Shown here in pieces: positions 1 through 64,000 of a stretch of 64,000 bases of DNA (positions are counted from its first letter, which is position 1; the number at the start of each line of letters is the position of its first letter). Source of the stretch: Bacillota bacterium (GTDB taxonomy: Bacteria; Bacillota; Sulfobacillia; JAIMAT01); NCBI GenBank assembly GCA_029960955.1, contig JASBVS010000002.1, positions 1 through 64,000 of the forward strand, in the 5' to 3' direction. Made by a program: the position numbers and the translations under genes. Below the pieces are notes generated by a model. It saw only the letters and a list, made by a program, of their open reading frames with translations, was not told the DNA's origin and did no database searches.

Positions 1-2
1 CC

Positions 3-221
3 GCGAAGAAGGCCGGGCTCCAGGGCGCGAGCTTCCACTGCTTGCGCCACACGGCCGATTCGCTCCTGCTGGCGGCCGGCGTGCCGCCGGTGGTCGCCAT
101 GAAGCTCATGGGCCACAAGCGCCCGAGCATGACGGTGGATCTCTATGGGCACGTGCTGCCGGAAGAGGCGAAGAGGGCGGCGGAGAGGCTCGACCAAGCG
201 CTGGGCGACCTGCGGATCTGA
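3..221 (+). CDS. Tyrosine recombinase/integrase, C-terminal end (partial)
   Basis: Only the last 72 residues are present; the gene begins before the window. Seen: the H-x-L-R-H-T box (residues ~13-18), an L-M-G-H-K box, and L-Y-G-H-V with the presumed nucleophilic tyrosine, in the spacing expected of the phage-integrase catalytic domain. This is the RHRY-type end of a site-specific recombinase that would cut and rejoin att or dimer-resolution sites. A terminator hairpin follows 25 bp after the stop. Whether it integrates the element or resolves plasmid dimers cannot be told from this fragment. Confidence 0.9.
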   Translation, partial: AKKAGLQGASFHCLRHTADSLLLAAGVPPVVAMKLMGHKRPSMTVDLYGHVLPEEAKRAAERLDQALGDLRI

Positions 222-245
222 CCACGCGACCACCGCCGCGAATCC

Positions 246-270
246 GGCCCGGCCATGCGCCGGGCCTTTT
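246..270 (+). terminator. Intrinsic terminator after the recombinase
   Basis: Perfect 8-bp stem GGCCCGGC/GCCGGGCC with a 5-nt loop, followed by TTTT. It separates the recombinase from the promoter of the next operon. Confidence 0.8.
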
Positions 271-279
271 CACCGGCTA

Positions 280-311
280 TTGACAGTATGGCGGTAGTGC
301 TGTACACTGCC
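280..311 (+). promoter_or_regulatory. Strong sigma-A-type promoter with overlapping operator
   Basis: TTGACA (280-285), 17-nt spacer, TACACT (303-308), 18 bp before the next start codon. An imperfect inverted repeat GGTAGTG-ctgta-CACTGCC (293-311) covers the -10 box, where a repressor would block RNA polymerase; the XRE-type protein encoded just downstream is the obvious candidate (inference). The 9-mer GACAGTATG (282-290) recurs at 17948-17956. Confidence 0.7.
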
Positions 312-325
312 AGCGGAAGGAGGCG

Positions 326-1351
326 ATGCCCATGGCCGTCACGGCGACCGAGCCGAGCGCCCTGCGCTCCCTGCGGGAGCGCCGCGGGTTGACCGCGGCC
401 GAGCTGGCCCGGCGGGCCGGGGTGTCCGTCGCGAGCCTGCGCGCCTGGGAGGCCGGGCACCGGAGCCCCAGCGCGGGCGCCCTGCTCCGCCTCGCTGAGG
501 CGCTGGCCGTCGACCCGCGCGAGATCCTGCCCACGCCATCGTGGCGGCTCGGCCGGCTCTCAGAAGAGATGAGCGACGACCCGGCCGAGACGTGGAGCCC
601 GTCGAAACTCTCGGACTGGCTCCGCTGCCCAGCCTTTTTCAAGTTCCGCCACATCGACCGCCTTCCCACAGTGCCGAACACGGTCGAGACGGCCATCGGG
701 CGCGCCGTCCACAAGGCGGCCGAGGCCGCGCTCCTCGCCTTGGCGCCGGATGCCGCGCCGGAAGGGGCGGCGGCGCCGGAGAAGCCGGAGGCGGCCATCG
801 CATCGGAGATCGCCCTCGCCGTCACAGAGGGCGTCGAGCCCGACGAGGATGGCGGGGAGCCGGACCCGGCGGCGATGCGCGACGAGGCCAAGGCGCTGCA
901 CGCGCTCTGGCAGGCCGAGATCGCGCCAAAGCTCGGGAAGCCGGTCGCAGTGGAGCAGCGCGTCGAGGTCGAGATCGCCGGGGTCCGACTCACCGTGATC
1001 CCGGACATGATCACGGATGACGGCTGGGTCCGCGATCTGAAGACCACGCGCCGCAAGCCGTCGCAGGCCGACGTCGATGAAAACTTGCAGGCGACGGCCG
1101 AGTCGCTCGCCTACCGCGAGCTGCTCGGCGAAGCGGAAGAGGGGGTGGCGTTCGACTTCATCGTCAGGACGCGAAAGCCTTATGCCATGACGCTCGAGAC
1201 CACGCGCGGGCCGCGTGACCACGACCGGCTCGCGCGGATCGTCGCGGCGGCAGCGGAGTCGGTTGCTTCCGGGCGATACTGGCCGAACCCGGCCAACAGG
1301 TTCGGGTGCGCCAGCTGCCCCTACCGCGACGTCTGCCGCGAGACTTTTTGA
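326..1351 (+). CDS. XRE-family HTH fused to a Cas4/AddB-like PD-(D/E)XK nuclease
   Basis: 341 residues. Residues ~10-65 form an XRE/Cro helix-turn-helix (LTAAELARRAGVSVASLRAWE core). Residues ~90-341 are a RecB/Cas4-type nuclease: a cysteine in LRCPAFFKF, IPDMI followed by DLKT (the D...D-x-K active site), and a C-terminal C-x2-C-x5-C. The four cysteines match the 4Fe-4S arrangement of Cas4/AddB nucleases. Expected role is 5'-3' or end-resecting exonuclease in recombination; the fused HTH suggests self-regulation through the operator at 293-311. First gene of an operon continuing into the next gene and two tRNAs. SD AAGGAGG precedes ATG 326; ATG 332 is an alternative. Confidence 0.85.
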   Translation: MPMAVTATEPSALRSLRERRGLTAAELARRAGVSVASLRAWEAGHRSPSAGALLRLAEALAVDPREILPTPSWRLGRLSEEMSDDPAETWSPSKLSDWLRCPAFFKFRHIDRLPTVPNTVETAIGRAVHKAAEAALLALAPDAAPEGAAAPEKPEAAIASEIALAVTEGVEPDEDGGEPDPAAMRDEAKALHALWQAEIAPKLGKPVAVEQRVEVEIAGVRLTVIPDMITDDGWVRDLKTTRRKPSQADVDENLQATAESLAYRELLGEAEEGVAFDFIVRTRKPYAMTLETTRGPRDHDRLARIVAAAAESVASGRYWPNPANRFGCASCPYRDVCRETF

Positions 1352-1395
1352 CGCGAACCAACGGCTAAAGGCCGAAATTCAGAGGAGGATGCCCG

Positions 1396-2247
1396 ATGTC
1401 CACCACTCAGCAGAGCCTCGTTCAGCAGGCCGCTTCCACCGCGGCCGCCACGCCCGCGCAGGACGGCGACGCCCTGCGCGCCCTCGCCGAGCTGGCGCAG
1501 GCAGACCAGTTCGCCGAGTTCGCGCCCATTTTCTACCGTCCCGGCCCCGGCGCGTTCATCTCGGCCTCCACGACCGAGACCCTGCCGGAAATCGTCGGCG
1601 TCATCTTGGCCGTCCGCAAGGCGCGCCGGCACGTCGTCACGGTGATGGATCCAGCTGGCAACGAGATCCGCCAGACGGAGTGCGTCCTCGAGCGCACCGG
1701 GCGCGACGGCGACTTCGGCGTCGTGCAGCTGGGCCAGGACGCGGGCAAGGCCCGCGCCTGCGCGATGTGCCCGTACAACAAGTGGGGCAGCGCGACCGAT
1801 GACAAGGGGCACCACACCCGCGGCAAGGCGTGCCGCGAGAAGAGGCTGCTTCTTGTCCTGCCCGACGGCTACGCGATGCCGATCGTCGTCTCGGCGCCGC
1901 CCATGAGCATCCGCGCCGTCACCAACTGGATCTCCGGACTTGCCACTCGCGGCCAGGCGCTGTCCACGGTCAAGGTCAAGCTCCGCTCGGCTGTGAGCCA
2001 GCAGCCCGTCGGCGGCGAGCTTCGCCAGTTCGGCGTGCTCTCGATCGAGACGCTCCGCCCGCTCACCTCGGACGAGGCGCGCGCGGTGCTCGAGACCGTC
2101 ATGGCGATCCGTGACAACGTGGACCGCTGGCTCAGCTCACCGAGCCTGATCTCCGAGGCCGAGGGTGCGGACGAGGACGAGGCCATCGCGACCACGGCCG
2201 CCGCGGCGACGGCGGTGGAAGATGTTCTGACGGATCTGCCGTTCTGA
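1396..2247 (+). CDS. Zinc-ribbon recombination/ssDNA-binding-like protein
   Basis: 283 residues, SD GAGGAGG. The central region has C-x-M-C-P-Y-N-K-W-G-S followed by G-K-A-C, a metal-binding pattern seen in phage and plasmid proteins of unclear function, then a beta-rich segment (LLLVLPDGYAMPIVV). The C-terminus is acidic (EGADEDEA) and ends in LPF, a feature common in ssDNA-binding proteins whose acidic tail recruits partners. It follows the Cas4-like nuclease by 44 bp, the usual place for an annealing or ssDNA-binding partner. Function is inferred from this context; I do not recognise a named family with certainty. Confidence 0.6.
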   Translation: MSTTQQSLVQQAASTAAATPAQDGDALRALAELAQADQFAEFAPIFYRPGPGAFISASTTETLPEIVGVILAVRKARRHVVTVMDPAGNEIRQTECVLERTGRDGDFGVVQLGQDAGKARACAMCPYNKWGSATDDKGHHTRGKACREKRLLLVLPDGYAMPIVVSAPPMSIRAVTNWISGLATRGQALSTVKVKLRSAVSQQPVGGELRQFGVLSIETLRPLTSDEARAVLETVMAIRDNVDRWLSSPSLISEAEGADEDEAIATTAAAATAVEDVLTDLPF

Positions 2248-2258
2248 GACTGTGGTAG

Positions 2259-2294
2259 GGCAGGACAGGCCGTCTGGAATGCGCCTGTCCTGCC
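2259..2294 (+). other. Hairpin between protein gene and tRNA genes
   Basis: Perfect 11-bp inverted repeat GGCAGGACAGG/CCTGTCCTGCC with a 14-nt loop and no U-tract. It lies 11 bp before tRNA-Thr in the same transcript, so it may guide RNA processing rather than end transcription. Confidence 0.5.
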
Positions 2295-2305
2295 ATGACT
2301 TTCCA

Positions 2306-2381
2306 GCTGGCGTGGCTCGACAGGCAGAGCGGCCGCCCTGTAAGCGGCATGACGCCGGTTCGACTCCGGCCGCCAGCTCCA
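2306..2381 (+). tRNA. tRNA-Thr(UGU) with C33
   Basis: Complete cloverleaf: acceptor GCTGGCG/CGCCAGC, D-stem GCTC/GAGC, anticodon stem GCCGC/GCGGC, T-stem GCCGG/CCGGC, T-loop TTCGACT, encoded CCA. The anticodon loop is CCTGTAA, giving anticodon TGT, with C at position 33 instead of the almost universal U. The rest of the fold is intact, so the tRNA does not look decayed. Cotranscribed with the upstream nuclease operon and followed after 11 bp by tRNA-Trp. Confidence 0.9.
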
Positions 2382-2392
2382 CATGATCACGC

Positions 2393-2468
2393 TGGGGCGT
2401 AGCTCAGCTGGGAGAGCGGCGGTCTCCAAAACCGCAGGCCGTGGGTTCGAGTCCCGCCGCCCCTGCCA
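2393..2468 (+). tRNA. tRNA-Trp(CCA)
   Basis: Anticodon loop CTCCAAA gives CCA with normal U33. Acceptor TGGGGCG/CGCCCCT leaves a T1-T72 mismatch where most bacterial tRNA-Trp have A-U; T-stem contains one G-U pair; discriminator G and CCA encoded. Otherwise close to the usual bacterial tRNA-Trp. Confidence 0.9.
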
Positions 2469-2475
2469 ACCTTTC

Positions 2476-2504
2476 GCCCGGCCCTTCGGGGCCGGGCCTT
2501 TTTT
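2476..2504 (+). terminator. Intrinsic terminator after the tRNA pair
   Basis: Perfect 9-bp stem GCCCGGCCC/GGGCCGGGC with a TTCG tetraloop followed by CTTTTTT. It ends the nuclease-tRNA operon. Confidence 0.9.
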
Positions 2505-2542
2505 CTTCTCACGCAGATCGTCGGGAAAGGGGGTTGGACGGG

Positions 2543-3982
2543 ATGTCCACACCCATGGCCGAGTCGTCCACACCTGACGTGGGCGCGTACACGCCCTACA
2601 CACAGCCGACCAGGGACAACACGACAGAACCCGCGGGCGGCCTCGCCGATGCCCTTGCCCTATTGCACCTGCTCTTCGCCCGCCCCGGCGTCGCGGGCTA
2701 TCTCGAGATCCGTTTGCTCCCCGAAGGCGTCGGCCGCCCCGAGCAGCGCTTTTTCGCGCTTCCCGGCGGCGTCGAGGCCGCAGCCCACTTCGCCGCATCC
2801 ATGTCGGGCCGGGCGCATGTGACCTTCGGCGTCTACCCGCGCTCGCGGCCGCGCGGCCGCGACGACGACGCGGCGCTGGCCACCTGCCTCTTCGCCGACT
2901 TGGACAGCAAGGACTTCGCCGGTGGAGTCGATGAGATCGACCGGCAGCTGGCCGGGCTGGCGGAGAGAGGCCTCGCCCCCACGGCCGTCGTCGCGTCGGG
3001 CGGCGGGCGGCACGCCTACTGGCTGCTCGAGCGGCCCGTGCCGCTGGGCGCGCCGGACGATCCGCGCAGGGACCGCGTGCGGGCCGCCCTCTGGGCGCTC
3101 GGAGCAGAGCTCGGGCTCGCTCCCGCCGCGAATGTCACCCACGACCTCGCCAGGGTCCTCCGACTGCCGGGGACGCTCAACGTCAAGGCCCGCTACGGCC
3201 GGCCGGTCATGGCGCGGATCCTCTCGCTCGACCCGTCCAGGATCTACCGGCCGCAAGACTTCACAGACGTGATCCGGTGCCATCCCATGCCCGCCAGCGG
3301 CCGGGCGGCCGACGTCCACTTCACGCGGGCACCGATGGCCGGCGTCCCGCTGTCCAGGCTCCTCTCCGGCCTCCAGCTAACAGACGAGATCCGCGACCTC
3401 ATCCGCCGCGGCGTGCGGCGTGACGAGGGCGACCGGTCGGCGGCCAGCCAGCGCGCGATCACGGCCCTGCTCGCTGCCGGGGCGGACCCGGATCGCATCC
3501 GCGACGTCTTTGCCTGCACAGAGGCCGGGATCGGCGAGAAGTTCCGCGAGCGGCGCGACGGCGACAGGTGGCTCGCCCACTCCATCTCGCGCGCCAAGGC
3601 GTGGCTCCGCTCCGAAGGCTCCGCGATGACGGACGCTGGGCGGGCGGGCGCGGGCCGCGTGCGGCTCGACCGCGAGGCCGCGGCGCTGGCGCCCGATGTC
3701 CAGCTGCGCGCGATCCTCCTCGATGGCGCGCCCGCCGAGCTGCGGACGATGGCCGACCGGGCCGAGTGGCCCGATGCGCGGGCGCGGGCCAAGGCCGCCA
3801 CGGCCATCGCCTCCGCGCTCCTGCGGACAGGGATGCCGCCGGCGGCGGCCTACGCTGCGCTCAGGTCGCACGCCATAGGGAGCGGAGTCCCGGCGCGGGA
3901 CGCGGCGCGGTGGGTCCAGGTGGCCGAGAAGCGCGCCGCGGCACTCAAGGCGAAGCGGAAGGGAGGTGCTGGACGTGGATGA
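2543..3982 (+). CDS. Primase-polymerase (AEP/RepB-primase type)
   Basis: 479 residues from ATG 2543, chosen because AAAGGGGG lies 9 nt upstream; reading further upstream would run into tRNA-Trp. Seen: CLFADLDSKDF (paired acidic metal ligands), VASGGGRHAYWLLERP (histidine of the AEP active site) and DLARVLRLPGTLNVK, in the order typical of archaeo-eukaryotic-type primases of plasmids and prophages. The C-terminal third (RDEGDRSAASQRAITALL...) matches the helical region following such domains. It makes primers for replication of the element, together with the helicase encoded immediately downstream with an 8-nt overlap. Confidence 0.85.
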   Translation: MSTPMAESSTPDVGAYTPYTQPTRDNTTEPAGGLADALALLHLLFARPGVAGYLEIRLLPEGVGRPEQRFFALPGGVEAAAHFAASMSGRAHVTFGVYPRSRPRGRDDDAALATCLFADLDSKDFAGGVDEIDRQLAGLAERGLAPTAVVASGGGRHAYWLLERPVPLGAPDDPRRDRVRAALWALGAELGLAPAANVTHDLARVLRLPGTLNVKARYGRPVMARILSLDPSRIYRPQDFTDVIRCHPMPASGRAADVHFTRAPMAGVPLSRLLSGLQLTDEIRDLIRRGVRRDEGDRSAASQRAITALLAAGADPDRIRDVFACTEAGIGEKFRERRDGDRWLAHSISRAKAWLRSEGSAMTDAGRAGAGRVRLDREAAALAPDVQLRAILLDGAPAELRTMADRAEWPDARARAKAATAIASALLRTGMPPAAAYAALRSHAIGSGVPARDAARWVQVAEKRAAALKAKRKGGAGRG

Positions 3983-6494
3983 CGCGACTCAGGGCAGCGC
4001 CGCGAAGGAGCGGGTGGCCGAGCTGGTCGGGCGACTCCTTAATCGTGCTGAGACTGGCGAGCCGATCGATGCACAGCTCGTTCGCCGCGCCCTCGCAAAG
4101 CTCGACGGCGAGCCCGGGGCGGAGGAGCTGCGCGCGCGGGCCGAGGCCGTGCTGGCGAAGGCCGCCGTGGCTGTGGCGGCAGATGATGCGACCGGCACTG
4201 AAGCCGCGGATGGCGCGGCGGGCGGAGAGGCCGAAGGAGAGACCGCTGGCAGCGAGGCGGGATCGGATGAGGTCCTGGCTGGAGATGAGGCCGCCGCGGC
4301 AGAGGAGACCATCCTCGACCTCATCCGGGCTCTCCCGGAAAGCCCATCGGAGGATGAGATCGACGCCGTTATCGAGGCCATCGCGGCCATCGACAGCGAC
4401 CTCCAGGCCGCGCCGCTAAAGCGGGCGTTGGCGAAAAAACTTGGCGCCAAGCTGCGCGATGTGGCCGACGCCATCGCCCACGCGAGGGCGCGGATGGCCG
4501 CGGCAGCGGGCGAGCGGCGCGACGACCGGACGTTCGCCACGCTCCTCCACGGCCAGACGCCGCCCGGGATGCCCGCCGGGCTCGTCCTGCCGCCGCCGTA
4601 CGCTCTCTCGCCGCGCGTCCGCCCAGGGCACGAGGACGAGGAGCCGGACTGGCACGTGGTCGTGGAGCGGCCGGACTTCGTGGAAGAGGTCCTGCCGGCC
4701 GTCGTAGTGCCCATCGCCCGCCGGCGCGACCCCGACGCGGACTCGTGGTCGCTCGCGCTCGCTGTGCGACGGAACGGCTCATGGATAACGGTTGAAGCGG
4801 ATCGATCGACGCTGGCCGACAGTCGCAAGATCCTCCAGCTGGCAGATAGCGACTTCCCGATCAACTCGGATAACGCAAAGCTCGTCGTTCGCTATATCGC
4901 CGATGTCGAAACCGCCAACCTCCACCTTCTCCCGTCCGGCGTCCTCGTCCGCTCCCTCGGATGGCGCGAGATCGACGGCCGCCGGTGCTTCGTGCTGGGC
5001 GAGCGCATACTCGCCGCGCCGGACCCGTCCGGCGCGCCGGGCGACGTGCCTCCCATCACGGTCCGCCCGCCAGAGGCGGGCGAGCGGCGGCTCATGGCCG
5101 GCTTCGCTACGGGCGGGACGCGGGATGGATGGATCGGCCTCTACCGCCGCATCCTGCCCTACCCGAGGATCCGGATCGGGCTCTATGCGTCGCTCGCGGC
5201 ACCACTCATCTCGCACGTCGGGGTGCAGGGGTTCACCATCCATTACGCAGGGTTAACATCGAAAGGTAAAACGACTGCACAGCAGATCGCCGCGAGCGTG
5301 TGGGGATACCCCGGCGGGCCGGGCCTCGAAGCGAGGCCCGGCCTCATCGTCGGCTGGAACGGGACCTTCGTCGGAAACGAGCAGCTGGCGGCGTTCCTCC
5401 GGAACCTCCCGGCGCTTCTCGATGACTCCGGCCTCGTGCAGGACCGAGAGGTCATCGCCCAGACGCTTTACGCCATCGCAAACGGCATGGGCCGCCGCCG
5501 CGGCGCGCGATCCGGCGGCACGCGGGCGACGGGCGAATGGGCGCTCACCGCGATCTCGACGGGCGAGAGGATCGTCACATCGTCGTCCGCAGACGCCGGC
5601 GGCGCGCAGGTGCGCGTGATCGAGCTCGAGGGCAACGTCCTCGCGCCCATGCGCCGAGGCGGAGCGGAGGCTGAAGGCGCGCTCTCGGAGGATCGCGCGG
5701 CCGAGCTCATGCGGGAGCTCAGGCGGCTCGCCGGCGAGCATTACGGTGTGGTGGTCGAGCCTTATTTGCGGACCCTTATGTTAATGGAGGATATCGAACT
5801 CCAGCAGAAATTCGACAAAGCCCTTCACGCGATGCTCGACGCCGCCGGCGACGCGGCCCGAACCGACATGGGCTCGCGGCTCGCCGGCGCGTTCGCCACC
5901 ATGGCGTTGGCGGCGGACATCATGCACGAGGCGATCGGGCTCGACGCGGAGATCCCGCGGCGGAAGCTCTGGGCCGAGATCGGCGAGTGGTTTCGCGACT
6001 ATTTGGCTGAGAATCCTCCCGAACACGTCGACCTGCGCGCGTACCGCGAGTTGATGGGCTGGATCGCCGCCCACGCCGCCGAATTCGCCGGAGGGCCGGG
6101 CGCGCCGACCGGCGACGCGGCACCGAAGACCGGATGGTCGGGGAAGTGGTCCGTCACGGCGCGCGGCCCGCGCGGGCCGGTGGAGTGTGTGGCGGTGGTG
6201 GAGGCGAAGCTCTACGAGGTGCTGGCGGACATGGGCTATTCTGATGGGCGCGGACTCGTCCGGCAGTGGCGCGACCGCGGGCTGCTCGTCCCGGATGCGG
6301 ATGGAAAGCATCTGGCCCGGAAGGTCAGGCTCGGCACGTCGGCCGATTCGCCCACGGCGAGGTGCTTCGCGCTCGTGCGGGACGCGCTCGACGAGGATGA
6401 GGATGGCGCTGAAATTCCAGCACTTGGCAAAGTGACAGATGATTCCAGCTCCGAATCGCTTGAATCCGTTGATGACGACTTCGATGTGTTCTGA
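3975..6494 (+). CDS. DUF927-family replicative helicase
   Basis: 839 residues from GTG 3975 (SD GGGAGG 8 nt upstream; overlaps the primase stop). Residues ~40-190 are a long acidic, helical, low-complexity region. The C-terminal half has a Walker A (GLTSKGKTT), a Walker B-like LPALLDDSG and the sequence EWALTAISTGER, as in DUF927 helicases paired with primases on mobile elements. It probably loads at the adjacent repeat region and unwinds the origin. The C-terminus is very acidic (DEDEDGAE, ESVDDDFDVF). Confidence 0.8.
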   Translation: MDDATQGSAAKERVAELVGRLLNRAETGEPIDAQLVRRALAKLDGEPGAEELRARAEAVLAKAAVAVAADDATGTEAADGAAGGEAEGETAGSEAGSDEVLAGDEAAAAEETILDLIRALPESPSEDEIDAVIEAIAAIDSDLQAAPLKRALAKKLGAKLRDVADAIAHARARMAAAAGERRDDRTFATLLHGQTPPGMPAGLVLPPPYALSPRVRPGHEDEEPDWHVVVERPDFVEEVLPAVVVPIARRRDPDADSWSLALAVRRNGSWITVEADRSTLADSRKILQLADSDFPINSDNAKLVVRYIADVETANLHLLPSGVLVRSLGWREIDGRRCFVLGERILAAPDPSGAPGDVPPITVRPPEAGERRLMAGFATGGTRDGWIGLYRRILPYPRIRIGLYASLAAPLISHVGVQGFTIHYAGLTSKGKTTAQQIAASVWGYPGGPGLEARPGLIVGWNGTFVGNEQLAAFLRNLPALLDDSGLVQDREVIAQTLYAIANGMGRRRGARSGGTRATGEWALTAISTGERIVTSSSADAGGAQVRVIELEGNVLAPMRRGGAEAEGALSEDRAAELMRELRRLAGEHYGVVVEPYLRTLMLMEDIELQQKFDKALHAMLDAAGDAARTDMGSRLAGAFATMALAADIMHEAIGLDAEIPRRKLWAEIGEWFRDYLAENPPEHVDLRAYRELMGWIAAHAAEFAGGPGAPTGDAAPKTGWSGKWSVTARGPRGPVECVAVVEAKLYEVLADMGYSDGRGLVRQWRDRGLLVPDADGKHLARKVRLGTSADSPTARCFALVRDALDEDEDGAEIPALGKVTDDSSSESLESVDDDFDVF

Positions 6495-6543
6495 TTCCGC
6501 CGGCTTTCGAGCCATCCGCTAGGTTTTCGTCTAGTGAAACTCT

Positions 6544-6916
6544 GAAGCCGTTGAGCGGCGCGGATGTTCCCACTGTTCCCACCATTACGATTTTCGCCGC
6601 GACAAGTGGGAACAGCCGAAAGCCTTGAGCGACAAGGCTTTCGGGGCGATGTTCCCACTGTTCCCACCTGTTCCCACCAGTTATGTGTATTATATAGGGC
6701 ACACTCGACTTCACTCTGGTGAAGTGTGAGATGACCCTTATTAAGGCATGCATCCCGAGAAGTGGGAACATCCGCGTTTCCAGCGGCAAAAACCCTTGAG
6801 CGACAAGGCTTCTGGCTGTTCCCACCTAGGTGGGAACATGGTGGGAACAGGTGGGAACATCTGAGACACGCGTGACTGGAAAGCCTTGCGTGACAAGGGT
6901 TTTACCCTGTTCCCAC
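6544..6916. repeat. Candidate replication origin: GTTCCCAC iterons, hairpins, AT-rich patch
   Basis: The octamer GTTCCCAC occurs 12 times in about 350 bp: top strand at 6566, 6575, 6651, 6660, 6670, 6818, 6909; inverted (GTGGGAAC) at 6606, 6762, 6830, 6841, 6851. Two of these form a perfect 20-bp palindrome at 6818-6837. Three small hairpins built on CCTTG-n5-CAAGG (near 6622, 6793, 6881) alternate with them. An AT-rich patch (TTATGTGTATTATATAG, from 6681) and a hairpin CTTCAC-tctg-GTGAAG (6710-6725) sit in the middle. There is no convincing gene. Position after primase and helicase genes supports an origin; that is inference. Confidence 0.7.
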
Positions 6917-6955
6917 CAGCCCTCACGGAACTGGAAATTCCCCTCCCGTGTAGGC

Positions 6956-7072
6956 CCTCTCACGGGAGAGGCCCCTCCCAGGGAGGCGTGACATCCTCTC
7001 ACGGGAGAGGCCCCTCCCAGGGAGGCGTGACATCCTCTCACGGGAGAGGCCCCTCCCAGGGAGGCGTGACAC
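6956..7072. repeat. Three tandem 39-bp repeats, each with two hairpins
   Basis: Copies at 6956-6994, 6995-7033 and 7034-7072 are almost identical, followed by a decayed fourth copy to ~7112. Each unit holds two inverted repeats: CCTCTC-acgg-GAGAGG and CCTCCC-a-GGGAGG, then CGTGACAT. They adjoin the iteron block and may be part of the origin or a set of transcription-blocking hairpins. There are no spacers, so this is not a CRISPR array. Confidence 0.85.
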
Positions 7073-7239
7073 CCCTCTCTCATGGGAGAGAGCCACACGC
7101 CACAGGCGTGAAGCTCCTTCTCCCATCTCCCACGCCAAGCAAGCTGACCCACTACCCGTGTAGGACCCTCTCACGGCCTAGGCCTGCCGCGCACTCGTGT
7201 CGCGCAGCGCCCCCACACAAGGCCGCCACGGCCATCCCT

Positions 7240-7274
7240 GCCCGGCACGCCCGATCCGTGCCGGGCTTCTCTTC
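7240..7274 (+). terminator. Intrinsic terminator before the recD-like gene
   Basis: Perfect 10-bp stem GCCCGGCACG/CGTGCCGGGC, 7-nt loop, then TTCTCTTC. It would stop transcription arriving from the repeat region. Confidence 0.7.
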
Positions 7275-7300
7275 ATCACGCCCAGAGCGAGGTGATCCCC

Positions 7301-9760
7301 GTGAGCGTGTCTGTCACGGCACCGGCCGCCCCGGCGCGGAAACCCGCCGGCCAGGCCGTGGATGCTGAGGTGACGGTCACAGCCGTGCTGGATCGCTGCC
7401 GCTACACATCCCGCCCAGGCCAGGCACCGTTCGCCGTGTGGACGGTCGTCCCGGCCGACGCGCGCGGCCGCAGATCCGGCGAGCCGTTCGCGGCGCGCGG
7501 GCGGCTGGCGGACTGGGGCCGACCGGGTGACGTGGTGCGGCTCGTCGGCCGGTGGGTGGACGACCCGCGGTGGGGCCGGCAGCTCGAGGTCGAGGCGATC
7601 CTGCCAGTCCAGCCGGCGGACTTGGCGGGACTCGTTAGGTGGCTCGAGTCGCAGGACGGGATCGGCCCCGTCACGGCCACCTCCGTGGTGAAGGCGCTGG
7701 CCGCCGCGGGCCCCGCCGACGCCTCGGATGGCGACGTCCTGGCCCGCTTCAAGGCGTGGGTCGCATCGGGCGGGCCGGGCGCGCTCGGCCTGCCCGCGCC
7801 GCGCGTCGAGGCCCTGCGTTCGGCCGCCGAGCGGGCCTCCGCCGACGAGGACCGCGCGCGCGTGCTGGTCTGGTGCCGCCGGGCGGGCCTGGGCCCTGCG
7901 ACGGCGGAGGCTGTGTGGAGGCGCTTCGGCCGCGAGGCGCTGGACATCCTGCCGCGCGACCCGTGGGCGCTCGCGCGCGTGGACGGGGTCGGCTTCCTAA
8001 CGGCCGACGCCGCGGCCGAGGCGCTCGGCGTGGATCCCGCGTCGCCAGGCCGGATGCGGGCGGCGCTTCTCCACACGCTGGCCGAGGCGGCGGACGAGGA
8101 TGGGCACGTCTGGCTGCCGATGGACGGCCAGGACGGACTCGTCCGCCGGGCCTTCGAGGCCATGCGCAGAGTCGCCGAGAAGCGTGGTTACGGCAAGGGC
8201 CGCGGGCGAGAGATCCTGGATGGCCTGCCGGCGGCGCTGGATGCGCTCGAGAGGCGTGGAGAGGTCATCGTCGTGGATGCCGATGGGCGGAGGCTCGTCT
8301 ACCTGCCGGAGCTTTACCACGCCGAGGAGTCCGTCAGGACGTGGCTCTGGTCTGCGCCGACCCGCCCGGGCCTTCTAGACGAGGACGATGCGCGCGGTCT
8401 CCTGAATGACCCATCCGTCCGCGGCCCGCTCGACGACGCCCAGGCGGCCGCGGCACTGGCCGCCCTCACATCGGGCGTGAGCGTGATCACGGGCCCGCCC
8501 GGCGTGGGGAAGACGACCGTGATCAAGGCGATCCTGCGCGCCGCCGAGGCCGCGGGCGCGGCGCCGGAGGCGGTTCTGCTGGCTGCGCCGACGGGCCGGG
8601 CGGCGAAGCGCATGTCGGACGTGACGGGCCATCCGGCGCAGACCATCCACCGCCTGCTCGAGTTCCATCCATCGCTCGGCTTCCGAAGGACCCGCGACAA
8701 CCCGCTCGCCGGCCGCCTGCTCGTGGTGGATGAGGCGTCGATGGTCGACGTCAGGCTCTTCGCGGCGCTCGTCGAGGCGGTGCCGCCGCGCATGGCGGTC
8801 GTGATGGTGGGCGACCGCGATCAGCTCCCGCCGGTGGGCCCTGGCGCTCCCTTCCACGTGCTGGCACGCGGCGGCGTGCCCGGCGTCCGTGTGGCCGTCC
8901 TCGACAGGATCTACCGCCAAGACGCCGGCTCGGCGATCCCCCGGAACGCGGTGCGGATCCGCCGCGGGGAGATGCCCGAGCGCGACGGCGGCCCGGCGTG
9001 GCGGGTGCGGATCTACGCGCGGCCCGATGCGGCGTGGCCGTCGAAGGAGGCGTGGCTTGAGGCCGGGCGGGCGCTCAGGCGCCGAATGGCGGACGACGCG
9101 GTGGAGGCCGTGATGGCGCTCGTCGCCCAAGGCATCTCTCCGGACGACGTGCAGGTTCTGGCACCCATCCGCCGTGGCGAGGCGGGTGTTGACGAGCTGA
9201 ACAAGCGGTTGCGCGACGTGTTGAATCCTCTGCGGCCTGGGATGGGCGTCTGGCGCTCGCGGTCGGGTGCGACGGAGTTCCGCGAGGGCGACCGGGTGAT
9301 TCACATTGTCAACAACTACCAGAAGATGGTCATGAACGGCGAGGTCGGCCGCGTCGTGGCGGCGGGCGAGATCGCCGTGGACGGCGAGGGCAATCCGGTC
9401 TCGATGGATGACATGTCTCCGCTGGCCCTGGCGCTCGCCGGCGCGGAGCGGATCCGCGGCGTGGTGGTCGAGTTCCCGGATTACGCGGGCGGCGGGGCGC
9501 GCCGGGTGGCCTACGCGGCGGACGAGGTGGGGCAGCTGCGGCTCGCCTACGCCTCGACGGTCCACAAGTTCCAGGGCAGCGAGGTCCCCGCGGTCGTGTT
9601 CGTCATCGGGATGGATGCCTTCACGCTCCTCAAGCGCCCTCTGGCCTACACAGCCGTCACCCGCGCGCGGGACAGCGTGCTTGTGCTGGCCGAGGAGGGC
9701 GCGCTGGAGCGGGCCGTGGCGGCGGACGAGGACCTGCGCCGGAATCAGCGGCTGGTTTGA
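7301..9760 (+). CDS. RecD2-like superfamily 1B DNA helicase
   Basis: 819 residues from GTG 7301, placed 8 nt after GAGGTGAT (GTG 7292 would overlap that SD). N-terminal OB-like part, then helix-hairpin-helix motifs (DGIGPVTATSVV, LGPATAEAVW, VDGVGFLTADAA), Walker A GPPGVGKTT, Walker B LLVVDEASMVDV, and the C-terminal ASTVHKFQGSEVP and YTAVTRARDSVLVL motifs. This order is that of RecD2, a 5'-3' helicase acting without RecBC. On an element it could serve recombination or strand processing during transfer; no relaxase domain is seen. Confidence 0.88.
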   Translation: MSVSVTAPAAPARKPAGQAVDAEVTVTAVLDRCRYTSRPGQAPFAVWTVVPADARGRRSGEPFAARGRLADWGRPGDVVRLVGRWVDDPRWGRQLEVEAILPVQPADLAGLVRWLESQDGIGPVTATSVVKALAAAGPADASDGDVLARFKAWVASGGPGALGLPAPRVEALRSAAERASADEDRARVLVWCRRAGLGPATAEAVWRRFGREALDILPRDPWALARVDGVGFLTADAAAEALGVDPASPGRMRAALLHTLAEAADEDGHVWLPMDGQDGLVRRAFEAMRRVAEKRGYGKGRGREILDGLPAALDALERRGEVIVVDADGRRLVYLPELYHAEESVRTWLWSAPTRPGLLDEDDARGLLNDPSVRGPLDDAQAAAALAALTSGVSVITGPPGVGKTTVIKAILRAAEAAGAAPEAVLLAAPTGRAAKRMSDVTGHPAQTIHRLLEFHPSLGFRRTRDNPLAGRLLVVDEASMVDVRLFAALVEAVPPRMAVVMVGDRDQLPPVGPGAPFHVLARGGVPGVRVAVLDRIYRQDAGSAIPRNAVRIRRGEMPERDGGPAWRVRIYARPDAAWPSKEAWLEAGRALRRRMADDAVEAVMALVAQGISPDDVQVLAPIRRGEAGVDELNKRLRDVLNPLRPGMGVWRSRSGATEFREGDRVIHIVNNYQKMVMNGEVGRVVAAGEIAVDGEGNPVSMDDMSPLALALAGAERIRGVVVEFPDYAGGGARRVAYAADEVGQLRLAYASTVHKFQGSEVPAVVFVIGMDAFTLLKRPLAYTAVTRARDSVLVLAEEGALERAVAADEDLRRNQRLV

Positions 9761-9786
9761 CCAGCTTTGAGCTGGAGGGAAATGAC

Positions 9787-10242
9787 GTGAAGCTCTTGAG
9801 TGACATCGCGCCGGCGATCTACTTGGCCGGCGCGATCGATCTAATTGACCCGGCGCTGGCGCTCGGCTGGCGCCGCGACGCGGCGGCGCGGCTGGCGGGA
9901 CTCGGCCTCTTGGCTGTGGACCCGGCGCGCGGTCCCGTGGCGGGCCTGTCGCCGGCGGAGATCTATGCCCGGAACAGGGCGCTGCTCCGTTCGTGCTCTG
10001 CGGTGCTGGCCGAGCACGCCTTCCCGGTCCCGCACTATGGGACGACGGTCGAGATCGAGGAGGCCGCGCGCGACGGCCTGCCGGTCGTGGTCTGGACGGG
10101 CGGCCTGCCGGCGCCTATGTATCTCCTGCGGCTCGAGCCGCGGGTCGCGATCGAGCCGGACTTCGGCCGCGCCGTCTTGCTGGCGGCCGAGCTGGCGATG
10201 GCGCGGGTCGGCGCGGCCGCCATCCCGGCGGCGGGGGCGTAG
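9787..10242 (+). CDS. Nucleoside 2-deoxyribosyltransferase-like protein
   Basis: 151 residues from GTG 9787 (SD GGAGGG 7 nt upstream). The pattern IYLAGAID, then IYARNRALLRSCSAVLAE and HYGTTVEIEEAARDGLPVVVW matches the nucleoside 2-deoxyribosyltransferase / DUF4406 fold, whose members cleave or transfer deoxyribose on nucleosides or related nucleotides. The near-C-terminal G-T-x-x-E-I-x-x-A motif carries the usual catalytic glutamate. Likely a nucleotide-modifying or salvage enzyme; the substrate is unknown. Confidence 0.7.
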   Translation: MKLLSDIAPAIYLAGAIDLIDPALALGWRRDAAARLAGLGLLAVDPARGPVAGLSPAEIYARNRALLRSCSAVLAEHAFPVPHYGTTVEIEEAARDGLPVVVWTGGLPAPMYLLRLEPRVAIEPDFGRAVLLAAELAMARVGAAAIPAAGA

Positions 10243-10247
10243 GCGAC

Positions 10248-11003
10248 GTGACGTGGGCGGCCAGGCTCTCCGCCGCCGTCGCCGCGGCGGCCATCGTCTT
10301 CTTGGCCAGCGGCGCGGCTCCCGGTGCCGCGCCGGCCTTCCCTACATCCCATCCGCGCGCAGGCGGCGTCCTTGTCATCGACGTGGGAAGCGCCGCCGTG
10401 GAGATCGAGGCGTTCCCGGCCGAGGACAAGGTGTCGCCTGTGCAGATGGGTACGGGCTTCGTCGTCGCCGTGGGCGGCTCCACCGCGTGGGTCGCGACGG
10501 CGAAGCACGTGGTCGGCAACGACAAATGGGCGGCGATCGTGCTGCCCGGCTCGCCCGATCCGTCAGGCCGGGCGGCCGAGACGGGCGACATCCGTCTCGA
10601 CCCGTCGGCGGATCTCGCGATCCTGCGCGTCACGCTCCCGCACCCGCTCGAGTGGGTCGTGAACCCGCTGCCGCTCGGCCCGGTCCCCGATGGCGCCTAC
10701 ATGGGCGAGTACGACTGCGTGCGCGGGCCCGGCTTCGCCTGGCAGGCCTACCCGGTCGCCGTGGCCGCGTCGGAGCGGTTCGCCGGGCCGACGCCCGGCT
10801 TGGACTACCTTCGTACGCCGGCGCCCGTCCTGCCGGGATGCTCCGGCGCGCCGCTCGTCGCGTGGTCCGATGCCCGCGGCACGGTGGTCGGCATGGTCGT
10901 GGAGAGCACGTGGGATCCGGCCGGGGTCGGGTTCGTGCCAGCAGACGAGATCAAGAGGTTCCTCGACGAGGCGCGCTCGGGCCGGGTGGCTGGCGGCCGG
11001 TAG
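10248..11003 (+). CDS. Secreted trypsin-like serine protease
   Basis: 251 residues from GTG 10248, immediately after the previous stop. An N-terminal signal peptide (to about residue 28, AAPGAAPA) is followed by a trypsin-like domain: histidine in VATAKHVVG, aspartate in SADLAILRV, serine in PGCSGAPLV, with GMVVES after it. The GCSGAP box departs from the usual GNSGGP. Expected outside the membrane, where it may process surface proteins or pilin components. Odd among replication genes. Confidence 0.8.
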   Translation: MTWAARLSAAVAAAAIVFLASGAAPGAAPAFPTSHPRAGGVLVIDVGSAAVEIEAFPAEDKVSPVQMGTGFVVAVGGSTAWVATAKHVVGNDKWAAIVLPGSPDPSGRAAETGDIRLDPSADLAILRVTLPHPLEWVVNPLPLGPVPDGAYMGEYDCVRGPGFAWQAYPVAVAASERFAGPTPGLDYLRTPAPVLPGCSGAPLVAWSDARGTVVGMVVESTWDPAGVGFVPADEIKRFLDEARSGRVAGGR

Positions 11004-11017
11004 GGCCGCCTGAGAGT

Positions 11018-11075
11018 CCGCGGCCCCCGGGCCACCTTGGAGTCCTCCCCCTCCAGGGCGGCCCCGGGGCCGCGG
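11018..11075 (+). other. 58-nt long hairpin with TCCTCCCC loop, copy 1
   Basis: Outer stem CCGCGGCCCC/GGGGCCGCGG (11018-11027 / 11066-11075), inner stem GGCC-ACC-TTGGAG / CTCCAG-GGC-GGCC, apical 8-nt loop TCCTCCCC (11043-11050). No U-tract follows. The total length and loop match the hairpin at 37576-37633. The loop is complementary to Shine-Dalgarno sequence. Confidence 0.7.
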
Positions 11076-11442
11076 CGCGCGCCATCGTGATGGGAGATGG
11101 GGCTGGCCGCCGCGTCGCCGCGGGCGGGCGGGGCGGGGATCGCAGCCGGGCGTTGTCGGGCGTGGCCGAGCGTCGTCGAAGGGCAGCGGGCGTCGCACGG
11201 GCGTGGTTTGGCGTTGACGGGTATCGTTCCAAAGTCGATGAGCGTTGACGGATCTCGCACGAACGTGGTCCTGAGTTCGTTGGCTTCGCAAGGGCGTTGT
11301 TGAGCGGCAACGGGCATCTCACGGATGTGAACGAGAGCGTGGACCGCTGGATCCGGGCGGATGTGCACATCGATCCCCGTCCCACCCGCCCGCGGCGGCA
11401 GGCTCCGGCTTTACACAGCATGAACGAACGGGGGTGTCTTGC
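11076..11442. other. Gene-poor spacer with degenerate GCGTTG repeats
   Basis: About 370 bp without a convincing gene. GCGTTGACGG occurs at 11211-11220 and 11242-11251, with related GCGTTG words near 11152 and 11293, and loosely repeated TCGCACG/TCTCACGGA words. It could be a regulatory or partition-type region; nothing firm can be said. Confidence 0.4.
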
Positions 11443-11736
11443 ATGGCGCTCTTCCGGCCTGCCAGGCCGCCGAGGCCGAGCGGCGTGGAGGCGGCTGTCG
11501 CGGCATCCCTTCCGCCGCCAGGCTCACGGGTCCGCGTCATCCTCGCGCCCGCCGGCGGGCCGGGAGGCCGCCACGCCCGCGAGTCGGCCGGCGTCGTCGC
11601 CCGCCTCTACCCGCACGGGTTCACCGTGCAGGCGGATTCCGGCGTGATGGAGTGGGTCGGCTACGCGGACATCGTGTGCAGCCAGGCGCGCATCGAGCTG
11701 GCCGGGGAGCCGGCCGGCGCCCGCAAGAAGAGGTGA
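11443..11736 (+). CDS. Small basic beta-barrel-like protein of unknown function
   Basis: 97 residues; ATG 11443 is 7 nt after GGGGGTG. A proline-rich N-terminus precedes a likely SH3/KOW-like beta segment (GSRVRVIL...ESAGVVARLYPHGFTVQ...MEWVGYADIV) and a basic tail ARKKR. No family recognised. The stop codon overlaps the start of the next gene. Confidence 0.6.
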   Translation: MALFRPARPPRPSGVEAAVAASLPPPGSRVRVILAPAGGPGGRHARESAGVVARLYPHGFTVQADSGVMEWVGYADIVCSQARIELAGEPAGARKKR

Positions 11737-12023
11737 TGGCCTTGTCGGCGACCTTCCCTGTGGTGGCCGTGGCCTCGCGCCGCGGCCGCTTCACTATCGT
11801 ATGCCGCTTTTGCGACACGGAGATGGCATCCGGCCAGGCCGGCGCGGTCGAGGACATCGAGGCCGCGCTTCTCGCATCGAAGCAGCACCTCCTCGACGCG
11901 CACGGGCTCATGGAGCCGCTGGCGCACGAGGCGATACGCGAGGCTTGCGCGGCTGCCGGCATCCGCGGCATCGGGCCGTGGATCGCGGCACCGCCGAGCC
12001 AGCGTCTCGGGCGGGATCAGTAA
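11736..12023 (+). CDS. Small C2H2-like zinc-finger protein
   Basis: 95 residues. CRFCDTEM followed about 24 residues later by HLLDAH gives a C-x2-C...H-x4-H arrangement, suggesting a metal-binding, possibly nucleic-acid-binding protein. ATG 11736 overlaps the upstream stop; because AGGTGAT lies almost on it, TTG 11742 may be the true start. Function unknown. Confidence 0.6.
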   Translation: MALSATFPVVAVASRRGRFTIVCRFCDTEMASGQAGAVEDIEAALLASKQHLLDAHGLMEPLAHEAIREACAAAGIRGIGPWIAAPPSQRLGRDQ

Positions 12024-12042
12024 CTAAATGGAGGTGGATGAG

Positions 12043-12852
12043 ATGGCTGACATCATGACAGCGGCCCCGGCGGCGAGGGGCCGCCGTCGCTTCACAGACA
12101 GCGACATTTTGAATGCGCTCCGCGCGGCTTACCAGGAGACCGGCCGCGTCCCGACGGTCGCGTCTTGGCGTGCGGAAGGCCGCAGTCCATCGCCGATGTC
12201 GATCTTCGTCCGCTTCGGCTCGTGGTCGGAGGCGCTCCGGATGGCCGGCCTGCCCGTGTCCGGCAGGTCCGCTGGGATCCCTGTCCGTCGCGCCCGCACT
12301 CGCGAGCGCCATCTGGCCATCCTGCGCGAGGTGGGTGCCAGCCACGGCGGGCCGATCACCATGAAGCGGTGGGATACCGAGGGCATCAGGCCTGCGGCCC
12401 ACACGATCGTGATCCGTTTCCGCGGCTGGCGCAGGGCATGGGAGGCGGCCGGGTTTGCCTGGCGCCGTGAGGGTCGCGATCGGATATCGGACGACGAGAT
12501 CCTCGCCCGGATGCGCGAGGCGACCGCCCGGGCGGGAAGGGCGCTCACGGTGAAGGAGTGGGACCGCGCGGGCCTTCTCCCATCCGCATCGACCATCGCC
12601 CGCCGGTTCGGAAGCTGGCCCGCGGCGTGGCGCGCCGCGGGCGTGGGGCACCCGCGTGATAGCTCCGCGCGTCTGGAGGCCGCCCGCGCGCGGCTCAAGG
12701 CTGGTGGGCTCACCGCCGCGGAGAGGCGGGCGCTCGAGGCGGTCATCGCGACCGGATCGGAGTCCGCGGCCGCTCAGCGGCTCGGCGTGACGCGCCAGGC
12801 TGTGTCGTTCGCCGTGCTGCGCGCCCTGCGCCGCCCGGCTCCGGCGGCTTGA
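12043..12852 (+). CDS. DNA-binding protein with three HNR repeats and a sigma-like HTH
   Basis: 269 residues; ATG 12043 is 7 nt after GGAGGTG. Three copies of the homing-endonuclease-associated repeat are seen at ~15-75, ~88-145 and ~153-208; each begins with D-x-x-I-L and ends in R-F-G/R-x-W...A-x-x-A-G (RFGSWSEALRMAG, RFRGWRRAWEAAG, RFGSWPAAWRAAG). The C-terminus has a region-4-like HTH (SESAAAQRLGVTRQAVSFAV). There is no nuclease domain, so it is probably a sequence-specific regulator or origin binder. Confidence 0.75.
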   Translation: MADIMTAAPAARGRRRFTDSDILNALRAAYQETGRVPTVASWRAEGRSPSPMSIFVRFGSWSEALRMAGLPVSGRSAGIPVRRARTRERHLAILREVGASHGGPITMKRWDTEGIRPAAHTIVIRFRGWRRAWEAAGFAWRREGRDRISDDEILARMREATARAGRALTVKEWDRAGLLPSASTIARRFGSWPAAWRAAGVGHPRDSSARLEAARARLKAGGLTAAERRALEAVIATGSESAAAQRLGVTRQAVSFAVLRALRRPAPAA

Positions 12853-12871
12853 GAAAGAGGAGGCGGTGGAC

Positions 12872-15334
12872 GTGGCGCTCGTGATGGAACGCGCGGGAGT
12901 CATGATGCGCGGGGCGGCTGCTTCCTGGGATGAGGGGGCGGCCGCCCGGCTTCTCGCCAGGGTCGCCCGCTTCGCGGCACTCGACTGGCGCCGCCGGCCG
13001 GCGAAGGCGCGGGTGATCCTCTCCCGGATCAGCGATGCCTATGGGCCGTTGATCGACGAGGCCTTCGACTCCGGCGACCCGGCCGCGTTCCGCGCCGCGC
13101 TCCGCGAGGCGACCCGGGCGTGGCGGCTCGCTGCGGAGAGGGCCGAAGGCCTGCGGCCGCCTGTCCGCGATGCCGCCGGGCGAGCGGCTTGGGCACGGCT
13201 GCTTCGCGAGATCAGGTGTCGCGACCGGTCGCTCGCGCGGGACGTCGCCGCGCTCGAGGCCGCCGGTGCGTCGCTCGAGTTCGACCATGCCCACGGCTCG
13301 TGGCGCCTTTCGCCCGGGCGGATGGGCGAGCGGGCCTATGAGATGTGGAAGGCCCGCCGCTTCCGCGGCGACGGGGGCCGCGCGCGAGCGGCGGCGCTCC
13401 GCGAGGCGATCTTCGCGCTGCCGAAGCCGGCGCCGGAGGAGCCACCCGGCGCCCCGGCGCGGGCGGGCTTCGACCCGTCGGCCGTGGAGCATGAGGTGAC
13501 TGGAAGCCCGTCAGACCTGGCCGAAGCGCTCGCCGCCGCCAGGCGCGCGGGCGTGGCCGGCCTCGATGTGGAGACGATGCCGGGCCCCGCGGTGGCGGGG
13601 CTCGCGGGCCGGTGGGCGGAGAGGGCGCCGCTCGATCCGCATCTCGGCCGCATCAGGCTCGTGCAGGTCGCCGTGCCCGGCAGGCCGGTCCTGCTCTTCG
13701 ATGTCAGGCGGCTGTGGGACCTTCCCGACGGGGAGCGGGCGCGGGCGCTCGCGCCGCTCGCCGAGCTCCTGGCCGACCCGGAGATTGTGAAGGTCGGCCA
13801 CAATCTGAAGTTCGACCTCCAGATGCTCCGGGGCCTCTTCGGCCTCGGCTGGGGCCGGCGGCTCCGGGTCGGGGGCATCTGGGACACGATGCTGGCCGAC
13901 CAGCTCCTGGCCTGCGGGATGTGGGCCGAGGACGGGTACGGTCTGAAGGCGGTCGCCCGGCGGAGGCTGGATGTGGAGCTGGACAAGTCCGAGCAGACGT
14001 CGGACTGGTCGCGCGATCTCACATCTGATCAGCTCCGCTACGCGGCGCTCGACGCGGCCGTGCTGCTCCCGATCCGCGAGGCGCAGGCCGCCGAGGTCGG
14101 GCGGCTCGGGCTCGGGCGGGCGATGCGGCTGGAGAACGAGGCCCTGCCGGCGGTGGCAGATCTCGAATGGGCCGGGCTCGGCTTCGATCAGGAGCGGTGG
14201 GAGGCGCTGCGCGACGACGTGCGCCGGCGGGCGGCCGACGCGAGGGCGCGGCTCGTGGCGCTTCTCGGGCGGGCGTCGGACGGCCCCGTGCAGCAGGATC
14301 TCTTCGGCGGCGCCGTCGAGGCGATCGATCCCGACTCACCCAAGCAGGTGTTGGAGGCGCTCCACCGGCTCGGGATCGACGTCCCGGACACGCGGGACTC
14401 GACGCTGGCGGCCGTGGCGGACCGCGAAGAGGTGCGGGCGCTCCTGGGCTACCGCGAGCTGGCGAAGGCGCTCTCGGCCTTCCTCGACCCCTATTTGGAA
14501 CTCGTCCATCCCGTTACGGGCCGGATCCACGCGAGCTTCCACCAGCTCAACAGGAATGGCGTGGGCCGCTTCTCTGCATCGGACCCGAACGTGCAGCAGT
14601 GGCCGCGTGATCCCGAGTACCGCGCCTGCGTCATCCCGGCGTCAGGCCGGAAGCTCGTGATCGCCGACTACTCTGCGATTGAGATGCGGATCATGGCGCG
14701 TCTCTCTGGTGATCCCGGCCTGACCCGCGTGTTCCAGGAGGGCGCGGATCCGCACCGGCGGACGGCGGCGCTGATCATGGGGAAGCCGGAGACCGAGGTG
14801 ACGAAGGAGGAGCGGCAGCTGTCAAAATCAGTAAATTTTGGAATGCTCTATGGAATGGGCGCGGCGGGGTTTCAGCGCTACGCGAAGGCCCAGTATGGGG
14901 TCGACTTGACGCTTGAGGAAGCCCGCCGGTTCCGCGACGCGTATTTCCGCGCCTACCCGGGCGTGGCGGCCTTCCACCGGCGGCAGGACGCCGTTGCCCG
15001 CAGGGAGATGGCGGTTCGCACGCTCTCGGGCCGGATGCGCCGGTGGTCCAGTCACGACATGCCGCTGACGGAGCTGGCCAATACGCCCGACCAGGGCACC
15101 GGCGCAGACATCCTGAAGCGGGCGCTCGCCCGTGTGAGGCCTCACCTCGACCGCCTCGATGGCGAGATCGTGAACATCGTCCACGACGAGATCGTGCTCG
15201 AGGCGCCTGCGGATCGGGCCGAGGAGGCGCGTGACATCCTCGCCGCCGAGATGAGGGCGGCGGGCGAGGAGTTCCTGTACCCGGTGCCGGTGGAGGTCGA
15301 GGCCGAAGTCGGGGAGAGCTGGGCAGACAAGTGA
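12872..15334 (+). CDS. polA: Family A DNA polymerase with DEDDy 3'-5' exonuclease
   Basis: 820 residues; GTG 12872 is 8 nt after AGAGGAGG. An N-terminal region of ~200 residues is unassigned. The exonuclease has LDVET, VGHNLKFDLQML and LRYAALDAAVLL. The polymerase has motif A DYSAIEMRIMA, motif B KSVNFGMLYGMGA and motif C VHDEI. No 5'-nuclease domain is visible, unlike chromosomal Pol I. A polymerase of this type is common in phages and large plasmids and would replicate the element with the clamp encoded just downstream. Confidence 0.93.
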   Translation: MALVMERAGVMMRGAAASWDEGAAARLLARVARFAALDWRRRPAKARVILSRISDAYGPLIDEAFDSGDPAAFRAALREATRAWRLAAERAEGLRPPVRDAAGRAAWARLLREIRCRDRSLARDVAALEAAGASLEFDHAHGSWRLSPGRMGERAYEMWKARRFRGDGGRARAAALREAIFALPKPAPEEPPGAPARAGFDPSAVEHEVTGSPSDLAEALAAARRAGVAGLDVETMPGPAVAGLAGRWAERAPLDPHLGRIRLVQVAVPGRPVLLFDVRRLWDLPDGERARALAPLAELLADPEIVKVGHNLKFDLQMLRGLFGLGWGRRLRVGGIWDTMLADQLLACGMWAEDGYGLKAVARRRLDVELDKSEQTSDWSRDLTSDQLRYAALDAAVLLPIREAQAAEVGRLGLGRAMRLENEALPAVADLEWAGLGFDQERWEALRDDVRRRAADARARLVALLGRASDGPVQQDLFGGAVEAIDPDSPKQVLEALHRLGIDVPDTRDSTLAAVADREEVRALLGYRELAKALSAFLDPYLELVHPVTGRIHASFHQLNRNGVGRFSASDPNVQQWPRDPEYRACVIPASGRKLVIADYSAIEMRIMARLSGDPGLTRVFQEGADPHRRTAALIMGKPETEVTKEERQLSKSVNFGMLYGMGAAGFQRYAKAQYGVDLTLEEARRFRDAYFRAYPGVAAFHRRQDAVARREMAVRTLSGRMRRWSSHDMPLTELANTPDQGTGADILKRALARVRPHLDRLDGEIVNIVHDEIVLEAPADRAEEARDILAAEMRAAGEEFLYPVPVEVEAEVGESWADK

Positions 15335-15347
15335 GGTGGATGGTTTG

Positions 15348-15435
15348 ATGAGGCGCGCTGCGCTGGCGGCCCTGGTGGCCGCCAGCGCTTCTTCTGTCGG
15401 CCTGTGGCGGGGCCGGTCCCGCAGGGTGGCCGGGC
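15348..15435 (+). other. Signal-peptide start out of frame with the thioredoxin-like gene
   Basis: ATG 15348, placed after GAGGTGGAT, encodes MRRAALAALVAASASS, a signal-peptide start. The next gene's frame, read upstream of its TTG, gives PALLLSACGGAGPAG, a lipobox with cysteine codon at 15403. Joining the two by a one-base shift would give a normal lipoprotein leader. Either a frameshift mutation, sequence error or recoding. Confidence 0.5.
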
Positions 15436-15903
15436 TTGAGGACGGAGCGGACGCAGATCGGCACGGTGAAGATGCTCGCGGGCGGACCCACGCCGATGGT
15501 GATCACGGCGACGGACGCGCAGGGCAGGCAGGCGCGGCTCGACCTGCGTGACGGACCCGTTCTCGTGGCAGCGTGGTGGTGTCCGCACTGTGCGAGGCTT
15601 CTCGCGCGGTCGGACATGCCGGGGCTCCCGCGGATGGTGACAGTCTGGCCGCAGTCCGGGCAGACGCTGAAGCAGGCCCTCCAGGCCGAGCAGGCCATGA
15701 TGCAGGCCGACGGCTGGCGGGGCGACTGGGCGCATGGGCTCTACGCGGCCGAGACGGTGCCCGGGGTGGACACGGTGCCCATGCTCCTCTATCTCGATCA
15801 CGGCGTGGTGAAGGAGCTGAAGGGCGAGATGATGCCGGCGGCCGAGGCGGCGCGGATCATCGGCGGGAAGGCCGCGTTCACGAAAGGAGTGAATGGCGGA
15901 TGA
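15436..15903 (+). CDS. Thioredoxin-fold protein with CPHC motif
   Basis: 155 residues from TTG 15436. VLVAAWWCPHCARLL carries a C-P-H-C redox motif after a beta strand, and VDTVPMLLYLDHGVVKEL contains the cis-proline region of thioredoxin-like proteins. It is probably an extracytoplasmic thiol-disulfide protein: the upstream sequence encodes a lipoprotein leader in a shifted frame (see 15348-15435). The stop overlaps the following start. It may oxidise cysteines of secreted proteins or pilins of the element. Confidence 0.7.
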   Translation: MRTERTQIGTVKMLAGGPTPMVITATDAQGRQARLDLRDGPVLVAAWWCPHCARLLARSDMPGLPRMVTVWPQSGQTLKQALQAEQAMMQADGWRGDWAHGLYAAETVPGVDTVPMLLYLDHGVVKELKGEMMPAAEAARIIGGKAAFTKGVNGG

Positions 15904-16109
15904 GCGAGGAGCGGATCGGATCGGACGAACTCGCCCGGCTTGCGAGGATCGCATGGGGACTTGCCGCGGCGGCCCAGGAAGGTGAACGGGAGTGGCTGGC
16001 CTGTGATCTGTTGCGCGTGGTCCTCGCAGATATCTACGGGATCCGCGAGCCGCGCGCCAGCGATCTGGCATCGCGGGCCGTGCGGATCCAAGCCGCTGTG
16101 ACGGCGTGA
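15900..16109 (+). CDS. Small hypothetical helical protein
   Basis: 69 residues; ATG 15900 overlaps the previous stop (ATGA), with AAAGGAGTGA upstream. Predominantly helical and acidic at the start (SEERIGSDELARLARIA). No motif recognised. Last gene before a terminator. Confidence 0.65.
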   Translation: MSEERIGSDELARLARIAWGLAAAAQEGEREWLACDLLRVVLADIYGIREPRASDLASRAVRIQAAVTA

Positions 16110-16157
16110 GCGCTGTCCGCCCGCCAACGGGCGGCGGGCGAAGCGTTCCGATGAGAG

Positions 16158-16182
16158 GCGGGCCTTCGGGCCCGCTTTCTTC
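16158..16182 (+). terminator. Intrinsic terminator
   Basis: 7-bp stem GCGGGCC/GGCCCGC with TTCG tetraloop, followed by TTTCTTC. Confidence 0.8.
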
Positions 16183-16201
16183 ATGCGCGAAGGGAGGTGG
16201 C

Positions 16202-16453
16202 GTGCCGGTGTCCATCGGCGTGGCGAGGCATTGCGCGGTCTGCGGCAGGCCGGTCTGGGACACGACGGGGGCCGACGGCATCTGCCCGTTCTGCTTCGAG
16301 CGCTGCTCGCGCCCGTGCGATATCTGCGGCGAGCGGACCTGGCCTAGCGTGAACCGCTACGAGGACTTCACGGCGGGGGAGATCGTCTGCGAGCGGTGCG
16401 CCGAGGGCGCGAGGGCCCGCGGACACGAGATCCACTTGATCGAGGTCGAGTGA
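16202..16453 (+). CDS. Multi-zinc-ribbon small protein
   Basis: 83 residues from GTG 16202, after AGGGAGGTGG. Four CxxC pairs (CAVC, CPFC, CDIC, CERC) plus extra cysteines in ERCSRPC point to two zinc ribbons. Such proteins often bind nucleic acid or act as adaptors. It sits directly before the sliding-clamp gene and may be cotranscribed with it. Function unknown. Confidence 0.7.
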   Translation: MPVSIGVARHCAVCGRPVWDTTGADGICPFCFERCSRPCDICGERTWPSVNRYEDFTAGEIVCERCAEGARARGHEIHLIEVE

Positions 16454-16468
16454 GGGAGGTCGATAAGC

Positions 16469-17638
16469 ATGCGTGCGACGGTGAAGAGGTCCGATCTTGA
16501 GAAGGCTGCCGCGGGGGCGCTCCGCGCCGTGGCGGCGAAGCCGCCGGTGCCAGTGCTCGCGTTCCTGCGGATCGAGGCCGGCGATGGCCGTATCGAGGTC
16601 GCCGGGTCGTCGCTCGAGGCGACGGTCCGGCTGGCGGCGCCCGCGGATGTGGAAGAGGGCGGCGCGGCGCTTGTGCCGGCGCGCCTCTTCGCGGAACTTC
16701 TGCGCCTGGCCGGATCCGATGAGATCCGGCTCGGGCCGGCGCCCGGCGGCGTGGAGCTCTCCTGGCCGGGCGGCCGGCACGCGCTTCGCGGCCCCGACCC
16801 GGCGGAGTGGCCCGAGGGCCTGGATCAGGCACCCGCCGCCGGCGACGCGGCCGCGGTCCCTGCGCGGGCGCTGGCTTCCGGGATCCGGCTCGTCGCCCCG
16901 GCGGCGCTCGGCGACCTGTCGCGCCCACCTCTCCACGGCGTGCGGGTCCGCGTCGCCGACGGGGAGCTGGAGCTGCTGGCACTGGACGGGATCCGCGTGA
17001 GCCGCTTCCGCGCCGACGGCGCTGGGGGCGGGCCGCTCGAGGCGATCGTCCCGGCGGCGTGGGCGAAGTTGCTGGCGGACCTGCTGGCGGGGGCGGGCGA
17101 GGACGAGGAGGTCTGGCTCGAGCCGCGCGGCGGCGCCGGCGGGATGCTGGCAGCCATGCTTCCAGGCGGCGGGCTGTGCATGCTGGAGTGTCTGGACGGC
17201 CGGCTGCCCGACGTCGGCGCGATCCTCCCGCGGGATTACCCGATCCAGGCGGGCGTGGACGCGAGCGCGCTCGTCGCGGCAGCGGAGCGCCTGGCCCTGG
17301 CCGGGTTGCCCATTGGGATGGGGATCGGCGACGGCCGTATCCGGCTCGCCACGGTGGCGGATGGATCGGCAGACCCGGCGGACCTGGCGTCGGAGGAGCT
17401 GGAGGCCGATACGGCGGGGGATGGCGAAGCGGCATTCGACCCGCGCTTCTTCCTGCAGGCCGTGAGGCTGGCCGCCGGCGCGGGCGGCGAGATCAGCGTG
17501 GAACTTTCCGGTCCGCTCTCGGCGGCGATGATCACGGGCATGGGCGCGCCGGGGTTCGAGCACTGGCTCATGCCGATGCGGATCGGGCCGGCGGCCGCCC
17601 AAGCTGAGCCGGCGGCCGCCGCTGCGCCGGTGGCGTGA
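16469..17638 (+). CDS. dnaN: DNA polymerase sliding clamp (beta subunit)
   Basis: 389 residues, ATG 16469 after GAGGGAGG. The start MRATVKRSDLEKAAAGALRA and the repeated three-domain pattern (LPVLAFLRIEAGDGRIEVAG-like first strands, then LHGVRVRVADGELELLALDG, and the C-terminal EHWLMPMRI) match bacterial beta clamps. The ring would tether the element-encoded polymerase to DNA. The C-terminus carries an extra Ala/Pro-rich tail (~20 residues) beyond the usual M-P-M-R-end. An element-encoded clamp is uncommon and points to replication independence. Confidence 0.9.
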   Translation: MRATVKRSDLEKAAAGALRAVAAKPPVPVLAFLRIEAGDGRIEVAGSSLEATVRLAAPADVEEGGAALVPARLFAELLRLAGSDEIRLGPAPGGVELSWPGGRHALRGPDPAEWPEGLDQAPAAGDAAAVPARALASGIRLVAPAALGDLSRPPLHGVRVRVADGELELLALDGIRVSRFRADGAGGGPLEAIVPAAWAKLLADLLAGAGEDEEVWLEPRGGAGGMLAAMLPGGGLCMLECLDGRLPDVGAILPRDYPIQAGVDASALVAAAERLALAGLPIGMGIGDGRIRLATVADGSADPADLASEELEADTAGDGEAAFDPRFFLQAVRLAAGAGGEISVELSGPLSAAMITGMGAPGFEHWLMPMRIGPAAAQAEPAAAAAPVA

Positions 17639-17650
17639 GGCGCCGGGTCG

Positions 17651-17932
17651 TCAGCCTTCGCTGCCCTCTCGCGCGCCCACGGCCGCCTCGAGCGCCTCGA
17701 CGCGCTCGTAGAGCTCCCGGACGGCGCGCTCGAGCCGCTTCACGGTCTCGAGCGGCAGCTCGCCCTTCGGCGCCTCCGGATCGTCAAGGTAGCGCAGGAC
17801 GAGCTTCGCGGCAAGCGAGGAGATGGACTCATCGCTGAGCTTCGCTGCGCGCTCGAACTTTTCGTAGACGGCAGGCGTGACGTAAACCGCGATCATTTTC
17901 AGGGATCTCTGATACCGGCGCTCTACCAACAA
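17651..17932 (-). CDS. Ribbon-helix-helix (CopG-like) repressor with coiled coil
   Basis: 93 residues on the minus strand, opposite to its neighbours. MIAVYVTPAVYEKFERAAKL followed by SISSLAAKLVLRYL fits a ribbon-helix-helix fold; the C-terminal half (LETVKRLERAVRELYERVEALE) is a coiled coil. TTG 17932 follows GGAGGG; ATG 17896 is an alternative start. A promoter and ACAGTAT repeats lie just upstream. Likely a local repressor, perhaps of its own gene and of the operon at 326. Confidence 0.7.
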   Translation of the reverse strand: MLVERRYQRSLKMIAVYVTPAVYEKFERAAKLSDESISSLAAKLVLRYLDDPEAPKGELPLETVKRLERAVRELYERVEALEAAVGAREGSEG

Positions 17933-17941
17933 ATCATCCCT

Positions 17942-17980
17942 CCTGTGGACAGTATGACATCCAAACAGTATCCAGGCAAC
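17942..17980 (-). promoter_or_regulatory. Minus-strand promoter with paired ACAGTAT boxes
   Basis: On the minus strand TTGCCT, 17-nt spacer, CATACT gives a reasonable promoter for the RHH gene. Two direct copies of ACAGTAT (17949-17955 and 17965-17971, 16 bp apart) overlap it, a spacing that suits cooperative RHH dimers. GACAGTATG (17948-17956) is identical to the -35 region of the promoter at 280. Confidence 0.55.
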
Positions 17981-18065
17981 CGCGCCGGCGAGCGGCGGCC
18001 GCGGCGGGCATCGGTCTGGCGCGAAGGTCAGGGAAGGTCAGAAGCTGCGGCGGGAGGTGGTCGGC

Positions 18066-20198
18066 GTGGACGGACTCCGGCGCCCGCGCGCCGTGAGCCT
18101 CGCCTCTGGTGCTGGCGGGCTGGACCTGGGCTTCGTCGCGGCGGGCTTCGAGCTGGTGTTCGCTATGGACTTCGACCCGGCGGCCGTCGCCACACACGAG
18201 CGGAACTTCGGCCCGGGCATCGCCCGCGTGGCGGACCTGACGCGGCTCGCGCCGGAGGAGATCCCGGACGCGGACGTGTGGATCGCGGGGCCGCCGTGCT
18301 TCCCGGCCGGTACGCCCGTGCTGACGGCCGCGGGGCCGGTGCTGATTGAGGAAGTGCGGCCCGGCGATCTCGTCCTCACCCACAATGGGCGATATCGCCA
18401 GGTGACTGCTACCATGCGGCGGCCCTACTCCGGGCCACTGGTCCGGATGGGGTTCGGGTACGGCGTCCGGGAGATCGCCTGCACGCCGGAGCATCCGTTC
18501 CTCGTGCGCAGGAGGGAGGGGCGGCGCTGGGGCCGGGCGGCCGACGGCAGGAGGATCGTCCGCACGGTCTTCGAGGACCCGGCGTGGATCGAGGCCAAGG
18601 ATGTTCGCCCCGGCGATCTGGCGCTGATGCCCTCCGTCCGTGAGCCGCACGAAGGCTTCGTCGCGCGCAAGGCCAGGATCGATTCCGCCGGTTCGTGGAT
18701 CCCCGTCGAGTCCATCGCCCTGACGGAGCCCGTCAGTCTCGATGTCCACAATCTAGCGGTGGAGGAAGACGAGAGCTACGCCGTCGGGGATGGCGTGGCG
18801 GTTCACAACTGCCAGCCGTTCAGCGTCGCTGGGAAGCGCGGCGGGGCCTTCGACAACCGCGACATGTGGCCGCACGTGTTGCGGCTGCTGGAGGCGAAGC
18901 TCCCGCCGTTCGCCGTCTTCGAGAACGTGCCCGGGATGCTTTCCTGGAACAACGGCACCTACGTGCGGGAGATCGAGGGCCGCTTCCGGGCGCTCGGCTA
19001 CCGCTTCACGCGTGCGGTGCTGGACGCGGCCGACTTCGGCGTGCCGCAGCATCGCCGCCGCGTGGTCTGGCTCCTGAGCCGGGTCGGCCCGCCGCCCGAG
19101 CCGCCGGAGCCGACGCACGGCGATCCGAGGGGGCTGGCCCAGGCCGGCCTCTTCTCATCCCAGCGCAGGCCCTGGGTCACGGTCCGGCAGGCGCTGGGCC
19201 TGGGCGGGGCGCTCTCGGACCAGTGGGCCGAGGGGCGGGCCGCCGCGCCCTGGTACGGCACCGACCGCCCGTCGAGGACGCAGAGCACGCGTCCCCAGCG
19301 GCACGCGCCGCCCAGCCCGCTCGACGCGCCATCGCCGGCCGTGTCGGCGGTCGAGTCCAAGGGCGCGAGTCCGGCGGACGTGCGCCGGGCGGCGGAGGGG
19401 CGGGCGCGGAAGGCGTCGTCCGTCCTGGGGCTTCTGGACGAGGATGACGCTCTCCGCGTGATCGCTCAGCGGAACGCCCGCGCGCCAGGGCACGGCGATG
19501 GCGCGGTGCTTGATGAGCCATCGGTGGCCATCTGCGCCGGCGGCTCCGTCGAGCTGGTCACGCCGGCCATCGACGCGGGCGGGTGGCACCACGCGGCCCC
19601 GCGCATCCGGAGCCACTCGGCAGGGCACGGCGACGGCGCAGATCTCGACTCGCCCAGTGTGACGGTAGCGGCGGATAGGGGCCTGGAGCTGACGGTCCGG
19701 TCGAAAGTGGCCGTTCGGGCACCGGACCTCGATGCGCCAGCACCGACCTTGCAGGTCGATGCCCGTGTGTCGGCCCCAGGCCATCACGGGCCGGGGATGC
19801 CGCGGATGGCACCCGGCGTGATCCCTGTTCCCGATCCCGGCGGTGCGCTCCCCGACGATCCCGCCCATACCCTGGACCACGCCGGCGGGCCGCGCCGGCG
19901 GGAGCTGCGCGATGCGCCGGGGTCGCAGGGCGGGGCCGCGATGCGGCTCAGGCGGCTCACTGTTCGGGAGTGCGCGCGGCTCCAGTCCTTTCCTGATTGG
20001 TTCGAGTTCACAGGATCCACGTCGGCCCGGTACCGGCAGGTCGGCAACGCCGTGCCGCCGCTCTTGGCTTGGCATCTGGCCAATGCCGTGCGCCGGGCGA
20101 TGGGGCTGGTGCCCGTGCCGGTGCCGGACGCGCTGGAGTGGTTCGCGTCGCGGCCGCTGGTGGCGGATGGGTGGGTGACGCCCGATGGGCGGCGCTGA
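18066..20198 (+). CDS. DNA (cytosine-5) methyltransferase interrupted by an intein
   Basis: 710 residues before splicing; GTG 18066 is 8 nt after GGGAGG. Motif I VSLASGAGGLDLGF, motif IV GPP-C-QPFS (split by the intein), motif VI FENVPG, motif VIII QHRRRVVWL, motif IX RRLTVRECARLQSFPDWF and motif X YRQVGNAVPPLLA are all present. The long region between VIII and IX holds repeated GHGDGA-x-LD-x-PSV units, perhaps part of target recognition. It would methylate cytosine to protect or mark the element. It overlaps the adenine methyltransferase gene; no partner restriction enzyme is seen. Confidence 0.92.
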   Translation: MDGLRRPRAVSLASGAGGLDLGFVAAGFELVFAMDFDPAAVATHERNFGPGIARVADLTRLAPEEIPDADVWIAGPPCFPAGTPVLTAAGPVLIEEVRPGDLVLTHNGRYRQVTATMRRPYSGPLVRMGFGYGVREIACTPEHPFLVRRREGRRWGRAADGRRIVRTVFEDPAWIEAKDVRPGDLALMPSVREPHEGFVARKARIDSAGSWIPVESIALTEPVSLDVHNLAVEEDESYAVGDGVAVHNCQPFSVAGKRGGAFDNRDMWPHVLRLLEAKLPPFAVFENVPGMLSWNNGTYVREIEGRFRALGYRFTRAVLDAADFGVPQHRRRVVWLLSRVGPPPEPPEPTHGDPRGLAQAGLFSSQRRPWVTVRQALGLGGALSDQWAEGRAAAPWYGTDRPSRTQSTRPQRHAPPSPLDAPSPAVSAVESKGASPADVRRAAEGRARKASSVLGLLDEDDALRVIAQRNARAPGHGDGAVLDEPSVAICAGGSVELVTPAIDAGGWHHAAPRIRSHSAGHGDGADLDSPSVTVAADRGLELTVRSKVAVRAPDLDAPAPTLQVDARVSAPGHHGPGMPRMAPGVIPVPDPGGALPDDPAHTLDHAGGPRRRELRDAPGSQGGAAMRLRRLTVRECARLQSFPDWFEFTGSTSARYRQVGNAVPPLLAWHLANAVRRAMGLVPVPVPDALEWFASRPLVADGWVTPDGRR
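18297..18809 (+). other. Mini-intein (171 residues) in the methyltransferase active site
   Basis: Begins with CFPAGTPVLT and ends with ...GVAVHN before C-QPFS. Block A (C1, GTPVLT), block B (CTPEHPFLV, with T-x-x-H), block F (VSLDVHNLAV) and block G (VHN/C) are all visible. There is room for only a short linker, with no homing endonuclease. Removal joins GPP to CQPFS, so the +1 extein cysteine is also the methyltransferase nucleophile. Splicing residues look intact. Confidence 0.93.
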
Positions 20199-20841
20199 CC
20201 CTTTCAGCGGCCTGCGCGGCGGCTACGGCGCGATCATCGCGGATCCGCCGTGGCGGTTCCGTAACCGGACCGGCAAGGTCTCGCCGGAGCACCGGAGGCT
20301 CTGGCGCTACAAGACCATGGCGCTTGACGAGATCATGGCGCTCCCAGTCGGCCGTCTCGTGGCGCCGAAGAGCCATCTCTATCTGTGGGTGCCTCTGGCC
20401 CTCATCGGTGACGGCCTGGCGGTGATGCGCGCGTGGGGCTTTTCGTACAAGACGGCGCTCATCTGGCTCAAGTCGCGACGGGATGGCGCGCCGCACGGCG
20501 GCGGCATCGGATTTTATTTCCGCACGGCGACTGAAGTGGTGCTCTTTGGCACGCGCGGCGGACTCCGGACGATGCCGCCTGCCCGCAGCATCGCGAACGT
20601 GATCGTCGCGCCTAAGCGCAGGCACTCGGAGAAGCCGGACGAGCTATACGAGGTCGTCGAGGCGTCGAGCCCCGGTCCGTATCTTGAGCTTTTCGCGCGC
20701 AAGAGGCGCCCTGGGTGGGATGCGTGGGGTGACGAGGTTCCACCAGACGACGGGGCCATCGAGTCGGAAGGCGATGTCACGGAGGGCCGCCGCGGCGGCC
20801 CTCTCGCCGTGTTGGAAGGTGGTGGTATCGGCCGTGGTTAG
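20185..20841 (+). CDS. MT-A70-type N6-adenine methyltransferase
   Basis: 218 residues; ATG 20185 overlaps the cytosine methyltransferase by 14 nt. DPPW (residues ~20-23) is the catalytic motif, followed by SHLYLWVP, ALIWLKS, TEVVLFGTRG and HSEKPDELYEVVE, all typical of the MT-A70 family that methylates adenine. Together with the upstream enzyme it gives the element two modification activities, likely anti-restriction. The C-terminal ~30 residues are low complexity. Confidence 0.9.
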   Translation: MGGADPFSGLRGGYGAIIADPPWRFRNRTGKVSPEHRRLWRYKTMALDEIMALPVGRLVAPKSHLYLWVPLALIGDGLAVMRAWGFSYKTALIWLKSRRDGAPHGGGIGFYFRTATEVVLFGTRGGLRTMPPARSIANVIVAPKRRHSEKPDELYEVVEASSPGPYLELFARKRRPGWDAWGDEVPPDDGAIESEGDVTEGRRGGPLAVLEGGGIGRG

Positions 20842-21412
20842 ATCGCCGATCCAAGCCAGGCTGCGGGCGAACCTCGGCCGATGGCTCGAGGAGTGGCTCG
20901 GCGCGCAGCACGAGCTCTACCGCCGGGCTGGCGCGGCGTGGATCCGGCACCTTGACACGGGCTTCACGATCATGGGCTGGGACCCGGCCGCGCACTCCGC
21001 TCGGCTTGCCTTCCCGCGCCAGAAGGCGACGGTGGATTACCTGGGCGTGGTCAAGGGCGGTCGGGCCGTGGCGGCCGAGGCGAAGACCGTAGCGCGTGGA
21101 GTCTGGTGGCCGAGCGCGATCCCGGAGCACCAAGCCGAGGCGCTCGATGAGCTGAGCGACCTGGGCGCGCTGGCGGCGATCCTTCTCGGCTGGACGCGGA
21201 CGGGCGAGGTGTGGGCGATCCCGTGGGCGGCTGTGAAGGCGAGGATGGCCGCGCCAAGGGGCGGCAGGGCCTGGCGCGCTGGCGAGCCGGATGGCGGGGC
21301 CGTCATCGTCGGGAAGGGCTTGGGCCCCGCGGACTGGCTCGGCGCGCTCGGGTGGCTGCCGGCGCCGCGCGCCGCGGACGCCGGCCGGGCCTCTCTCACG
21401 GGAAGGGGGTGA
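20834..21412 (+). CDS. recU: RecU-like Holliday junction resolvase
   Basis: 192 residues from GTG 20834, overlapping the upstream stop by 8 nt (in-frame GTGs at 20819 and 20822 are possible). KATVDYLGVVKGG-RAVAAEAKT contains the D...E-x-K metal site, followed by HQAEALDELSDLGALAAILL and VWAIPW, the pattern of RecU, the Firmicutes junction resolvase. It would resolve recombination or replication intermediates of the element. Confidence 0.8.
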   Translation: MVRSPIQARLRANLGRWLEEWLGAQHELYRRAGAAWIRHLDTGFTIMGWDPAAHSARLAFPRQKATVDYLGVVKGGRAVAAEAKTVARGVWWPSAIPEHQAEALDELSDLGALAAILLGWTRTGEVWAIPWAAVKARMAAPRGGRAWRAGEPDGGAVIVGKGLGPADWLGALGWLPAPRAADAGRASLTGRG

Positions 21413-21418
21413 TGCGGC

Positions 21419-21814
21419 GTGACGGATCCCGTGACCGGCCTGCCTCTGGCGGGTTTCTGGCGGCGCGCGGGCGGCTATCTGATCGACGGCGTGCTTGTCT
21501 TCGCCATCAGCCTGGGGGTCCGCCTGCTCCTGGGGCGGGCCGCCGGCTTCCTGGATAGCCTGATCTCCGTGGCTTACTGGGTCGCCTTCATCGGTGCGCG
21601 CGGGGCCACGCCCGGCATGCGGGCCGTGGGCGCCCGCGTGGTGCGGGCCGAAGACGGCCGGGTGCCCACGTGGGCGGACGCCGTGATTCGCTGGCTGGGC
21701 ATGGCACTCTGCGCGGTGACGCTCGGCGTCGGATACCTGTGGGTCGCGTGGGACGGCCGGAAGCAGGGCCTTCACGACCACATCGCGCGGACCCTGGTCG
21801 TCATGGACGCCTGA
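21419..21814 (+). CDS. RDD-family membrane protein
   Basis: 131 residues, GTG 21419 after GGGGGTGAT. AGFWRRAGGYLIDGVLVF carries the R...D that starts RDD domains; three or so transmembrane helices follow and the protein ends DGRKQGLHDHIARTLVV, the usual RDD end. Function of the family is unsettled (possibly ion exchange). It starts the membrane-protein part of the element. Confidence 0.85.
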   Translation: MTDPVTGLPLAGFWRRAGGYLIDGVLVFAISLGVRLLLGRAAGFLDSLISVAYWVAFIGARGATPGMRAVGARVVRAEDGRVPTWADAVIRWLGMALCAVTLGVGYLWVAWDGRKQGLHDHIARTLVVMDA

Positions 21815-21850
21815 CGGCCCGATGGCGCGCGCCTGGGCCGCTGGAAGGGG

Positions 21851-22435
21851 GTGACGAGGACGCTCGGCCAGACGCACCTGGCGGCGGGGCTCTGCTCCGC
21901 CGCCTTCGCGCTTTATGCGCTCCACGCCCCGCCCGGCGACTGGCCTGCGGGCCTGGCCCTGGGCGCCGCGGCGGCGCTCGCGCCGGACGTGGACGAGCCC
22001 GGCAGCGTGATCAACCGCTGGCTCGTCGTCACAGGCCCCACGCTCGGCCGGGCCCTGCGCCACCGGACATTGACCCACAGCCTCGCCGCCGCGGCGGGGC
22101 TGTTCTTCCTGATCCGGGGTTTCTGGCCGCAGGTGCCGTGGCCGGTGCTGATGGCCGCCGTGGCGGGCTTCGTCTCGCATCTCGTCGCGGACTCCATCAC
22201 GCCGGAGGGCGTGCCGTGGCTATGGCCGCTCTTGGCGCGGAAAGTCAGCCTCACGGGCTGGCTCCCGCGGCCGCTGGCGCTGGCCTTCGCGACGGGGCGG
22301 CCGCTGGAGCTCGCGGTCTTCCGGCCGCTCTTCATCATCGGGGCCATCTGGTTCGCCGCGCGCGGCCTCGGCCTCTTGCCCGGCGGCCACCTGGCCGCCG
22401 GTCTCCTCAATGCGCCGCCCATCACGCGACCGTGA
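21851..22435 (+). CDS. YdjM/DUF457-type membrane metal-dependent hydrolase
   Basis: 194 residues from GTG 21851. LAPDVDEPGSVINRW, RHRTLTHSLAAAA and GFVSHLVADSITPEGVPWLWP carry the D, H-x-x-x-T-H-S and H-x-x-x-D residues of the LexA-regulated YdjM family. Several membrane helices. Expected activity is a membrane-embedded hydrolase of unknown substrate. Confidence 0.82.
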   Translation: MTRTLGQTHLAAGLCSAAFALYALHAPPGDWPAGLALGAAAALAPDVDEPGSVINRWLVVTGPTLGRALRHRTLTHSLAAAAGLFFLIRGFWPQVPWPVLMAAVAGFVSHLVADSITPEGVPWLWPLLARKVSLTGWLPRPLALAFATGRPLELAVFRPLFIIGAIWFAARGLGLLPGGHLAAGLLNAPPITRP

Positions 22436-22472
22436 CGCCGGCGGCGCCACATTCTATAGGAGGTGGATCATC

Positions 22473-22940
22473 ATGAAGTCTCGTGCCTTGCGTCGCTTGG
22501 CCGCCATCGCGGCCGGCCCGGCGCTCGCCATCCTGCTGACTGGCGTGGTCATGGCGGCACCGACGAACAGCGTATTGCCGCCGGATATGAGCACGCCGAT
22601 CAACGTGCAAAACAACGGGTTCATCAAGGCCATCTTCGCCGTGCTTAGCACCATTCTCCCGCTCCTCGGCGGGCTCGTCATGGCCGCCGGCATTTGGGGG
22701 ATCGTCGAAGCGGCTTGGCATGCCATCCGCGGCGAGGAGGTCCGCGGCCGCGGGACGATCATCGCCAGCATGGGCGGGCAGTCCGCCTTCGTCCACCGCC
22801 TGGCCGAGATCCTCATCGGGCTTATCATCGTCGCGCTCTCGCTCTCCGGGCAGTGGGCGAATTTGGTCAATGCACTTTACAACGCAACCGTCAGCATCCT
22901 TAACGCCTTTATCAACGGCTTGAATGGCGGTCAAATTTAA
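22473..22940 (+). CDS. VirB2-like small membrane protein (conjugative pilin candidate)
   Basis: 155 residues; ATG 22473 follows an excellent SD (ATAGGAGGTGGATCA). A signal peptide (to ~28, VVMAAP) is followed by two long hydrophobic helices (IFAVLSTILPLLGGLVMAAGI and RLAEILIGLIIVALSLSG) separated by a short basic loop. This is the VirB2/TrbC layout, though longer than usual, and it heads the operon containing VirB6-, VirB3- and VirB4-like proteins. Assignment rests mostly on topology and position. Confidence 0.55.
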   Translation: MKSRALRRLAAIAAGPALAILLTGVVMAAPTNSVLPPDMSTPINVQNNGFIKAIFAVLSTILPLLGGLVMAAGIWGIVEAAWHAIRGEEVRGRGTIIASMGGQSAFVHRLAEILIGLIIVALSLSGQWANLVNALYNATVSILNAFINGLNGGQI

Positions 22941-22952
22941 GGAGGCGACGTG

Positions 22953-24842
22953 ATGAGGCGCGATCGGATGGCGTGGGCGGCGGCCGCGATCACGCTGGCC
23001 GCCGCCCTGATCGTCTTGGCGGCCGGCCCGCCGGCACTCGCCGCCGCGCCGTCCGGCCTCTCGCCCGGCGACCTCGGCGCGATCAAGTCCGCCGTGAGCG
23101 ACGCCGTGAGCGGGCTCCTCGGCGATGTCGGCAATATTCTGCAAAACGTCCTCGGCGGGATCGGAGGCCAGGTGAACGCCTGGATCGCGGGCACGTCGCT
23201 CGCGGTCCTCTTCGCCATCAACGGCTTCCCAGATGCGGCCGGCTGGATCCAGTCCCTCATTTCAGGCTCCCCACTGCAACCCTCGCCTGCTCCTATCTAT
23301 CCGTGGCACATTGGCGGTTTTTCACCATGGCCGGACCCTGTGATCGCAGCGGCAGGGGCATCCCTCTTCGTCATCGCTCTCGTTAAATTCGCGTTGCGCG
23401 CCGTCATCGGCGACGCGTCCGCGCGGGGGTCGATCATCGCTCTCGCGCTCAGCTTCGCTCTTCTGGTCGGCGCGCCGGCCCTGGTGTGGGGTGGCTCGGA
23501 GGTCTTCAACCAAGTGTCCGACGCGGTGGTCGCATCCGTTCGACCGCCCGTGCCGTGCGGCCCCGCCGCGCCGGTGCAGCAGCAGGCGCGGCAGGAGTTC
23601 CAGCCGGCGAGCCCGCAGTGCGCGCAAGGCTATCCCTATCAAAAAGACCCCATGGTCCTCTTGCTCTCGACCTTGGGCCTCGCCGGACCCGACGGGCTGG
23701 ACGCCGTGAAGCTGGCCTCGCTGGCCGGCCTGGTCGCATTCGGAATGTTAAGCGCCCAGGCTGATCCATTCAGTATTCTCACGCAGCTCGCGCTCGGGAT
23801 CCCGGCGCTCTGGATCGCGCTCTGGGCGCTGGTCATGGATGCTGTGACGTTGCAGTCGCTCCTCGCGTTGTTTTTCCTGGCGGCATCGCGCTGGGCGCCG
23901 GTGGCGTTCGGCTTGTTCGCCGACCGGATCTCGGTTCCGGTCGGGTGGCTCCGGCTCGCGCTCCGCGCCTTCCTGGCGATCGGCATCACGGCCGGCGCGG
24001 GCATGGCGTGGCTCGGCTGGGTCGGAAATGCCCAGTCCGGTGTGAGTTCGTTCGCCGGGCAGCTTCTGCTGGGCGCGGGCGTGCCGGTCGTGGCGCTCGC
24101 CTTCTACATCATCGTGGCTTTCGCGCTCTGGGCCGTCTGGACGCGGCCGCTGCTGCTGCTCGTCTATCAAACGATCCCGGCCGTGGCGGCGTGGCTTGAG
24201 GGCGGCCACCGGGCCGCGCGCGGCGCCTCCCAAGCGATGAGGCGGATCGGCGTGGGCGGCCCGGCGCTGGCGGTCGCAGGCACGGCGGCCGAGTGGCTCG
24301 GATCGGCCGCGTCCGCCACTCGGGTGGCCGGGCGGGCCATCGGTGCCGTCGGGCGCGCGCTCCCCGGCGGGCTCGGGTGGCAGGACCCGGCGGCCGGGCT
24401 CGACTTCTCGCAGCGGCCGGAGCTGGCTGAACCACAGGCGGGCGCAGAGCCCGTGCCGCGGGACCTGGGCCTGCGCGTCACGGCGACCGAGCCGGTCGAG
24501 ACGGATGGCGGGGCGGTGGTCGCGGCGCGCGTGCCGATGAGCCCGGCGCTCATGGGCGAGTTCCGCGCGTGGATGGCATCGCTGCCGCCTGGGCGCCGGC
24601 TGCCGGAGAGCTTCGTGCTGCGCGAGGACGGCGGCGCGATCTGGGTCGATGCCGGCCTCTGGCCGGCCGCCCACGGGCGCTTCGTCGAGTGGCTCCTCGA
24701 GCACCGGATCGTGCTCATCCGCGATTCGCGCGGGCGGCTCGTCCGCGTGCTGCCGAACGGATCGACGGCGATCGTGCCGGAAGAATGGAGCGGCGCGAAG
24801 AACGCCGTGCTCCTCGGCGACATCGGCGGGCGGAGGTGGTGA
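22953..24842 (+). CDS. Polytopic VirB6/TrbL-like conjugation membrane protein
   Basis: 629 residues (ATG 22953; GTG 22950 also possible) after GGAGG. Signal-like N-terminus, then at least eight hydrophobic helices to ~residue 410, and a ~220-residue cytoplasmic tail containing EPVETDGGAVVAARVP and a WLLEHRIVLIRDSRGRLV segment. An extracellular loop has paired cysteines (VPCGPAAP, SPQCAQG). Place in the operon and topology match the inner-membrane channel protein VirB6/TrbL. The sequence itself has no diagnostic motif I can name. Confidence 0.6.
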   Translation: MRRDRMAWAAAAITLAAALIVLAAGPPALAAAPSGLSPGDLGAIKSAVSDAVSGLLGDVGNILQNVLGGIGGQVNAWIAGTSLAVLFAINGFPDAAGWIQSLISGSPLQPSPAPIYPWHIGGFSPWPDPVIAAAGASLFVIALVKFALRAVIGDASARGSIIALALSFALLVGAPALVWGGSEVFNQVSDAVVASVRPPVPCGPAAPVQQQARQEFQPASPQCAQGYPYQKDPMVLLLSTLGLAGPDGLDAVKLASLAGLVAFGMLSAQADPFSILTQLALGIPALWIALWALVMDAVTLQSLLALFFLAASRWAPVAFGLFADRISVPVGWLRLALRAFLAIGITAGAGMAWLGWVGNAQSGVSSFAGQLLLGAGVPVVALAFYIIVAFALWAVWTRPLLLLVYQTIPAVAAWLEGGHRAARGASQAMRRIGVGGPALAVAGTAAEWLGSAASATRVAGRAIGAVGRALPGGLGWQDPAAGLDFSQRPELAEPQAGAEPVPRDLGLRVTATEPVETDGGAVVAARVPMSPALMGEFRAWMASLPPGRRLPESFVLREDGGAIWVDAGLWPAAHGRFVEWLLEHRIVLIRDSRGRLVRVLPNGSTAIVPEEWSGAKNAVLLGDIGGRRW

Positions 24843-24848
24843 TGGCGG

Positions 24849-25724
24849 ATGGACGAGATGGATCAGCAGGATGACTGGGGCCTCGAGGACCTGTCGCAGG
24901 ACGTCCACCTGATTTTCAACGTCAAGCTCACGCAGTTCCCGTGGCTCATCATCGCCGCCTTCGCCGGCCTGATCTTGGCCGACCTACCCGTACCAGGGCT
25001 CTTCCGCATCCTCCTTTTCCTCATCCCGCCGGCCACCACGGTCGCCTACTTATCGGCGGATGGGCCGATGTGGGCGCGGAGGATCCTCGACTACCGGCGG
25101 CGGCCGCGCAGGGCCCGCGGGCCGGCCGTGGCGCCTGCGCCCGGCGCGCTGGTGCTCAGCGAAACCGTGACGCCGCTCGCGGATCTGGGTGATGGGCGCT
25201 TCACAGCGGCGGCCGTGATCGAGCCGATGCCCTTCGCGCTGGCGGATGCCGATGAGCGCGCGCGGCGCATCCGCGCGTGGGCGGCCCTGCTCAACGCGGC
25301 GTCCGCGCACGAGGTCCAGGTGGATGTCTACACGTCCCACCATCCCGATGCCGACTGGCGCTCGCTGGCCGCAGCGGCGGCCATGCCCGCCGGCGCGGCG
25401 AGTGGGGAGCTCGGCCGGATCGCCCGCATGAGGCTCAGGCACTTCGCCGGGGTCGCCGCGCGCGACGGATACCGGCCGGCGGTCATCATCCGGCTCTCGG
25501 CCGGGGCGCGGGATGCGCAGGACGCTTGGCAGCGGTTCCGCGCGTGCGAGGCAGCCTTCTCGGGGTCGGGCATCGGATGGTCGTGGGCGTCCGGAGCGTG
25601 GCTCTGGGCCCAGGCGCTCGAGCTGGCGGACCCCGGCGCGGCGGTCCGCCGGATGGCGGAGCGGGCGCAGGAGATGCTGTCCGGCGGCGGGCTGGACGCG
25701 GCGGAAGGAGGCGGTGGAGCGTGA
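24849..25724 (+). CDS. VirB3/PrgI-like conjugation protein
   Basis: 291 residues. N-terminus NVKLTQFPWLIIAAFAGLIL plus LLFLIPPATTVAYL are two close membrane helices as in VirB3/PrgI proteins, followed by a basic stretch and a cytoplasmic domain (ETVTPLADLGDGRFTAAAVI) resembling the N-terminal domain that often accompanies VirB4. Its stop overlaps the virB4 start, so the two are translationally coupled. Confidence 0.65.
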   Translation: MDEMDQQDDWGLEDLSQDVHLIFNVKLTQFPWLIIAAFAGLILADLPVPGLFRILLFLIPPATTVAYLSADGPMWARRILDYRRRPRRARGPAVAPAPGALVLSETVTPLADLGDGRFTAAAVIEPMPFALADADERARRIRAWAALLNAASAHEVQVDVYTSHHPDADWRSLAAAAAMPAGAASGELGRIARMRLRHFAGVAARDGYRPAVIIRLSAGARDAQDAWQRFRACEAAFSGSGIGWSWASGAWLWAQALELADPGAAVRRMAERAQEMLSGGGLDAAEGGGGA

Positions 25725-27640
25725 AGCTATTCGGCCTCGGAAAGGCGGGTGGCCCTGGCGCGGGCCGCCTCGCGGGCGGCCAGGGAGACGAGGACTCGCT
25801 GCAGCTGGGCGCGCCCGCGCGCGAGCTGCCCAACGCCTTTGTCCTCGAGTCTCCGGTGCCAGTCTGGACGCGGACCTTCGCCATCACGTCCTGGCCGAGG
25901 GGGGCCGGGGCGCTCTGGGAGTCACTATTGGCGTCACAAGTCGCCTTCAGGGTCCGCTTCCTCGCCGCGCCTTCGGGTTTCAAATGGGGCCGCGGGATGG
26001 AGACGCGGCTCCGCCGGCTCATGGCGAACGTGGAGAGCGTGCGGGAGTCGGACCGTGCGGCGGCGGCGCGGCCGGAAGAGGTGCTGGCGATCCAGGCCAT
26101 CCGGCGCATCCGCGATGCGCTCCTCTACCGGGGCCTACGCCCCGTGGACATCTGGTGCCTCATCACCGTCGAGTCCGACTCGCCTGCGAACCTTGCCGCC
26201 GACTGCGCGGCGGTCACCGCGGCGCTGGCGTCGCGCGGCATCGAGGCCGAGCCGCTTACGTTCGACCAGTCCCCGGCGTGGGCGGCCACGCTCCCGACCG
26301 GCGACCCGCAGCTCCGCGGGATCCACGGCCTCAAGCCGCGGACTGGCATCGTCACGGCGGCCGCGCGGGCCGTCCCCGCGGACACGGGCATGGGTGGCGA
26401 CGGGTGCGGGGTCTATGTGGGCCACGATGCGGAAGGCCGGCGGCCGGTGATGCTGGACTTCCGGCGCGAGTCCGACGAGCTCAACTCGAACGCGCTGGTC
26501 TTCGGCGCGTCGGGCGAGGGCAAGTCCACGTGGCTGAAGGCCGTCGCGGTGACGGGCATGCTCCTCGATGGCTGGCGCGTGATCGTGCTGGACGTCGACG
26601 GGGAGTACCGCGGGGTGTGCGAGGCGGCTGGCGGGACTTGGGTCGACCTTAGCGGCGTGACGGGCCGCTACCCCGACCCTTGCCGGTTCGCCGATCCATC
26701 GGGTGACCCGGAGGAGGATGCGGCGCGGTTCGACCGCCTTCTCGCCGGGATCGACGACGTGATGAGCGTGATGCTCGGGATCGAGGGTCCGGAGCTGGAG
26801 CTGGAGCGGGCGGTGGTGGAGCAGGAGGCGGCGGCGCTGCTGGCATCGTCCGGCGTGACGCGCGACGACCCGGCCACGTGGTCGAACGACAGGCTGCCGC
26901 GAGACTTCACGCTGCGCGCGGTTTTCGACCGGATCGAGCGGCGCGGCGCGGCGGGCGACACGTGGGCGCGGGCGGCCGCGCAGCGGCTCTGGCGCTACTT
27001 CAAGGGCAGCCTCGCCGGGCTCTTCGAGCGGCCGCTGCCGATGGATCGGATGCCCGGGCGGCTGGTCGTGCTCTATCTGGGTAACCCGCGGGCGTCGTCG
27101 GCCGAGGAGGCCGCGATCGGCGTCAAGTACCAGCTCGCTGTGAGGGCGGTGTGGGAGTGGCTCCGCCAGAACAAAGCGCGGGGCGAGTGGACGGCCGTGG
27201 TGGTGGACGAGGCCCAGCGGGCGATGCAGCACCCGGTCCTGGCGGCGAACGTCGTGGACGTGGCGACGACGATCCGCAAGTGGCGTGGGTCGTTGTTCTT
27301 GGCCACCAACGCCCCGGCGGACCTGTGGGGCTCCGGCTGGGGCGAGCGGCTGTGGGGCAACTCGCTCTACAAGGTGATCTTCGCCCTGGAGCGCGACCAG
27401 GTTGACGCCTTGGCGCGGCGAGTGAACCTGCCTCCCGGCGTGGCCCAGGCGATCGCCTCCCAGACCGGGATGAAGCGGGCGGTGATCCGCGACGGCGGGC
27501 GCGGGTGGATCCAGGTGAGGCTGAGCCTGCCGGACGAGGAGCTGGAGCTCTACAGGACGCGGCGCGTGCACCCAGGGGTGCCGACGGAGGAGCTGGCGCG
27601 GGCGGAAGGGGATGCGCGCGGCCTGCGGGCGGGCGGGTGA
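25721..27640 (+). CDS. virB4: VirB4/TraE-type conjugation ATPase
   Basis: 639 residues; GTG 25721 overlaps the upstream stop after GGAGGCGG. Walker A GASGEGKSTWLKA, then IVLDVDGEYRGVCE, Walker B TAVVVDEAQRAM, and the downstream VATTIRKWRGSLFLATN with glutamine/arginine finger region are the HerA/VirB4 signatures. This ATPase powers assembly and substrate transfer of type IV secretion systems. It is the strongest evidence that the element is conjugative. Confidence 0.92.
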   Translation: MKLFGLGKAGGPGAGRLAGGQGDEDSLQLGAPARELPNAFVLESPVPVWTRTFAITSWPRGAGALWESLLASQVAFRVRFLAAPSGFKWGRGMETRLRRLMANVESVRESDRAAAARPEEVLAIQAIRRIRDALLYRGLRPVDIWCLITVESDSPANLAADCAAVTAALASRGIEAEPLTFDQSPAWAATLPTGDPQLRGIHGLKPRTGIVTAAARAVPADTGMGGDGCGVYVGHDAEGRRPVMLDFRRESDELNSNALVFGASGEGKSTWLKAVAVTGMLLDGWRVIVLDVDGEYRGVCEAAGGTWVDLSGVTGRYPDPCRFADPSGDPEEDAARFDRLLAGIDDVMSVMLGIEGPELELERAVVEQEAAALLASSGVTRDDPATWSNDRLPRDFTLRAVFDRIERRGAAGDTWARAAAQRLWRYFKGSLAGLFERPLPMDRMPGRLVVLYLGNPRASSAEEAAIGVKYQLAVRAVWEWLRQNKARGEWTAVVVDEAQRAMQHPVLAANVVDVATTIRKWRGSLFLATNAPADLWGSGWGERLWGNSLYKVIFALERDQVDALARRVNLPPGVAQAIASQTGMKRAVIRDGGRGWIQVRLSLPDEELELYRTRRVHPGVPTEELARAEGDARGLRAGG

Positions 27641-27684
27641 GGCGGAAGGCTAAGGCCGGGCCGGGAGGCATCGTGCTGGTGGGC

Positions 27685-27714
27685 TTGACACTTCACAAAG
27701 ACATGCTTCATAAT
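27685..27714 (+). promoter_or_regulatory. Strong promoter for tRNA-Cys
   Basis: TTGACA (27685-27690), 18-nt spacer, CATAAT (27709-27714), in an AT-rich patch, 48 bp before tRNA-Cys. A perfect 20-bp palindrome CACGGGCCGG/CCGGCCCGTG (27731-27750) lies between promoter and tRNA. Confidence 0.75.
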
Positions 27715-27761
27715 GAGTACGGCCAGAGGTCACGGGCCGGCCGGCCCGTGAGCGGGGCCAC

Positions 27762-27835
27762 GACGCCGTGGCCGAGCGGTCAGGCGGCGGTCCGCAAAAC
27801 CGCCCAGGCAGGTTCGACTCCCGCCGGCGCCTCCA
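27762..27835 (+). tRNA. tRNA-Cys(GCA) with C33
   Basis: Acceptor GACGCCG/CGGCGCC (one A-C mismatch at 2-71), D-stem GCC/GGC, anticodon stem GCGGT/ACCGC, loop CCGCAAA giving anticodon GCA, T-stem GCAGG/CCCGC (one A-C mismatch), encoded CCA. Position 33 is C, as in tRNA-Thr(UGU) of this window. It has its own strong promoter. Confidence 0.85.
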
Positions 27836-27853
27836 ACTTTCCATCTTTGGGAG

Positions 27854-28006
27854 GTGGCCGCGGCGATCCGCGGCAAGGCCGAGCGGCTGGGGCGGGCGCC
27901 GGGGGCGCGGGAGGCACCGGCGGGGCTCTTCGTGGCGGCGACGCGGGCCTTCGGGACGTGGGTCAAGGCGCTGCGGGCCTGGGCGGCCATCCCGCGCGGC
28001 GGCTAG
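27854..28006 (+). CDS. Possible 50-residue basic peptide
   Basis: GTG 27854 to TAG 28006 encodes a basic, helical peptide with RAFGTWVKALRAWAAIP. GGGAGG precedes it but overlaps the GTG, so the start is poorly placed. No homologous family recognised; may be chance. Confidence 0.25.
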   Translation: MAAAIRGKAERLGRAPGAREAPAGLFVAATRAFGTWVKALRAWAAIPRGG

Positions 28007-28028
28007 AATGATTCCGGGAGCGATGACG

Positions 28029-28760
28029 ATGGCGTTCACGGTGGAGGACTTCCGGGATCTTTTGCGGATCCTCGATGAGCGCCCGGAGTGGAAGGCCGAG
28101 CTTCGCCGGGCCGTCCTGGCCGATGACATGCTGGAGCTTCCCCGGATCGTGCGGGAGCTGGCCGAGGCGCAGAGGCGGACCGAGGTGCGCCTGGATTCGC
28201 TGGCGGCCCGGGTGGAGGAGCTGGCGGAGGCGCAGAAGAGGACCGAGGCACGGATGGAGGAGCTGGCCGAGGCGCAGAGGCGTACCGAAGCGACGATACG
28301 TGGGCTCGTCAACGACGTGGCGGAGCTCAAGGGCGACAGCCTTGAGCGGCGGTTCCGTGAGAACGCGCCGGCGTACGTGGGGTTGGAGTACCGTCGCGCC
28401 CGGGTCCTCTCGAAGCAGGAACTGATGGATGCGCTGGCCGACGCGGAGGACGAGGGGCGCCTTGACACCGGGGAGGTCGCTCGCGTCCACCGGGCGATCC
28501 GCGACACGGACGCGGTCGTGCGCGCGAGGGACGCCCAGGGCGAGGTCTTGCTGGTGGTGGAGGTCTCCCAGGTGGTGGACAAGGGCGACGTCAGGCGGGC
28601 CAGAGAGCGGGCCGAAGCGCTTCGTGAGCTGGGGGCCCGGACCGTGCCCGCGGTGGCGGGGCTCCGCTTCACAGAGGGGGCCGAATCCCTCTTGGCCGGG
28701 GATGAGAGCGTTGGGCGATGGAAGCTGGAAGGCGTGGACGAGGAACATGAGCCGGCCTAG
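28029..28760 (+). CDS. Coiled-coil PD-(D/E)XK nuclease-like protein
   Basis: 243 residues; ATG 28029 is 8 nt after GGGAG (ATG 28008 and 28023 are in frame). Residues ~45-95 are a coiled coil made of near-identical 14-residue units (ELAEAQRRTEARM type). The C-terminal domain has RDTDAVVRARDAQGEVLLVVEVS, then DVRRARERAEALRELG and TVPAVAG, the pattern of a PD-(D/E)XK-like family seen in many bacterial hypothetical proteins; the lysine position is replaced (E-V-S). The gene's last codons overlap tRNA-Thr(CGU). Confidence 0.7.
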   Translation: MAFTVEDFRDLLRILDERPEWKAELRRAVLADDMLELPRIVRELAEAQRRTEVRLDSLAARVEELAEAQKRTEARMEELAEAQRRTEATIRGLVNDVAELKGDSLERRFRENAPAYVGLEYRRARVLSKQELMDALADAEDEGRLDTGEVARVHRAIRDTDAVVRARDAQGEVLLVVEVSQVVDKGDVRRARERAEALRELGARTVPAVAGLRFTEGAESLLAGDESVGRWKLEGVDEEHEPA

Positions 28761-28825
28761 CTCAAACGGGAGAGCGGCCGCTTCGTAAGCGGCAGGTGCC
28801 GGTTCGATTCCGGCGGCCGGCTCCA
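28751..28825 (+). tRNA. tRNA-Thr(CGU)
   Basis: All stems pair perfectly: acceptor GCCGGCC/GGCCGGC, D-stem GCTC/GAGC, anticodon stem GCCGC/GCGGC, T-stem GCCGG/CCGGC; loop TTCGTAA gives anticodon CGT with normal U33; CCA encoded. It begins inside the last codons of the upstream gene, whose TAG stop supplies tRNA positions 8-10. Confidence 0.93.
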
Positions 28826-28899
28826 ACCGTGACCCAACCCCCGGGGCCGGCGGATTCTGGTCGTGAACGGGGCAGGTCAGCGGGGGTAAAGTGCAGATT

Positions 28900-28928
28900 G
28901 GCGGGCCCATGGCGGGCCCGCCGTTTTT
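28900..28928 (+). terminator. Intrinsic terminator after tRNA-Thr(CGU)
   Basis: Perfect 9-bp stem GGCGGGCCC/GGGCCCGCC with 5-nt loop followed by GTTTTTG. Confidence 0.85.
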
Positions 28929-29015
28929 GTTCGGAGGCGGTTCATCGTTGCTGAGACGGTGGAAGGCCGGCCTGCGCCGCGACCGGATTTTTTTTTGCGA
29001 AAGGTGGCGCTTGTC

Positions 29016-30095
29016 GTGGCTGTGGAGATCGATGTCCGCAACGGCGCGTTCGCCAGGTTCCACGCGCGCCATGCCGCCGAAGGCGGCGCGACCGGGCGAG
29101 GGATAGCGGCCCGCCTGCGCGGGGCGGATGGCGGCCGGCGCGCCGACGAGGCGGCCAGGCGGGCCGTGGCGGCAGCCCTCGCCGGGCTCCCGGACGGCTG
29201 GTTCATCCTCAACGGCCTTGTCATCGAGGTGCGGCCGGACGAGTTCGTCGAAGTGGATCACGCCGCGCTAGGGCCAGGCGGCCTGGCGGTCGTCGAGGCG
29301 CTGCCGTGGGCTGGGGGGCTCGAGGGTGGCGAGGGGGCGTGGCGCGCGGGCGGCGGGCTCGTGGAGTGCCCGTTCACGGCGCTCGACCGGCGCGCCGAGA
29401 CCGTGCTGAGTCTGCTCTCGCTCGCCGGGCTGCCGGCCAAGCGCTGGTGGGCGGCCGCCGCCTTCCCGCTGGCGGCGTCCGTGGCCTACACGGGCGACCG
29501 GCGCAGGATCATCCTCACGCGCGATAGCTTGGGGCGGTTCGCCGACGCGCTCGCGCGGGCAGGCGAGGATCCCGTGTGGACGCCGGACGAGGCCAGGGCC
29601 GCGGCGCTGATCCTGACCATCCAGCGGCCGTTCCTTCGCGTGGCAGGCGAGGCGGCGTGGCTGGTCGCCGCGGACTCCGGGGGCGGCGTCGTCCGTCTGC
29701 GGCCGGGCGTCCGCGCGAGCGCAGGGCAGAGGGCGATGATCCTGGAGCTCCTGGCGCGGCGCGACCTCACGGCGGCCGCGTCGGACCTCGGGCAGCTCTC
29801 GCGCGATGAGGCGGCGGGCGTGATCGAGCGGCTGAAGGCGGGCGACGTCGAGGGCATCCGAGTTCCGTTGCGGCTGCTGCCTCTTGACGAGGAGGCCAGG
29901 GCGAGGGCCCGCAGGCCGGACCCTATCCGGCTGGTCCGGCGGCCATCGGCGGACGGCGGAGAGGAGTGGGCGGCCTTCATCGAGGGGCTCGATGGCTGCG
30001 AGGCGGTCGGGCGCACGCCGGAAGAGGCCGCGCGCGGCGTCGAGGCGGCGAAGCTCGCGTGGTGGCGCGAGCGGCTTTCGACGGAAGGCTTCTGA
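29016..30095 (+). CDS. NERD-like domain protein with C-terminal HicB-like segment
   Basis: 359 residues from GTG 29016; GTG 29004 and 28959 are also in frame and the start is uncertain because a T9 run (28989-28997) lies upstream. GWFILNGLVIEV, EFVEVDHAALGPGGLAVVEAL and CPFTALDRRAETVLSLL follow the NERD (nuclease-related) pattern, but the E-x-K lysine is missing. The last 50 residues (EEWAAFIEGLDGCEAVGRTPEEAARGVEAAKLAW) resemble a HicB-type fold. Activity therefore doubtful; function unknown. Confidence 0.6.
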   Translation: MAVEIDVRNGAFARFHARHAAEGGATGRGIAARLRGADGGRRADEAARRAVAAALAGLPDGWFILNGLVIEVRPDEFVEVDHAALGPGGLAVVEALPWAGGLEGGEGAWRAGGGLVECPFTALDRRAETVLSLLSLAGLPAKRWWAAAAFPLAASVAYTGDRRRIILTRDSLGRFADALARAGEDPVWTPDEARAAALILTIQRPFLRVAGEAAWLVAADSGGGVVRLRPGVRASAGQRAMILELLARRDLTAAASDLGQLSRDEAAGVIERLKAGDVEGIRVPLRLLPLDEEARARARRPDPIRLVRRPSADGGEEWAAFIEGLDGCEAVGRTPEEAARGVEAAKLAWWRERLSTEGF

Positions 30096-30100
30096 GCGCT

Positions 30101-30130
30101 GCCCCGGCCGGAAGGCCGGGGCCTTTCTTT
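30101..30130 (+). terminator. Intrinsic terminator
   Basis: 9-bp stem GCCCCGGCC/GGCCGGGGC with GGAA loop, followed by CTTTCTTT. Confidence 0.85.
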
Positions 30131-30147
30131 GAAAGGAGTGATCCGGC

Positions 30148-30528
30148 GTGGCCGATCCGTGGCGCCTGGACTACTCGCTCCTGGCGGCTTTCGGCATGAT
30201 GTGCGACTCGGCCCTGGCGGCGCTGCGCGACCGCGACGCCGGCGAGGCGCTGGCCGCAATCCGGCGCGCCCGGCGCTTCCTCCCGCAGGTGCTGGATGAC
30301 TACCGGCGGCAGGGCGACTTCGCCGCGGCCCTTCGGGAGCGTGAGGAGCGGCGGCTGGAGCGCGCCGAGGGGCTGGCCTTGCGCGGCCGCTTCAAGGCGG
30401 CGCGGGGCGAGGTGGATGTCGTGTCCTACCGCGTGGCTGGCTGGGTGCTGCGCCGCCGGCCGTGGCGGCCGACGCCGGACGGCGGCAACACGCCGGATGA
30501 GGCGGCGGCCTGCCGCGAGATCGCGTGA
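30148..30528 (+). CDS. Hypothetical helical protein
   Basis: 126 residues, GTG 30148 after GAAAGGAGTGAT. Charged and helical throughout, with ALREREERRLERAEGLALRG as a probable coiled coil. No family recognised. First gene of the operon that includes the lytic-transglycosylase-like protein. Confidence 0.65.
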   Translation: MADPWRLDYSLLAAFGMMCDSALAALRDRDAGEALAAIRRARRFLPQVLDDYRRQGDFAAALREREERRLERAEGLALRGRFKAARGEVDVVSYRVAGWVLRRRPWRPTPDGGNTPDEAAACREIA

Positions 30529-30556
30529 GCGATGGTTGGGAGGGGGTGACGTTGCC

Positions 30557-31543
30557 GTGATCCCTAGCGCAGAAGAGCTGCTTCGCCAGGACATGCGGCT
30601 CGCGCGCCGCATCTTGGCCGCCTTCCTGGCGCTGATCATGCTGCCATGGATGTTCTTGCAGTCTAGCTGGTCCTTCCCTCGCTACCCTGTGCGCGAGCCC
30701 GTCCCGATGGATGTGCCGGTCGCGGAGCCCGCGCCTGCGGCGGAACCCGTGCCGCAGGGCTACCCGGTGACGCTCACCTGGACGCCGGTGCCGCTGTCGG
30801 TGCTGTGGGACTGGGTGCAGCGCAACTACCCGGACACGGTGCTGACCCCGGCCGACATCGCGGCGATCGATGCGGTGGCGCACAAATGGAACGTGTCCAC
30901 GGAGCTCCTCTTCGGGATCTTGGTCGCCGAGCAGGGCTTCCTCTCGCCGTCCAGGGTCGGGCTACAGCACGCGCTTGAGTTCCACGCGAACCCCTTCGAT
31001 TACGGGGTCTATCCAGGATCGCCGTTCCCGTTCGCCATCGGCGTGGAGAAGAGCGCGGAAGGGGCGGCGAGCATCGTCGCGCGGACGATCGAGGCATATC
31101 CCGCCGGAAACTGGGACCAGACCACATGGCTCTCCTTCTGGGCCGCTCTTTCTGGCGTGTATGTCAACGGCGATGTGCACAAGCCGGCGACCAGCTGGAT
31201 TAAGAATGTCGCTACCACGATGCGGCAGGTGTGGCAGACGATAAACGACCACGCCGACGAGGTGGCGCAGCATATCAAGCAGTCCTACCCGTCGTTCGTC
31301 CAGCAGCTCGCCAACGGGATCCAAGGCTTGTCGCAGTCGCTGGGCGTCGCAAAGAAATGGATCCAAGACCACAAGGGGCTGATCGGCGCGGTGATCATCG
31401 GCGCGCTCGCCATCACAGCCATAGTCGGGCTCATCACAGGGCAGTTCGAGCTCACCGCAGGCTCCGTGGATCTGCTCGAACAGGCGATAGAAGCCGGGGC
31501 GCTGGCGGCTCCGGCATTGAATGCGATGCCGAAGGCGGCTTGA
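30557..31543 (+). CDS. Membrane-anchored lytic-transglycosylase-like protein (VirB1-like)
   Basis: 328 residues; GTG 30557 is 8 nt after GGAGGGGGTGA. One N-terminal membrane helix (FLALIMLPWMFL), a proline-rich linker, then a domain containing KWNVSTELLFGILVAEQGF, whose glutamate would be the catalytic residue of a glucosaminidase/transglycosylase fold, and FWAALSGVYVNG. A second hydrophobic helix (AVIIGALAITAIVGLI) is near the C-terminus. It would open the cell wall locally for the transfer channel or pilus. Confidence 0.65.
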   Translation: MIPSAEELLRQDMRLARRILAAFLALIMLPWMFLQSSWSFPRYPVREPVPMDVPVAEPAPAAEPVPQGYPVTLTWTPVPLSVLWDWVQRNYPDTVLTPADIAAIDAVAHKWNVSTELLFGILVAEQGFLSPSRVGLQHALEFHANPFDYGVYPGSPFPFAIGVEKSAEGAASIVARTIEAYPAGNWDQTTWLSFWAALSGVYVNGDVHKPATSWIKNVATTMRQVWQTINDHADEVAQHIKQSYPSFVQQLANGIQGLSQSLGVAKKWIQDHKGLIGAVIIGALAITAIVGLITGQFELTAGSVDLLEQAIEAGALAAPALNAMPKAA

Positions 31544-31558
31544 CTTGGAGGTGGTGGC

Positions 31559-32284
31559 ATGGTCGAAGCCTTCGCGATCCGGCGCCGCGCACGGATCACG
31601 CTCGCGCTCGCATGCGCGGCCCTGCTGATCGCCGCGTCCGGATGCGCTCCTAGCCCTTCAAGCCGCCACGACAGCGGGGCCGCGGCATCGGTCGATGCCG
31701 CGCGGGGAGCTGGCGGGTCGCCCGCCGGCGCGGCCGCCGCAGGACAGCCCCACACGGCCGCCGCCGGACAGCCCCACGCGGCCGCGCCCGGCCTCCCCTG
31801 CCTCAAGTCGTGGGGAAAGCGGCAGCCATTCCTCGCCCACCTCGACGTATGGATCTACGGCCAGAAGGTCCCGGTCCCGGCGGCCGTCGGGTTCGATGAA
31901 AGGCACGGCTGCACCTACCCGGTGTCCACGATGGATGGCACCGGGATCCTCCACGTCATGGCGCTTCCAAACGAGCTCGACATGAGCGGCCCGTACGTCG
32001 GCTTTAACTTCACGTTAGGCCAGTTCCTCGCCGAAGCCGGCGCGACGGCGAACCTGCCCAGCGGCCCGTCCGAGCTGCTCGGGCGGCCGCTCACGGAGCC
32101 GGGCACGGCCGTGACGGGCTGGGTGAACGGGATCCTCTGGGCCGTCGGGTGGGACCAGGTGAGCGCGCTCAAGATCCCGGCGGGCGGTGAGCTGACGGTC
32201 ATCATCGGCCCGCCGTGGGGTTTCAACGCGCCGTTCGCTTACTCGTTCCCTGCGCAGCACGGCGTCGGGCAGGGCGGCGGTTGA
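31559..32284 (+). CDS. Lipoprotein with HxL...HVM-type extracellular domain
   Basis: 241 residues, ATG 31559 after GGAGGTGGTGG. Lipobox AASGC at residue ~29 marks a surface lipoprotein. An Ala-rich linker has a repeated AAAGQPH unit. The main domain (AHLDVWIYGQKVPVPAAVGF, then YPVSTMDGTGILHVMA and FTLGQFLAEAG) matches a conserved family of secreted actinobacterial/Firmicutes proteins of unknown function that carry an H-T-H-D-x-x-G-I-x-H motif; here some histidines are replaced. Confidence 0.65.
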   Translation: MVEAFAIRRRARITLALACAALLIAASGCAPSPSSRHDSGAAASVDAARGAGGSPAGAAAAGQPHTAAAGQPHAAAPGLPCLKSWGKRQPFLAHLDVWIYGQKVPVPAAVGFDERHGCTYPVSTMDGTGILHVMALPNELDMSGPYVGFNFTLGQFLAEAGATANLPSGPSELLGRPLTEPGTAVTGWVNGILWAVGWDQVSALKIPAGGELTVIIGPPWGFNAPFAYSFPAQHGVGQGGG

Positions 32285-32310
32285 TGGTGGAAGAGGGGAG
32301 GCGATGTCCA

Positions 32311-33948
32311 ATGCGGACGAGCGAGGACAAGCGGCGCGCCGTGATCGAATGGGCGCTCGCGCACCCGCGGGATGGCTCGCGAAAGATCGCGGCGGCAACC
32401 GGCGTGAGCAAGTCCGTCGTGGCGGTGATCCTCAAGGAAGAGGGCCTCACGGCGCCGGAGGCGCGCCTGGCGCGGGCGGCCGAGCTGGCGGGCGGCAGGG
32501 TGCCGGAGCCGACGGCGGCCGGAGGCGGGGCGCCGGAACGGGCCGCCGCCCCGGCCGAGCCGGCCGGGGAAGGCACGCCGGAGCGCGGCGCCCCAGGCCG
32601 TGAGCCGGCTGGTCAGGAGTCCGCGGGCCAGGAGCCGCGCAAGGGCGGGCCGGCGGGAGCCACGGGCCCCGAGCCGGCAGGCGTGGAGTCCGCCGGCGCT
32701 GGGCCGGCCATCACGGCCGCCCCTGGAGCCGAGACGGCGGGTGCGGCCGCCTCTGGTGCCGAGACGGCGGGCGAAACGGCAGCGGGCGATCTCTTCCGCG
32801 AGCTCGACCTACTCACGCGCTGGCGGCTGAGGTCGGACGTGATGGAACCCAGGCGCGAGAAGGCGCCCGTCAGGCCGCCAGAGGACCCGTTGGCCGGGCG
32901 CCCGGCGGAAGCGGAAGAGGAGGCCGGGGGAGAGGCGGAAGAGGAGGAAGAGGAAGAGGCCGGCGGCGAGGAACCCAGTGAGGCCTCCACGCGCCAGGCC
33001 ATCCCGCGGATCGGCGTGCCGGACGTGGCGCGGCTCGGGAAAGCGGCCGCCGAAGCCGGGGCGCGGGCGGCCGAGATCGCCAGGGCGGCCCTGGCGAGGC
33101 CGCCGGTCCGGCTGGCGGGCGGGCGCGGCCGCGAAGGCGAGGCACCGCGCGAGCCCGAGCCGGCCTCTCCCGCCATCCGCCTGCGGACGGCGGCGGACGC
33201 CGAGGCCCTGCGCTGGCCCGTGGTCAGCTTCATCGGCGCCCTTCCGCAGGCGGGGACGACCACGGCGCTCGTCGCGTGGCTCCTGGCCCAGGCCGACGCG
33301 GGCGTCGGCGTGGCGGCCATCGACGCCGCCGAGCGGCCGGCGCTGGCGGCCTTCCTCACAGGCAGCCTGGCCTGGGAGGGCTGGGAGAGCCCGCGGGCGC
33401 GCAGGGAACTCACGCGCGAGCCGTGGCGGCCTGCTGGCCTGGAGCGCGTGGCCTTCTACCCGCGGGGCTGGCGGCCGGAGGACGCGGCACCGGACCCGGA
33501 CGCCACGGCCGCGGCGCTGCCGGAGCTCGTCCGCGCGGCCCTGTCGTCCGGCGCCGTCTCGTGCGCCGTGGACCTGGGCAGCTTCCAGCCGCTCAGGGGC
33601 GGGTGGATCGACCCCAGGGTAGCTTGGGCGGCGAGGGCCGGGCTCGTGGCGCTCGTCGCGCCGGCGAACCTCTTCGGCGTCGAGGCCGCGTCGCGCTGGA
33701 TCCACGCGCTGCGCTCGGCGGGCGCCAGGCGCGTGTCGGTGCTGCTCACGCGGATCCACGCCGGGTCGCCCGGCGCGGGCGAGGTGGCAAGTGCTTTGGA
33801 GGCGGCGGGCGCGCCGGCCGACCGCGTGATCGCGCTCGACTGGGACCCGGCCGAGCTGGACAGGAGCTTGGGCCGGGGCCCCGCGCCGGTGCGGCTCAGG
33901 GAGGTCCTGCCGCTGGAGGCGGCCCGGGCCGCCGCGGCGGGGCGGTGA
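32311..33948 (+). CDS. HTH protein fused to a degenerate ParA/MinD-like ATPase
   Basis: 545 residues; ATG 32311 follows GGGAGGCGAT. Residues ~1-50: winged HTH (GSRKIAAATGVSKSVVAVIL). Residues ~60-270: low-complexity Pro/Ala/Glu linker. C-terminal ~240 residues: MinD/TadZ-like fold with an altered Walker A (GALPQAGTTTALVAWLL) lacking the usual G-K-T. It resembles the second TadZ-like protein at 55.3 kb. Probably a regulator or polarity factor for the surface apparatus; ATP binding is doubtful. Confidence 0.6.
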   Translation: MRTSEDKRRAVIEWALAHPRDGSRKIAAATGVSKSVVAVILKEEGLTAPEARLARAAELAGGRVPEPTAAGGGAPERAAAPAEPAGEGTPERGAPGREPAGQESAGQEPRKGGPAGATGPEPAGVESAGAGPAITAAPGAETAGAAASGAETAGETAAGDLFRELDLLTRWRLRSDVMEPRREKAPVRPPEDPLAGRPAEAEEEAGGEAEEEEEEEAGGEEPSEASTRQAIPRIGVPDVARLGKAAAEAGARAAEIARAALARPPVRLAGGRGREGEAPREPEPASPAIRLRTAADAEALRWPVVSFIGALPQAGTTTALVAWLLAQADAGVGVAAIDAAERPALAAFLTGSLAWEGWESPRARRELTREPWRPAGLERVAFYPRGWRPEDAAPDPDATAAALPELVRAALSSGAVSCAVDLGSFQPLRGGWIDPRVAWAARAGLVALVAPANLFGVEAASRWIHALRSAGARRVSVLLTRIHAGSPGAGEVASALEAAGAPADRVIALDWDPAELDRSLGRGPAPVRLREVLPLEAARAAAAGR

Positions 33949-34302
33949 CGGCCGCGGCACGGCGCCACGCGCGCGGGACGCGCCGCGGCCCGGCCGCCGC
34001 CGGAGCGTGAGAGAGCGGGTGAGCGCGAGTGAGAACTAGCGAGCGCGAGTGAGAGCGGCGGTGGATATCCAGCGAAGAAGGGAGACGCGATGAGCGGCGC
34101 GGTTTTCATGTAGTGAAATTGGCTTTGTCAAAACCTGACCGTCTGACGTATCTTGACCTTGACGAAGCGAGCCTGGTGCAAGGCTTCGTGAGACCGAAGC
34201 GCGTCGCCGCGCCGGATATGCATCGGCCAAAAGCACGCGCAGGCTTGCACTGGGCGAAGAACAGCCGCGCCGGAGGAGGCGCGGGTTCAGGAGGTGGAAG
34301 AC
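33949..34302. other. 354-bp spacer with AT-richer promoter region
   Basis: Begins with a G+C-rich imperfect inverted repeat directly after the stop (33950-34005), then GAGTGAGA-type short repeats. From 34105 the base composition becomes AT-richer. TTGTCA (34125-34130), 18-nt spacer, TATCTT (34149-34154) is the best promoter for the next gene; CGAAGC/GCTTCG (34163-34188) could form a hairpin in the leader. A 93-residue frame from GTG 34113 overlaps the next gene and is not convincing. Confidence 0.5.
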
Positions 34303-35211
34303 ATGAAGCGCAAGCTGGTTGCGGCTGCCACCGCCTTGGCAATGGCGCTGGCCGTGGTCGGCGGCGTGCTGCCGTTTCCGGTCGCCGCGGCTGAGGTAGC
34401 GCCTGACGTAATCATCACATCGTGGTCCTGCATCGGAGGAATCATTGGAGAATGTGAATTTTATGGTCAGACTAGCAACGGTGGCCGAGTGACTATTCCT
34501 GCTACTTTCGACCCATCCGCAGTCAAGGGAGTCCCGAACCTCACGCAGCCGGACAACGTGCAGGCCCTCGTCGCCGCGATGCAGGCGAAAGATTGGAGTT
34601 CTGCACACGGTGGATACGACAAGTTTTCGCCTGACCTTGAGGCGAGGTTCAAGGCGGCTGGTATAAATATCAACTGGGTATATCAGCGGCTCTATACACC
34701 TATGAATCCCGGCGATGTGCTCGCTCCCTGGGTCCCGACGACCCCGCAGCCGGTCTACCTGAACGGCAAGGGGCCCGTGGCGCAGCCGCCCAAGCCGCAG
34801 CCCGCGCAGAAGCCGCCGGTGGTCACGCAGTCCGTGACGCCCAAGGCGCAGGTGCCGTCCGGCCAGGCGGCCCCCGCGGCGAAGGCTCCGGCGGCCAAGG
34901 CCCCTGCCGCCGGGGTGGGGCAGGCTCCAGCCCAGCCCCCGCGCACGCTGGACGAGGCGCGGCGGCAGCAGGAGGCCAACGTGGTGATCGCCGTGAAGCC
35001 GTCGCCCGGCGCGCCGCCGATCCTGGTGCCCGGTGCCTACACGAGCCAGGCGTGGATCCAGGCGCATGAGGCGGAGCAGAGGATCCAGGCGTCGGAGCGG
35101 CGCGACACGGCGCTCCTGATCGCGGGGGCCGCGGCCGCGGCCCTTTTGGCCGCCTTCGCGCTCTTTCGCTGGCGGCGCGGCCTCTGGCCGTTCCGGCCGC
35201 GCTGGGCGTGA
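34303..35211 (+). CDS. Secreted protein anchored by a C-terminal membrane helix
   Basis: 302 residues; ATG 34303 is 6 nt after AGGAGGTGG. Signal peptide to about residue 30 (PVAAAE), a ~110-residue extracellular domain with two cysteines (SWSCIGGIIGECEF), a Pro/Ala-rich stalk with repeated KAPAA units, and a C-terminal helix followed by RWRRG. Its first third is richer in A+T than the surroundings, suggesting a different origin. Function unknown; topology suggests a surface protein on a stalk. Confidence 0.65.
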   Translation: MKRKLVAAATALAMALAVVGGVLPFPVAAAEVAPDVIITSWSCIGGIIGECEFYGQTSNGGRVTIPATFDPSAVKGVPNLTQPDNVQALVAAMQAKDWSSAHGGYDKFSPDLEARFKAAGININWVYQRLYTPMNPGDVLAPWVPTTPQPVYLNGKGPVAQPPKPQPAQKPPVVTQSVTPKAQVPSGQAAPAAKAPAAKAPAAGVGQAPAQPPRTLDEARRQQEANVVIAVKPSPGAPPILVPGAYTSQAWIQAHEAEQRIQASERRDTALLIAGAAAAALLAAFALFRWRRGLWPFRPRWA

Positions 35212-35259
35212 CGCGGGAGGGCGGCGGCGGATGCGGAAAGCGGGCGTGACGGCCATCAC

Positions 35260-35294
35260 AAGGCCCGGCGGGCGATCCGCCGGGCCTTCTTCTT
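35260..35294 (+). terminator. Intrinsic terminator
   Basis: Perfect 12-bp stem AAGGCCCGGCGG/CCGCCGGGCCTT with 5-nt loop, then CTTCTT. Confidence 0.85.
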
Positions 35295-35317
35295 GGTGAG
35301 AGGGGGTGACGGCTGGG

Positions 35318-37522
35318 ATGCGGAAAGCCCTGGCCGCCGCGCTGGCGGCCTTGGCCGTGATCATGGCTCCGGCCACGGCCGCGGCGGAGACGGTCGACTC
35401 TCCAACGTTCCGCTACGACTACCAGCGCACGGGATCCATCACGGACGGCTCCATGGCCGGAATGTTCCTCTGGCCCTGGCCGTATGTCGTCCCGCTCCAG
35501 GGCCAGAGCAACACGGCGCCGATCGAGTACGGCGACAAGGTGTACCAGTACACCCACGTCGGCGACACGGTGGCATACGTGTGGAGCGTGGACATCTCAG
35601 GCCAGGTCCCGGGCCAGGCTCAAAAGATCTGCGGGCCGGTGGATGCTTTATCGGATGAGAGCTTCGGCGGCGGGCAGATGGCCGGGCTCGGCGTCAGCCC
35701 CGACGGGCGGTGGCTGGCCATGGCGACCGGCAAGCGGCTCTTCTGGTGGCCGGTGGGCAGTGACTGCAATAGCGATCAATCACGACAAGCTTACATGCGT
35801 GGTCCGGACACCTCCGTCAAGGCCATGTCCTCCGGCGACCCGGTGTTCGTCCCCGTGCCGACTAGCATCGATCCCAGCGGATACGCCATTTGCGATACGG
35901 ACTGGACGGGGAGCTTGTGGTGCTTCGGCGTGCAGACTAGTGAATCTATTTACAAGCTGACTGGTGGTAAAGGTGGAGTTTATCAAACAACACTTGACCA
36001 ACCAAGCGACACCACCGCCAGCATGACCACCTCCCCGACCGTGATACCGGCCGATGGCTCGCCGGACGGCAAGATCGAGGTCTGCGGCGGGGTGTCGGGC
36101 ACGGCCAGCCCGCGCATCGCCTGCATCCACCCAGACGGCAGCCTCTATCCGAGCGGGAATCCTTACAGGATCCTCGCCGCCGGCGCGGACAGGCACGCGG
36201 GCGGGTTCGCGTCGAGCGCGCTGTACGCCCAGGGCAAGCTCCTCGCCCAGGATCTGTGGGGCGGCCTCTACCTCATCGACACGAAGACGGGCAAGGCCGT
36301 CCTGAGCACGGAGGCCCTGGCCGAGTACGGCTCCATCGACATCGCCGCCCCGGCGCTCATCGGGATCTCGGCGGACGGCACCAACTTCTGGTACTACGCC
36401 GTGGCCGACGGCTGGACCGACAGCTGCTTCGTGGACTTCGACCTGGCCGGCAAGCAGGCGTCCATTTACGGCTGCCTGTCCGACCAGCGCGCGGTGGCGC
36501 CGAACCCCGGCTCCTACAGCAACCTGACGCCGGCGACCGTGATCGACGACGGCACGGACTTCGAGATCTGGCAGCCGATGACCGATCCGCAGACAGGGGA
36601 CCAGTACATCGTCGAAACGATGTTCAGCTTCAACTGGCCCACGATCCCGGCGAAGATCGCCGGCGTCCGGAGCCCGTTCTCCACGCTGGTGGCCGACGTC
36701 GGGAGCCAGCACGCCTTCGTCATGTGGGGCGACGACGCCACGCAGGAGTGGTGCCAGCAGCAGGATCCGAACGATCCGATCGTCCTGGGCGACTGCGGCA
36801 TCCCAGGCGGGCTCCAGATCTTCTACCCAGCCCGGCCGATCACGGCCTGGATCGAGCGGAACCCGGCCGACGCCGTGCTGCCTTCCGGCGGCGTGCCGGC
36901 GGGCGGCGAGTGCATCGTGGCGATCACACAGCCGGGCCAGTTCGACCAGCTGTACGCCATGTTGCCTGACGGGACGAAGGTCGCGATGCGTACGGACGGC
37001 AACGCCTACGGCGTGACCGACGCCACCAAAGACCAGGGCGACGGGCCGGTCTTCCAAAAGGGCGGGGCGAGCCTCGAAGGCTGCCCGCCGTCTTCCTTGG
37101 ACGATTACATGACCGATGCCGTGAGCGGCTACGACAACATCCAGTATCCGCGCTCCACGGACGGGGTCGATCCGGCGTACTGGGGCGTGGGCTCGCTCTA
37201 TGAGTACCAGGTCTGGTGGGTCTCCGATGTGACAGTCCCGGCTAAAGCCGGGGCGTGGGACACGGCGGTCTACGGGACCTCCACCGACGGCAAGCGGGTG
37301 GTCGCGCATCCGATCCTGCACACCCTCTGCCCGCCCGGCTACCAGGCGAGCCCGGACGGCACGTGCTCGCAGGCGCCCGCGCCGCCGAGCAACCCGCCGG
37401 ACAACGGCGGGGGCGGGCTGCCGCCGGACTGCGACCTCAACGATCCGGCGATCTGGCAGAAGGTCATCACCGACCCGACGTATTTCCAGATCCACTGCGT
37501 CAAGCCGCAGCTGGTCAGGTGA
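35318..37522 (+). CDS. Large secreted beta-propeller-like protein
   Basis: 734 residues; ATG 35318 after GGGGGTGACGG. Signal peptide ends near AAAETVDS. Repeated beta-rich blades are suggested by GLGVSPDGRWLAMATGKRLFWW, SALYAQGKLLAQDLWGGLYLID and DGTNFWYYAVADG, as in PQQ- or WD-like propellers. About ten cysteines imply disulfides. The C-terminal ~50 residues contain PPGYQASPDGTCSQAPAPP, a Pro-rich tail. No TM anchor. Probably an exported binding or adhesion protein. Confidence 0.6.
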   Translation: MRKALAAALAALAVIMAPATAAAETVDSPTFRYDYQRTGSITDGSMAGMFLWPWPYVVPLQGQSNTAPIEYGDKVYQYTHVGDTVAYVWSVDISGQVPGQAQKICGPVDALSDESFGGGQMAGLGVSPDGRWLAMATGKRLFWWPVGSDCNSDQSRQAYMRGPDTSVKAMSSGDPVFVPVPTSIDPSGYAICDTDWTGSLWCFGVQTSESIYKLTGGKGGVYQTTLDQPSDTTASMTTSPTVIPADGSPDGKIEVCGGVSGTASPRIACIHPDGSLYPSGNPYRILAAGADRHAGGFASSALYAQGKLLAQDLWGGLYLIDTKTGKAVLSTEALAEYGSIDIAAPALIGISADGTNFWYYAVADGWTDSCFVDFDLAGKQASIYGCLSDQRAVAPNPGSYSNLTPATVIDDGTDFEIWQPMTDPQTGDQYIVETMFSFNWPTIPAKIAGVRSPFSTLVADVGSQHAFVMWGDDATQEWCQQQDPNDPIVLGDCGIPGGLQIFYPARPITAWIERNPADAVLPSGGVPAGGECIVAITQPGQFDQLYAMLPDGTKVAMRTDGNAYGVTDATKDQGDGPVFQKGGASLEGCPPSSLDDYMTDAVSGYDNIQYPRSTDGVDPAYWGVGSLYEYQVWWVSDVTVPAKAGAWDTAVYGTSTDGKRVVAHPILHTLCPPGYQASPDGTCSQAPAPPSNPPDNGGGGLPPDCDLNDPAIWQKVITDPTYFQIHCVKPQLVR

Positions 37523-37530
37523 CGCCGCGC

Positions 37531-37564
37531 GGCGGGCCGGATCGGGCCTCTGGTCCGGCCCGCC
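37531..37564 (+). terminator. Strong hairpin after the beta-propeller gene
   Basis: Perfect 11-bp stem GGCGGGCCGGA/TCCGGCCCGCC with a 12-nt loop, 9 bp after the stop. No U-tract. Directly followed by the 58-nt hairpin. Confidence 0.55.
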
Positions 37565-37575
37565 CGCACGCCCGT

Positions 37576-37633
37576 CCCAGCCGCCACGGGCCGCTCCCAG
37601 CCCTCCCCCTGGGGGCGGCGCGTGGCGGCTGGG
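37576..37633 (+). other. 58-nt long hairpin with CCCTCCCC loop, copy 2
   Basis: Outer stem CCCAGCCGCCACG/CGTGGCGGCTGGG (37576-37588 / 37621-37633), inner stem CCGCTCCCAG/CTGGGGGCGG, apical 8-nt loop CCCTCCCC (37601-37608). Same length and loop as 11018-11075, although the stems differ completely. A triplicated CGGCTCGACGCGCGG-type repeat (~37663-37705) follows. Confidence 0.7.
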
Positions 37634-37723
37634 CGCGCCGGAGCGCGTGGCGCCTTGACGCGCGGCGGCTCGACGCGCGGCGGCTCGACGCGCGGCTGCT
37701 CGACGGGAACGGGGGTGATCGGC

Positions 37724-37993
37724 GTGAGAAAAAAGCCGCGGCGCCCGCGCGATCCCATCAGACGAATGGATGCCATCCTGCGCCTGATGAAGCGGTACGA
37801 GCGGCGCGCCGAAGAAGCCGAGCGCTCAAACGATATCATTAGGCTTTTCAAAGCGACGGTGGCCGAGATGCGCTTGGTCTCCATAGCGAGGGAGATCAGG
37901 CGCGAGGCCTTGGGCGATGGCGGCGCGGGCTCTCACGCGCCGGGCGGCCACGGCCCGCGGCGAGAGGAGGCTGGCGGCGGTGCGGGCCGTTGA
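37724..37993 (+). CDS. Small basic protein with one three-helix repeat
   Basis: 89 residues; GTG 37724 follows GGGGGTGATC. After a very basic start (RKKPRRPRDP) comes a ~45-residue helical unit (MDAILRLMKRYERRAEEAERS...IIRLFKATVAEMRL) that recurs twice in the next gene. No named family. The next gene starts inside its 3' end. Confidence 0.6.
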   Translation: MRKKPRRPRDPIRRMDAILRLMKRYERRAEEAERSNDIIRLFKATVAEMRLVSIAREIRREALGDGGAGSHAPGGHGPRREEAGGGAGR

Positions 37994-38384
37994 TCGCGCG
38001 CGTGACCCGCGCAAGCGCCTCAAAGCCATCGCGCGGCTCACGGAGCGCCTTATGAAGCGCGCCGAGAGATCGGACAGCCTCTTCGAGCTGGCCGGGATCG
38101 TGCTCGCCATGTGGAAGCTGATCAGGATCGCGAAGGCGGAGCGCCGGAAGCTGCCGCCCGGCGAGGCGCGCCCGCCAGCCAGGCGCGCCGCCGACCCAAG
38201 GCGCAGGATCCGCGCCATCGTCCGGCTGGCGGGGCGGAACGTGCGCCGCGCCGAGAGGTCCGACAGCCTGCTGGAGCTCGCGGGGCTGGCGCTCGCGAAC
38301 GTGCGGCTCTACGTGATGGCGGCCCGCCTGGCGCGCAGGGCCGCCCGCGAGAGCCGGCGGGGGCACTCGGATGAAGCGAGGTGA
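37980..38384 (+). CDS. Small basic protein with two three-helix repeats
   Basis: 134 residues; GTG 37980 is 9 nt after GAGAGGAGG and overlaps the previous stop. Two copies of the repeat: DPRKRLKAIARLTERLMKRA-ERSDSLFELAG and DPRRRIRAIVRLAGRNVRRA-ERSDSLLELAG. Strongly amphipathic and basic, so membrane- or nucleic-acid-associated. Lies just upstream of the TadG-like gene. Confidence 0.6.
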   Translation: MRAVDRARDPRKRLKAIARLTERLMKRAERSDSLFELAGIVLAMWKLIRIAKAERRKLPPGEARPPARRAADPRRRIRAIVRLAGRNVRRAERSDSLLELAGLALANVRLYVMAARLARRAARESRRGHSDEAR

Positions 38385-38389
38385 TGCCT

Positions 38390-39139
38390 ATGGGATCCGC
38401 GCGGCGCCGCCGTGACGGCGGGCAGGTGGCCGTCATGGCGGCCATCGTCATGGGAGCGCTCGCCGCGCTCATCGTCGGCGCCATCGGCGTCGTCTGGGCC
38501 TACCGCTCCCGGTCCGGGCTCCAGTCGGCGGCCGACGCGGCCACGCTGGCGGCCGCGAAGCAGGCCCAGGCCGCCGTGCGCCTGTCCGTGAGGGCCCATG
38601 ACGCGACCTTCCATTACGTTCCTGAGCACGACGAGACGACTTGCTGGCCGAACCCGAACGGCGGCCCGCCCGTGTGCACGACGACGCACGTGCCCGAGCG
38701 GTCCTGGTGGACCGACGCGTCCGGGCCGTACTTCATTGAGGTCGAAGGCTTGTTCGCGAACCTCATCCCGGGCGGCGGGTGGCGCGACGCGGCCGGGTGC
38801 TTCTCAGGGCAGCCGCAGGATGGCGTGACCTACCGGCTCTGCGACGGCTGGACGGTGGACGACGCGTGGTGGACCTACCCGCCTGGGTCGGACCCGTGGG
38901 GCGCGGCCATGGCGTCGCTCAGGCAGAACCTAGGCGCCTGGGCGTCCGACATCCAGGTCCTCGACTGGCAGGTCAACCCCGACGGCCGCTCCGGCGAGAT
39001 CCGCCTGACCGCGCGCGGACCGCTCGAAGGCAACCCGCTCGGCGCGGTGACGAAGCGCCCGCCGGCCGTGACGGTCCTCGCGTGGGCCAGGCCGAAGGCC
39101 GAGACGGTGCGGGACCTGATCGGCAAGAGCGGAACGTGA
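38390..39139 (+). CDS. TadG/TadE-like pilus assembly protein
   Basis: 249 residues; ATG 38390 is 8 nt after AGCGAGG. The N-terminus RRRRDGGQVAVMAAIVMGAL then a long hydrophobic helix and YRSRSGLQSAADAATLAAAKQA matches the TadG-like (Flp pilus, TadE/G) N-terminal domain. The extracellular part has four cysteines. It opens the Tad pilus region and is expected to be a minor pilin or anchoring component. Confidence 0.75.
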   Translation: MGSARRRRDGGQVAVMAAIVMGALAALIVGAIGVVWAYRSRSGLQSAADAATLAAAKQAQAAVRLSVRAHDATFHYVPEHDETTCWPNPNGGPPVCTTTHVPERSWWTDASGPYFIEVEGLFANLIPGGGWRDAAGCFSGQPQDGVTYRLCDGWTVDDAWWTYPPGSDPWGAAMASLRQNLGAWASDIQVLDWQVNPDGRSGEIRLTARGPLEGNPLGAVTKRPPAVTVLAWARPKAETVRDLIGKSGT

Positions 39140-39177
39140 GGTGATGGGGGATGCGCCGAGCGCTTGAAGCCATCCGC
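39139..39177 (+). repeat. 39-bp direct repeat, copy 1 (RBS plus gene start)
   Basis: AGGTGATG... through the first nine codons of the gene at 39151. Identical to 40403-40441 except at one base (G39147/A40411). Confidence 0.9.
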
Positions 39178-39516
39178 CTGGCAGAGGGGTCTGGCTTCGG
39201 CAGTATCCACTACCTTTGGTCGGAGATGCTGGCGGGGATCCTGACCACCTGCGGCGTGCTGGCGATGCTCCTCCTGATGGCGGCGGGCGCCCGCCGCACG
39301 GTGATGCTGGGCGGCCGCCCCGATGCGGTCCCCGATGCGGGCGCTGCGGCAGCGGTGGCTGGCGGCATGGCCGCCTACGTGGCCGCCTGGTTTTCGGTAC
39401 GGTCGATAGAGGATGAGGGGCTTACAGCCGGACGGCTTCGAACCTGGCTTGGAGAGCTGGTGATTGTGCCGCCTGTCATCACGGTCGCGGCCATCCTGCT
39501 CGGAGGACTGCGCTGA
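39151..39516 (+). CDS. Membrane protein of unknown function
   Basis: 121 residues, ATG 39151 after GAGGTGATGG. MRRALEAIR leader, then three hydrophobic helices (MLAGILTTCGVLAMLLLMAAG; AAAVAGGMAAYVAAWF; VIVPPVITVAAILLGGL). The first nine residues are the same as those of the 44-residue protein at 40415. Its 3' end overlaps the convergent protease gene by 38 bp. Confidence 0.65.
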   Translation: MRRALEAIRLAEGSGFGSIHYLWSEMLAGILTTCGVLAMLLLMAAGARRTVMLGGRPDAVPDAGAAAAVAGGMAAYVAAWFSVRSIEDEGLTAGRLRTWLGELVIVPPVITVAAILLGGLR

Positions 39517-40099
39517 CGAGGAGGGCGATGCGGGGCCAGGCGACAGCGGCGGCTGCAATGATGCAGCTGAATCCGGCGATCCAGAAGCCGGCGCGGACCG
39601 GTATGCCGGGCGACGCCCTCGACAGCCAGTCACCATCGGTACCACGCGTGGGAAGGAGGTTGATGCCCACATGCACGGCGATGACCGATCCGAGTGCCGA
39701 GCCGATCTCATGCGGGATGTCCGCATGCAGGACAGCCGCGATTCCGATTCCTGCGGCGCCGAGAAGCGCTTCGGCGGCGACGCCCGCAGTCAGCAGCAAG
39801 AACCTGCGCGCGCCGCCGAGTCTGGCGAGGTGTCGGGGGAGTGGCCAGGGGATGCACGCGGCCCCGCTCGCACACCACCAGCGTGGACCGAGCTGGAATC
39901 GGACGCCGAAGAGCGTGTGGCGGCGGCAGTCCGCGGGGGCGGCGTCACGCGGGATGCGGATCTCGGTCGGCCAGCGGAGGATCCGGCGCCGGACGGCGAG
40001 ATGGCCCAGCTCGTGCAGGATGGCGACGGCCAGGGGCAACGGCGGAACCGCCGCCAAGGCGGTGAACGCGGCAAGGAAGAGAACGGCGCGTCCGACCAT
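39479..40099 (-). CDS. M50-like membrane zinc metalloprotease
   Basis: 206 residues on the minus strand; ATG 40099 preceded on that strand by GGGGGGAGGGG. HELGH (residues ~29-33) in a membrane helix is the zinc-binding motif of site-2-type peptidases; the NLLPTRGTDGDWL segment near residue 150 supplies the third ligand region. Four or more membrane helices. It would cleave membrane-embedded segments, perhaps of pilins or anti-sigma factors. It lies between the two 39-bp direct repeats and is oriented against the operon, so it may be an insertion. Confidence 0.8.
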   Translation of the reverse strand: MVGRAVLFLAAFTALAAVPPLPLAVAILHELGHLAVRRRILRWPTEIRIPRDAAPADCRRHTLFGVRFQLGPRWWCASGAACIPWPLPRHLARLGGARRFLLLTAGVAAEALLGAAGIGIAAVLHADIPHEIGSALGSVIAVHVGINLLPTRGTDGDWLSRASPGIPVRAGFWIAGFSCIIAAAAVAWPRIALLVSAVLRAGWPRP

Positions 40100-40230
40100 C
40101 AGCTGGATTCCCCTCCCCCCGCATGGGCTTGGGCGTGGGCGTGCGCGCTCAGGCTGGTGCCTTTCGCCGTCGTCCTGGGTCTGTACCTGCTGGCGCGCCG
40201 TGCCGGCGCCGGATAGGGGGCGCGCGGGCC

Positions 40231-40323
40231 ATGCGTGGGCGGAAGGCGGCTTTGGCCGTTCTCCTGGTTTGCACGTGGGCCGTCGCGTGGCTGGTGGCGG
40301 GATTCTTTGTCCTGCTGAGGTGA
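40231..40323 (+). CDS. 30-residue single-helix membrane peptide
   Basis: ATG 40231, SD AGGGGG 10 nt upstream. Sequence is a short basic start (MRGRKAA) and one hydrophobic helix (LAVLLVCTWAVAWLVAGFFVLL). Its stop sits in the SD of the next small gene. Function unknown. Confidence 0.5.
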   Translation: MRGRKAALAVLLVCTWAVAWLVAGFFVLLR

Positions 40324-40329
40324 AGCCTC

Positions 40330-40431
40330 ATGCGCAGGTTGATCGGCGCTATTCGAAACGTGGCCGCCAGCGCCCACGCCGAATCTGGTAGAGCTGGCCG
40401 TAAGGTGATGAGGGATGCGCCGAGCGCTTGA
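40330..40431 (+). CDS. 33-residue basic peptide
   Basis: ATG 40330 after AGGTGA. MRRLIGAIRNVAASAHAESG resembles the leader regions of the neighbouring small membrane proteins (MRRALEAIR..., MRELMRRLAAAARGESG) but lacks a hydrophobic helix. Its end overlaps the next gene. It may be a decayed member of that set. Confidence 0.35.
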   Translation: MRRLIGAIRNVAASAHAESGRAGRKVMRDAPSA

Positions 40432-40441
40432 AGCCATCCGC
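40403..40441 (+). repeat. 39-bp direct repeat, copy 2
   Basis: 38 of 39 bases identical to 39139-39177; covers the RBS and first nine codons of the gene at 40415. Confidence 0.9.
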
Positions 40442-40549
40442 GGAGTCTTGTCGAGCTGCCGCGGCGAGGTTGACGAAAGGATCTTCCTGATCGCGCTCGC
40501 CATGGCGGCCGTGTTCGGCGTCGTGGCGATCCTGCTCACGGGCAGGTGA
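40415..40549 (+). CDS. 44-residue pilin-like membrane peptide
   Basis: ATG 40415 after AAGGTGATG. Basic leader MRRALEAIRGVLSSCRG, then EVDERIFLIALAMAAVFGVVAILL: glycine followed by glutamate and a hydrophobic helix, the layout of Flp-type prepilins, although shorter. Probably a minor pilin or a pilus-assembly peptide; this is inference from layout and position. Confidence 0.5.
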   Translation: MRRALEAIRGVLSSCRGEVDERIFLIALAMAAVFGVVAILLTGR

Positions 40550-40555
40550 GGGGCC

Positions 40556-40942
40556 GTGCGCGAGCTGATGCGCAGGCTGGCCGCGGCCGCGCGCGGCGAG
40601 TCGGGCCAGATCTGCTACTTTTACGTGTCCTGGCTGTTGTGGGTGGCCATCGGCGTCGCGCTGCTAGCGGTCGTCGCGCTGCTAGCTCTCCACGCGGCGG
40701 CGGGCGCCATTCAGTCCGGCGCGTGGCGCCTCCTGTGGCAGGACCGCGCGAACGCGCTCTACCTGGCCGCCGTGGCCGTGGCCGACGCGGCGCTCACGTG
40801 GTTCCTGGGCTGGGCGCCGTCCGGATGGGGAAAGAGATCAGGCTGGCCGCGCCGCCGAGTCATCGCCTTGGCGGCGTTTCTCTTCGCGGCCGCGGCCCTG
40901 GGCCGGGCGGCCTGGGTCTCAGCCCTGGCACTCCACCCGTGA
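40556..40942 (+). CDS. Membrane protein with prepilin-like leader
   Basis: 128 residues, GTG 40556 after AGGTGAGG. Leader MRELMRRLAAAARGESGQ then hydrophobic segments (SWLLWVAIGVALLAVVALLAL and two more). The G-E junction after a basic leader recalls Flp prepilins, but the protein is polytopic. Unknown function; position suggests Tad pilus assembly. Confidence 0.55.
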   Translation: MRELMRRLAAAARGESGQICYFYVSWLLWVAIGVALLAVVALLALHAAAGAIQSGAWRLLWQDRANALYLAAVAVADAALTWFLGWAPSGWGKRSGWPRRRVIALAAFLFAAAALGRAAWVSALALHP

Positions 40943-41038
40943 CGCGCGCCAAGCCGCCCATTGTGAGCCCAGATGAGAAGCTGATCCACGAGCCCGCCGC
41001 CCGGCGGGCCCTTCACTTTCAAAAAGGAGGTGGGCGCA

Positions 41039-41911
41039 ATGGCGCCCGAGCGTCCGAGGACGTGGATCTGGTTCGCCCTGGCCGCCGTCTTCGCCCTGCT
41101 GGCTGGGGTGACGGCCCACGTTTATCTGGCATCGTTGAACCGCACGGAGACGGTGGTCGTCGCCAAGGCAACGGTCCCGCCCATGTCGATGATCGACCCA
41201 TCATTGCTCACGACGGCCAGCGTCCCGGCCACGGCCGCGCCGGCCGATGCCCTGCGCTCCATCGGCGACGCGGCCGGGAAGTTCACCGCGGTCGGCATCG
41301 CCAAGGGCGCGGTCGTGACCAAGGCGATGCTGCTCTCGGTCGAGCCCGGCGGCTCCGGGTCGGTGTGGGACGCGAGGCTTTTGGCACTTGAGTCCGACGC
41401 GGCGACCAGGGGCCTCCAGGCCTTCCCGCTGCCGCTCGACCAGTCCGGCGGCTACACGCTGATCCAAGCTGGCGACCGCGTGGACGTGCTGGTGGCGGCG
41501 CGCGGGGCGCAGGGGCCCGCGCAGGCGTCGGCCGTGGTCGCCGGCGCGCTTGTCCTTGGCAAGATCGACCAGGGTGGAAGCAGCAACAACGCGAACGTCG
41601 TCGGCCTCTCCGGCGGCGGAAGCGGACAGCAGCAGTCGTCGGCGCAGAGCGGCGTGGTGGTCCTGGCGCTGGCGCGACAGGACGCGGAGAGGCTTCTCAC
41701 GGCCGAGGCGTCGGGCGGGAAGCTGGCTCTGATCCTGGACAACCCCGCCGAGCCCGCGCGGGCGGCGGATGCCGGCCCGGCCACGGCAGGACCCGCGCCA
41801 GCGGCCGGCGCCCAGGCTCCGGCGGCGCCCGCATCCGGCGGCACGGGCCAGGCCCAGCAGGCGGCTCCAGGCCAGCCTTCGCCCATCGCGCCGCCAGCGG
41901 CCGGTAAGTAA
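41039..41911 (+). CDS. rcpC: Flp pilus assembly protein RcpC/CpaB
   Basis: 290 residues; ATG 41039 after AAAAAGGAGGTG. N-terminal membrane helix (WIWFALAAVFALLAGV), a SAF-like domain (VVVAKATVPPMSMIDPSLL...GKFTAVGIAKGAVVTKAML), and the CpaB segment (YTLIQAGDRVDVLVA...VVLALARQDAERLLTAEASG). Ala/Pro-rich tail. In Gram-positive Tad systems this protein is thought to stabilise the pilus at the membrane. Confidence 0.88.
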   Translation: MAPERPRTWIWFALAAVFALLAGVTAHVYLASLNRTETVVVAKATVPPMSMIDPSLLTTASVPATAAPADALRSIGDAAGKFTAVGIAKGAVVTKAMLLSVEPGGSGSVWDARLLALESDAATRGLQAFPLPLDQSGGYTLIQAGDRVDVLVAARGAQGPAQASAVVAGALVLGKIDQGGSSNNANVVGLSGGGSGQQQSSAQSGVVVLALARQDAERLLTAEASGGKLALILDNPAEPARAADAGPATAGPAPAAGAQAPAAPASGGTGQAQQAAPGQPSPIAPPAAGK

Positions 41912-41927
41912 GGGGAGGTGATACGGG

Positions 41928-43244
41928 ATGAGCGTGATGTCGACGCTGGGGCATCCTGCGCGGATGGTGCTCCTCACCGAAGACTCCGAGCTCCAGGATG
42001 CGATCAACGCGGCCACGTTCGGCCACCCGGAGCTGAAGCTCGTCAGCTACACGCCGGATCCGCATGAGATGGAGCTGCTCCTGCGCGAGATGGCGCCGGA
42101 CGTCTGCCTCGTGGATCACAGCTTGGTTCGCGAAGGCGGCGTCCAGGTGGCCGAGCGGCTGGCGAAGGCGTTCCCGGACGTGTGGGTGTTCCTTTTGACC
42201 GATAGCCCGAGCCGGCAGCTCTGGGCGGAGGCGTCGGCGCGCGGCGTCCGGCGTGTCGTCGTCAAGCCCAAAGATCCGCACGACCGGCGCGCCCTGGCGG
42301 CCTGGGTCGAAAGCGAGCTCTTGGCCGCGGTCCGGGCGACGATCGACGTGGAGACGGAGCAGCGGCGGCAGATGGAGCGGTGGGAGTCGCGCCAGCCCGA
42401 ACGGCAGGTGCGGACGGTGGCCGCTGCCCCGCTCATCGTCCCGGTCTGGACGGCGAAGGGCGGCGTCGGCAAGACGACGATCTCCGTCAACCTCGCGCTC
42501 CTGGCGCAGACGAACCCGTTCGCCCGCGTCCAGACGGCGCTCGTGGACTTCGAGGAAGGCGCCGGAGGGACCCACGTGCTGCTCGGGATGCCGTCCACGC
42601 CGACCGTGCTCGACTGGGAGGACCACGCGGGCGATCCGGAGCTCGACCGGGCGGCGATGGAGAAGCGCGTGGCGCATCACAAGTCCGGCTTGACCTGCGT
42701 CTTCCAGCCCGACGAGCTCTGGCAGTCCATGCGCATTTCCGGCGAGCTCGCGGGCACGGTCCTGCGCACGCTGCGGGCCGCGCACGGCCTCGTCGTCGTG
42801 GACTGCTCGCCCACCCTGACCGACGCCGTGGGCACGGCGCTGGAGATGGCGAGCGTGATCCTGCTCGTGGTCGAGCCGACAAAGGCGGCGCTCTACAAGA
42901 CGCAGCAGGTGCTCAACGACCTGGCGCGGTCGGACCGCCTGCCGCTGGAGAAGTTCCGCGTGGTCGTCAACAAGCTGCCGCAGCGGTCTCTGATCACGGA
43001 GGCCGAGGTGGCGACGACGCTGGGGCTCACGTCGCTCGGCGCGATCCCGTTCGACCCGGCGGTGGACGCGGCGCAGAACCGCTCGCAGCCGCTGGCGATC
43101 TACCAGCCGAACGGGCCGTTCATGGTGGCTCTCAGGCGGATCGCGGCCAAGGTCATCCCGGAGCTCGGCCCCGCCGGCCACGGCCGCGACGGCCGGGCCG
43201 CGGAGAGGGGCGGCGGGCTCCTGTCGAGGCTTCTCGGGAGGTGA
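41928..43244 (+). CDS. tadZ: Tad pilus localisation ATPase TadZ/CpaE
   Basis: 438 residues; ATG 41928 after GGGGAGGTGAT. N-terminal receiver-like domain (MVLLTEDSELQDAINAATFG...DVCLVDHSLVREGG) followed by a MinD-like ATPase with deviant Walker A KGGVGKTT, TALVDFEEGAGG and VVVDCSPTLTD. TadZ positions the Tad secretion ATPase at the membrane. First of four contiguous core Tad genes. Confidence 0.93.
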   Translation: MSVMSTLGHPARMVLLTEDSELQDAINAATFGHPELKLVSYTPDPHEMELLLREMAPDVCLVDHSLVREGGVQVAERLAKAFPDVWVFLLTDSPSRQLWAEASARGVRRVVVKPKDPHDRRALAAWVESELLAAVRATIDVETEQRRQMERWESRQPERQVRTVAAAPLIVPVWTAKGGVGKTTISVNLALLAQTNPFARVQTALVDFEEGAGGTHVLLGMPSTPTVLDWEDHAGDPELDRAAMEKRVAHHKSGLTCVFQPDELWQSMRISGELAGTVLRTLRAAHGLVVVDCSPTLTDAVGTALEMASVILLVVEPTKAALYKTQQVLNDLARSDRLPLEKFRVVVNKLPQRSLITEAEVATTLGLTSLGAIPFDPAVDAAQNRSQPLAIYQPNGPFMVALRRIAAKVIPELGPAGHGRDGRAAERGGGLLSRLLGR

Positions 43245-43250
43245 CGCGGC

Positions 43251-44639
43251 GTGCCCAGCACGTGGATCCTTCACGGCAAGGGGCCAGACGGCGAGGACCG
43301 GCGCGGCGCGGAAGGCGAGGGGCGGGCCGGCGGGCCCGCCCCTGAGCGCGAGATGATGCGCCGGACGTGGCTGGACCAGATGGCGGAGGAGACCGGGGCC
43401 GCGGCCGAACGGGAGCGTGAGCTCGAGAAGCGCGAGGAAGAGGAGGAGCGGCAGGAGCGCGAGGCGCTCCGGCGGATCCGCCAGCGGATCGCCCAGGAGA
43501 GCCCAGACGGGTCGATATCGCGGGCGCGGCTGAGGGCGATCGTGCTTGAGGAAACGGCCGCGTTCAGCGCGGCGCGGCGCGCGCGGATCGAGGAGGAGGT
43601 CGCCCAGTACCTGTCGGGCGGGCTCGGGCCGCTCCAGCCCTACATGGATGATCCTGAGGTCACGGAGATCTTGGTCAACCGGCCCGACCAGGTGTTCATC
43701 GAGAAGGCCGGGCGCCTGGTCCTGACGCCGGTGCGATTCCGCGACGATGAGGAAGTCCTGGCGCTGGCGACCCGGATCGCCGGGCAGGTCGGTCGCAGGC
43801 TGGACCTGGCCGAGCCCTACGTGGACGCGCGGATCCCGCGGTACGGGGCGCGCTTCCACGCGGAGATCCCCCCGATCGCGGTCCTGGGCACGCTCATCAG
43901 CATCCGGAAATTCCCTCGTGCCTTCACGTTCGACGAGCTGGTGGAGAAGGGAGCCATCCCTGACGAGGTGGCCGACGCGCTGCGATGGGCCGTGCGGCGC
44001 AAGCTGAACGTCGTCATCTCGGGCGGGACCAGCAGCGGCAAGACGACGCTCTTGAACGCCCTCACCGGCCTCATGGACCCCGGCGAGCGCGTCGTCATCG
44101 TGGAGGATGCGGCGGAGCTCCAGCCGCAGCTGCCGCACGTGGTGCGGCTCGAGGCCCGGCCGCCGTCGGTCGAGGGGAAGGGCGAGGTGACGATCCGCGA
44201 GCTGGTGCGGAACGCGCTACGCGTGCGGCCCGACCGGCTGATCGTGGGCGAGTCGCGCGGTCCCGAGGCGTTCGACATGCTGGTGGCCATGAACACGGGC
44301 CATCCGGGGTCGGCGACGACGATCCACGCGAACTCCCCACGCGAGGCGATCACGCGGCTGGAAGGCATGATGCTCATGGCCTACGACATGCCGGTCCGGG
44401 CGATCCGACAGCAGATCGGGTCGGCTCTGCACCTCATCGTGCAGACGGCGCGCGTGGTCCTTCCGGACGGCCGGGTCGAGCGGATGGTCACGCACGTCTC
44501 CACGGTGCTTGGGTTCGACGAGGCGACCGGCGACGTGCGGGTCGCCGACGTCTGGTGCCGCGAGGTGGCACCGGATGTCATCGCCGACGTGCCGCCCATG
44601 CTGAAGCCGCTGGCCGACGCCGGGCGGCTCGCGATCTGA
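43251..44639 (+). CDS. tadA: Tad pilus secretion ATPase TadA/CpaF
   Basis: 462 residues, GTG 43251. A charged coiled-coil N-terminus (EREMMRRTWLDQMAEETGAA...EKREEEEER) precedes the GspE-type ATPase: Walker A ISGGTSSGKTTLLNAL, Asp box IVEDAAELQP, Walker B RPDRLIVGESRGPEA and His box GHPGSATTIHANSP. It powers pilin polymerisation. Confidence 0.95.
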   Translation: MPSTWILHGKGPDGEDRRGAEGEGRAGGPAPEREMMRRTWLDQMAEETGAAAERERELEKREEEEERQEREALRRIRQRIAQESPDGSISRARLRAIVLEETAAFSAARRARIEEEVAQYLSGGLGPLQPYMDDPEVTEILVNRPDQVFIEKAGRLVLTPVRFRDDEEVLALATRIAGQVGRRLDLAEPYVDARIPRYGARFHAEIPPIAVLGTLISIRKFPRAFTFDELVEKGAIPDEVADALRWAVRRKLNVVISGGTSSGKTTLLNALTGLMDPGERVVIVEDAAELQPQLPHVVRLEARPPSVEGKGEVTIRELVRNALRVRPDRLIVGESRGPEAFDMLVAMNTGHPGSATTIHANSPREAITRLEGMMLMAYDMPVRAIRQQIGSALHLIVQTARVVLPDGRVERMVTHVSTVLGFDEATGDVRVADVWCREVAPDVIADVPPMLKPLADAGRLAI

Positions 44640-44666
44640 CGGGCGATATAGAAGGAGGTGACGGGC

Positions 44667-45617
44667 GTGGACGTGCTGGCCGAGGTCTTCGCGGCCCTGG
44701 CCGTGATGGCCGTTTTCGCCGGACTCTCCGCGGCCCGCGCGGCGAGGTCGCGCCGCATGCCGGATGAGCTCGCGCGGCTCAGCGGTAGTGCGGCACGCAG
44801 GGCCGCTGAGGAGCGTGAGATCGAGGAGGCGGCGAGGGAGCGGCGGGCCGGGCGCCTGCCATTCCCATTCGGGTGGCTGGAGCGGCGGGCGCGCCAGTCG
44901 GGCGTGCGGGCCGACCCGCGGACGATCTTCGCCCTGGCCGCCGGTGCCGCGGTGGGGCTCTTCCTGACCGGCTGGAGCGTGACTGGCATCTGGTGGCTCG
45001 GCGCGCTCGCAGCGGCCGGCGGGCTCGCCGCCCCGGCGGCTTGGATCAACCACCTGGCCGGCCGGCGGGCGCAGCAGGTCGTGGCGCAGCTGGAGGAGCT
45101 GTGCCGGCAGCTCGGGCAGGCCATGCGCGCCGGCATGACGCTGCAGCTCGCGCTCGAGGACGTGGCGCGGGAGATGCCCGCGCCACTCGGCGACGACATC
45201 CGGCAGGTCGTGCGGAGCTTCCGCGTCGCCGGGATGCCTCTGCGCGAGGCGATCGGCGAGCTCGACCGCGCGGCCCCGCTGCCCGAGATGGCGCTCTTGA
45301 CGAGCGCGATGCGGATCCACATCGAGACGGGTGCGAACCTTCCGGACATCCTCGACGGGCTCATCCGGACGCTTCACGAGCGGCGCGAGATGCGGTCCGT
45401 GGCGCGGGCGGCCACGGCGCAGGGCCGGCTGGAGATGAACATCCTGCTCGGCATGCCATTTTTCCTGCTTTTGGTATTCAGGCTCATCGCGCCTGGCTAC
45501 GTGCGCCCGCTCTTCGGGACGCCGGCCGGGCTTTTGGTGTTCTTCGCAGGCTCGGCGTGGGAGCTGGCCGGATGGTGGTTCATGCGGGCGCTCATGCGCG
45601 TGGACCCGGCCGCTTGA
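44667..45617 (+). CDS. tadB: Tad inner-membrane platform protein TadB
   Basis: 316 residues; GTG 44667 after AAGGAGGTGA. Membrane helices at both ends and a central GspF-type domain (QVVAQLEELCRQLGQAMRAG...REAIGELDRAAPLPEMALL). TadB and TadC form the platform on which TadA acts. Confidence 0.92.
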   Translation: MDVLAEVFAALAVMAVFAGLSAARAARSRRMPDELARLSGSAARRAAEEREIEEAARERRAGRLPFPFGWLERRARQSGVRADPRTIFALAAGAAVGLFLTGWSVTGIWWLGALAAAGGLAAPAAWINHLAGRRAQQVVAQLEELCRQLGQAMRAGMTLQLALEDVAREMPAPLGDDIRQVVRSFRVAGMPLREAIGELDRAAPLPEMALLTSAMRIHIETGANLPDILDGLIRTLHERREMRSVARAATAQGRLEMNILLGMPFFLLLVFRLIAPGYVRPLFGTPAGLLVFFAGSAWELAGWWFMRALMRVDPAA

Positions 45618-45647
45618 CGGCCGCTACGGAAGCGAGGTGACGCGGAG

Positions 45648-46613
45648 GTGGAGCTTCTCATCGCGTGGCTCGTGGGCCTCGCGGCGCTCTTCCTGGGCGT
45701 AGGCGCGGCGTCGCGCGCGGCGTCCCCGCCGCTTCCGCGGCTGGCCGAGGAGCTGGAGGCGCTGCGGGGCGACGTGGCGCGGATGCGGCTGGCGGAGGCC
45801 GCCGCGTCCAAGCAGGCCCGGCCGGAAGGCACGGGCGTTGGGTGGCTCGGCGGCGGCCGTGACCTCGCGCGCCGGATCGTCCGCGGCGCGGAAGGTATAG
45901 CGGCCGAGCACCTGGATCTCCTTGTGCCAGAGGAGACGGTTCGGAAGCTCCGCTGGTCGGGCACGGGCATGAGGCCGGAGACGTTCGGCGCCCTTCGGCT
46001 CGTGGCCTCTGGCGCCATCGCCGCCGCGCTCGGGTTGGGCAGCACGCTCATGTCGAGCCAGCTCTTCGCGCTCGTCCCGATGGCGCTCGTCGGGGCCGGC
46101 ATCGGCTGGATCGCGCCGGACCTCTGGCTCACCGCGGCCCTCTCGGCGCGCCGGGCGAGGATCGAGCGCGAGCTTCCGTCCTACATCGACCTCTTGGTGA
46201 CCTGCACCCGGGCCGGCATGCCGCTGGAGGCGGCCGTGGCGCGGGTGGAGCGCGAGACGGCGGGCGAGCTGGCGAGGGTCTTCGGCCGGGCGGTCCGGTC
46301 CGTCGAGGTCGGCCAGACGACGGCCGACGCGCTCAGCATGGCGGCGGACGACGTGGGCCTCGATGACGTGGAGATGCTGGCCACGACGGTGGCGAGGGCT
46401 CAGGAGTACGGCGCGCCGTTCTCGGCGGCGCTCGCGGAGATGGCCACGACGCTGCGGGCCGAGCGCAGATCAAAAATGCAGGAGCGGGCGTCCCGGATGG
46501 GCACGGTCATCATGATCCCGCTCGTGGTGTTCATCCTGCCCGTCACGCTGCTCTTCATCGGATACCCGGCCGTGTCCACGTTGTTGAGCGGGATCTTCGG
46601 CGGCGGGCTGTGA
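45648..46613 (+). CDS. tadC: Tad inner-membrane platform protein TadC
   Basis: 321 residues, GTG 45648 after GAAGCGAGGTGA. GspF-type domain with LPSYIDLLVTCTRAGMPLEA, ATTVARAQEYGAPFSAALAE and C-terminal hydrophobic helices. Partner of TadB. A strong hairpin (46643-46674) follows the stop. Confidence 0.92.
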   Translation: MELLIAWLVGLAALFLGVGAASRAASPPLPRLAEELEALRGDVARMRLAEAAASKQARPEGTGVGWLGGGRDLARRIVRGAEGIAAEHLDLLVPEETVRKLRWSGTGMRPETFGALRLVASGAIAAALGLGSTLMSSQLFALVPMALVGAGIGWIAPDLWLTAALSARRARIERELPSYIDLLVTCTRAGMPLEAAVARVERETAGELARVFGRAVRSVEVGQTTADALSMAADDVGLDDVEMLATTVARAQEYGAPFSAALAEMATTLRAERRSKMQERASRMGTVIMIPLVVFILPVTLLFIGYPAVSTLLSGIFGGGL

Positions 46614-46642
46614 GTCGGCGGTAACTGAATATGAGGACTAGC

Positions 46643-46674
46643 GAGGCGGCGCCGGATAGACCCGGCGCCGCCTC
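46643..46674 (+). terminator. Hairpin after tadC
   Basis: Perfect 13-bp stem GAGGCGGCGCCGG/CCGGCGCCGCCTC with a 6-nt loop, no U-tract. May reduce readthrough or protect the upstream mRNA. Confidence 0.5.
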
Positions 46675-46700
46675 GTCGCGCCATGAGGAGGCGATGCGAT

Positions 46701-47234
46701 GTGTGGACCGTTGACGCGGCCCTGGCGGGCCTGGCCCTGATGTCGGCGCTCGGCGCGATCTGGGACCTGAGACGTGGCCGCATCCCGAACTGGCTGACCT
46801 ACCCGGCCATGGCGCTGGTCCTGGCACTCACCGCCGCGCAAGGCACGTTCATGACGACGGTCATCGCCACGGCCATCGTCGCCGCGCCTTTCGCCATCCT
46901 CTACCTGGCTGGCGCGGGCGTCGGCGGCGGCGACGTGAAGATGGCGGCGGCTCTGGCGGCCCTGGCGAGCGTGCCGGGCGGGCTCTCCGGCGCGGTGGCC
47001 GCCATCGTCCTGGGCGCGTTGGCCGGGCTCGTGCAGGTTCTCGCCGCCGGCCTCATCCCGAAGGCGGCCGTGCTCGCCGCGGCCGGCGGGGATCTCTCCA
47101 CGGCGGCCGGGATCCTCCGCGCCGCGGGAAGGCGCGGCGTGCCCTACGGCGTGGCGCTCGGCGCGGGCGGGATCCTCGCCGCGGCCGTCATGGCCTTCGC
47201 TCCCGGCGCCATCCATGCGCTGCTCGGATGGTGA
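46701..47234 (+). CDS. Flp prepilin peptidase TadV/CpaA
   Basis: 177 residues; GTG 46701 follows AGGAGGCGAT (ATG 46683 overlaps the SD). Two conserved aspartates are visible: WDLRRGRIPNWLT and GVGGGDVKM, the type A24 prepilin peptidase signature. Multi-pass membrane enzyme that cleaves the Flp leader after glycine. Confidence 0.92.
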   Translation: MWTVDAALAGLALMSALGAIWDLRRGRIPNWLTYPAMALVLALTAAQGTFMTTVIATAIVAAPFAILYLAGAGVGGGDVKMAAALAALASVPGGLSGAVAAIVLGALAGLVQVLAAGLIPKAAVLAAAGGDLSTAAGILRAAGRRGVPYGVALGAGGILAAAVMAFAPGAIHALLGW

Positions 47235-47241
47235 TTAATCA

Positions 47242-47715
47242 ATGGAGAGGAAATCGTTCCGGCGCGGCGAGTCCGGCCAGGCGGCGCTGGAGATCGCGCT
47301 TGTCCTGCCGGTGTTCATCGGACTGCTCTTCTCCACGATCGCGCTCGTGCTGGCCTTCGACGCGCGCATGGTCACCACGGACGCGGCGCGGAACGCGGCG
47401 CGGACGGTCTCGATCGAGTGCGCGCAGCCCGGGATGAACTGGGCCGGCGACGCGGCGGCGGTGGCCGAGCGGAACCTCCGCGACGGCGGCCTGAACGTCG
47501 GCCAGCAGGTCGGCGGCAAGCCATCGGCGGCGGGGCAGTGGTCCGTGACGGCTTCCTGCACGGGCGAAGGCGGCACGGCGAGCGTGACCGTGACCTACGC
47601 GCAGGTCAACCTCTTCCCCCCGCTCGCGCTGATCTTCCCGTTCCACGGCCCGGATGCGCACGCCGGCCCGGGCACGTGGGTCCTGAGCGCGTCCGCGACC
47701 TACCCGGTGGAGTGA
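47242..47715 (+). CDS. tadE: TadE-like minor pilin
   Basis: 157 residues, ATG 47242 after GGAGAGG-like spacing. RRGESGQAALEIALVLPVFIG is the typical TadE N-terminus: leader, G-Q-A-A-L-E, hydrophobic helix. Two cysteines (SIECAQPG, TASCTGEG) probably bridge in the external domain. Confidence 0.88.
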   Translation: MERKSFRRGESGQAALEIALVLPVFIGLLFSTIALVLAFDARMVTTDAARNAARTVSIECAQPGMNWAGDAAAVAERNLRDGGLNVGQQVGGKPSAAGQWSVTASCTGEGGTASVTVTYAQVNLFPPLALIFPFHGPDAHAGPGTWVLSASATYPVE

Positions 47716-47718
47716 GCG

Positions 47719-47753
47719 GCCGCATTGACAATGCGGCAATGCTGTATTACTGT
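47719..47753 (+). promoter_or_regulatory. Promoter with perfect 9-1-9 inverted repeat operator
   Basis: GCCGCATTG-A-CAATGCGGC (47719-47737) is a perfect inverted repeat that contains the -35 TTGACA (47725-47730). TACTGT at 47748-47753 gives a 17-nt spacer. A dimeric repressor would occlude the -35. It controls the protease gene and perhaps the pilin genes that follow. Confidence 0.65.
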
Positions 47754-47770
47754 GCAGGCGGGGAGGGATG

Positions 47771-48319
47771 GTGACGATGGATCACGCTGGGCTGGTCTTC
47801 CTCGCCATGCTGGTGGTCGGCGGGCTCGCGGGCGCGCTCGCGCACGAGGCGTTCCACGGGATCGCGGCCGTGCTCTCGGGGATGTCTGTGAAGGCGATCC
47901 ACGTCGGGATGGGCCGCGAGATCCGGCGGGTAGGGCCGGTGCCGGTGCTTCGCATGCCGGTGGTTATCCACGTGTGGCCCGTCGCGATCGGGGTGGAGAT
48001 CGACGACGATGCCTTGATGCGGTTGCCGGTCTGGCTGCGCGTGGCGAATCACATGTCCGGGCCGATGGCCAACCTGCTCCTGGCCGCCATCCTGTGGCGC
48101 GCCGCGCCCGTCGCGGCGATCGCCAACGCGCTCCTGTTCGTATTCAACGCTCTCCCGCTCCCGCGCGCTGATGGCGGGTGGGCGGCGACCGCGCTGCTCG
48201 CCAAGATCCGCGGCGTGGGTATGGCGGACGAGATCCGCTGGCACGAGAGGGCTTTCACGGCCGCGTGGACGGCGGTCTACGCGGCCGTGGCGCTCGGGCT
48301 CATCCGCCTTGCCATCTGA
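47771..48319 (+). CDS. Second M50-like membrane metalloprotease
   Basis: 182 residues; GTG 47771 (ATG 47768 and ATG 47777 also possible) after GGGAGG. HEAFHG in the first third is a zinc-binding HExxH motif, and NALPLPRADGGW supplies the downstream aspartate region typical of site-2 proteases. About four membrane helices. It resembles the minus-strand protein at 39.5 kb in size and motif layout; it directly precedes the Flp pilin genes. Confidence 0.78.
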   Translation: MTMDHAGLVFLAMLVVGGLAGALAHEAFHGIAAVLSGMSVKAIHVGMGREIRRVGPVPVLRMPVVIHVWPVAIGVEIDDDALMRLPVWLRVANHMSGPMANLLLAAILWRAAPVAAIANALLFVFNALPLPRADGGWAATALLAKIRGVGMADEIRWHERAFTAAWTAVYAAVALGLIRLAI

Positions 48320-48372
48320 TCGATCTGCCTGATCTACCATGAAGCGTGAGCGGCGCCGTGGCGGGCGCCGCC

Positions 48373-48432
48373 GCCCCCTCGCCACCCGTGCTGCACCGGC
48401 ACGGATGGCGAGGGGGCGATCTTTTCTCGCCC
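48373..48432 (+). promoter_or_regulatory. Attenuator-like RNA element in the flp1 leader, copy 1
   Basis: Stem GCCCCCTCGCCA/TGGCGAGGGGGC (48373-48384 / 48406-48417) with inner stem CCGTG/CACGG, followed by a U-rich CTTTTCT: a terminator. A competing stem GGGCGA/TCGCCC (48414-48419 / 48427-48432) uses its 3' arm. It ends 27 bp before the flp1 start. A second copy lies at 49030. Confidence 0.7.
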
Positions 48433-48458
48433 AAACTAAACGAAAGGAGGTGCGCCGG

Positions 48459-48674
48459 ATGTTCCGCGAGGTCCTCTCCCGCGCCCGCGCCCTGGCCGGC
48501 GATGACCGCGGCCAGAACACGGTCGAACTCATCATCGCGATGGCTGTGTTGGCGATTATCCTCGTCGCCGGCTTGGTGATCGTCGCCCCCAAGGTTGGCA
48601 CGCTCTTCCAGCACGCGGGCAGCTGCCTCGACTCCGCGAATAGCGCCAACGGAGGCGGCCTGGGCGGCTGCTAA
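48459..48674 (+). CDS. flp1: Flp-type pilin 1
   Basis: 71 residues; ATG 48459 after AAAGGAGGTG. Leader MFREVLSRARALAGDDRG, then QNTVELIIAMAVLAIILVAG: cleavage after glycine with glutamate at +5, as in Flp pilins. Two cysteines in the tail (SCLDS, GGC end). The core is nearly identical to the second pilin. Confidence 0.9.
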   Translation: MFREVLSRARALAGDDRGQNTVELIIAMAVLAIILVAGLVIVAPKVGTLFQHAGSCLDSANSANGGGLGGC

Positions 48675-48683
48675 GGCGCAGGC

Positions 48684-48732
48684 GCCGCGCCCAGCTCGGG
48701 CGTTCAGTCTGGGCTGGGCGCGGCCTCTCTTC
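48684..48732 (+). terminator. Intrinsic terminator between flp1 and flp2
   Basis: Perfect 12-bp stem GCCGCGCCCAGC/GCTGGGCGCGGC with a 17-nt loop followed by CTCTCTTC. It would set flp1 above flp2 in expression. Confidence 0.7.
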
Positions 48733-48753
48733 ACGAGAGGAGGTGACGACGCG

Positions 48754-48993
48754 GTGGACGCCCTGCGATCCGCGCTGGGGCGCGTCCGCGCCCTGGCCGC
48801 TGACGACTGCGGCCAGAACACGGTCGAGCTGATCATCGCCATGGCCGTGTTGGCGATCATCCTGGTCGCCGGGCTCGTCATCGTCGCCCCCAAGGTTGGC
48901 ACGCTCTTCCAGCACGCGGGCAACTGCCTCGATGCTGCGAACAATCCGATGGATGCCTGGTGGAACTGGGGAGTTGCTTGGGGATGCACGTGA
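48754..48993 (+). CDS. flp2: Flp-type pilin 2
   Basis: 79 residues; GTG 48754 after GAGAGGAGGTGA. Leader VDALRSALGRVRALAADDCG then the same QNTVELIIAMAVLAIILVAG core. It differs from pilin 1 in the leader (an extra cysteine before the cleavage site) and the tail (MDAWWNWGVAWGCT). Recent tandem duplication. Confidence 0.9.
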   Translation: MDALRSALGRVRALAADDCGQNTVELIIAMAVLAIILVAGLVIVAPKVGTLFQHAGNCLDAANNPMDAWWNWGVAWGCT

Positions 48994-49029
48994 TTTGACC
49001 CGGAGATGGCGGCGGCAGATGGCGACCGC

Positions 49030-49089
49030 CGCCCCCTCGCCACCCATGTTCCATCGGCATGGATGGCGAGGGGGCGAGTTTTTCTCGCC
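49030..49089 (+). terminator. Attenuator-like RNA element after flp2, copy 2
   Basis: Stem GCCCCCTCGCCA/TGGCGAGGGGGC (49030-49041 / 49063-49074), inner stem CCATG/CATGG, then TTTTTCT. The inner stem has changed on both sides relative to copy 1 (CCGTG/CACGG), which supports the fold. The competing GGGCGAG/CTCGCCC stem is also kept. Confidence 0.75.
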
Positions 49090-49160
49090 CGGAAACCAGC
49101 CACAGGCAGGAGGGAGGTTAGCGACATCTGGAATGGGCGCGGGCCCGCCATCGGCGCCGG

Positions 49161-50306
49161 TCAGCCGCCCGCCCGGATGAGGTGTTCGCGCAGCAGCGGC
49201 TCCTCGAAGGCATACTCCCCTCGCCCGTCCCGGCGCAGGATGCAGCGATCTACGAGAGCTTGCAGCGCGCGGCGGACTTGCTGGGGGTGCACCCTGGTGC
49301 CCGCATAGGGCCGCTCTCCGCGCGCGAGCCGGTGCAGCACAACGCGGGCGTGCGGGATGTCGTCCAACTCCTGCAGCTCCTGGACGAACACATCGGTCAG
49401 ATCGTCCATCATGCGTTCGAAGGCGGCCGCGGCGAGGTCGAGATCGAGGACGTCGCTGCGTTCCGCGACCGCAGCGTGGTAGGCGGCCGAGAACGCACGC
49501 GAGGTTCCCCACGGATGCCCGCCTGTCTTGTCCAGGATGAAGTCAGCCGCCGCCGGGAGCAGGCGGATGCCCTGGGCTGCCAGCTTGCGCGTGGCGTACT
49601 CCTTCCACGCTTCAACGGGGATCGGCGGAACGGTCAGCGGATCGGCGAAACGGAAGAACGCCTGGCGCTGCCGGCCGAAGAGCGCCCGCAGCGTGGACGG
49701 CCTGCTGCCGAGGAAGAAGTACGCAGTGCGACGCTGACGCTGGAAGATCGCCCGCATGCGCTTGAGCAGCATGTCGCCACCAAGGCGCTCGATCTCCTCG
49801 AACTCGTCCAGGAGCAGCACGAACGGCCGGCCCGCCGCTTCCGCCATGCGCTCCGGCAGGCTGAGCGCGCGGTCGAGCATCTCCTCGTCCGGCACTCGCT
49901 CGGGGTGGCGAAGCCAGTGTAGCTCCAAGCCGGGCAGCCGCGCCACGATTTCCGTGTCGGCCGCCAATTGGGCCAATGCCCGCTCAGTTCCGGCCAGCGC
50001 GCGCCGCAACCGGCCGTCCCGGCTGCCCAGGCAGGCCAGGGCCAGTTTGGCGGCGAACTCTCGCGCGGTGGCGCAGTAGAACAGATCCACCTCGGCGGTC
50101 AAGGCGCCGTGTTCCTCCCGCAGCCGCCGCAGCGCCTCGCTGGCGAGGACCGTCTTGCCGATGCGGCGCGGCCCGGCGATGAGCACGCTCTGCAGGTCCA
50201 GGGCACGTCGCACCAGCTCGTCCAGGAACGCTTCCCGATCCACCACGTCCTCCGGCGGCATCGGCACCCGCGTCGGAAAGACGCTCTGGGTCCTCGGCTC
50301 AGGCAC
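49161..50306 (-). CDS. AAA+ ATPase of the archaeal-type (STAND-like) family
   Basis: 381 residues on the minus strand from GTG 50306. Walker A IAGPRRIGKTVLASEAL, Walker B RPFVLLLDEFEEIERL, sensor-like YFFLGSRPSTLRALF, and a C-terminal winged-helix-like part (HPQQVRRALQALVDRCILRR). This matches the ATPase family once described mainly from archaea (PF01637). Such proteins act in signalling, toxin or defence contexts; no partner gene is evident. Its orientation and own promoter suggest a separately acquired gene. Confidence 0.8.
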   Translation of the reverse strand: MPEPRTQSVFPTRVPMPPEDVVDREAFLDELVRRALDLQSVLIAGPRRIGKTVLASEALRRLREEHGALTAEVDLFYCATAREFAAKLALACLGSRDGRLRRALAGTERALAQLAADTEIVARLPGLELHWLRHPERVPDEEMLDRALSLPERMAEAAGRPFVLLLDEFEEIERLGGDMLLKRMRAIFQRQRRTAYFFLGSRPSTLRALFGRQRQAFFRFADPLTVPPIPVEAWKEYATRKLAAQGIRLLPAAADFILDKTGGHPWGTSRAFSAAYHAAVAERSDVLDLDLAAAAFERMMDDLTDVFVQELQELDDIPHARVVLHRLARGERPYAGTRVHPQQVRRALQALVDRCILRRDGRGEYAFEEPLLREHLIRAGG

Positions 50307-50365
50307 TTATCACACCCCGCGACACATCTTATCACATCTCTGTGAGATTGTCGCGCCGACATTCG
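50307..50365 (-). promoter_or_regulatory. Promoter and inverted repeat upstream of the ATPase gene
   Basis: On the minus strand GCGACA, 17-nt spacer, TAAGAT. The spacer contains the inverted repeat ATCTC-ACA-GAGAT. An AT-rich island compared with its surroundings. Confidence 0.45.
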
Positions 50366-50445
50366 TGGGATGACGGCAGATGGGGCAGCGGCCCGTGATG
50401 GCTGCGCCCCTCCGCGATGGCTGCGGCAGGGGGGTGGTGAAACAG

Positions 50446-51177
50446 GTGAGGACGAGAAGGCCGAACGTTGCCTGGCAGCCCGTCGTGGATATCGCCGCGG
50501 GCGTGGTGGTGGGGCACGAGGCGCTGGCCCGCTTCGCCGGCGGCCAGGATCCCGCCGCCGCGTTCGCGATCGCGGAGCGCCGAGGCGTGGCGCTCCAGCT
50601 CGACGCGCTCTGCCGGGCGCAGGCGCTGCGCGACCCGCCGCGGTCCGGGCTCGTCTTCGTCAACCTCGCCCCGGCCACGGTGGCGGCGATGGAGGACGGC
50701 CTCGTCCGGCTCCACGCCGGGTCGGCCGGCCCGGGCCGGATCGTGTGGGAGCTTCCTGAGAGAGCCGGCTGGCCGCGGGACGAGCGGGCGGCGGCCGCGG
50801 TGAGGGCCGCGCTCCCGCCAGGATCGCGGCTGGCCCTGGACGACTTCGGCGCGGGCTCGGCCGACTTGGAGAAGCTGGTCGCCGTGCGCCCGGACGTGAT
50901 CAAGCTGGCGCGGGCCCTCACGTCCGGCGTGTCCAGGTCGCCGGCGCGGGCGGCGCTCGTCGAGGCGGTCCTGCGCTGGGCGCGGCGGTTCGGCGCCACG
51001 GTGGTCGCCGAGGGCGTGGAGCTGCGGGAGGACGCGGAGGCACTTCGGCGGCTGGGGGTGCCCTGGGGGCAGGGGTTCCTGTGGGGCGCGCCGGCGATAC
51101 GTCATGACGTGCTCGGAGGAGGTGATGCGCGTGAGGGTCAAGAGACCGAGGCCGTCGGTGCTCGACGGCCTCGATGA
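50446..51177 (+). CDS. EAL-domain cyclic-di-GMP phosphodiesterase
   Basis: 243 residues from GTG 50446 (GTG 50437 possible). EALAR at the start, FVNLAP, VWELPE, LALDDFGAGSADLEKL, DVIKLAR and VVAEGVE...GQGFLWG keep the metal and substrate ligands of active EAL domains. No sensor or GGDEF domain, so a free-standing enzyme that would lower c-di-GMP, the usual signal for switching between pili/adhesion and motility. It sits between the pilus locus and the adhesin genes. Confidence 0.88.
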   Translation: MRTRRPNVAWQPVVDIAAGVVVGHEALARFAGGQDPAAAFAIAERRGVALQLDALCRAQALRDPPRSGLVFVNLAPATVAAMEDGLVRLHAGSAGPGRIVWELPERAGWPRDERAAAAVRAALPPGSRLALDDFGAGSADLEKLVAVRPDVIKLARALTSGVSRSPARAALVEAVLRWARRFGATVVAEGVELREDAEALRRLGVPWGQGFLWGAPAIRHDVLGGGDAREGQETEAVGARRPR

Positions 51178-51589
51178 TGAGTTCGCGCCGACGTCGGACG
51201 CCGCCGTGACGGCGCCCGCGCACGACGGCCGCGGCGGGACCGCTGCGGGCCGTGGGCGCGAGCCGGCGCAGGCGGCGCCCGCGCAGACCATCGTGGTCCA
51301 GGTGGGTTCCGCGGACGCGGCGGCGGGCCGCCGGGCGGGCCGCGTCGGCCGTATGGCGAAGGCCGTGATCCGCGCCGCGGCCGAGTTCCCGGGCCGCGTG
51401 GCCGACCTGCTCTGGTGGGCCCTTGACACGGCGGTGGTCCTGCTGGTCGTCGGACTCATCGCGGCGCTCGCCTTCCCGCGAAGCTGGCCTGGGGAGGTCG
51501 CGATCGCCGCGGGTAAGGAGGCCACGCGGTGGCTCTATGAGCACGCGAGCTGGCTCTTCGTCAGCGTGCGGATGGGTGGAGGTGGATAG
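51131..51589 (+). CDS. Small membrane protein, 'LLWWALD' paralogue 1
   Basis: 152 residues; GTG 51131 is 8 nt after GGAGGAGG and overlaps the EAL gene. Disordered cytoplasmic N-terminus (~85 residues), one long helix (ADLLWWALDTAVVLLVVGLI), then a conserved tail with WLYEHASWLFVSVRMG. Paralogue of the protein at 56383. Each copy is followed after a few bases by a secreted-protein gene. No known family. Confidence 0.7.
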   Translation: MRVKRPRPSVLDGLDDEFAPTSDAAVTAPAHDGRGGTAAGRGREPAQAAPAQTIVVQVGSADAAAGRRAGRVGRMAKAVIRAAAEFPGRVADLLWWALDTAVVLLVVGLIAALAFPRSWPGEVAIAAGKEATRWLYEHASWLFVSVRMGGGG

Positions 51590-51592
51590 GAC

Positions 51593-52972
51593 GTGTCGCG
51601 CCTGCGCAAGCTCTTCCGGGCGGCCGCCGCGGCGGCCGCCTTCTTTTTCATCGCCGGGCCTGTCGCCGTGATGAATGGGCATGTGGCGATGGCCGCCCCC
51701 GCGTCCAAGCTTCCATCGATCGTAAACTGGGGCGACTCCGTTTGCTTGGGAGAGTCCGCCTACCAGGGATATTCCGCTGGAGGCCCCATAAACGGCCTCT
51801 GCAATGGGAATGGGGATATCACGGTCGAGCGGCTCGACCCGTTCTACAAAGGGACGCCTGTATTGGTCAGTGCGTCTGTCGGCAACGCGCGCCTGGAGAT
51901 CCGCGTGTCAGGCGGAAAGCTGATGCCGATTCGGCCGTTCATCCGAGAGACGCTGACAAACGATCCGAATGGCGCGCTGACGACACGGGTGGAGGCCTTT
52001 GAACCCGCTGGAGGGAGCCCGGTTCTCGACGCATCCGCCGGCCGCGCGGACGGCTCGAATGGCGCGCCTGGCGTGTCTGAATACGGAGCTTGGCTCTGGT
52101 ATCCGCCGGCGGCAGGCGGGACCCTGGAATGGTCCGTAAACGGCGCGAAAGGCAAGTCGTTGCACATTCCAGCGGCCGCACCCATCCCGAACGGGATGGC
52201 GATCTCGACCGCGCCGATCCTGAGGGACGCCCTCACAGAGACGGTCGCGCTCGGCGTGAACGGCACGACGGACGCGGGCGCGGCCAGGGCGGCCATCCGG
52301 CAGACTGGGGCAGCCGGGACCGTCACCGTCATCGCCGGCGGCGGGGCGACGGTGAAGCCTGTTGGCACGGCCGGGTTCTCGCTCGACGGCCGCATGATCC
52401 GATGGATCGATCCGCGGCCCGGCCAGTCGGTGGTCATCCGCGCCGTATGCGCCCGCTGCGGCCAAGCCGGCCCGTATTACATCAACGCGATGTTCAAGGA
52501 TGAGTGGAACCCAGTGCTCGGGATCGGGGCCGTCATCCACGAGCCCGGCCGCGTGACGGACATCGAGCCGGGCGTGTCGGTCACGCTGAGCGGGCCTGAG
52601 ACCGTCTCCGTCGGGCAGAGCGCCCGGTACACGGCGCAGGCGAAGGGCGCTTCGGGCGGCATCGAGTGGCGGATCGACACCGACGCGCGCGGGCCGCTCG
52701 TGCCGCACGGATCGACGGCCACCTTGCGGGCGTTGAAACCTGGTTATGTGACGATCACGGCCGCGGCCCATGGCGCGAACGGGCAAGCCGCCCAGGCGAG
52801 CCTGCGGGTGCGCGTGGTCTCCGCGCCGGCGCGTCACGGCGGCCTCGCGCCGTCGGCGCTGCTCCTGCCGCTTCTGCTCATTCTGATCCTCCTTCTGCTG
52901 CTCCTTGCGGTGCGTAGGCGGCGGAAGAGGGCGGCGGAAGGCGAGGGACAGGGAGAGGGCCGTGAGCCTTAG
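51593..52972 (+). CDS. Membrane-anchored secreted protein with Ig-like region
   Basis: 459 residues, GTG 51593 after GGAGGTGG. Leader RKLFRAAAAAAAFFFIAG shared with two other genes here, an extracellular beta-rich region with two cysteine pairs (VCLGE/LCNGN; AVCARCG), an Ig-like domain (VSVTLSGPETVSVGQSARYTA), and a C-terminal helix plus RRRRKRA stop-transfer. Paralogue in layout and C-terminus of the 605-residue protein at 53366. Confidence 0.7.
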   Translation: MSRLRKLFRAAAAAAAFFFIAGPVAVMNGHVAMAAPASKLPSIVNWGDSVCLGESAYQGYSAGGPINGLCNGNGDITVERLDPFYKGTPVLVSASVGNARLEIRVSGGKLMPIRPFIRETLTNDPNGALTTRVEAFEPAGGSPVLDASAGRADGSNGAPGVSEYGAWLWYPPAAGGTLEWSVNGAKGKSLHIPAAAPIPNGMAISTAPILRDALTETVALGVNGTTDAGAARAAIRQTGAAGTVTVIAGGGATVKPVGTAGFSLDGRMIRWIDPRPGQSVVIRAVCARCGQAGPYYINAMFKDEWNPVLGIGAVIHEPGRVTDIEPGVSVTLSGPETVSVGQSARYTAQAKGASGGIEWRIDTDARGPLVPHGSTATLRALKPGYVTITAAAHGANGQAAQASLRVRVVSAPARHGGLAPSALLLPLLLILILLLLLLAVRRRRKRAAEGEGQGEGREP

Positions 52973-52985
52973 CTGAGGCGAAGGG

Positions 52986-53012
52986 GGCCGGGCGATCCGC
53001 CTGGCCTCTTCC
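52986..53012 (+). terminator. Probable terminator
   Basis: 9-bp stem GGCCGGGCG/CGCCTGGCC (one G-U) with a 3-nt loop, followed by TCTTCCC. Confidence 0.55.
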
Positions 53013-53032
53013 CATATGGGAGGAGATAGACC

Positions 53033-53338
53033 ATGCCGAAGCTCTTCCGGGCGGCCGCCGCGGCGGCCGCCATCGCCATCGCCGCGCTGGGCCACGTCCC
53101 AGCCTCTCAGGCGGCTGCAACGAAGGCCTGGCCGGACGGCGAGGTCCGCTACTGCCACAACTCCGCGCTTCTCGTCCCCGTGGGAACGCAGGTCGCGCTG
53201 GGCCAGCCCGTCTCGCTCTCGGGCTCGACGGGCGAGTCCACCGGCCCGCACCTGCACGTCGAGGTGTACCAGCAGGGGCAGTTGGTGGACCCGCTGACCG
53301 TCTTCGGAAGCGCGCAGACGGCTGGGTACACGCCGTAA
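53033..53338 (+). CDS. Short secreted fragment of an M23 (LytM) peptidase
   Basis: 101 residues; ATG 53033 after GGGAGGAGATAG. Leader PKLFRAAAAAAAIAIA (33 bp of it identical to the gene at 51593), then LVPVGTQVALGQPVSLSGSTGESTGPHLHVEV and LVDPLTVF, the C-terminal half of an M23 peptidase with HLH. The N-terminal half with the H-x-x-x-D zinc ligands is missing, so it should not be an active enzyme. It may bind peptidoglycan, or be a remnant. Confidence 0.7.
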   Translation: MPKLFRAAAAAAAIAIAALGHVPASQAAATKAWPDGEVRYCHNSALLVPVGTQVALGQPVSLSGSTGESTGPHLHVEVYQQGQLVDPLTVFGSAQTAGYTP

Positions 53339-53365
53339 GCACATGCAAAAGGAGGAGAAAAAGCC

Positions 53366-55183
53366 ATGAAGCTGCGCGTTCTGGCGGCGGCCATCGCGGC
53401 CGTCGTTCTTATGTTCGGGCCTGGGCAGGTGGCTGCCCAGGCAGCTGCTGCGGAAGCCCCGCCCATCGTAAACATCCAAGACACGGTCTTTCCGCCGGCC
53501 ATCATCGGGCAGCCTTACTCCGTGCAATTGCAGGTCTACGGGGGCAAGCCTCCGTATACGTGGACCGCTGACCGGTTACCGACCGGACTCCACCTCGATT
53601 CCTCCGGACGGCTCTACGGCGTCATCTCGTCGGCCACCGGAAACGCCACCGACGTCATCTCTGTGAAGGTGACCGACGCGCAGGGCGAGACCGCCTACGC
53701 ATCCTTCAACCTGGCCGTTTGGACGTTCCCGGACCTCCCATATGCCGCGCCGGCTCCAACAGGCATCCCATCCTCGACCGAGCAGACCAAACTGCCGCCG
53801 GCGAGCGCGGTGTTGCCCGATACGTTCATCCAGGCCTGCGGGGGCGAAGGCACACTCGGGACTCAACAAACAGGGCAAGAGTCCACGGCGACATGCGGTC
53901 AGGCCCCGCAAATCACGGTTTTCGCTACGCAGCCCGTCTACGCCGGTGTCCCCGTGCTCGTGTGGGCAGAAGTTATCAGCGATCCTGGATCCACGACGCG
54001 CATCGAGGTCTCTGGAGGGCGGCTGGAGTCCCTGTGGCAGCTCACGTACAGCGTCACAGCCTCCACCCAGGTGGCCAACTCGGCGAGCGGCTGGACGTGG
54101 AACTCGAATTCCGCCGCCTCTATGGATGCGCCAGAAACAGACCAGACGACGCGATCGTACACCGTGAGCGTCGCCACTCCCCCTGCTGGTCAAAGCGTCT
54201 CCATCGTCCTTCCGAAAGGCGCTGGGCGTGCTGGAGGCTCTAGTGGCGGGAAGGTCTGGTTTACGGGCAGTGATGGGAAAACCGATGCGTACTGGCTATG
54301 GACGCCGCCTGCGGGCGGCGGGTGGATTCGCGGCGTAGGCCCGACCGGAGCCAGCACCACGATCAAGGTCCCCGCGCTGAAGCAGCTCCCCAGCGGTGCT
54401 CACGGCTACGCCCGCGCCGACCTACCTCCCATCCAACTCATGTTTGAGCTCGATGCCTCCAAGGGCGGCGTGCCTGTCACACCGTCAACACTGCGCACGG
54501 CTCTGAGCGCCTGGGGCTGGCGGGGAACTGCGACGGTACATGGGGTTAGGGCAAATCTTACTTGGTCGGGTTCGAGGGCGCTGACATCGGATCGGCATCA
54601 GCTCCTCGCGGTCTGGCGCTCGCCGGCCCCCGGACAATCCGTCACCGTCCAAACCGACGAGATCTACACACAGGAGTCCCCGGCGCGCTTGGTCGATGGC
54701 TTCGGTTCCACCGTTATCGCCGATGCCCTCCCGAACTACACAGCCTGGGCTGTCGCCGACTCCCCGAGCCACCTTCCTGGCGGCGAGCTGTCCATCTCGC
54801 TGGACGGCCCGCCACTGCTCTACGTGGGCCAAACTGGCGGTTACACCGCTACCGTGCGTGGCGATGCAGACGGGCCGGTGGCGTGGGCAGCCGACGGGCA
54901 GCAATACGGGCGCTTGTCGCCGCGTGGGCTTCATGCCGATCTGGCCGCGAAGAAGCGTGGATACGTCGATATTGCCGTCCAGGCGCACGACACCGCTGGT
55001 CGCACTGCTGTGGCCTACATGCGCGTGAGGATCGTCGACCGACCTGCGCTGCCGCTCTGGCTGCTGCTCTTCCCGTTCCTGCTCATACTCCTTTTCCTGG
55101 TCCTGCTTCTCCGTCGGCGCCGTCGCCGGAAGGCGGCCCAGGATACCAGCTCCTCGGACTCCGGCGGGGGTGGAGGAACGTGA
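53366..55183 (+). CDS. Membrane-anchored surface protein with He_PIG-type Ig domain
   Basis: 605 residues, ATG 53366 after AAAAGGAGGAG. Signal peptide, then one He_PIG-type domain (IIGQPYSVQLQVYGGKPPYTW...GLHLDSSGRLYGVI), an uncharacterised middle with two cysteines, a second beta domain (GPPLLYVGQTGGYTATVRGD), a C-terminal helix (LWLLLFPFLLILLFLVLLL) and RRRRRRK. Probably displayed on the cell surface; shares He_PIG modules with the SLH protein at 57368. Confidence 0.72.
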   Translation: MKLRVLAAAIAAVVLMFGPGQVAAQAAAAEAPPIVNIQDTVFPPAIIGQPYSVQLQVYGGKPPYTWTADRLPTGLHLDSSGRLYGVISSATGNATDVISVKVTDAQGETAYASFNLAVWTFPDLPYAAPAPTGIPSSTEQTKLPPASAVLPDTFIQACGGEGTLGTQQTGQESTATCGQAPQITVFATQPVYAGVPVLVWAEVISDPGSTTRIEVSGGRLESLWQLTYSVTASTQVANSASGWTWNSNSAASMDAPETDQTTRSYTVSVATPPAGQSVSIVLPKGAGRAGGSSGGKVWFTGSDGKTDAYWLWTPPAGGGWIRGVGPTGASTTIKVPALKQLPSGAHGYARADLPPIQLMFELDASKGGVPVTPSTLRTALSAWGWRGTATVHGVRANLTWSGSRALTSDRHQLLAVWRSPAPGQSVTVQTDEIYTQESPARLVDGFGSTVIADALPNYTAWAVADSPSHLPGGELSISLDGPPLLYVGQTGGYTATVRGDADGPVAWAADGQQYGRLSPRGLHADLAAKKRGYVDIAVQAHDTAGRTAVAYMRVRIVDRPALPLWLLLFPFLLILLFLVLLLRRRRRRKAAQDTSSSDSGGGGGT

Positions 55184-55320
55184 TCGGTGCGGTGGTGACG
55201 CGGGAGCAGGCATAGGCGGTCAGCCGCCTGCTCCCTGAGGCGCAGCTTGCGGTTGCCGAGCGGGGCGGGGGAGGGGAGGCGCTTGGCCGCCTCTCCCGCC
55301 TCCCCGTCGAGGCTGTCATC
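55180..55320 (+). other. In-frame 5' extension with a TAG codon, upstream of the TadZ-like gene
   Basis: GTG 55180, after GGAGG, opens the same frame as the gene at 55321 but meets TAG at 55213-55215. Read through, it encodes IGAVVTRE-QA-*-AVSRLLPE-AQLAVAERG-GEALGRLSRL, the missing first half of a receiver-like domain like that of TadZ (41928). So the gene appears to be interrupted by a single amber codon, or to restart internally. Confidence 0.6.
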
Positions 55321-56379
55321 GTGGACATCGACGCGCTCGGGCCGGACCCGGCCGCGCCGCTCCTGGCCTTCGGTCTTGCCCGGGAAGGCGCGCGGGTGAT
55401 CCTGCTCGCCCCGGGCCGGGAGCCCGGCGACAAGGCGGTCGCGGCGGCGGTCGGCTCCCGCGTGGTGACGGACGTTGTGGCCGGAGCGGAGGAGCTTCCC
55501 TCCGTCCTCTCGCGCCCGCCCGGCGGGCTGGCCTCGCTCGCGAGGTGGCTCCGGCCCGATGCGGTGGGCGGCCAGGCCCCCGCGAAGCAGGAGGAGCGTC
55601 CGCCCGTCGTCATCGAGCGGCAGGTGCCCCTCACCGCCCGCCCCGTCCTCATCGCGGTCGCATCGGTCGCTCCAGGCTCAGGCTGCTCCTACGTCGCGGC
55701 GGCCGTCGCAGGGAGTCTCGCGGCCGCCGGGCAGCAGGCGCTCCTCCTCGACCTCGCTCCACTTCCAGGACTGACGGTGGTGGTGGCCGGGGGTACCGCC
55801 AAGGACGGCCGATGGGTGCCGGGTATCCTGGTGCTCTCCCAGGCGGACGCTCGCCGTTACGACGGTGAGGACCAGCAGCGCAAAGATGAGCCGCTACTCC
55901 AACGCCCAGAGGATAGCTTGGAGCGCATCCGGGCCGCTATGCGGAGCAGCGTGGCAGCCTGGGTCATAGCCGATCTGGGACCGCTGGAGTCGATGGACCC
56001 CCTGTGGGCGGAATTGCAGTCCATGGCCGACCTGACCGTCGTGGCCGGGCCCGCGCAGCCGACGCGGGCCTGGTCCTGGGAGCGGTGGGTCTGGTACATG
56101 GCTCGCTACTCCAAGGCGCCGGAGCCCGGCGCGGTGGTGGTGGTCGGAGCCGACGCGGACTACGCGCGCCAGGTAGCCGTTCTGCTCCGCATGGACGTGC
56201 CCGTCTACGCCTTCCCAGCTGTCGCGGGCGGCTGGGCCTCCACGGCGAACCCGGTGCCGCCCGGCTGGCGCGAGGAGGACCGAGCTGTTCGCGAGGCGAT
56301 GCAGGCTCTCCTGGGTGGGCTCTGGCCGCGGGAGACCGTCCGGCGGTCTAGCCTCATCGCGAAGCTTCTCAGGAAGTGA
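55321..56379 (+). CDS. Second TadZ/CpaE-like (MinD-family) protein
   Basis: 352 residues from GTG 55321, but see the in-frame extension upstream. The N-terminus (VIVDIDALGPDPAAPLLAFG...GARVILLAPG) is the second half of a receiver-like domain; a MinD-like fold follows with a degenerate Walker A (ASVAPGSGCSYVAAAVAGSL) without the conserved lysine-threonine, and LLLDLAPLPG. Probably a non-ATP-binding partner of TadZ or a polarity protein for the surface module. Confidence 0.65.
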   Translation: MDIDALGPDPAAPLLAFGLAREGARVILLAPGREPGDKAVAAAVGSRVVTDVVAGAEELPSVLSRPPGGLASLARWLRPDAVGGQAPAKQEERPPVVIERQVPLTARPVLIAVASVAPGSGCSYVAAAVAGSLAAAGQQALLLDLAPLPGLTVVVAGGTAKDGRWVPGILVLSQADARRYDGEDQQRKDEPLLQRPEDSLERIRAAMRSSVAAWVIADLGPLESMDPLWAELQSMADLTVVAGPAQPTRAWSWERWVWYMARYSKAPEPGAVVVVGADADYARQVAVLLRMDVPVYAFPAVAGGWASTANPVPPGWREEDRAVREAMQALLGGLWPRETVRRSSLIAKLLRK

Positions 56380-56382
56380 TCC

Positions 56383-56820
56383 GTGATCGAGCTTCGGCGC
56401 CGGGAGCCCAGCCTGGAGGAGCGGCTGGGGCTGAAGAGGGCGCCTGATCCAGAGCCACCCAAACCGCAGGAGGCGAAGGAGCCGGAGCAGCCTACTCCGG
56501 CTCCGCCCGTTTCCCCGCAGGTGGTGGTGATCCAGGGCGGGCAGAGCGCAGGGGAAAAGGAGCTCAAATCGAGCTCCTTTCCGCCTGGGAAGATCGCCCG
56601 GGCTGCCGGGCGGTTCCTCCTCGGCCTGCCCAGCGCGCTGGCCGACCTGCTCTGGTGGGCGCTGGACGTGGCGGTGGTGCTGCTGGTGGCCGGCCTCGTG
56701 GCCGCGCTCGCCTTCCCGCACACGTGGGCGGGCGAGACAGCGGCCGCCGCTGGCCGGTGGGCGGTGCAGTGGCTTTACGAGCACGCGCCGTGGCTGTTCG
56801 TCCACGTGCGAACCGGATAG
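56383..56820 (+). CDS. Small membrane protein, 'LLWWALD' paralogue 2
   Basis: 145 residues, GTG 56383 just after the previous stop. Proline-rich cytoplasmic N-terminus, then ADLLWWALDVAVVLLVAGLV and WLYEHAPWLFVHVRTG, closely matching 51131-51589. Followed after 12 bp by another FRAAA-leader secreted protein, repeating the earlier gene order. Confidence 0.7.
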   Translation: MIELRRREPSLEERLGLKRAPDPEPPKPQEAKEPEQPTPAPPVSPQVVVIQGGQSAGEKELKSSSFPPGKIARAAGRFLLGLPSALADLLWWALDVAVVLLVAGLVAALAFPHTWAGETAAAAGRWAVQWLYEHAPWLFVHVRTG

Positions 56821-56832
56821 GAGGAAATCGAC

Positions 56833-57135
56833 ATGTGGAAGTTCTTCCGGGCGGCTGCCGTGGCGGCCGCCCTCGCTGTAGGCATCTTGGGCATTGCCTC
56901 CGCCGTGCAGGCCTCGCCTGCGGCGAAGGACTTGACGCCTTGGCCGGCCTGTGTGGTCGCTGTGGTCACCTTGCAGGACGGGAGCGAGGCCGCGGTGCCT
57001 GGCGGCTGGCACTTCGTTCCGACCGCCTATGTTTTCACCGCTGATGGGCGTGCCTACGCCACCGCCGGTTATTGGCTGTGCGAGGTGGACCGACTCACCA
57101 CTCCCCAGGCGCTCCTGGCGGCCATGGGCAGGTGA
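56833..57135 (+). CDS. Small secreted protein with FRAAA leader
   Basis: 100 residues, ATG 56833 after ATAGGAGGAA. Leader WKFFRAAAVAAALAVGILG with predicted cleavage near AVQASP; mature part ~70 residues with two cysteines (WPACVV, YWLCEV) probably in one disulfide. No family recognised. Third member of the leader family. Confidence 0.65.
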   Translation: MWKFFRAAAVAAALAVGILGIASAVQASPAAKDLTPWPACVVAVVTLQDGSEAAVPGGWHFVPTAYVFTADGRAYATAGYWLCEVDRLTTPQALLAAMGR

Positions 57136-57175
57136 TCGTAACCGGAACTCAGGCAGACGGCCAATTCTTCGACTC

Positions 57176-57221
57176 CCCGCACCGCCCCGGAGCTTATCCG
57201 GGGTGGGACGGGCGGCCGGAG
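57176..57221 (+). ncRNA. 46-nt structured RNA element, copy 1 (adhesin leader)
   Basis: CCCG-CACC, stem GCCCCGG/CCGGGGT with loop AGCTTAT, GGGA, CGGG, then CGGCCGGAG. The flanking CCCG/CGGG can pair around the CACC/GGGA internal loop. Matches 61712-61757 in 38 or so of 46 positions, with compensatory changes in the stem. Lies 147 bp before the giant adhesin gene. No match to riboswitch classes I know. Confidence 0.6.
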
Positions 57222-57367
57222 AAGCCGCCAAAACATCACAAGGGGGTGATGCCTGCCATGCGATGCCGTGTGGTGGGAGGAGGTGATGCCTGGGGAGGCG
57301 CGGCCAGGTTGAAAGTCGCACGACGTGACATCGGCATGAAGCGCAAACGCAAACGCGAGGTGATGTC

Positions 57368-60300
57368 ATGTTCAAAGCAATGCGCCCACTCGCCGCCGCC
57401 TTGATGGCGGCGGTTCTTGTTATTGGCTCGGTGGTCAGCGCCTTCGCGCCCACCGCCCTTGCGGACGCTGGGAGCCCCACGATCACCACCACGTCGCTTC
57501 CCGATGGGCAGGTAGGCCAGCCCTATTCGGCGACGCTCCAGGCCACCGGTGGGACTCCACCCTACGCCTGGTCTGTCGCCAGCGGTAGCCTGCCGGACGG
57601 GCTGACACTGGACAGCTCCACAGGCGCCATCGGCGGCACGCCGACGGCGGCGGGGAGCTTCACGTTCGCCGTCCAAGTGGCCGACAGCGCGGGAAGCACC
57701 GCAGAGACGAACCTAGCCATCACCATCTCCCCTGCACCATCAGCGCCAACGGTTGATGCGGACAAGTCGACGGTGACGGCCAACCCGACCTCGGTTCCCG
57801 CGGACGGGACGACGGCCTCGACGGTGACCGTCACGGTCAACGACTCCGGCGGCAACCCGATCCAGGGCGTGACGGTGACGCTGGCCGGCAACGGCGGCAC
57901 CAGCTCCACCATCAGCCCGTCGAGCGCCACGACGGACGCCAACGGCCAGGCCGCCTTCCAGGTGACGGACAGCACGCCCGAGACGGTGACCTACACGGCC
58001 ACCGCGGGCGGCGTGCAGATCGCCCAGACGGCGCAGGTTACGTTCACGAGTCAGGCTTCGCAGCCGTCGGGGAGCCTCACGATCTCAACTAAAACGTTTT
58101 ACGGAGTGCCATCCAATGCTGAAGTGGGGGTATTCTACACAGGCGAGCTTGCGGTTTCCGGCGGGGTCTCACCATACACGTGGTCGGCCACCGGGTTGCC
58201 GGCGGGGCTCACAATTATTCCAGACGACGCCACCGATGTCGCATTTATCCAAGGCATGCCGTCCGCGGCTGGTGACTACGCCGCGCACATCACCGTGACA
58301 GACGTGGACGGCCAGAGCGCATCCATGGACATCTCCATCCACGTGATCCCGGGGCCGAGCATCATCATGCACCACCAATGGGGTACGGTGGATCTCCTAC
58401 CAGGCGCGGAGGTCGGGGCACCGTACGACTACCGCCCGACCGTTACAGGTGGTACGCCACCCTACACGTGGTCGGCGGACGGGCTGCCGGCCGGGCTCAG
58501 CATCGACCCATCCACGGGCGAGATCTCCGGCACCCTGTCCGCGGCCGGCGGAAGCTTCTCGATACGGGTGGTTGACGCGGCTGGTGCGGTTGCGTTTGAT
58601 CCAGCGGCCATCCCCGTCTACCCAATCACAGCTACGGTTGCATCAGGGAACTCTGATGCGCAGGTCGGGCAGGCGTACATGCTCACGCTCCAGGCGAGCG
58701 GTGGGTCGGGCGACTACGCTTGGTCGGCGGACGGGCTCCCAGATGGGCTCACGTTGCAGACCAGCAATGGTGCGCCGGACTACGCCGAGATCTCCGGAAC
58801 GCCGACCGTGGCCGGAGACTTTGCTGTGACAGTCACCGTGTCCGACCCCCAAGCCGACCCAAGCCAACCTGGCAGCCAAGCAACCATGACGCTCAGCATC
58901 CACGTCGCCCCGGCTCAGGCTGGAGGTCCGCAGATCACCACAACGACCCTCCCGACCGCCGTAAGGGGGCAGCCCTACTCGGCGCCGCTTCAGGCGACCG
59001 GCGGGCAACCGCCCTACACGTGGTCGGCCCCTAGTCTGTCCTGGGGTCTGTCTATCGATCCTGCCACTGGCGAGATCTCCGGCGAAGTCTCTCAGGACGC
59101 GCCGGGTCAGATCACCTTCAGCGTATCCGTGTCGGATACTGCTGGGCAAACCGGGTACGCGACACTCACCATCCCGGTGCTCTCGGGGCTCGCCATCACC
59201 ACCACGAGCCTGCCAGCTGGCGAGGTCGGGCAGCCGTACTCAGCCCAGCTCGAGGCCACCGGTGGGCAACCCCCGTACACGTGGTCGGCCACCAGCCTTC
59301 CGGACGGGCTCAGCGTTGATCCGTCCAGCGGGCTGATCACCGGAACGCCAGCTGCTGCGGGGATATATCAGGTGCAGGCGGCGGTCTCGGACACGGCCGG
59401 CCAACAAGCTGAGGCCGCGTTCACCCTGGTTGTCAGCCAAACGACCTCCACTAACCCAGTGCAGCAGCCCACCTCACTCACCATCACAACGACCGCGCTC
59501 CAGGATGCCACCGTCGGTGAACCCTACTCAGCCCAACTTCAAGCTGCTGGCGGGACTCCGCCATATACGTGGACCGCACCCTACGGACTGCCGTTCGCGT
59601 GGATGCAGCTCGATGCCAGCGGATCCATCTCCGGAACCCCGGATGTCGCCGGAAGCGGGACTGTGACGGTCCAGGTGACGGACTCGGCTGGCCAGACCGC
59701 GGTGGCGTCCTTGCCGTTTACTGTGGTGGCCGGTGCGGGCAACAACTCGTCTCCGATCATCACGCTTCCCTACCTTCCGACTGGCAAAGTCGGCGAGCCG
59801 TACCAGGCGGCGCTGCAGGCGACCGGTGGGCAACCGCCATACTCCTGGGCTGTGTCTGCTCTCCCAGATGGGCTCTCACTTGATCCATCGACCGGCGTGA
59901 TCTCCGGCATCCCTACGGTTGCCATGAGCAACCTCACCACCACCGTTACCGTGACAGACTCGGCCGGCGTGAAGTCCTCCCAGACGGTGACCATCACGAT
60001 CCTGCCCGCGGACCGGCCTGAACCGCCTCACATCGCGGCCACGGCTCTGCCCGATGGGACGGTCGGCCAGCCTTATGCGGAGGTCTTGGCGTCCTCCTGG
60101 CCTAGCCAGCCGCCCGCCGACGTGCAGCTGCGTTGGAGCGACTGCACGGCAGGGGTAACGGATGAGTGGCGGCAGTACTTGGAGGCCCAGGGTATCAACC
60201 CAGGCCTCCCGGACGGGCTCTCGCTTGACCCCTCGACCGGCGCGGTGACCGGCGTACCGACCGAGGCAGGCACATGGGAGGCGTGCGTGGAGCTCGACGT

Positions 60301-61663
60301 CTCCGACCCGTCCGGAGCGAACGGGTGGGTGCCGGCGGATTTCGCAAACATCGAGATTCGCATTCACTTTGCTCCCGTCCCGCCGGTGCCACCGCTCGTG
60401 GTGACGACCGGATACCTCCCGACCGGCTTCGTGGGCCAGCCATACTCGGCCGCCATCATGGCGGCGGGCGGCCAGCCGCCTTACACGTGGTCGGTAGGCG
60501 GGCTTCCGAACGGCCTGGCGCTCTCCGGCGATGAGATCACCGGCGCGCCCACGGCGGCCGGAGACTACGCCGTGACCCTCACGGTGACGGACTCGGCGGG
60601 TGCCACCGCGTCGCAGGTTGTCGAGCTGCGGGTGATCGAGCAGCCGCAGCCCGCTCCCGCGCCTACACCGGCGCCCGCCCCGCAGCCGCAGCAGCCGCAG
60701 CAGCAGACGGGCGAGATCAAGTCCGAAGACGGCGGCGTGACGGTGACGGCACCGGGCCAGTCAGGCGAGGTGAAGTCCGTCCCTGTCCAGGCCGGCACGC
60801 CGGTCGGCGACGGCCTTGAGGCGGCGTCGAACGTCTACGTTTTCGCCGGCGCTCTGATCGACGCCGACATCACCTTCGTCTACGATCCCGAGGTCTTCTA
60901 CCCAATGCTGCCGACCGGGATGCTGGCGGACCGCTTGGGTATCTACGCCTACTACGGCGGCCAGTGGCATTACGTCGGCGGCAAGGTCGACACGCAGGCT
61001 CACACAGTCTCCATCGCCGGGCTCAACCTGACCGACTTCCCGCAGGGCACGCAGTTCGCGGTCCTCGCCATGACGACGCGGTTCCACGACCTGCCCGACG
61101 CCGCCCACGCGGCCTGGTTTACCCGGCCGGTGGACGCGGCCGTCGGCCACCACGTCCTCTACGGCTACCCGGACGGCACCTTCCGGCCGGGCGCGCCGGT
61201 GACGCGGGCGGAGTTCGCCGCGATGCTCGCGCGGGCGCTCCACCTCGACGCGCCCGACGCGGCGAAGCAGACGTTCTCCGACGTGGCGCCCTCCTCGTGG
61301 GAGTTCGGCGCGGTCGAGGCCGCGGCCCAGGCGGGGCTCGTCAACGGCTACCCGGACGGGAGCTTCAAGCCCGACCGGCCCATCACCCGCGAGGAGCTGG
61401 CCGCGATGGTGGCCAGGGCGCTGGACTACGCGAGGTCGCACAAGGGCCTCTGGACGAAGGCCATGAAGGCCCCCGACCTCACACCGCCCGCCTGGGCGGA
61501 CGCCGACAAGGTGTCGGTCTGGGCGCGGGACGCCGTGACGGCGGCGGCCAAGGCCGGGATCGTCAACGGCTACCCTGACGGGAGCTTCAAGCCGCATGCG
61601 AACGCGACGCGCGCCGAAACCGCGGCGATGATGGCCAGGCTGATCGCGGACCTTGGCATCTGA
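57368..61663 (+). CDS. Giant Ig-like/SLH surface adhesin (1431 residues)
   Basis: ATG 57368 after GAGGTGAT. Signal peptide (to ~33), a He_PIG domain (~37-122), a Big_1-type domain (~130-225), about nine more He_PIG domains (~232-1120; pattern LP-x-G-x-VGQPYS...GG-x-PPYTW...GL-x-x-DPSTG-x-ISG), a Pro/Gln linker, a ~110-residue beta domain, and three C-terminal SLH domains (GYPDGTFRPG, NGYPDGSFKPD, NGYPDGSFKP). SLH domains bind pyruvylated cell-wall polymer and hold the protein in the S-layer; the Ig-like stalk would project adhesion sites outward. The similar repeats invite recombination. Confidence 0.95.
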   Translation: MFKAMRPLAAALMAAVLVIGSVVSAFAPTALADAGSPTITTTSLPDGQVGQPYSATLQATGGTPPYAWSVASGSLPDGLTLDSSTGAIGGTPTAAGSFTFAVQVADSAGSTAETNLAITISPAPSAPTVDADKSTVTANPTSVPADGTTASTVTVTVNDSGGNPIQGVTVTLAGNGGTSSTISPSSATTDANGQAAFQVTDSTPETVTYTATAGGVQIAQTAQVTFTSQASQPSGSLTISTKTFYGVPSNAEVGVFYTGELAVSGGVSPYTWSATGLPAGLTIIPDDATDVAFIQGMPSAAGDYAAHITVTDVDGQSASMDISIHVIPGPSIIMHHQWGTVDLLPGAEVGAPYDYRPTVTGGTPPYTWSADGLPAGLSIDPSTGEISGTLSAAGGSFSIRVVDAAGAVAFDPAAIPVYPITATVASGNSDAQVGQAYMLTLQASGGSGDYAWSADGLPDGLTLQTSNGAPDYAEISGTPTVAGDFAVTVTVSDPQADPSQPGSQATMTLSIHVAPAQAGGPQITTTTLPTAVRGQPYSAPLQATGGQPPYTWSAPSLSWGLSIDPATGEISGEVSQDAPGQITFSVSVSDTAGQTGYATLTIPVLSGLAITTTSLPAGEVGQPYSAQLEATGGQPPYTWSATSLPDGLSVDPSSGLITGTPAAAGIYQVQAAVSDTAGQQAEAAFTLVVSQTTSTNPVQQPTSLTITTTALQDATVGEPYSAQLQAAGGTPPYTWTAPYGLPFAWMQLDASGSISGTPDVAGSGTVTVQVTDSAGQTAVASLPFTVVAGAGNNSSPIITLPYLPTGKVGEPYQAALQATGGQPPYSWAVSALPDGLSLDPSTGVISGIPTVAMSNLTTTVTVTDSAGVKSSQTVTITILPADRPEPPHIAATALPDGTVGQPYAEVLASSWPSQPPADVQLRWSDCTAGVTDEWRQYLEAQGINPGLPDGLSLDPSTGAVTGVPTEAGTWEACVELDVSDPSGANGWVPADFANIEIRIHFAPVPPVPPLVVTTGYLPTGFVGQPYSAAIMAAGGQPPYTWSVGGLPNGLALSGDEITGAPTAAGDYAVTLTVTDSAGATASQVVELRVIEQPQPAPAPTPAPAPQPQQPQQQTGEIKSEDGGVTVTAPGQSGEVKSVPVQAGTPVGDGLEAASNVYVFAGALIDADITFVYDPEVFYPMLPTGMLADRLGIYAYYGGQWHYVGGKVDTQAHTVSIAGLNLTDFPQGTQFAVLAMTTRFHDLPDAAHAAWFTRPVDAAVGHHVLYGYPDGTFRPGAPVTRAEFAAMLARALHLDAPDAAKQTFSDVAPSSWEFGAVEAAAQAGLVNGYPDGSFKPDRPITREELAAMVARALDYARSHKGLWTKAMKAPDLTPPAWADADKVSVWARDAVTAAAKAGIVNGYPDGSFKPHANATRAETAAMMARLIADLGI

Positions 61664-61675
61664 TCTGACCGGACG

Positions 61676-61703
61676 GCGGGCGGCCCCTCATCGGGCCGCC
61701 CGC
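61676..61703 (+). terminator. Hairpin after the adhesin gene
   Basis: Perfect 11-bp stem GCGGGCGGCCC/GGGCCGCCCGC with a 6-nt loop, 12 bp after the stop; no U-tract. Confidence 0.6.
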
Positions 61704-61711
61704 TCCGGCTT

Positions 61712-61757
61712 CCCGCACCGCCCTGGAGCGCATCCAGGGCGGAACGGGCGGCCGGAG
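61712..61757 (+). ncRNA. 46-nt structured RNA element, copy 2
   Basis: CCCG-CACC, stem GCCCTGG/CCAGGGC with loop AGCGCAT, GGAA, CGGG, CGGCCGGAG. Relative to copy 1 a C-G pair is replaced by T-A (61724/61736) and a G-U pair by G-C, the mark of a conserved RNA fold. It precedes the small-protein operon at 61896. Confidence 0.6.
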
Positions 61758-61774
61758 CCGTGATATCTCGCCAC

Positions 61775-61793
61775 GCGACCAATGATTGGTCGC
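61775..61793. promoter_or_regulatory. Perfect 9-1-9 inverted repeat (operator candidate)
   Basis: GCGACCAAT-G-ATTGGTCGC. Same architecture (9-bp arms, one central base) as the operator at 47719-47737. No clear promoter boxes were seen next to it. Confidence 0.5.
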
Positions 61794-61895
61794 ACGGCGA
61801 TCAAACCGCCCACAGGACCATCATCCAGCCCGAGCGGGCCTTGGCGAGCTGGCGCCGGCCCGCGCGGCCCGCTGGATGCGAGGAGGTCGATGGAC

Positions 61896-62075
61896 ATGAG
61901 GCTCACGTCGAGACCGCGCGCGGGCGCGCGCCTCGCCGCGGCGGCCATCGCCCTGGCGCTGGCCCTGGCGCTGGTGGCCGGTGTCACGCTGGTGGCCCGG
62001 CTGCCCGCCGAGCCGATCCGCTCCGACGGGCCGTTCGCCGTGGTGGCCCTGGTGCCGTCGGTGGTCGACCCATGA
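61896..62075 (+). CDS. Small membrane or secreted protein
   Basis: 59 residues; ATG 61896 is 9 nt after AGGAGG. Basic start then a long hydrophobic segment (LAAAAIALALALALVAGVTL), with a short tail. Its TGA overlaps the next start. Function unknown. Confidence 0.55.
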   Translation: MRLTSRPRAGARLAAAAIALALALALVAGVTLVARLPAEPIRSDGPFAVVALVPSVVDP

Positions 62076-62431
62076 CCGCCGTGCGCGCGCGGGTCGGCCG
62101 CGCGCGGCTGGAACTGGAACCGGCCTTCAGCCCGTGGGCGAGGGCGCGGGGGCTCCTCGGCCGGGATGGCCTCGAGCCCGGCCGCGCCCTGTGGCTCCGC
62201 CCGTGTGGCTCCATCCACATGATCGGCATGCGCTTCCCAATTGACGTGATCTGGCTCGACCGGGGGAACCGGGTCCTGCGCATGGACCGCGACGTGCCGC
62301 CCGGGATCCGCGGCTTCCGGTCCTGCCCGGGCGCGCGGTCGGCGCTGGAGCTCGCGGCAGGCGGGGCGGACGGGATCGCCCCGGGCGACGAACTCGTCAT
62401 CGATGTCAGTGCGGCGGAACGAGAGGAGTGA
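62072..62431 (+). CDS. DUF192 family protein
   Basis: 119 residues; ATG 62072 overlaps the previous stop. FSPWARARGLLGRDGLEPG, LWLRPCGSIHMIGMRFPIDV and ALELAAGGADGIAPGDELVI are the conserved DUF192 segments (G-L-M-x-R and H-T-x-F-M-x-F-P-I-D-V equivalents). Usually secreted or periplasmic; role unknown, often near pilus or secretion genes. Confidence 0.88.
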   Translation: MTAVRARVGRARLELEPAFSPWARARGLLGRDGLEPGRALWLRPCGSIHMIGMRFPIDVIWLDRGNRVLRMDRDVPPGIRGFRSCPGARSALELAAGGADGIAPGDELVIDVSAAEREE

Positions 62432-62437
62432 CACGCG

Positions 62438-62755
62438 ATGTCGCCGCCGTTCGGCCTGAACCCGGTCGTCTGGACGGTGTTGGAGATCGCCATCGCCATC
62501 GCCATACTGCGCTGGCTAGGCGGACAGCTGAAAAAGCTCAGCCTCACGGGGGCCGCCATCCTGGCGGCCCTCTTCGTCATCTTCTTCATCCCAGGCGGGA
62601 TCCATCTCATCATGCGCTTCCTCACCGTCACGCTGCCGCAGGCGGTCCAGTGGGTGTGGGCGCATGCGCAGTCGGCCGCCGGGCAAGTGTCCGGTCCGCT
62701 CGGCCATCCGGCGGGCCCGCTGGCCGCGCCGCCGCCCGTGGGACCAAAGCCGTGA
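62438..62755 (+). CDS. Small two-helix membrane protein
   Basis: 105 residues, ATG 62438 after GAGAGGAGTG. Two hydrophobic helices (VVWTVLEIAIAIAILRWL and LTGAAILAALFVIFFIPGGI) and a Pro/Gly-rich tail. Directly upstream of the FtsK-like gene, so perhaps a conjugation accessory protein. No family recognised. Confidence 0.65.
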   Translation: MSPPFGLNPVVWTVLEIAIAIAILRWLGGQLKKLSLTGAAILAALFVIFFIPGGIHLIMRFLTVTLPQAVQWVWAHAQSAAGQVSGPLGHPAGPLAAPPPVGPKP

Positions 62756-62780
62756 CAGACGGGAGGGGAGGGACGGACAC

Positions 62781-64000
62781 ATGGGCATGAACGACTGGAT
62801 CGCGCTGGCCGTCGCAGCGGCGCTCATCTGGTTGGCGATGCCGAAGGGCCGACGGCGCGGGGCCGGATCCGCGGTACCCGCCGCGCCCGACCCGGTGCAG
62901 GCGGATGCGGCGCCATCCGCGCAGGCGTCCGCGACAGCATGGACCGGACCCGCCGCCACGGACGAGATCCCGCTGCCGCAGCTCGGCTCGGAGCCCGACT
63001 CGCCGGCGGCGTGGGCCGTCGCGCTCGCGATCCTCGCCGGGATCACGTGGGCGGCTTGGGGCCGGGTACCGGCGATATGGCTCGATGCCTGGGCGGCCGC
63101 CGTGAGCGCGTTCGCGGCGACCTGGGCGGCTTACCTCGACTGGGCGGTCGAGGCCCGGGCATGGCACCCGTCGGACTGGCTCAGGTTCCTGCCTCATCTG
63201 CCCACGTGGGCGCAGGCCTCCTTCAGCGGCGGCGACGCCGCTAAGGCGGCGGAGCGGGCGGCGTTCGAGGCGTGGTGCCACGAGGCCGAGGCGGCGCGGC
63301 GGAAGCGGCGGCTGGGTGCCTGGGCGCGGGCGGCGGCGGACAGGGCGGCGCGGCTCCTAGCCGCGAACCACCCAGGGCTCTTCGGTCCCGGGAAGCCCGG
63401 CGCGGGCGTGAAGATCGTAGGCGAAGCGGACGGGGAGGGCCGGGTGGCGCTGCGCCTGGCCTACCAAGGTGGCACGCCCATCGCGGCCGTCCATGACGCC
63501 TGGACGGGAATGGGCGCCTCGCCCCTCCTCGCCTACGCCCTCGGGCTGCTGCCAAGGGATGTGGCTATTGAGGAGCGCCCAGGCGGGCCGGTGATCCTCG
63601 TCTGGCCCGAAGGCCGCGGGGATGCACCCGTGGGAGCGCGGGATGCCGGCGGCAAGGAGATCCGCGTGCCGCTCCTGCCGAGGGCCACGGCCGATGCGGA
63701 CGCCGAATCGCCGTTGGGGCCCGGGCTCCCGCCGCTCTCGCTCCTGGCCGTCCCGGATGGCGGCCCAGCCAAGCGGTCGGAGCGGGACCTCGAGCGCCTG
63801 GCGTCGCGGGCGGTGGAGGAGCTGATCCTGCTCTCGGGCGTCCAGGTCGAGCCCGTGGGCGCGGTCGCCGGGGCATCGGTGCTCCAAGCCATCGTCCGCG
63901 TGCCCGCGGGCACCCAGGCGTCCAAGCTCGTCGCGCAGGCCGCGAACCTGGCTGCGGCCATCGGCTACCCGGCCGTCCGCATCGCCCCGGTCTTTGACTC
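62781..64000 (+). CDS. FtsK/TcpA-like DNA translocase, N-terminal part (coupling protein candidate)
   Basis: ATG 62781 after GGGAGGGGAGG; 406 codons to the window edge, still open. Two membrane helices (IALAVAAALIWLAMP; WAVALAILAGITWAAWG), a helical linker, then VKIVGEADGEGRVALRLAYQ and ELILLSGVQVEPVGAVAGAS with the terminal SKLVAQAANLAAAIGYPAVRIAPVFD. The last segment matches the alpha domain that precedes the motor in FtsK/SpoIIIE proteins. In Gram-positive conjugation FtsK-like TcpA/TcpB proteins deliver DNA to the VirB4 channel. The Walker motifs would lie beyond the window. Confidence 0.75.
   Translation, partial: MGMNDWIALAVAAALIWLAMPKGRRRGAGSAVPAAPDPVQADAAPSAQASATAWTGPAATDEIPLPQLGSEPDSPAAWAVALAILAGITWAAWGRVPAIWLDAWAAAVSAFAATWAAYLDWAVEARAWHPSDWLRFLPHLPTWAQASFSGGDAAKAAERAAFEAWCHEAEAARRKRRLGAWARAAADRAARLLAANHPGLFGPGKPGAGVKIVGEADGEGRVALRLAYQGGTPIAAVHDAWTGMGASPLLAYALGLLPRDVAIEERPGGPVILVWPEGRGDAPVGARDAGGKEIRVPLLPRATADADAESPLGPGLPPLSLLAVPDGGPAKRSERDLERLASRAVEELILLSGVQVEPVGAVAGASVLQAIVRVPAGTQASKLVAQAANLAAAIGYPAVRIAPVFD

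Follow-up and report, generated by a model that had tools for sequence, protein, structure and literature searches.

An array of short repeats directly 3′ of a DUF927 helicase gene

The window, by which we mean the whole 64-kb stretch of DNA analysed, carries on its plus strand an AEP-like primase gene (2441-3982), the 3′ end of which overlaps the start of a gene for an 842-aa DUF927 initiator-type helicase (3966-6494). The primase match is weak (PHROG phrog_2478, DNA polymerase/primase, 3e-11), with Pfam PF16793 (RepB_primase; 0.0024) below the cut-off. The helicase was assigned by PF06048 (1.6e-35) and PF18662 (5e-6), and its product carries the Cch helix-turn-helix domain of Pfam. A RecD2-like helicase gene, also on the plus strand (7292-9760; Pfam AAA_30 and HHH_RecD2), lies downstream of the putative origin. 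The region between the DUF927 and RecD2-like genes, which holds the repeats described below, follows directly after primase and helicase genes, in agreement with the original prediction.

Twelve exact copies of the 8-nt word GTTCCCAC are present in both orientations within 351 nt (6566-6916), beginning 72 nt past the helicase stop codon (starts at 6566+, 6575+, 6606-, 6651+, 6660+, 6670+, 6762-, 6818+, 6830-, 6841-, 6851- and 6909+). The rest of the window contains one further copy, at 53180, and across 100 shuffles the count averaged 1.15 and never exceeded 4, against 12 in the array; the paired form of the word is unique to the array within the whole 2.26-Mb genome. Word counts and a layout scan divide the iterons into a first set of six (6566-6677; five plus, one minus) and a second set of six (6762-6916; two plus, four minus), and a scan allowing one mismatch likewise gave 6 + 6 iterons, around an 86-bp gap. 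This stretch between the sets (6678-6761) is the largest inter-iteron gap and a candidate melting site, being 55% AT compared with 44% for the remainder of the array and 29% for the whole window. Both the twelve words and an AT-rich stretch in a GC-rich genome (6678-6760) had been predicted, as had a perfect palindrome made of two of the words; the palindrome is indeed perfect, although it spans 22 bp (6817-6838; inverted-repeat pair I21) and not the 20 bp claimed.

Hairpins with CCTTG/CAAGG arms were also expected between the words, and we found three copies of CCTTG-N5-CAAGG, at 6623, 6794 and 6884. Only the first is extended into a long hairpin, with a 12-bp stem and a 5-nt loop, between iterons (6616-6644). 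As single-stranded DNA it folds at -14.9 kcal/mol, a value reached by 0/200 shuffles, and its core stem, GAAAGCCTTG/CAAGGCTTTC, is also present in a relative from the same genus. The second (6794-6808) and third (6884-6898) copies have short stems, and in a fold and terminator check the second was terminator-like on the minus strand. CCTTG-N5-CAAGG was present in 6 of 58 downstream regions other than that of the window (43 kb), out of a total of 16 occurrences in 3.48 Mb of partly overlapping loci; the hairpin is therefore enriched 3′ of helicase genes. The longer form AAGCCTTG-N5-CAAGGCTT matched 25 of 398 genomes, and among the 25 loci fetched, DUF927 or GTTCCCAC was nearby at the window's own only; another of these loci (L482) has a different 8-mer, repeated 7-fold. 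The longer form is mostly far from DUF927 and GTTCCCAC, and we did not retain the hairpin as a second origin element; it looks terminator-like. Six of eight scanned proteins flanking the longer hairpin were of the tRNA (uracil-5-) methyltransferase type, and in this phylum the hairpin was seen near the ends of such genes at L485, L486, L491, L492, L495 and L502.

Beyond the array lie the three predicted 39-bp tandem repeats (6956-7072), which consist of paired GC hairpins and have a degenerate fourth copy beside them. Repeat, genome and fold scans found no exact match to their hairpin word elsewhere in the genome, and GC hairpins of a similar kind lie at this position in the same-genus relative. 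The 39-mers are outside the conserved core of the origin. A search of Rfam with region 6300-7400 gave no match, and GC skew, on a contig that begins at base 1 of the window, gave no clear origin signal.

The wider surroundings include the element's own family A DNA polymerase, a sliding-clamp homologue, a Holliday junction resolvase-like protein and two DNA methyltransferases (12866-21412), among them a C5 cytosine methyltransferase split by a Hint/intein domain (18057-20198). A TraG-like P-loop ATPase (25277-27640), which suggests conjugation genes, is followed by Flp/Tad pilus-type genes at 41-47 kb. Four tRNA genes (Thr-TGT, Trp, Cys and Thr-CGT; 2306-2468, 27762-27835 and 28751-28825) lie in and around the mobile-looking part, and the gene at 57368-61663 encodes a 1431-aa product in which ten putative Ig domains are combined with S-layer homology domains.

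Kinship of the DUF927 helicase with SaPIbov1 Rep and SCCmec Cch

A profile built from 18 relatives of the DUF927 protein aligned with almost the entire chains of 8TCH (SaPIbov1 Rep; 6.6e-84) and 5DGK (SCCmec Cch; 4e-57), and the same structures were the top two Foldseek hits (3.7e-24 and 2.0e-21, respectively) of an AlphaFold2 model with a mean pLDDT of 81. The helicase is a relative of these two proteins, and the homology covers both its helicase and C-terminal parts. This overturns the earlier statement that no known Rep initiator is seen. Classical Rep proteins (Rep_3, RepA_N and the like) were absent from the ten genes between 326 and 17638 searched with Pfam.

The AlphaFold2 model has a C-terminal winged helix at residues ~688-805 (6027-6380, plus strand), with the fold order H-E-E-H-H-E-E and pLDDT mostly above 80, and Pfam HTH_56 matches residues 689-787. 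From this model we infer that the winged helix may be what reads the iterons. The original prediction had named either an HNR-repeat protein or the helicase as binder; kinship with Rep and Cch favours the helicase, and nothing pointed to the HNH-repeat protein (12028-12852), an improbable candidate.

Arrays recur beside DUF927 genes not chosen by the word

DUF927 genes were gathered by protein or family search, independently of GTTCCCAC, and the commonest 8-mer was determined in the 760 nt starting 60 nt before each stop codon. An array was scored when this 8-mer occurred at least six times and more often than in every one of 60 first-order Markov shuffles. By this measure 36 of 54 places carry an array (23/36, 6/9, 3/5 and 4/4 in four batches), so the repeats do recur beside orthologous DUF927 genes, the point on which the original prediction had staked itself. 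The place and layout are conserved, whereas the word itself often changes between DUF927 loci. The 18 places that fell below the threshold include some without a readable downstream end and several distant DUF927 proteins. In controls from the first batch, an 8-mer was found at least six times in 1 of 33 upstream regions (L109) and in 0 of 51 mid-gene stretches.

The first batch also included 14 loci retrieved by means of the word, plus the window itself; none of these is among the 54, and other word-selected loci (L021, L032 and further viral ones) were likewise excluded. Two passing places with GC-rich tandem repeats (L179 and L181) are counted in the 36, which becomes 34/54 without them, and were omitted from the layout tally and the correlation analysis below. 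The denominator retains L211 and L173, each with 60 nt downstream only, L213/L214, which are fragments of one place, and the near duplicates L169/L170; L193 yielded no gene and is uncounted.

Relatives were present in 21 plasmid and 19 phage records, 16 of which were examined. Arrays lie 3′ of the DUF927 gene in a Geobacillus plasmid (15 copies of TGTCACAA), Thermoanaerobacterium phage THSA-485A (10 of CGGTTACC), Faecalibacterium phage FP_Epona (10 of AGGTGAAA), Streptomyces plasmid pFP4 (9 of AGTTACCC), Pseudomonas phage phiAH14b (7 of GGGGAACA) and a Skermanella plasmid (11 of GGTGGTAC in the 8-mer scan). The same scan gave no passing array in Eubacterium callanderi p1_EUCAMar, Anaerostipes phage AC844P2, Roseburia phage Jekyll, Ruminococcus phage phiRg507T2_2 or Cereibacter sphaeroides plasmid p.C. 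Scanning viral contigs with a single protein yielded no relative.

The layout was tallied for 38 array loci, word-selected ones included, with one mismatch allowed. By our own tally of the rows the median is 12 iterons per locus, and at 32 of the 38 the largest inter-iteron gap is AT-richer than the remainder. Five to seven iterons lie on each side at 15/38 loci, and the split is exactly 6/6 at six (the window, L023, L101, L105, L175 and L189); unequal splits, such as 12/1 and 15/3, are common. Arrays start a median of 25 nt past the stop codon and span ~295 nt (34 loci). The Skermanella plasmid, with the word GGTGGTAC, has six iterons, a 97-bp gap and six more. The corresponding region of PT1028, which we take to be a SaPI-like phage, has CGGGAACTA repeats arranged as six, a 90-bp gap at 80% AT, and three. 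Since the layout appears beside DUF927 genes of plasmids, phages and chromosomal elements that were not selected for it, sequence alone could suffice to locate origins in a large class of mobile elements.

The iteron word differs between close relatives

The same-genus relative has a DUF927 protein 57% identical to that of the window, yet its iteron word is GTAACACC and not GTTCCCAC. It shares the 6/6 split, the 86-bp largest gap and the hairpin stem, and its AT patch is similar. The two proteins are more alike in the AAA+ core (identity 0.71) than in the winged helix (0.45); in this closest pair, a single case, the lower value for the winged helix is compatible with a reading code.

Such a code was examined across 32 loci (496 pairs) by partial rank correlation. 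With ATPase identity taken into account, the similarity of iterons did not track C-terminal identity (-0.03; 1359/2000 permutations as high), and the correlation with ATPase identity given C-terminal identity was 0.24 (25/2000 permutations as high); with identities near 20%, these comparisons carry little signal. A winged-helix code shared across loci is thus unsupported, and the value of -0.03 speaks against a simple one. The window and its same-genus relative form natural material for asking which part of the helicase reads the origin.

It seems to us an evenly balanced proposition that the DUF927 helicases of several phyla, in phages, plasmids, satellites and conjugative-type elements, use one origin format: about 12 iterons, as ~6 + ~6 around a ~90-bp AT-rich gap, directly 3′ of the gene, with each subunit of a double hexamer taking one iteron. 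Within a constant frame, the word would be exchangeable and would have been switched repeatedly (GTTCCCAC, GTAACACC, GGTGGTAC, CCGGGAAC and others), so that initiator and origin would evolve as matched pairs. GTTCCCAC would be the commonest word, perhaps the oldest, and VapE helicases would have adopted it or have it in common with the DUF927 ones.

GTTCCCAC at other loci and beside VapE genes

Pattern scans found GTTCCCAC in at least 120 viral and at least 118 genome stretches, and a reversed control word in at least 120. Among the matches listed, GTTCCCAC turns up in phages and in bacteria of several phyla, mostly 3′ of DUF927 and sometimes of VapE; the genome matches listed with the word in this position beside DUF927 come, among others, from Pseudomonas, Azotobacter and Acutalibacter. 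Clusters of at least four copies lay no more than 700 nt 3′ of DUF927 at 12/45 viral and 22/86 genome loci, and equally close 3′ of VapE at 10/45 and 0/86, respectively, compared with 0/20 (DUF927) and 2/20 (VapE) for the reversed word, all among the matches listed. When clusters away from stretch ends were considered, 28 of 36 with at least five copies in mixed orientation were within 1300 nt 3′ of DUF927 (25) or VapE (3), against 0/2 for the control, again among the matches listed. Many genome arrays among these matches instead repeat the word in tandem and in one orientation, with a spacing of 9 to 12 bp, and look unrelated to the origin type. At one locus (L022, 7988-8131), five copies and a CCTTG hairpin lie beside an apparent broken TOPRIM primase fragment, in what looks like an origin remnant.

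VapE was considered as a second general carrier. In a phylum-wide sample of VapE genes, 4 of 24 analysed places had at least six repeats above shuffles (L215, L220, L224 and L233; a 25th, L239, gave no gene). The downstream-array rule is therefore much weaker there than beside DUF927, and VapE was rejected in this role. Comparison of the VapE and DUF927 C-termini by hhalign gave a probability of 1.1%, with no homology detected. In several phages with VapE primase-helicases (L137, L146, L041 and L050), there are four or five copies of GTTCCCAC, the first of them 2 nt from the gene end.

A probable origin and alternative explanations

Judging from the sequence, we consider it likely that 6566-6916 is the replication origin of a mobile element, of the SaPI/PICI rep-ori type, and that it is read by the adjacent DUF927 helicase. 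An origin with a dedicated initiator, as first proposed, remains the best reading of the word excess, the kinship with Rep and Cch, and the recurrence beside DUF927 genes. We infer that the C-terminal winged helix of the helicase would bind the twelve iterons, each subunit taking one and each ring six; that the two rings would melt the AT-rich gap between the sets; and that both would then be loaded onto single strands, where the adjoining primase would start synthesis and so replication.

Short-repeat arrays also serve partition and autoregulation, and one of the hairpins is terminator-like, so the repeats might instead be an operator or partition-type site for operon control or segregation, with replication starting elsewhere. 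We regard this as very improbable, as the array is 3′ of the gene and away from the promoter, and its AT-rich gap between two sets of about six matches the proven organisation of the PICI rep-ori, as given in the available part of PMC6092414. An origin read by another factor, be it the primase, the HNH-repeat protein or a host factor, with the helicase recruited, seems to us improbable, though a little less so. It would accommodate both the presence of GTTCCCAC 3′ of VapE primase-helicases, whose C-termini have no detected homology to the DUF927 ones, and the negative outcome of the test for coevolution with the C-terminal domain. However, the word varies by locus, which argues against a host factor as reader; the layout tracks DUF927 genes across primase modules of TOPRIM type, Prim-Pol type or none; and, according to the accessible text of PMC7581432, a related protein of SCC elements binds iterons of its own.

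The presence in the window of chromosomal-looking genes, such as the Flp pilus genes and tRNAs, would fit an integrated element whose origin was once active and has since fallen silent, but each of the twelve iterons is an exact copy, and the helicase gene and the replication genes around it have open reading frames; the chance of this is similarly small. That the array is a chance or functionless satellite repeat is scarcely credible. Many genome arrays of GTTCCCAC among the matches listed are indeed one-orientation tandems with 9 to 12-bp spacing, whereas the array here has mixed orientation, irregular spacing and 12 copies against 1.15 expected, and the recurrence of inner mixed clusters 3′ of DUF927 or VapE (28/36 among the matches listed) contradicts such an origin by chance.

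Comparison with known systems

Primase fusions of mobile elements include DUF927 (PMC5862659), which also occurs next to Pol-SSB pairs (PMC10061031), and the parts available of PMC7145576 and PMC2647930 concern other initiators. As judged by listings of the open-access literature, we recognised no description of GTTCCCAC as an iteron. The VapE (PF05272) phage modules resemble the present one in having GTTCCCAC just 3′ of the helicase gene (L137, L057, L081 and L112), but belong to another AAA+ family, with C-termini lacking detectable kinship to those of the DUF927 helicases.

Cch of SCCmec is of the same DUF927 helicase family (5DGK). Cch2, in the accessible text of PMC7581432, binds repeats just downstream of its own gene via its C-terminal domain, and thus offers a parallel for both the position of the repeats and the proposed mode of binding; however, it is of another helicase family and its repeats are of the AAGTG type.

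The closest parallel in organisation is with SaPIbov1 and other PICIs. The initiator helicase is of the same family (8TCH), and PICI origins, as described in the available part of PMC6092414, lie immediately 3′ of rep, with two iteron sets flanking an AT-rich region, as here, although the iteron word is another one. The element described here lies on a 227-kb contig and brings a PolA, a sliding clamp, RecD2 and a TraG-like ATPase of its own. A whole PICI would be a small phage-inducible satellite with repressor, integrase and packaging traits; the TraG-like ATPase and the large replication set argue against one, and the module probably sits in a larger mobile element.

Follow-up and report, generated by a model that had tools for sequence, protein, structure and literature searches.

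Hairpins that lack a U-tract are found in E. coli at the ends of stabilised operon segments (PMC5927463). Structured 5' ends also protect downstream segments in this organism, as in the case of papA of papBA (PMC5927463). In the conjugation operons of Gram-positive bacteria, many weak terminators within a long operon are combined with antitermination (PMC8955417).

A hairpin element resembling those of the malE-malF and papBA type (PMC5927463) is present in two copies in a Bacillota genome, in a window comprising the first 64,000 nucleotides of contig JASBVS010000002.1. Like the described protective intercistronic hairpins, it is a stable structure at a gene boundary, located past a stop codon and devoid of a U-tract, and it adjoins a gene whose product is probably required at another level. 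It differs from them in that the hairpin stands on both sides of the gene. On balance, it is probably an intercistronic gene-boundary hairpin that bounds the transcript segment of a surface protein; it would be transcribed through and would then act in termination or stabilisation.

The element is a direct repeat with 84% identity between its copies (Table 1), which flank a gene for a 1431-aa protein with Ig repeats and SLH domains. The sequence-only reading had rightly recognised a duplicated element around this adhesin gene, but gave its length as 46 nt (57176-57221 and 61712-61757) instead of 55 nt, missing 9 nt at the 5' side. Since these nine nucleotides pair with the 3' end of the element, each copy reads as one hairpin of 22 pairs, imperfect and extending nearly from end to end. 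The similarity ends sharply at both hairpin borders: the remainder of the two 232-nt gaps is unalignable, and comparison of the flanks and neighbouring genes of the two copies found no similarity beyond the hairpin ends. In a BLAST search of the 2.26-Mb genome, the copy 1 region had, apart from its self-match, copy 2 as its sole match above noise (E = 1.5e-10; next best 0.006).

The hairpin consists of an 8-bp outer stem, a 1x1 mismatch, a CCCG:CGGG stem, a 2x2 CA:RA internal loop and a 10-bp stem closed by a GCNNA loop. Unpaired bases are confined to the CA, the RA, the 1x1 position and the loop of 5 nt; in copy 1, the outer stem additionally has one broken pair (A x C). The minimum free energies are -38.2 (copy 1) and -46.7 kcal/mol (copy 2), against a background of 55-nt windows of the contig with a mean of -21.7 and a 0.1% tail at -41.4 kcal/mol. 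The CGGGCGG and CCGGAG motifs, previously taken for conserved single strands, are paired and belong to the 3' side of the outer stem. Like intrinsic (Rho-independent) terminators, both copies are stable, GC-rich stem-loops shortly past a stop codon. However, no U-rich tract follows the stem directly (sequences GGAGAAGCCGCC and GGAGCCGTGATA), and the element is therefore not a standard intrinsic terminator; neither copy is listed by a terminator scan.

Table 1. Positions in the window of the hairpin elements and associated features.
Feature	Position	Strand	Details
Second hairpin family, copy 1	48368..48432	+	13-bp and 7-bp stems, then TCTTTTCT tail
Two tandem Flp-type pilin ORFs	48459..48993	+	48459-48674 and 48754-48993; 88% identical over 161 nt
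Second hairpin family, copy 2	49026..49090	+	then GTTTTTCT tail
100-aa ORF	56833..57135	+	signal-like N-terminus; precedes copy 1
Hairpin element, copy 1	57167..57221	+	31 nt past stop of 100-aa ORF; 146 nt ahead of Ig/SLH gene start
Copy 1 inner 10-bp stem and loop GCUUA	57182..57206	+	fold; CCGCCCCGGA-GCTTA-TCCGGGGTGG
1431-aa surface protein	57368..61663	+	He_PIG Ig repeats, Big_1, three C-terminal SLH domains; between the two hairpins
Extra GC hairpin	61679..61703	+	fold; GGCGGGCGGCCC/GGGCCGCCCGC; abuts copy 2 at its 5' side
Hairpin element, copy 2	61703..61757	+	39 nt past Ig/SLH gene stop; 138 nt ahead of next small ORF start (61896)
Copy 2 inner 10-bp stem and loop GCGCA	61718..61742	+	fold; CCGCCCTGGA-GCGCA-TCCAGGGCGG
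Further dyad	61768..61800	+	fold, sequence; CGCC..GCGACCAA-TGA-TTGGTCGC..GGCG; 3' of copy 2

The + strand may plausibly adopt a conserved single-strand fold, because 43/44 pair cells are kept across both copies and, of the four pairings that are non-Watson-Crick in either copy, three are G-U on this strand, which is the direction of the genes. Covariance model scores are also higher on this strand (83.0 and 86.5 bits, against 36.6 and 50.7 bits on the minus strand), which together with the G-U pairs mildly favours a + strand RNA. The nine differences between the copies fall in 5/44 paired and 4/11 unpaired columns (Fisher p = 0.07), so the truly unpaired bases vary most, contrary to the earlier view that single-stranded parts are kept. 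Among the pairs, one has undergone a double change (C-G to U-A), two have shifted to or from a wobble, and one is broken. Both inner-stem changes on which the sequence-only reading relied (C-G to T-A and G-U to G-C) are indeed present, but they fall short of proof of a selected RNA structure. In neutral simulations with nine substitutions, 5.5% of runs produced one or more compensatory pairs and no more than one break, and the same outcome arose in 11-12% given five stem changes; the shuffle control on covariation, uninformative with only two sequences, gave 271/500. As neutral change yields such a pattern in about 5-12% of runs, the covariation, a single double change between two sequences, is suggestive only as a hint of selected pairing.

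The covariance model built from the two copies was used to search the genome itself, 151 relatives and 398 genomes of the phylum. No third copy was found in the genome and two genus mates (best other match E = 0.15), nor a credible one in the 151 relatives and 398 genomes, where the stricter filters of such large scans can miss weak relatives. The sequence-only reading had itself counted a lack of further copies against its proposal. Three covariance matches, in genomes G034 (30.8 bits), G054 (31.7 bits) and G229 (40.3 bits), lie inside protein-coding genes, namely sensor kinases and a kinase-linked lipoprotein-like gene, and were set aside as GC-rich chance folds; the G229 match is antisense to its gene and has broken pairs. 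Another match, at contig position 64178, lies within an FtsK-like gene and folds differently. Exact degenerate patterns of the element gave 0 matches in GTDB and viral collections, and a plasmid blastn search with the copy 2 region gave short, scattered matches only. Rfam yielded nothing credible for the element at gathering or relaxed thresholds; a single row overlapped it, for a microRNA family (E = 8.4), and was put down to chance. As an RNA class, the element is of no wider importance on present evidence.

The best reading is that the hairpins are lineage-specific and insulate the surface-protein segment of the mRNA or make it more stable. Present on either side of the Ig/SLH gene through copying or retention, a stable hairpin would mark both ends of the segment and would act there as a barrier, either as a weak terminator without a U-tract, as a block to exonucleases after endonucleolytic cleavage, or both. 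The Ig/SLH mRNA might then be expressed and decay apart from its neighbours in the Tad/Flp-pilus island. This is supported by the location of both copies 31-39 nt 3' of the stop codons of co-directional genes, like other boundary hairpins of the cluster. Against it, there is no conservation in relatives to prove selection, and termination need not rely on hairpins, since Rho is encoded in the genome. As an alternative use, by analogy with the conjugation operons, many weak terminators in a long operon may be combined with antitermination.

The cluster around the element, delineated by crude gene calls made for this analysis, lies on the + strand and encodes RcpC/CpaB, a CpaE-like ATPase, a TadA-like T2SSE protein, two T2SSF proteins, a prepilin peptidase and TadE, in addition to the two tandem Flp-type pilins, an EAL protein, Ig-domain proteins and the He_PIG/SLH protein. 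The region is probably an accessory island, because neither of the genus mates searched has the neighbours tested (56383, 62072, the FtsK-like protein and the pilin). A synteny search via the neighbouring TM protein, DUF192, FtsK-like and CpaE-like proteins showed no member of the class with the same arrangement. Two pairs of paralogous small secreted or membrane proteins, one with 48% identity (51104-51589 and 56383-56820) and one whose first 81 nt or so align at 72% DNA identity (53033-53338 and 56833-57135), show that piecewise duplication has enlarged this part of the island. On the 3' side of the pilus cluster, from 62664 to about 78000 of the contig (C12), there are FtsK-like ATPase, actin-like (ALP/MreB-like), PIN and ParB_N proteins, a stretch that looks like a plasmid-type or integrated element. 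Relatives of the FtsK-like protein are present in genome G118, on contigs with no copy of the hairpin element.

Such duplication activity would also be compatible with a non-functional leftover: a hairpin, perhaps a former terminator, that was copied in the course of the piecewise duplications and is now decaying; its pairs would have persisted owing to the G-U pairs that GC-rich transitions often leave behind. There are only two copies, and the pair retention is within reach of the neutral simulations (5-12% of runs). However, the similarity stops exactly at the hairpin ends while flanks and neighbouring genes are dissimilar, both copies occupy the same position past a stop codon, and unpaired bases have changed more than paired ones (p = 0.07), which makes this origin a fairly unlikely one.

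The coincidence of repeat borders with palindrome borders could point instead to a dyad acting in DNA: a mobile palindromic unit (REP/MITE-like), an attC-type recombination site or a large operator, with the direct repeats as the borders of a movable cassette for the surface protein. The repeats do lie on either side of a complete gene, both genus mates searched lack the neighbouring genes tested, and the double change preserves dyad symmetry in DNA as well. The copies also share with REP and other palindromic repeat units that they are short, imperfect intergenic palindromes. However, REP units with a RAYT transposase are expected in many copies per genome, against two here in 2.26 Mb, and no Y1 transposase (PF01797) was found in the genome (93% complete; family detected in 5/14 controls). 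The R'/R'' core of integron attC sites (GTTRRRY / RYYYAAC) is absent; neither 55-nt copy contains a GTT or an AAC. Target-site duplications are not evident, and the imperfect pairs favour the + strand RNA form. Because of the two copies, the missing Y1 transposase and the missing attC core, a DNA element is unlikely, and less likely than a duplicated leftover.

A cis-regulatory 5' leader of the Ig/SLH gene and ORF 61896, be it a riboswitch, a thermosensor or a protein-binding leader, was the original proposal for the element. It would account for the structured single-strand form on the + strand and for the similar spacing to the start codons that follow (146 and 138 nt), but the preceding stop codons explain the positions equally well, and the two downstream genes are unrelated. 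A riboswitch or other leader RNA would be expected to have an unpaired core conserved across homologues and to match a described family; here, the unpaired positions vary most, contrary to a ligand-binding core. The likeness to c-di-GMP-I/II riboswitches is limited to an EAL-domain gene in the vicinity: no Rfam match was obtained for these even at E<=10 across the 5.2-kb region, in agreement with the sequence-only reading, which had already set that class aside. Without homologues or an Rfam match, and with least conservation where a binding core would be expected, a sensing leader has the least support among the rivals; it is not supported and decidedly unlikely. It is highly improbable that the element is a lineage-specific structured RNA bound by a protein or ligand to co-ordinate the surface protein with its pilus-island neighbours.

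Other hairpins bear on the proposed gene-boundary role. Between 45.6 and 62.5 kb, every co-directional gap of 60-260 nt examined in the island contains a strong hairpin. Stems of at least 14 pairs occur in 6/10 gaps in the island and 6/37 elsewhere on the contig (p = 0.01), a comparison based on crude gene calls and on a region picked after being seen; across the whole contig, the enrichment of post-stop hairpins is weak. If the gene-boundary role is right, the island has repeated hairpins at nearly every gene boundary, which twice form matched pairs around bulk products (pilin and surface protein) and would offer a simple means of setting unequal expression in a long cluster. The second such pair encloses the two tandem Flp-type pilin ORFs, and its copies (89% identity) differ by paired changes. 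Unlike the 57167/61703 element, this 48368/49026 family has a T-tract, in the form of a TTTT(T)CT tail. Further long hairpins are found at most island gene boundaries, at 46639-46678, 48680-48728, 52980-53012 and 55262-55302.
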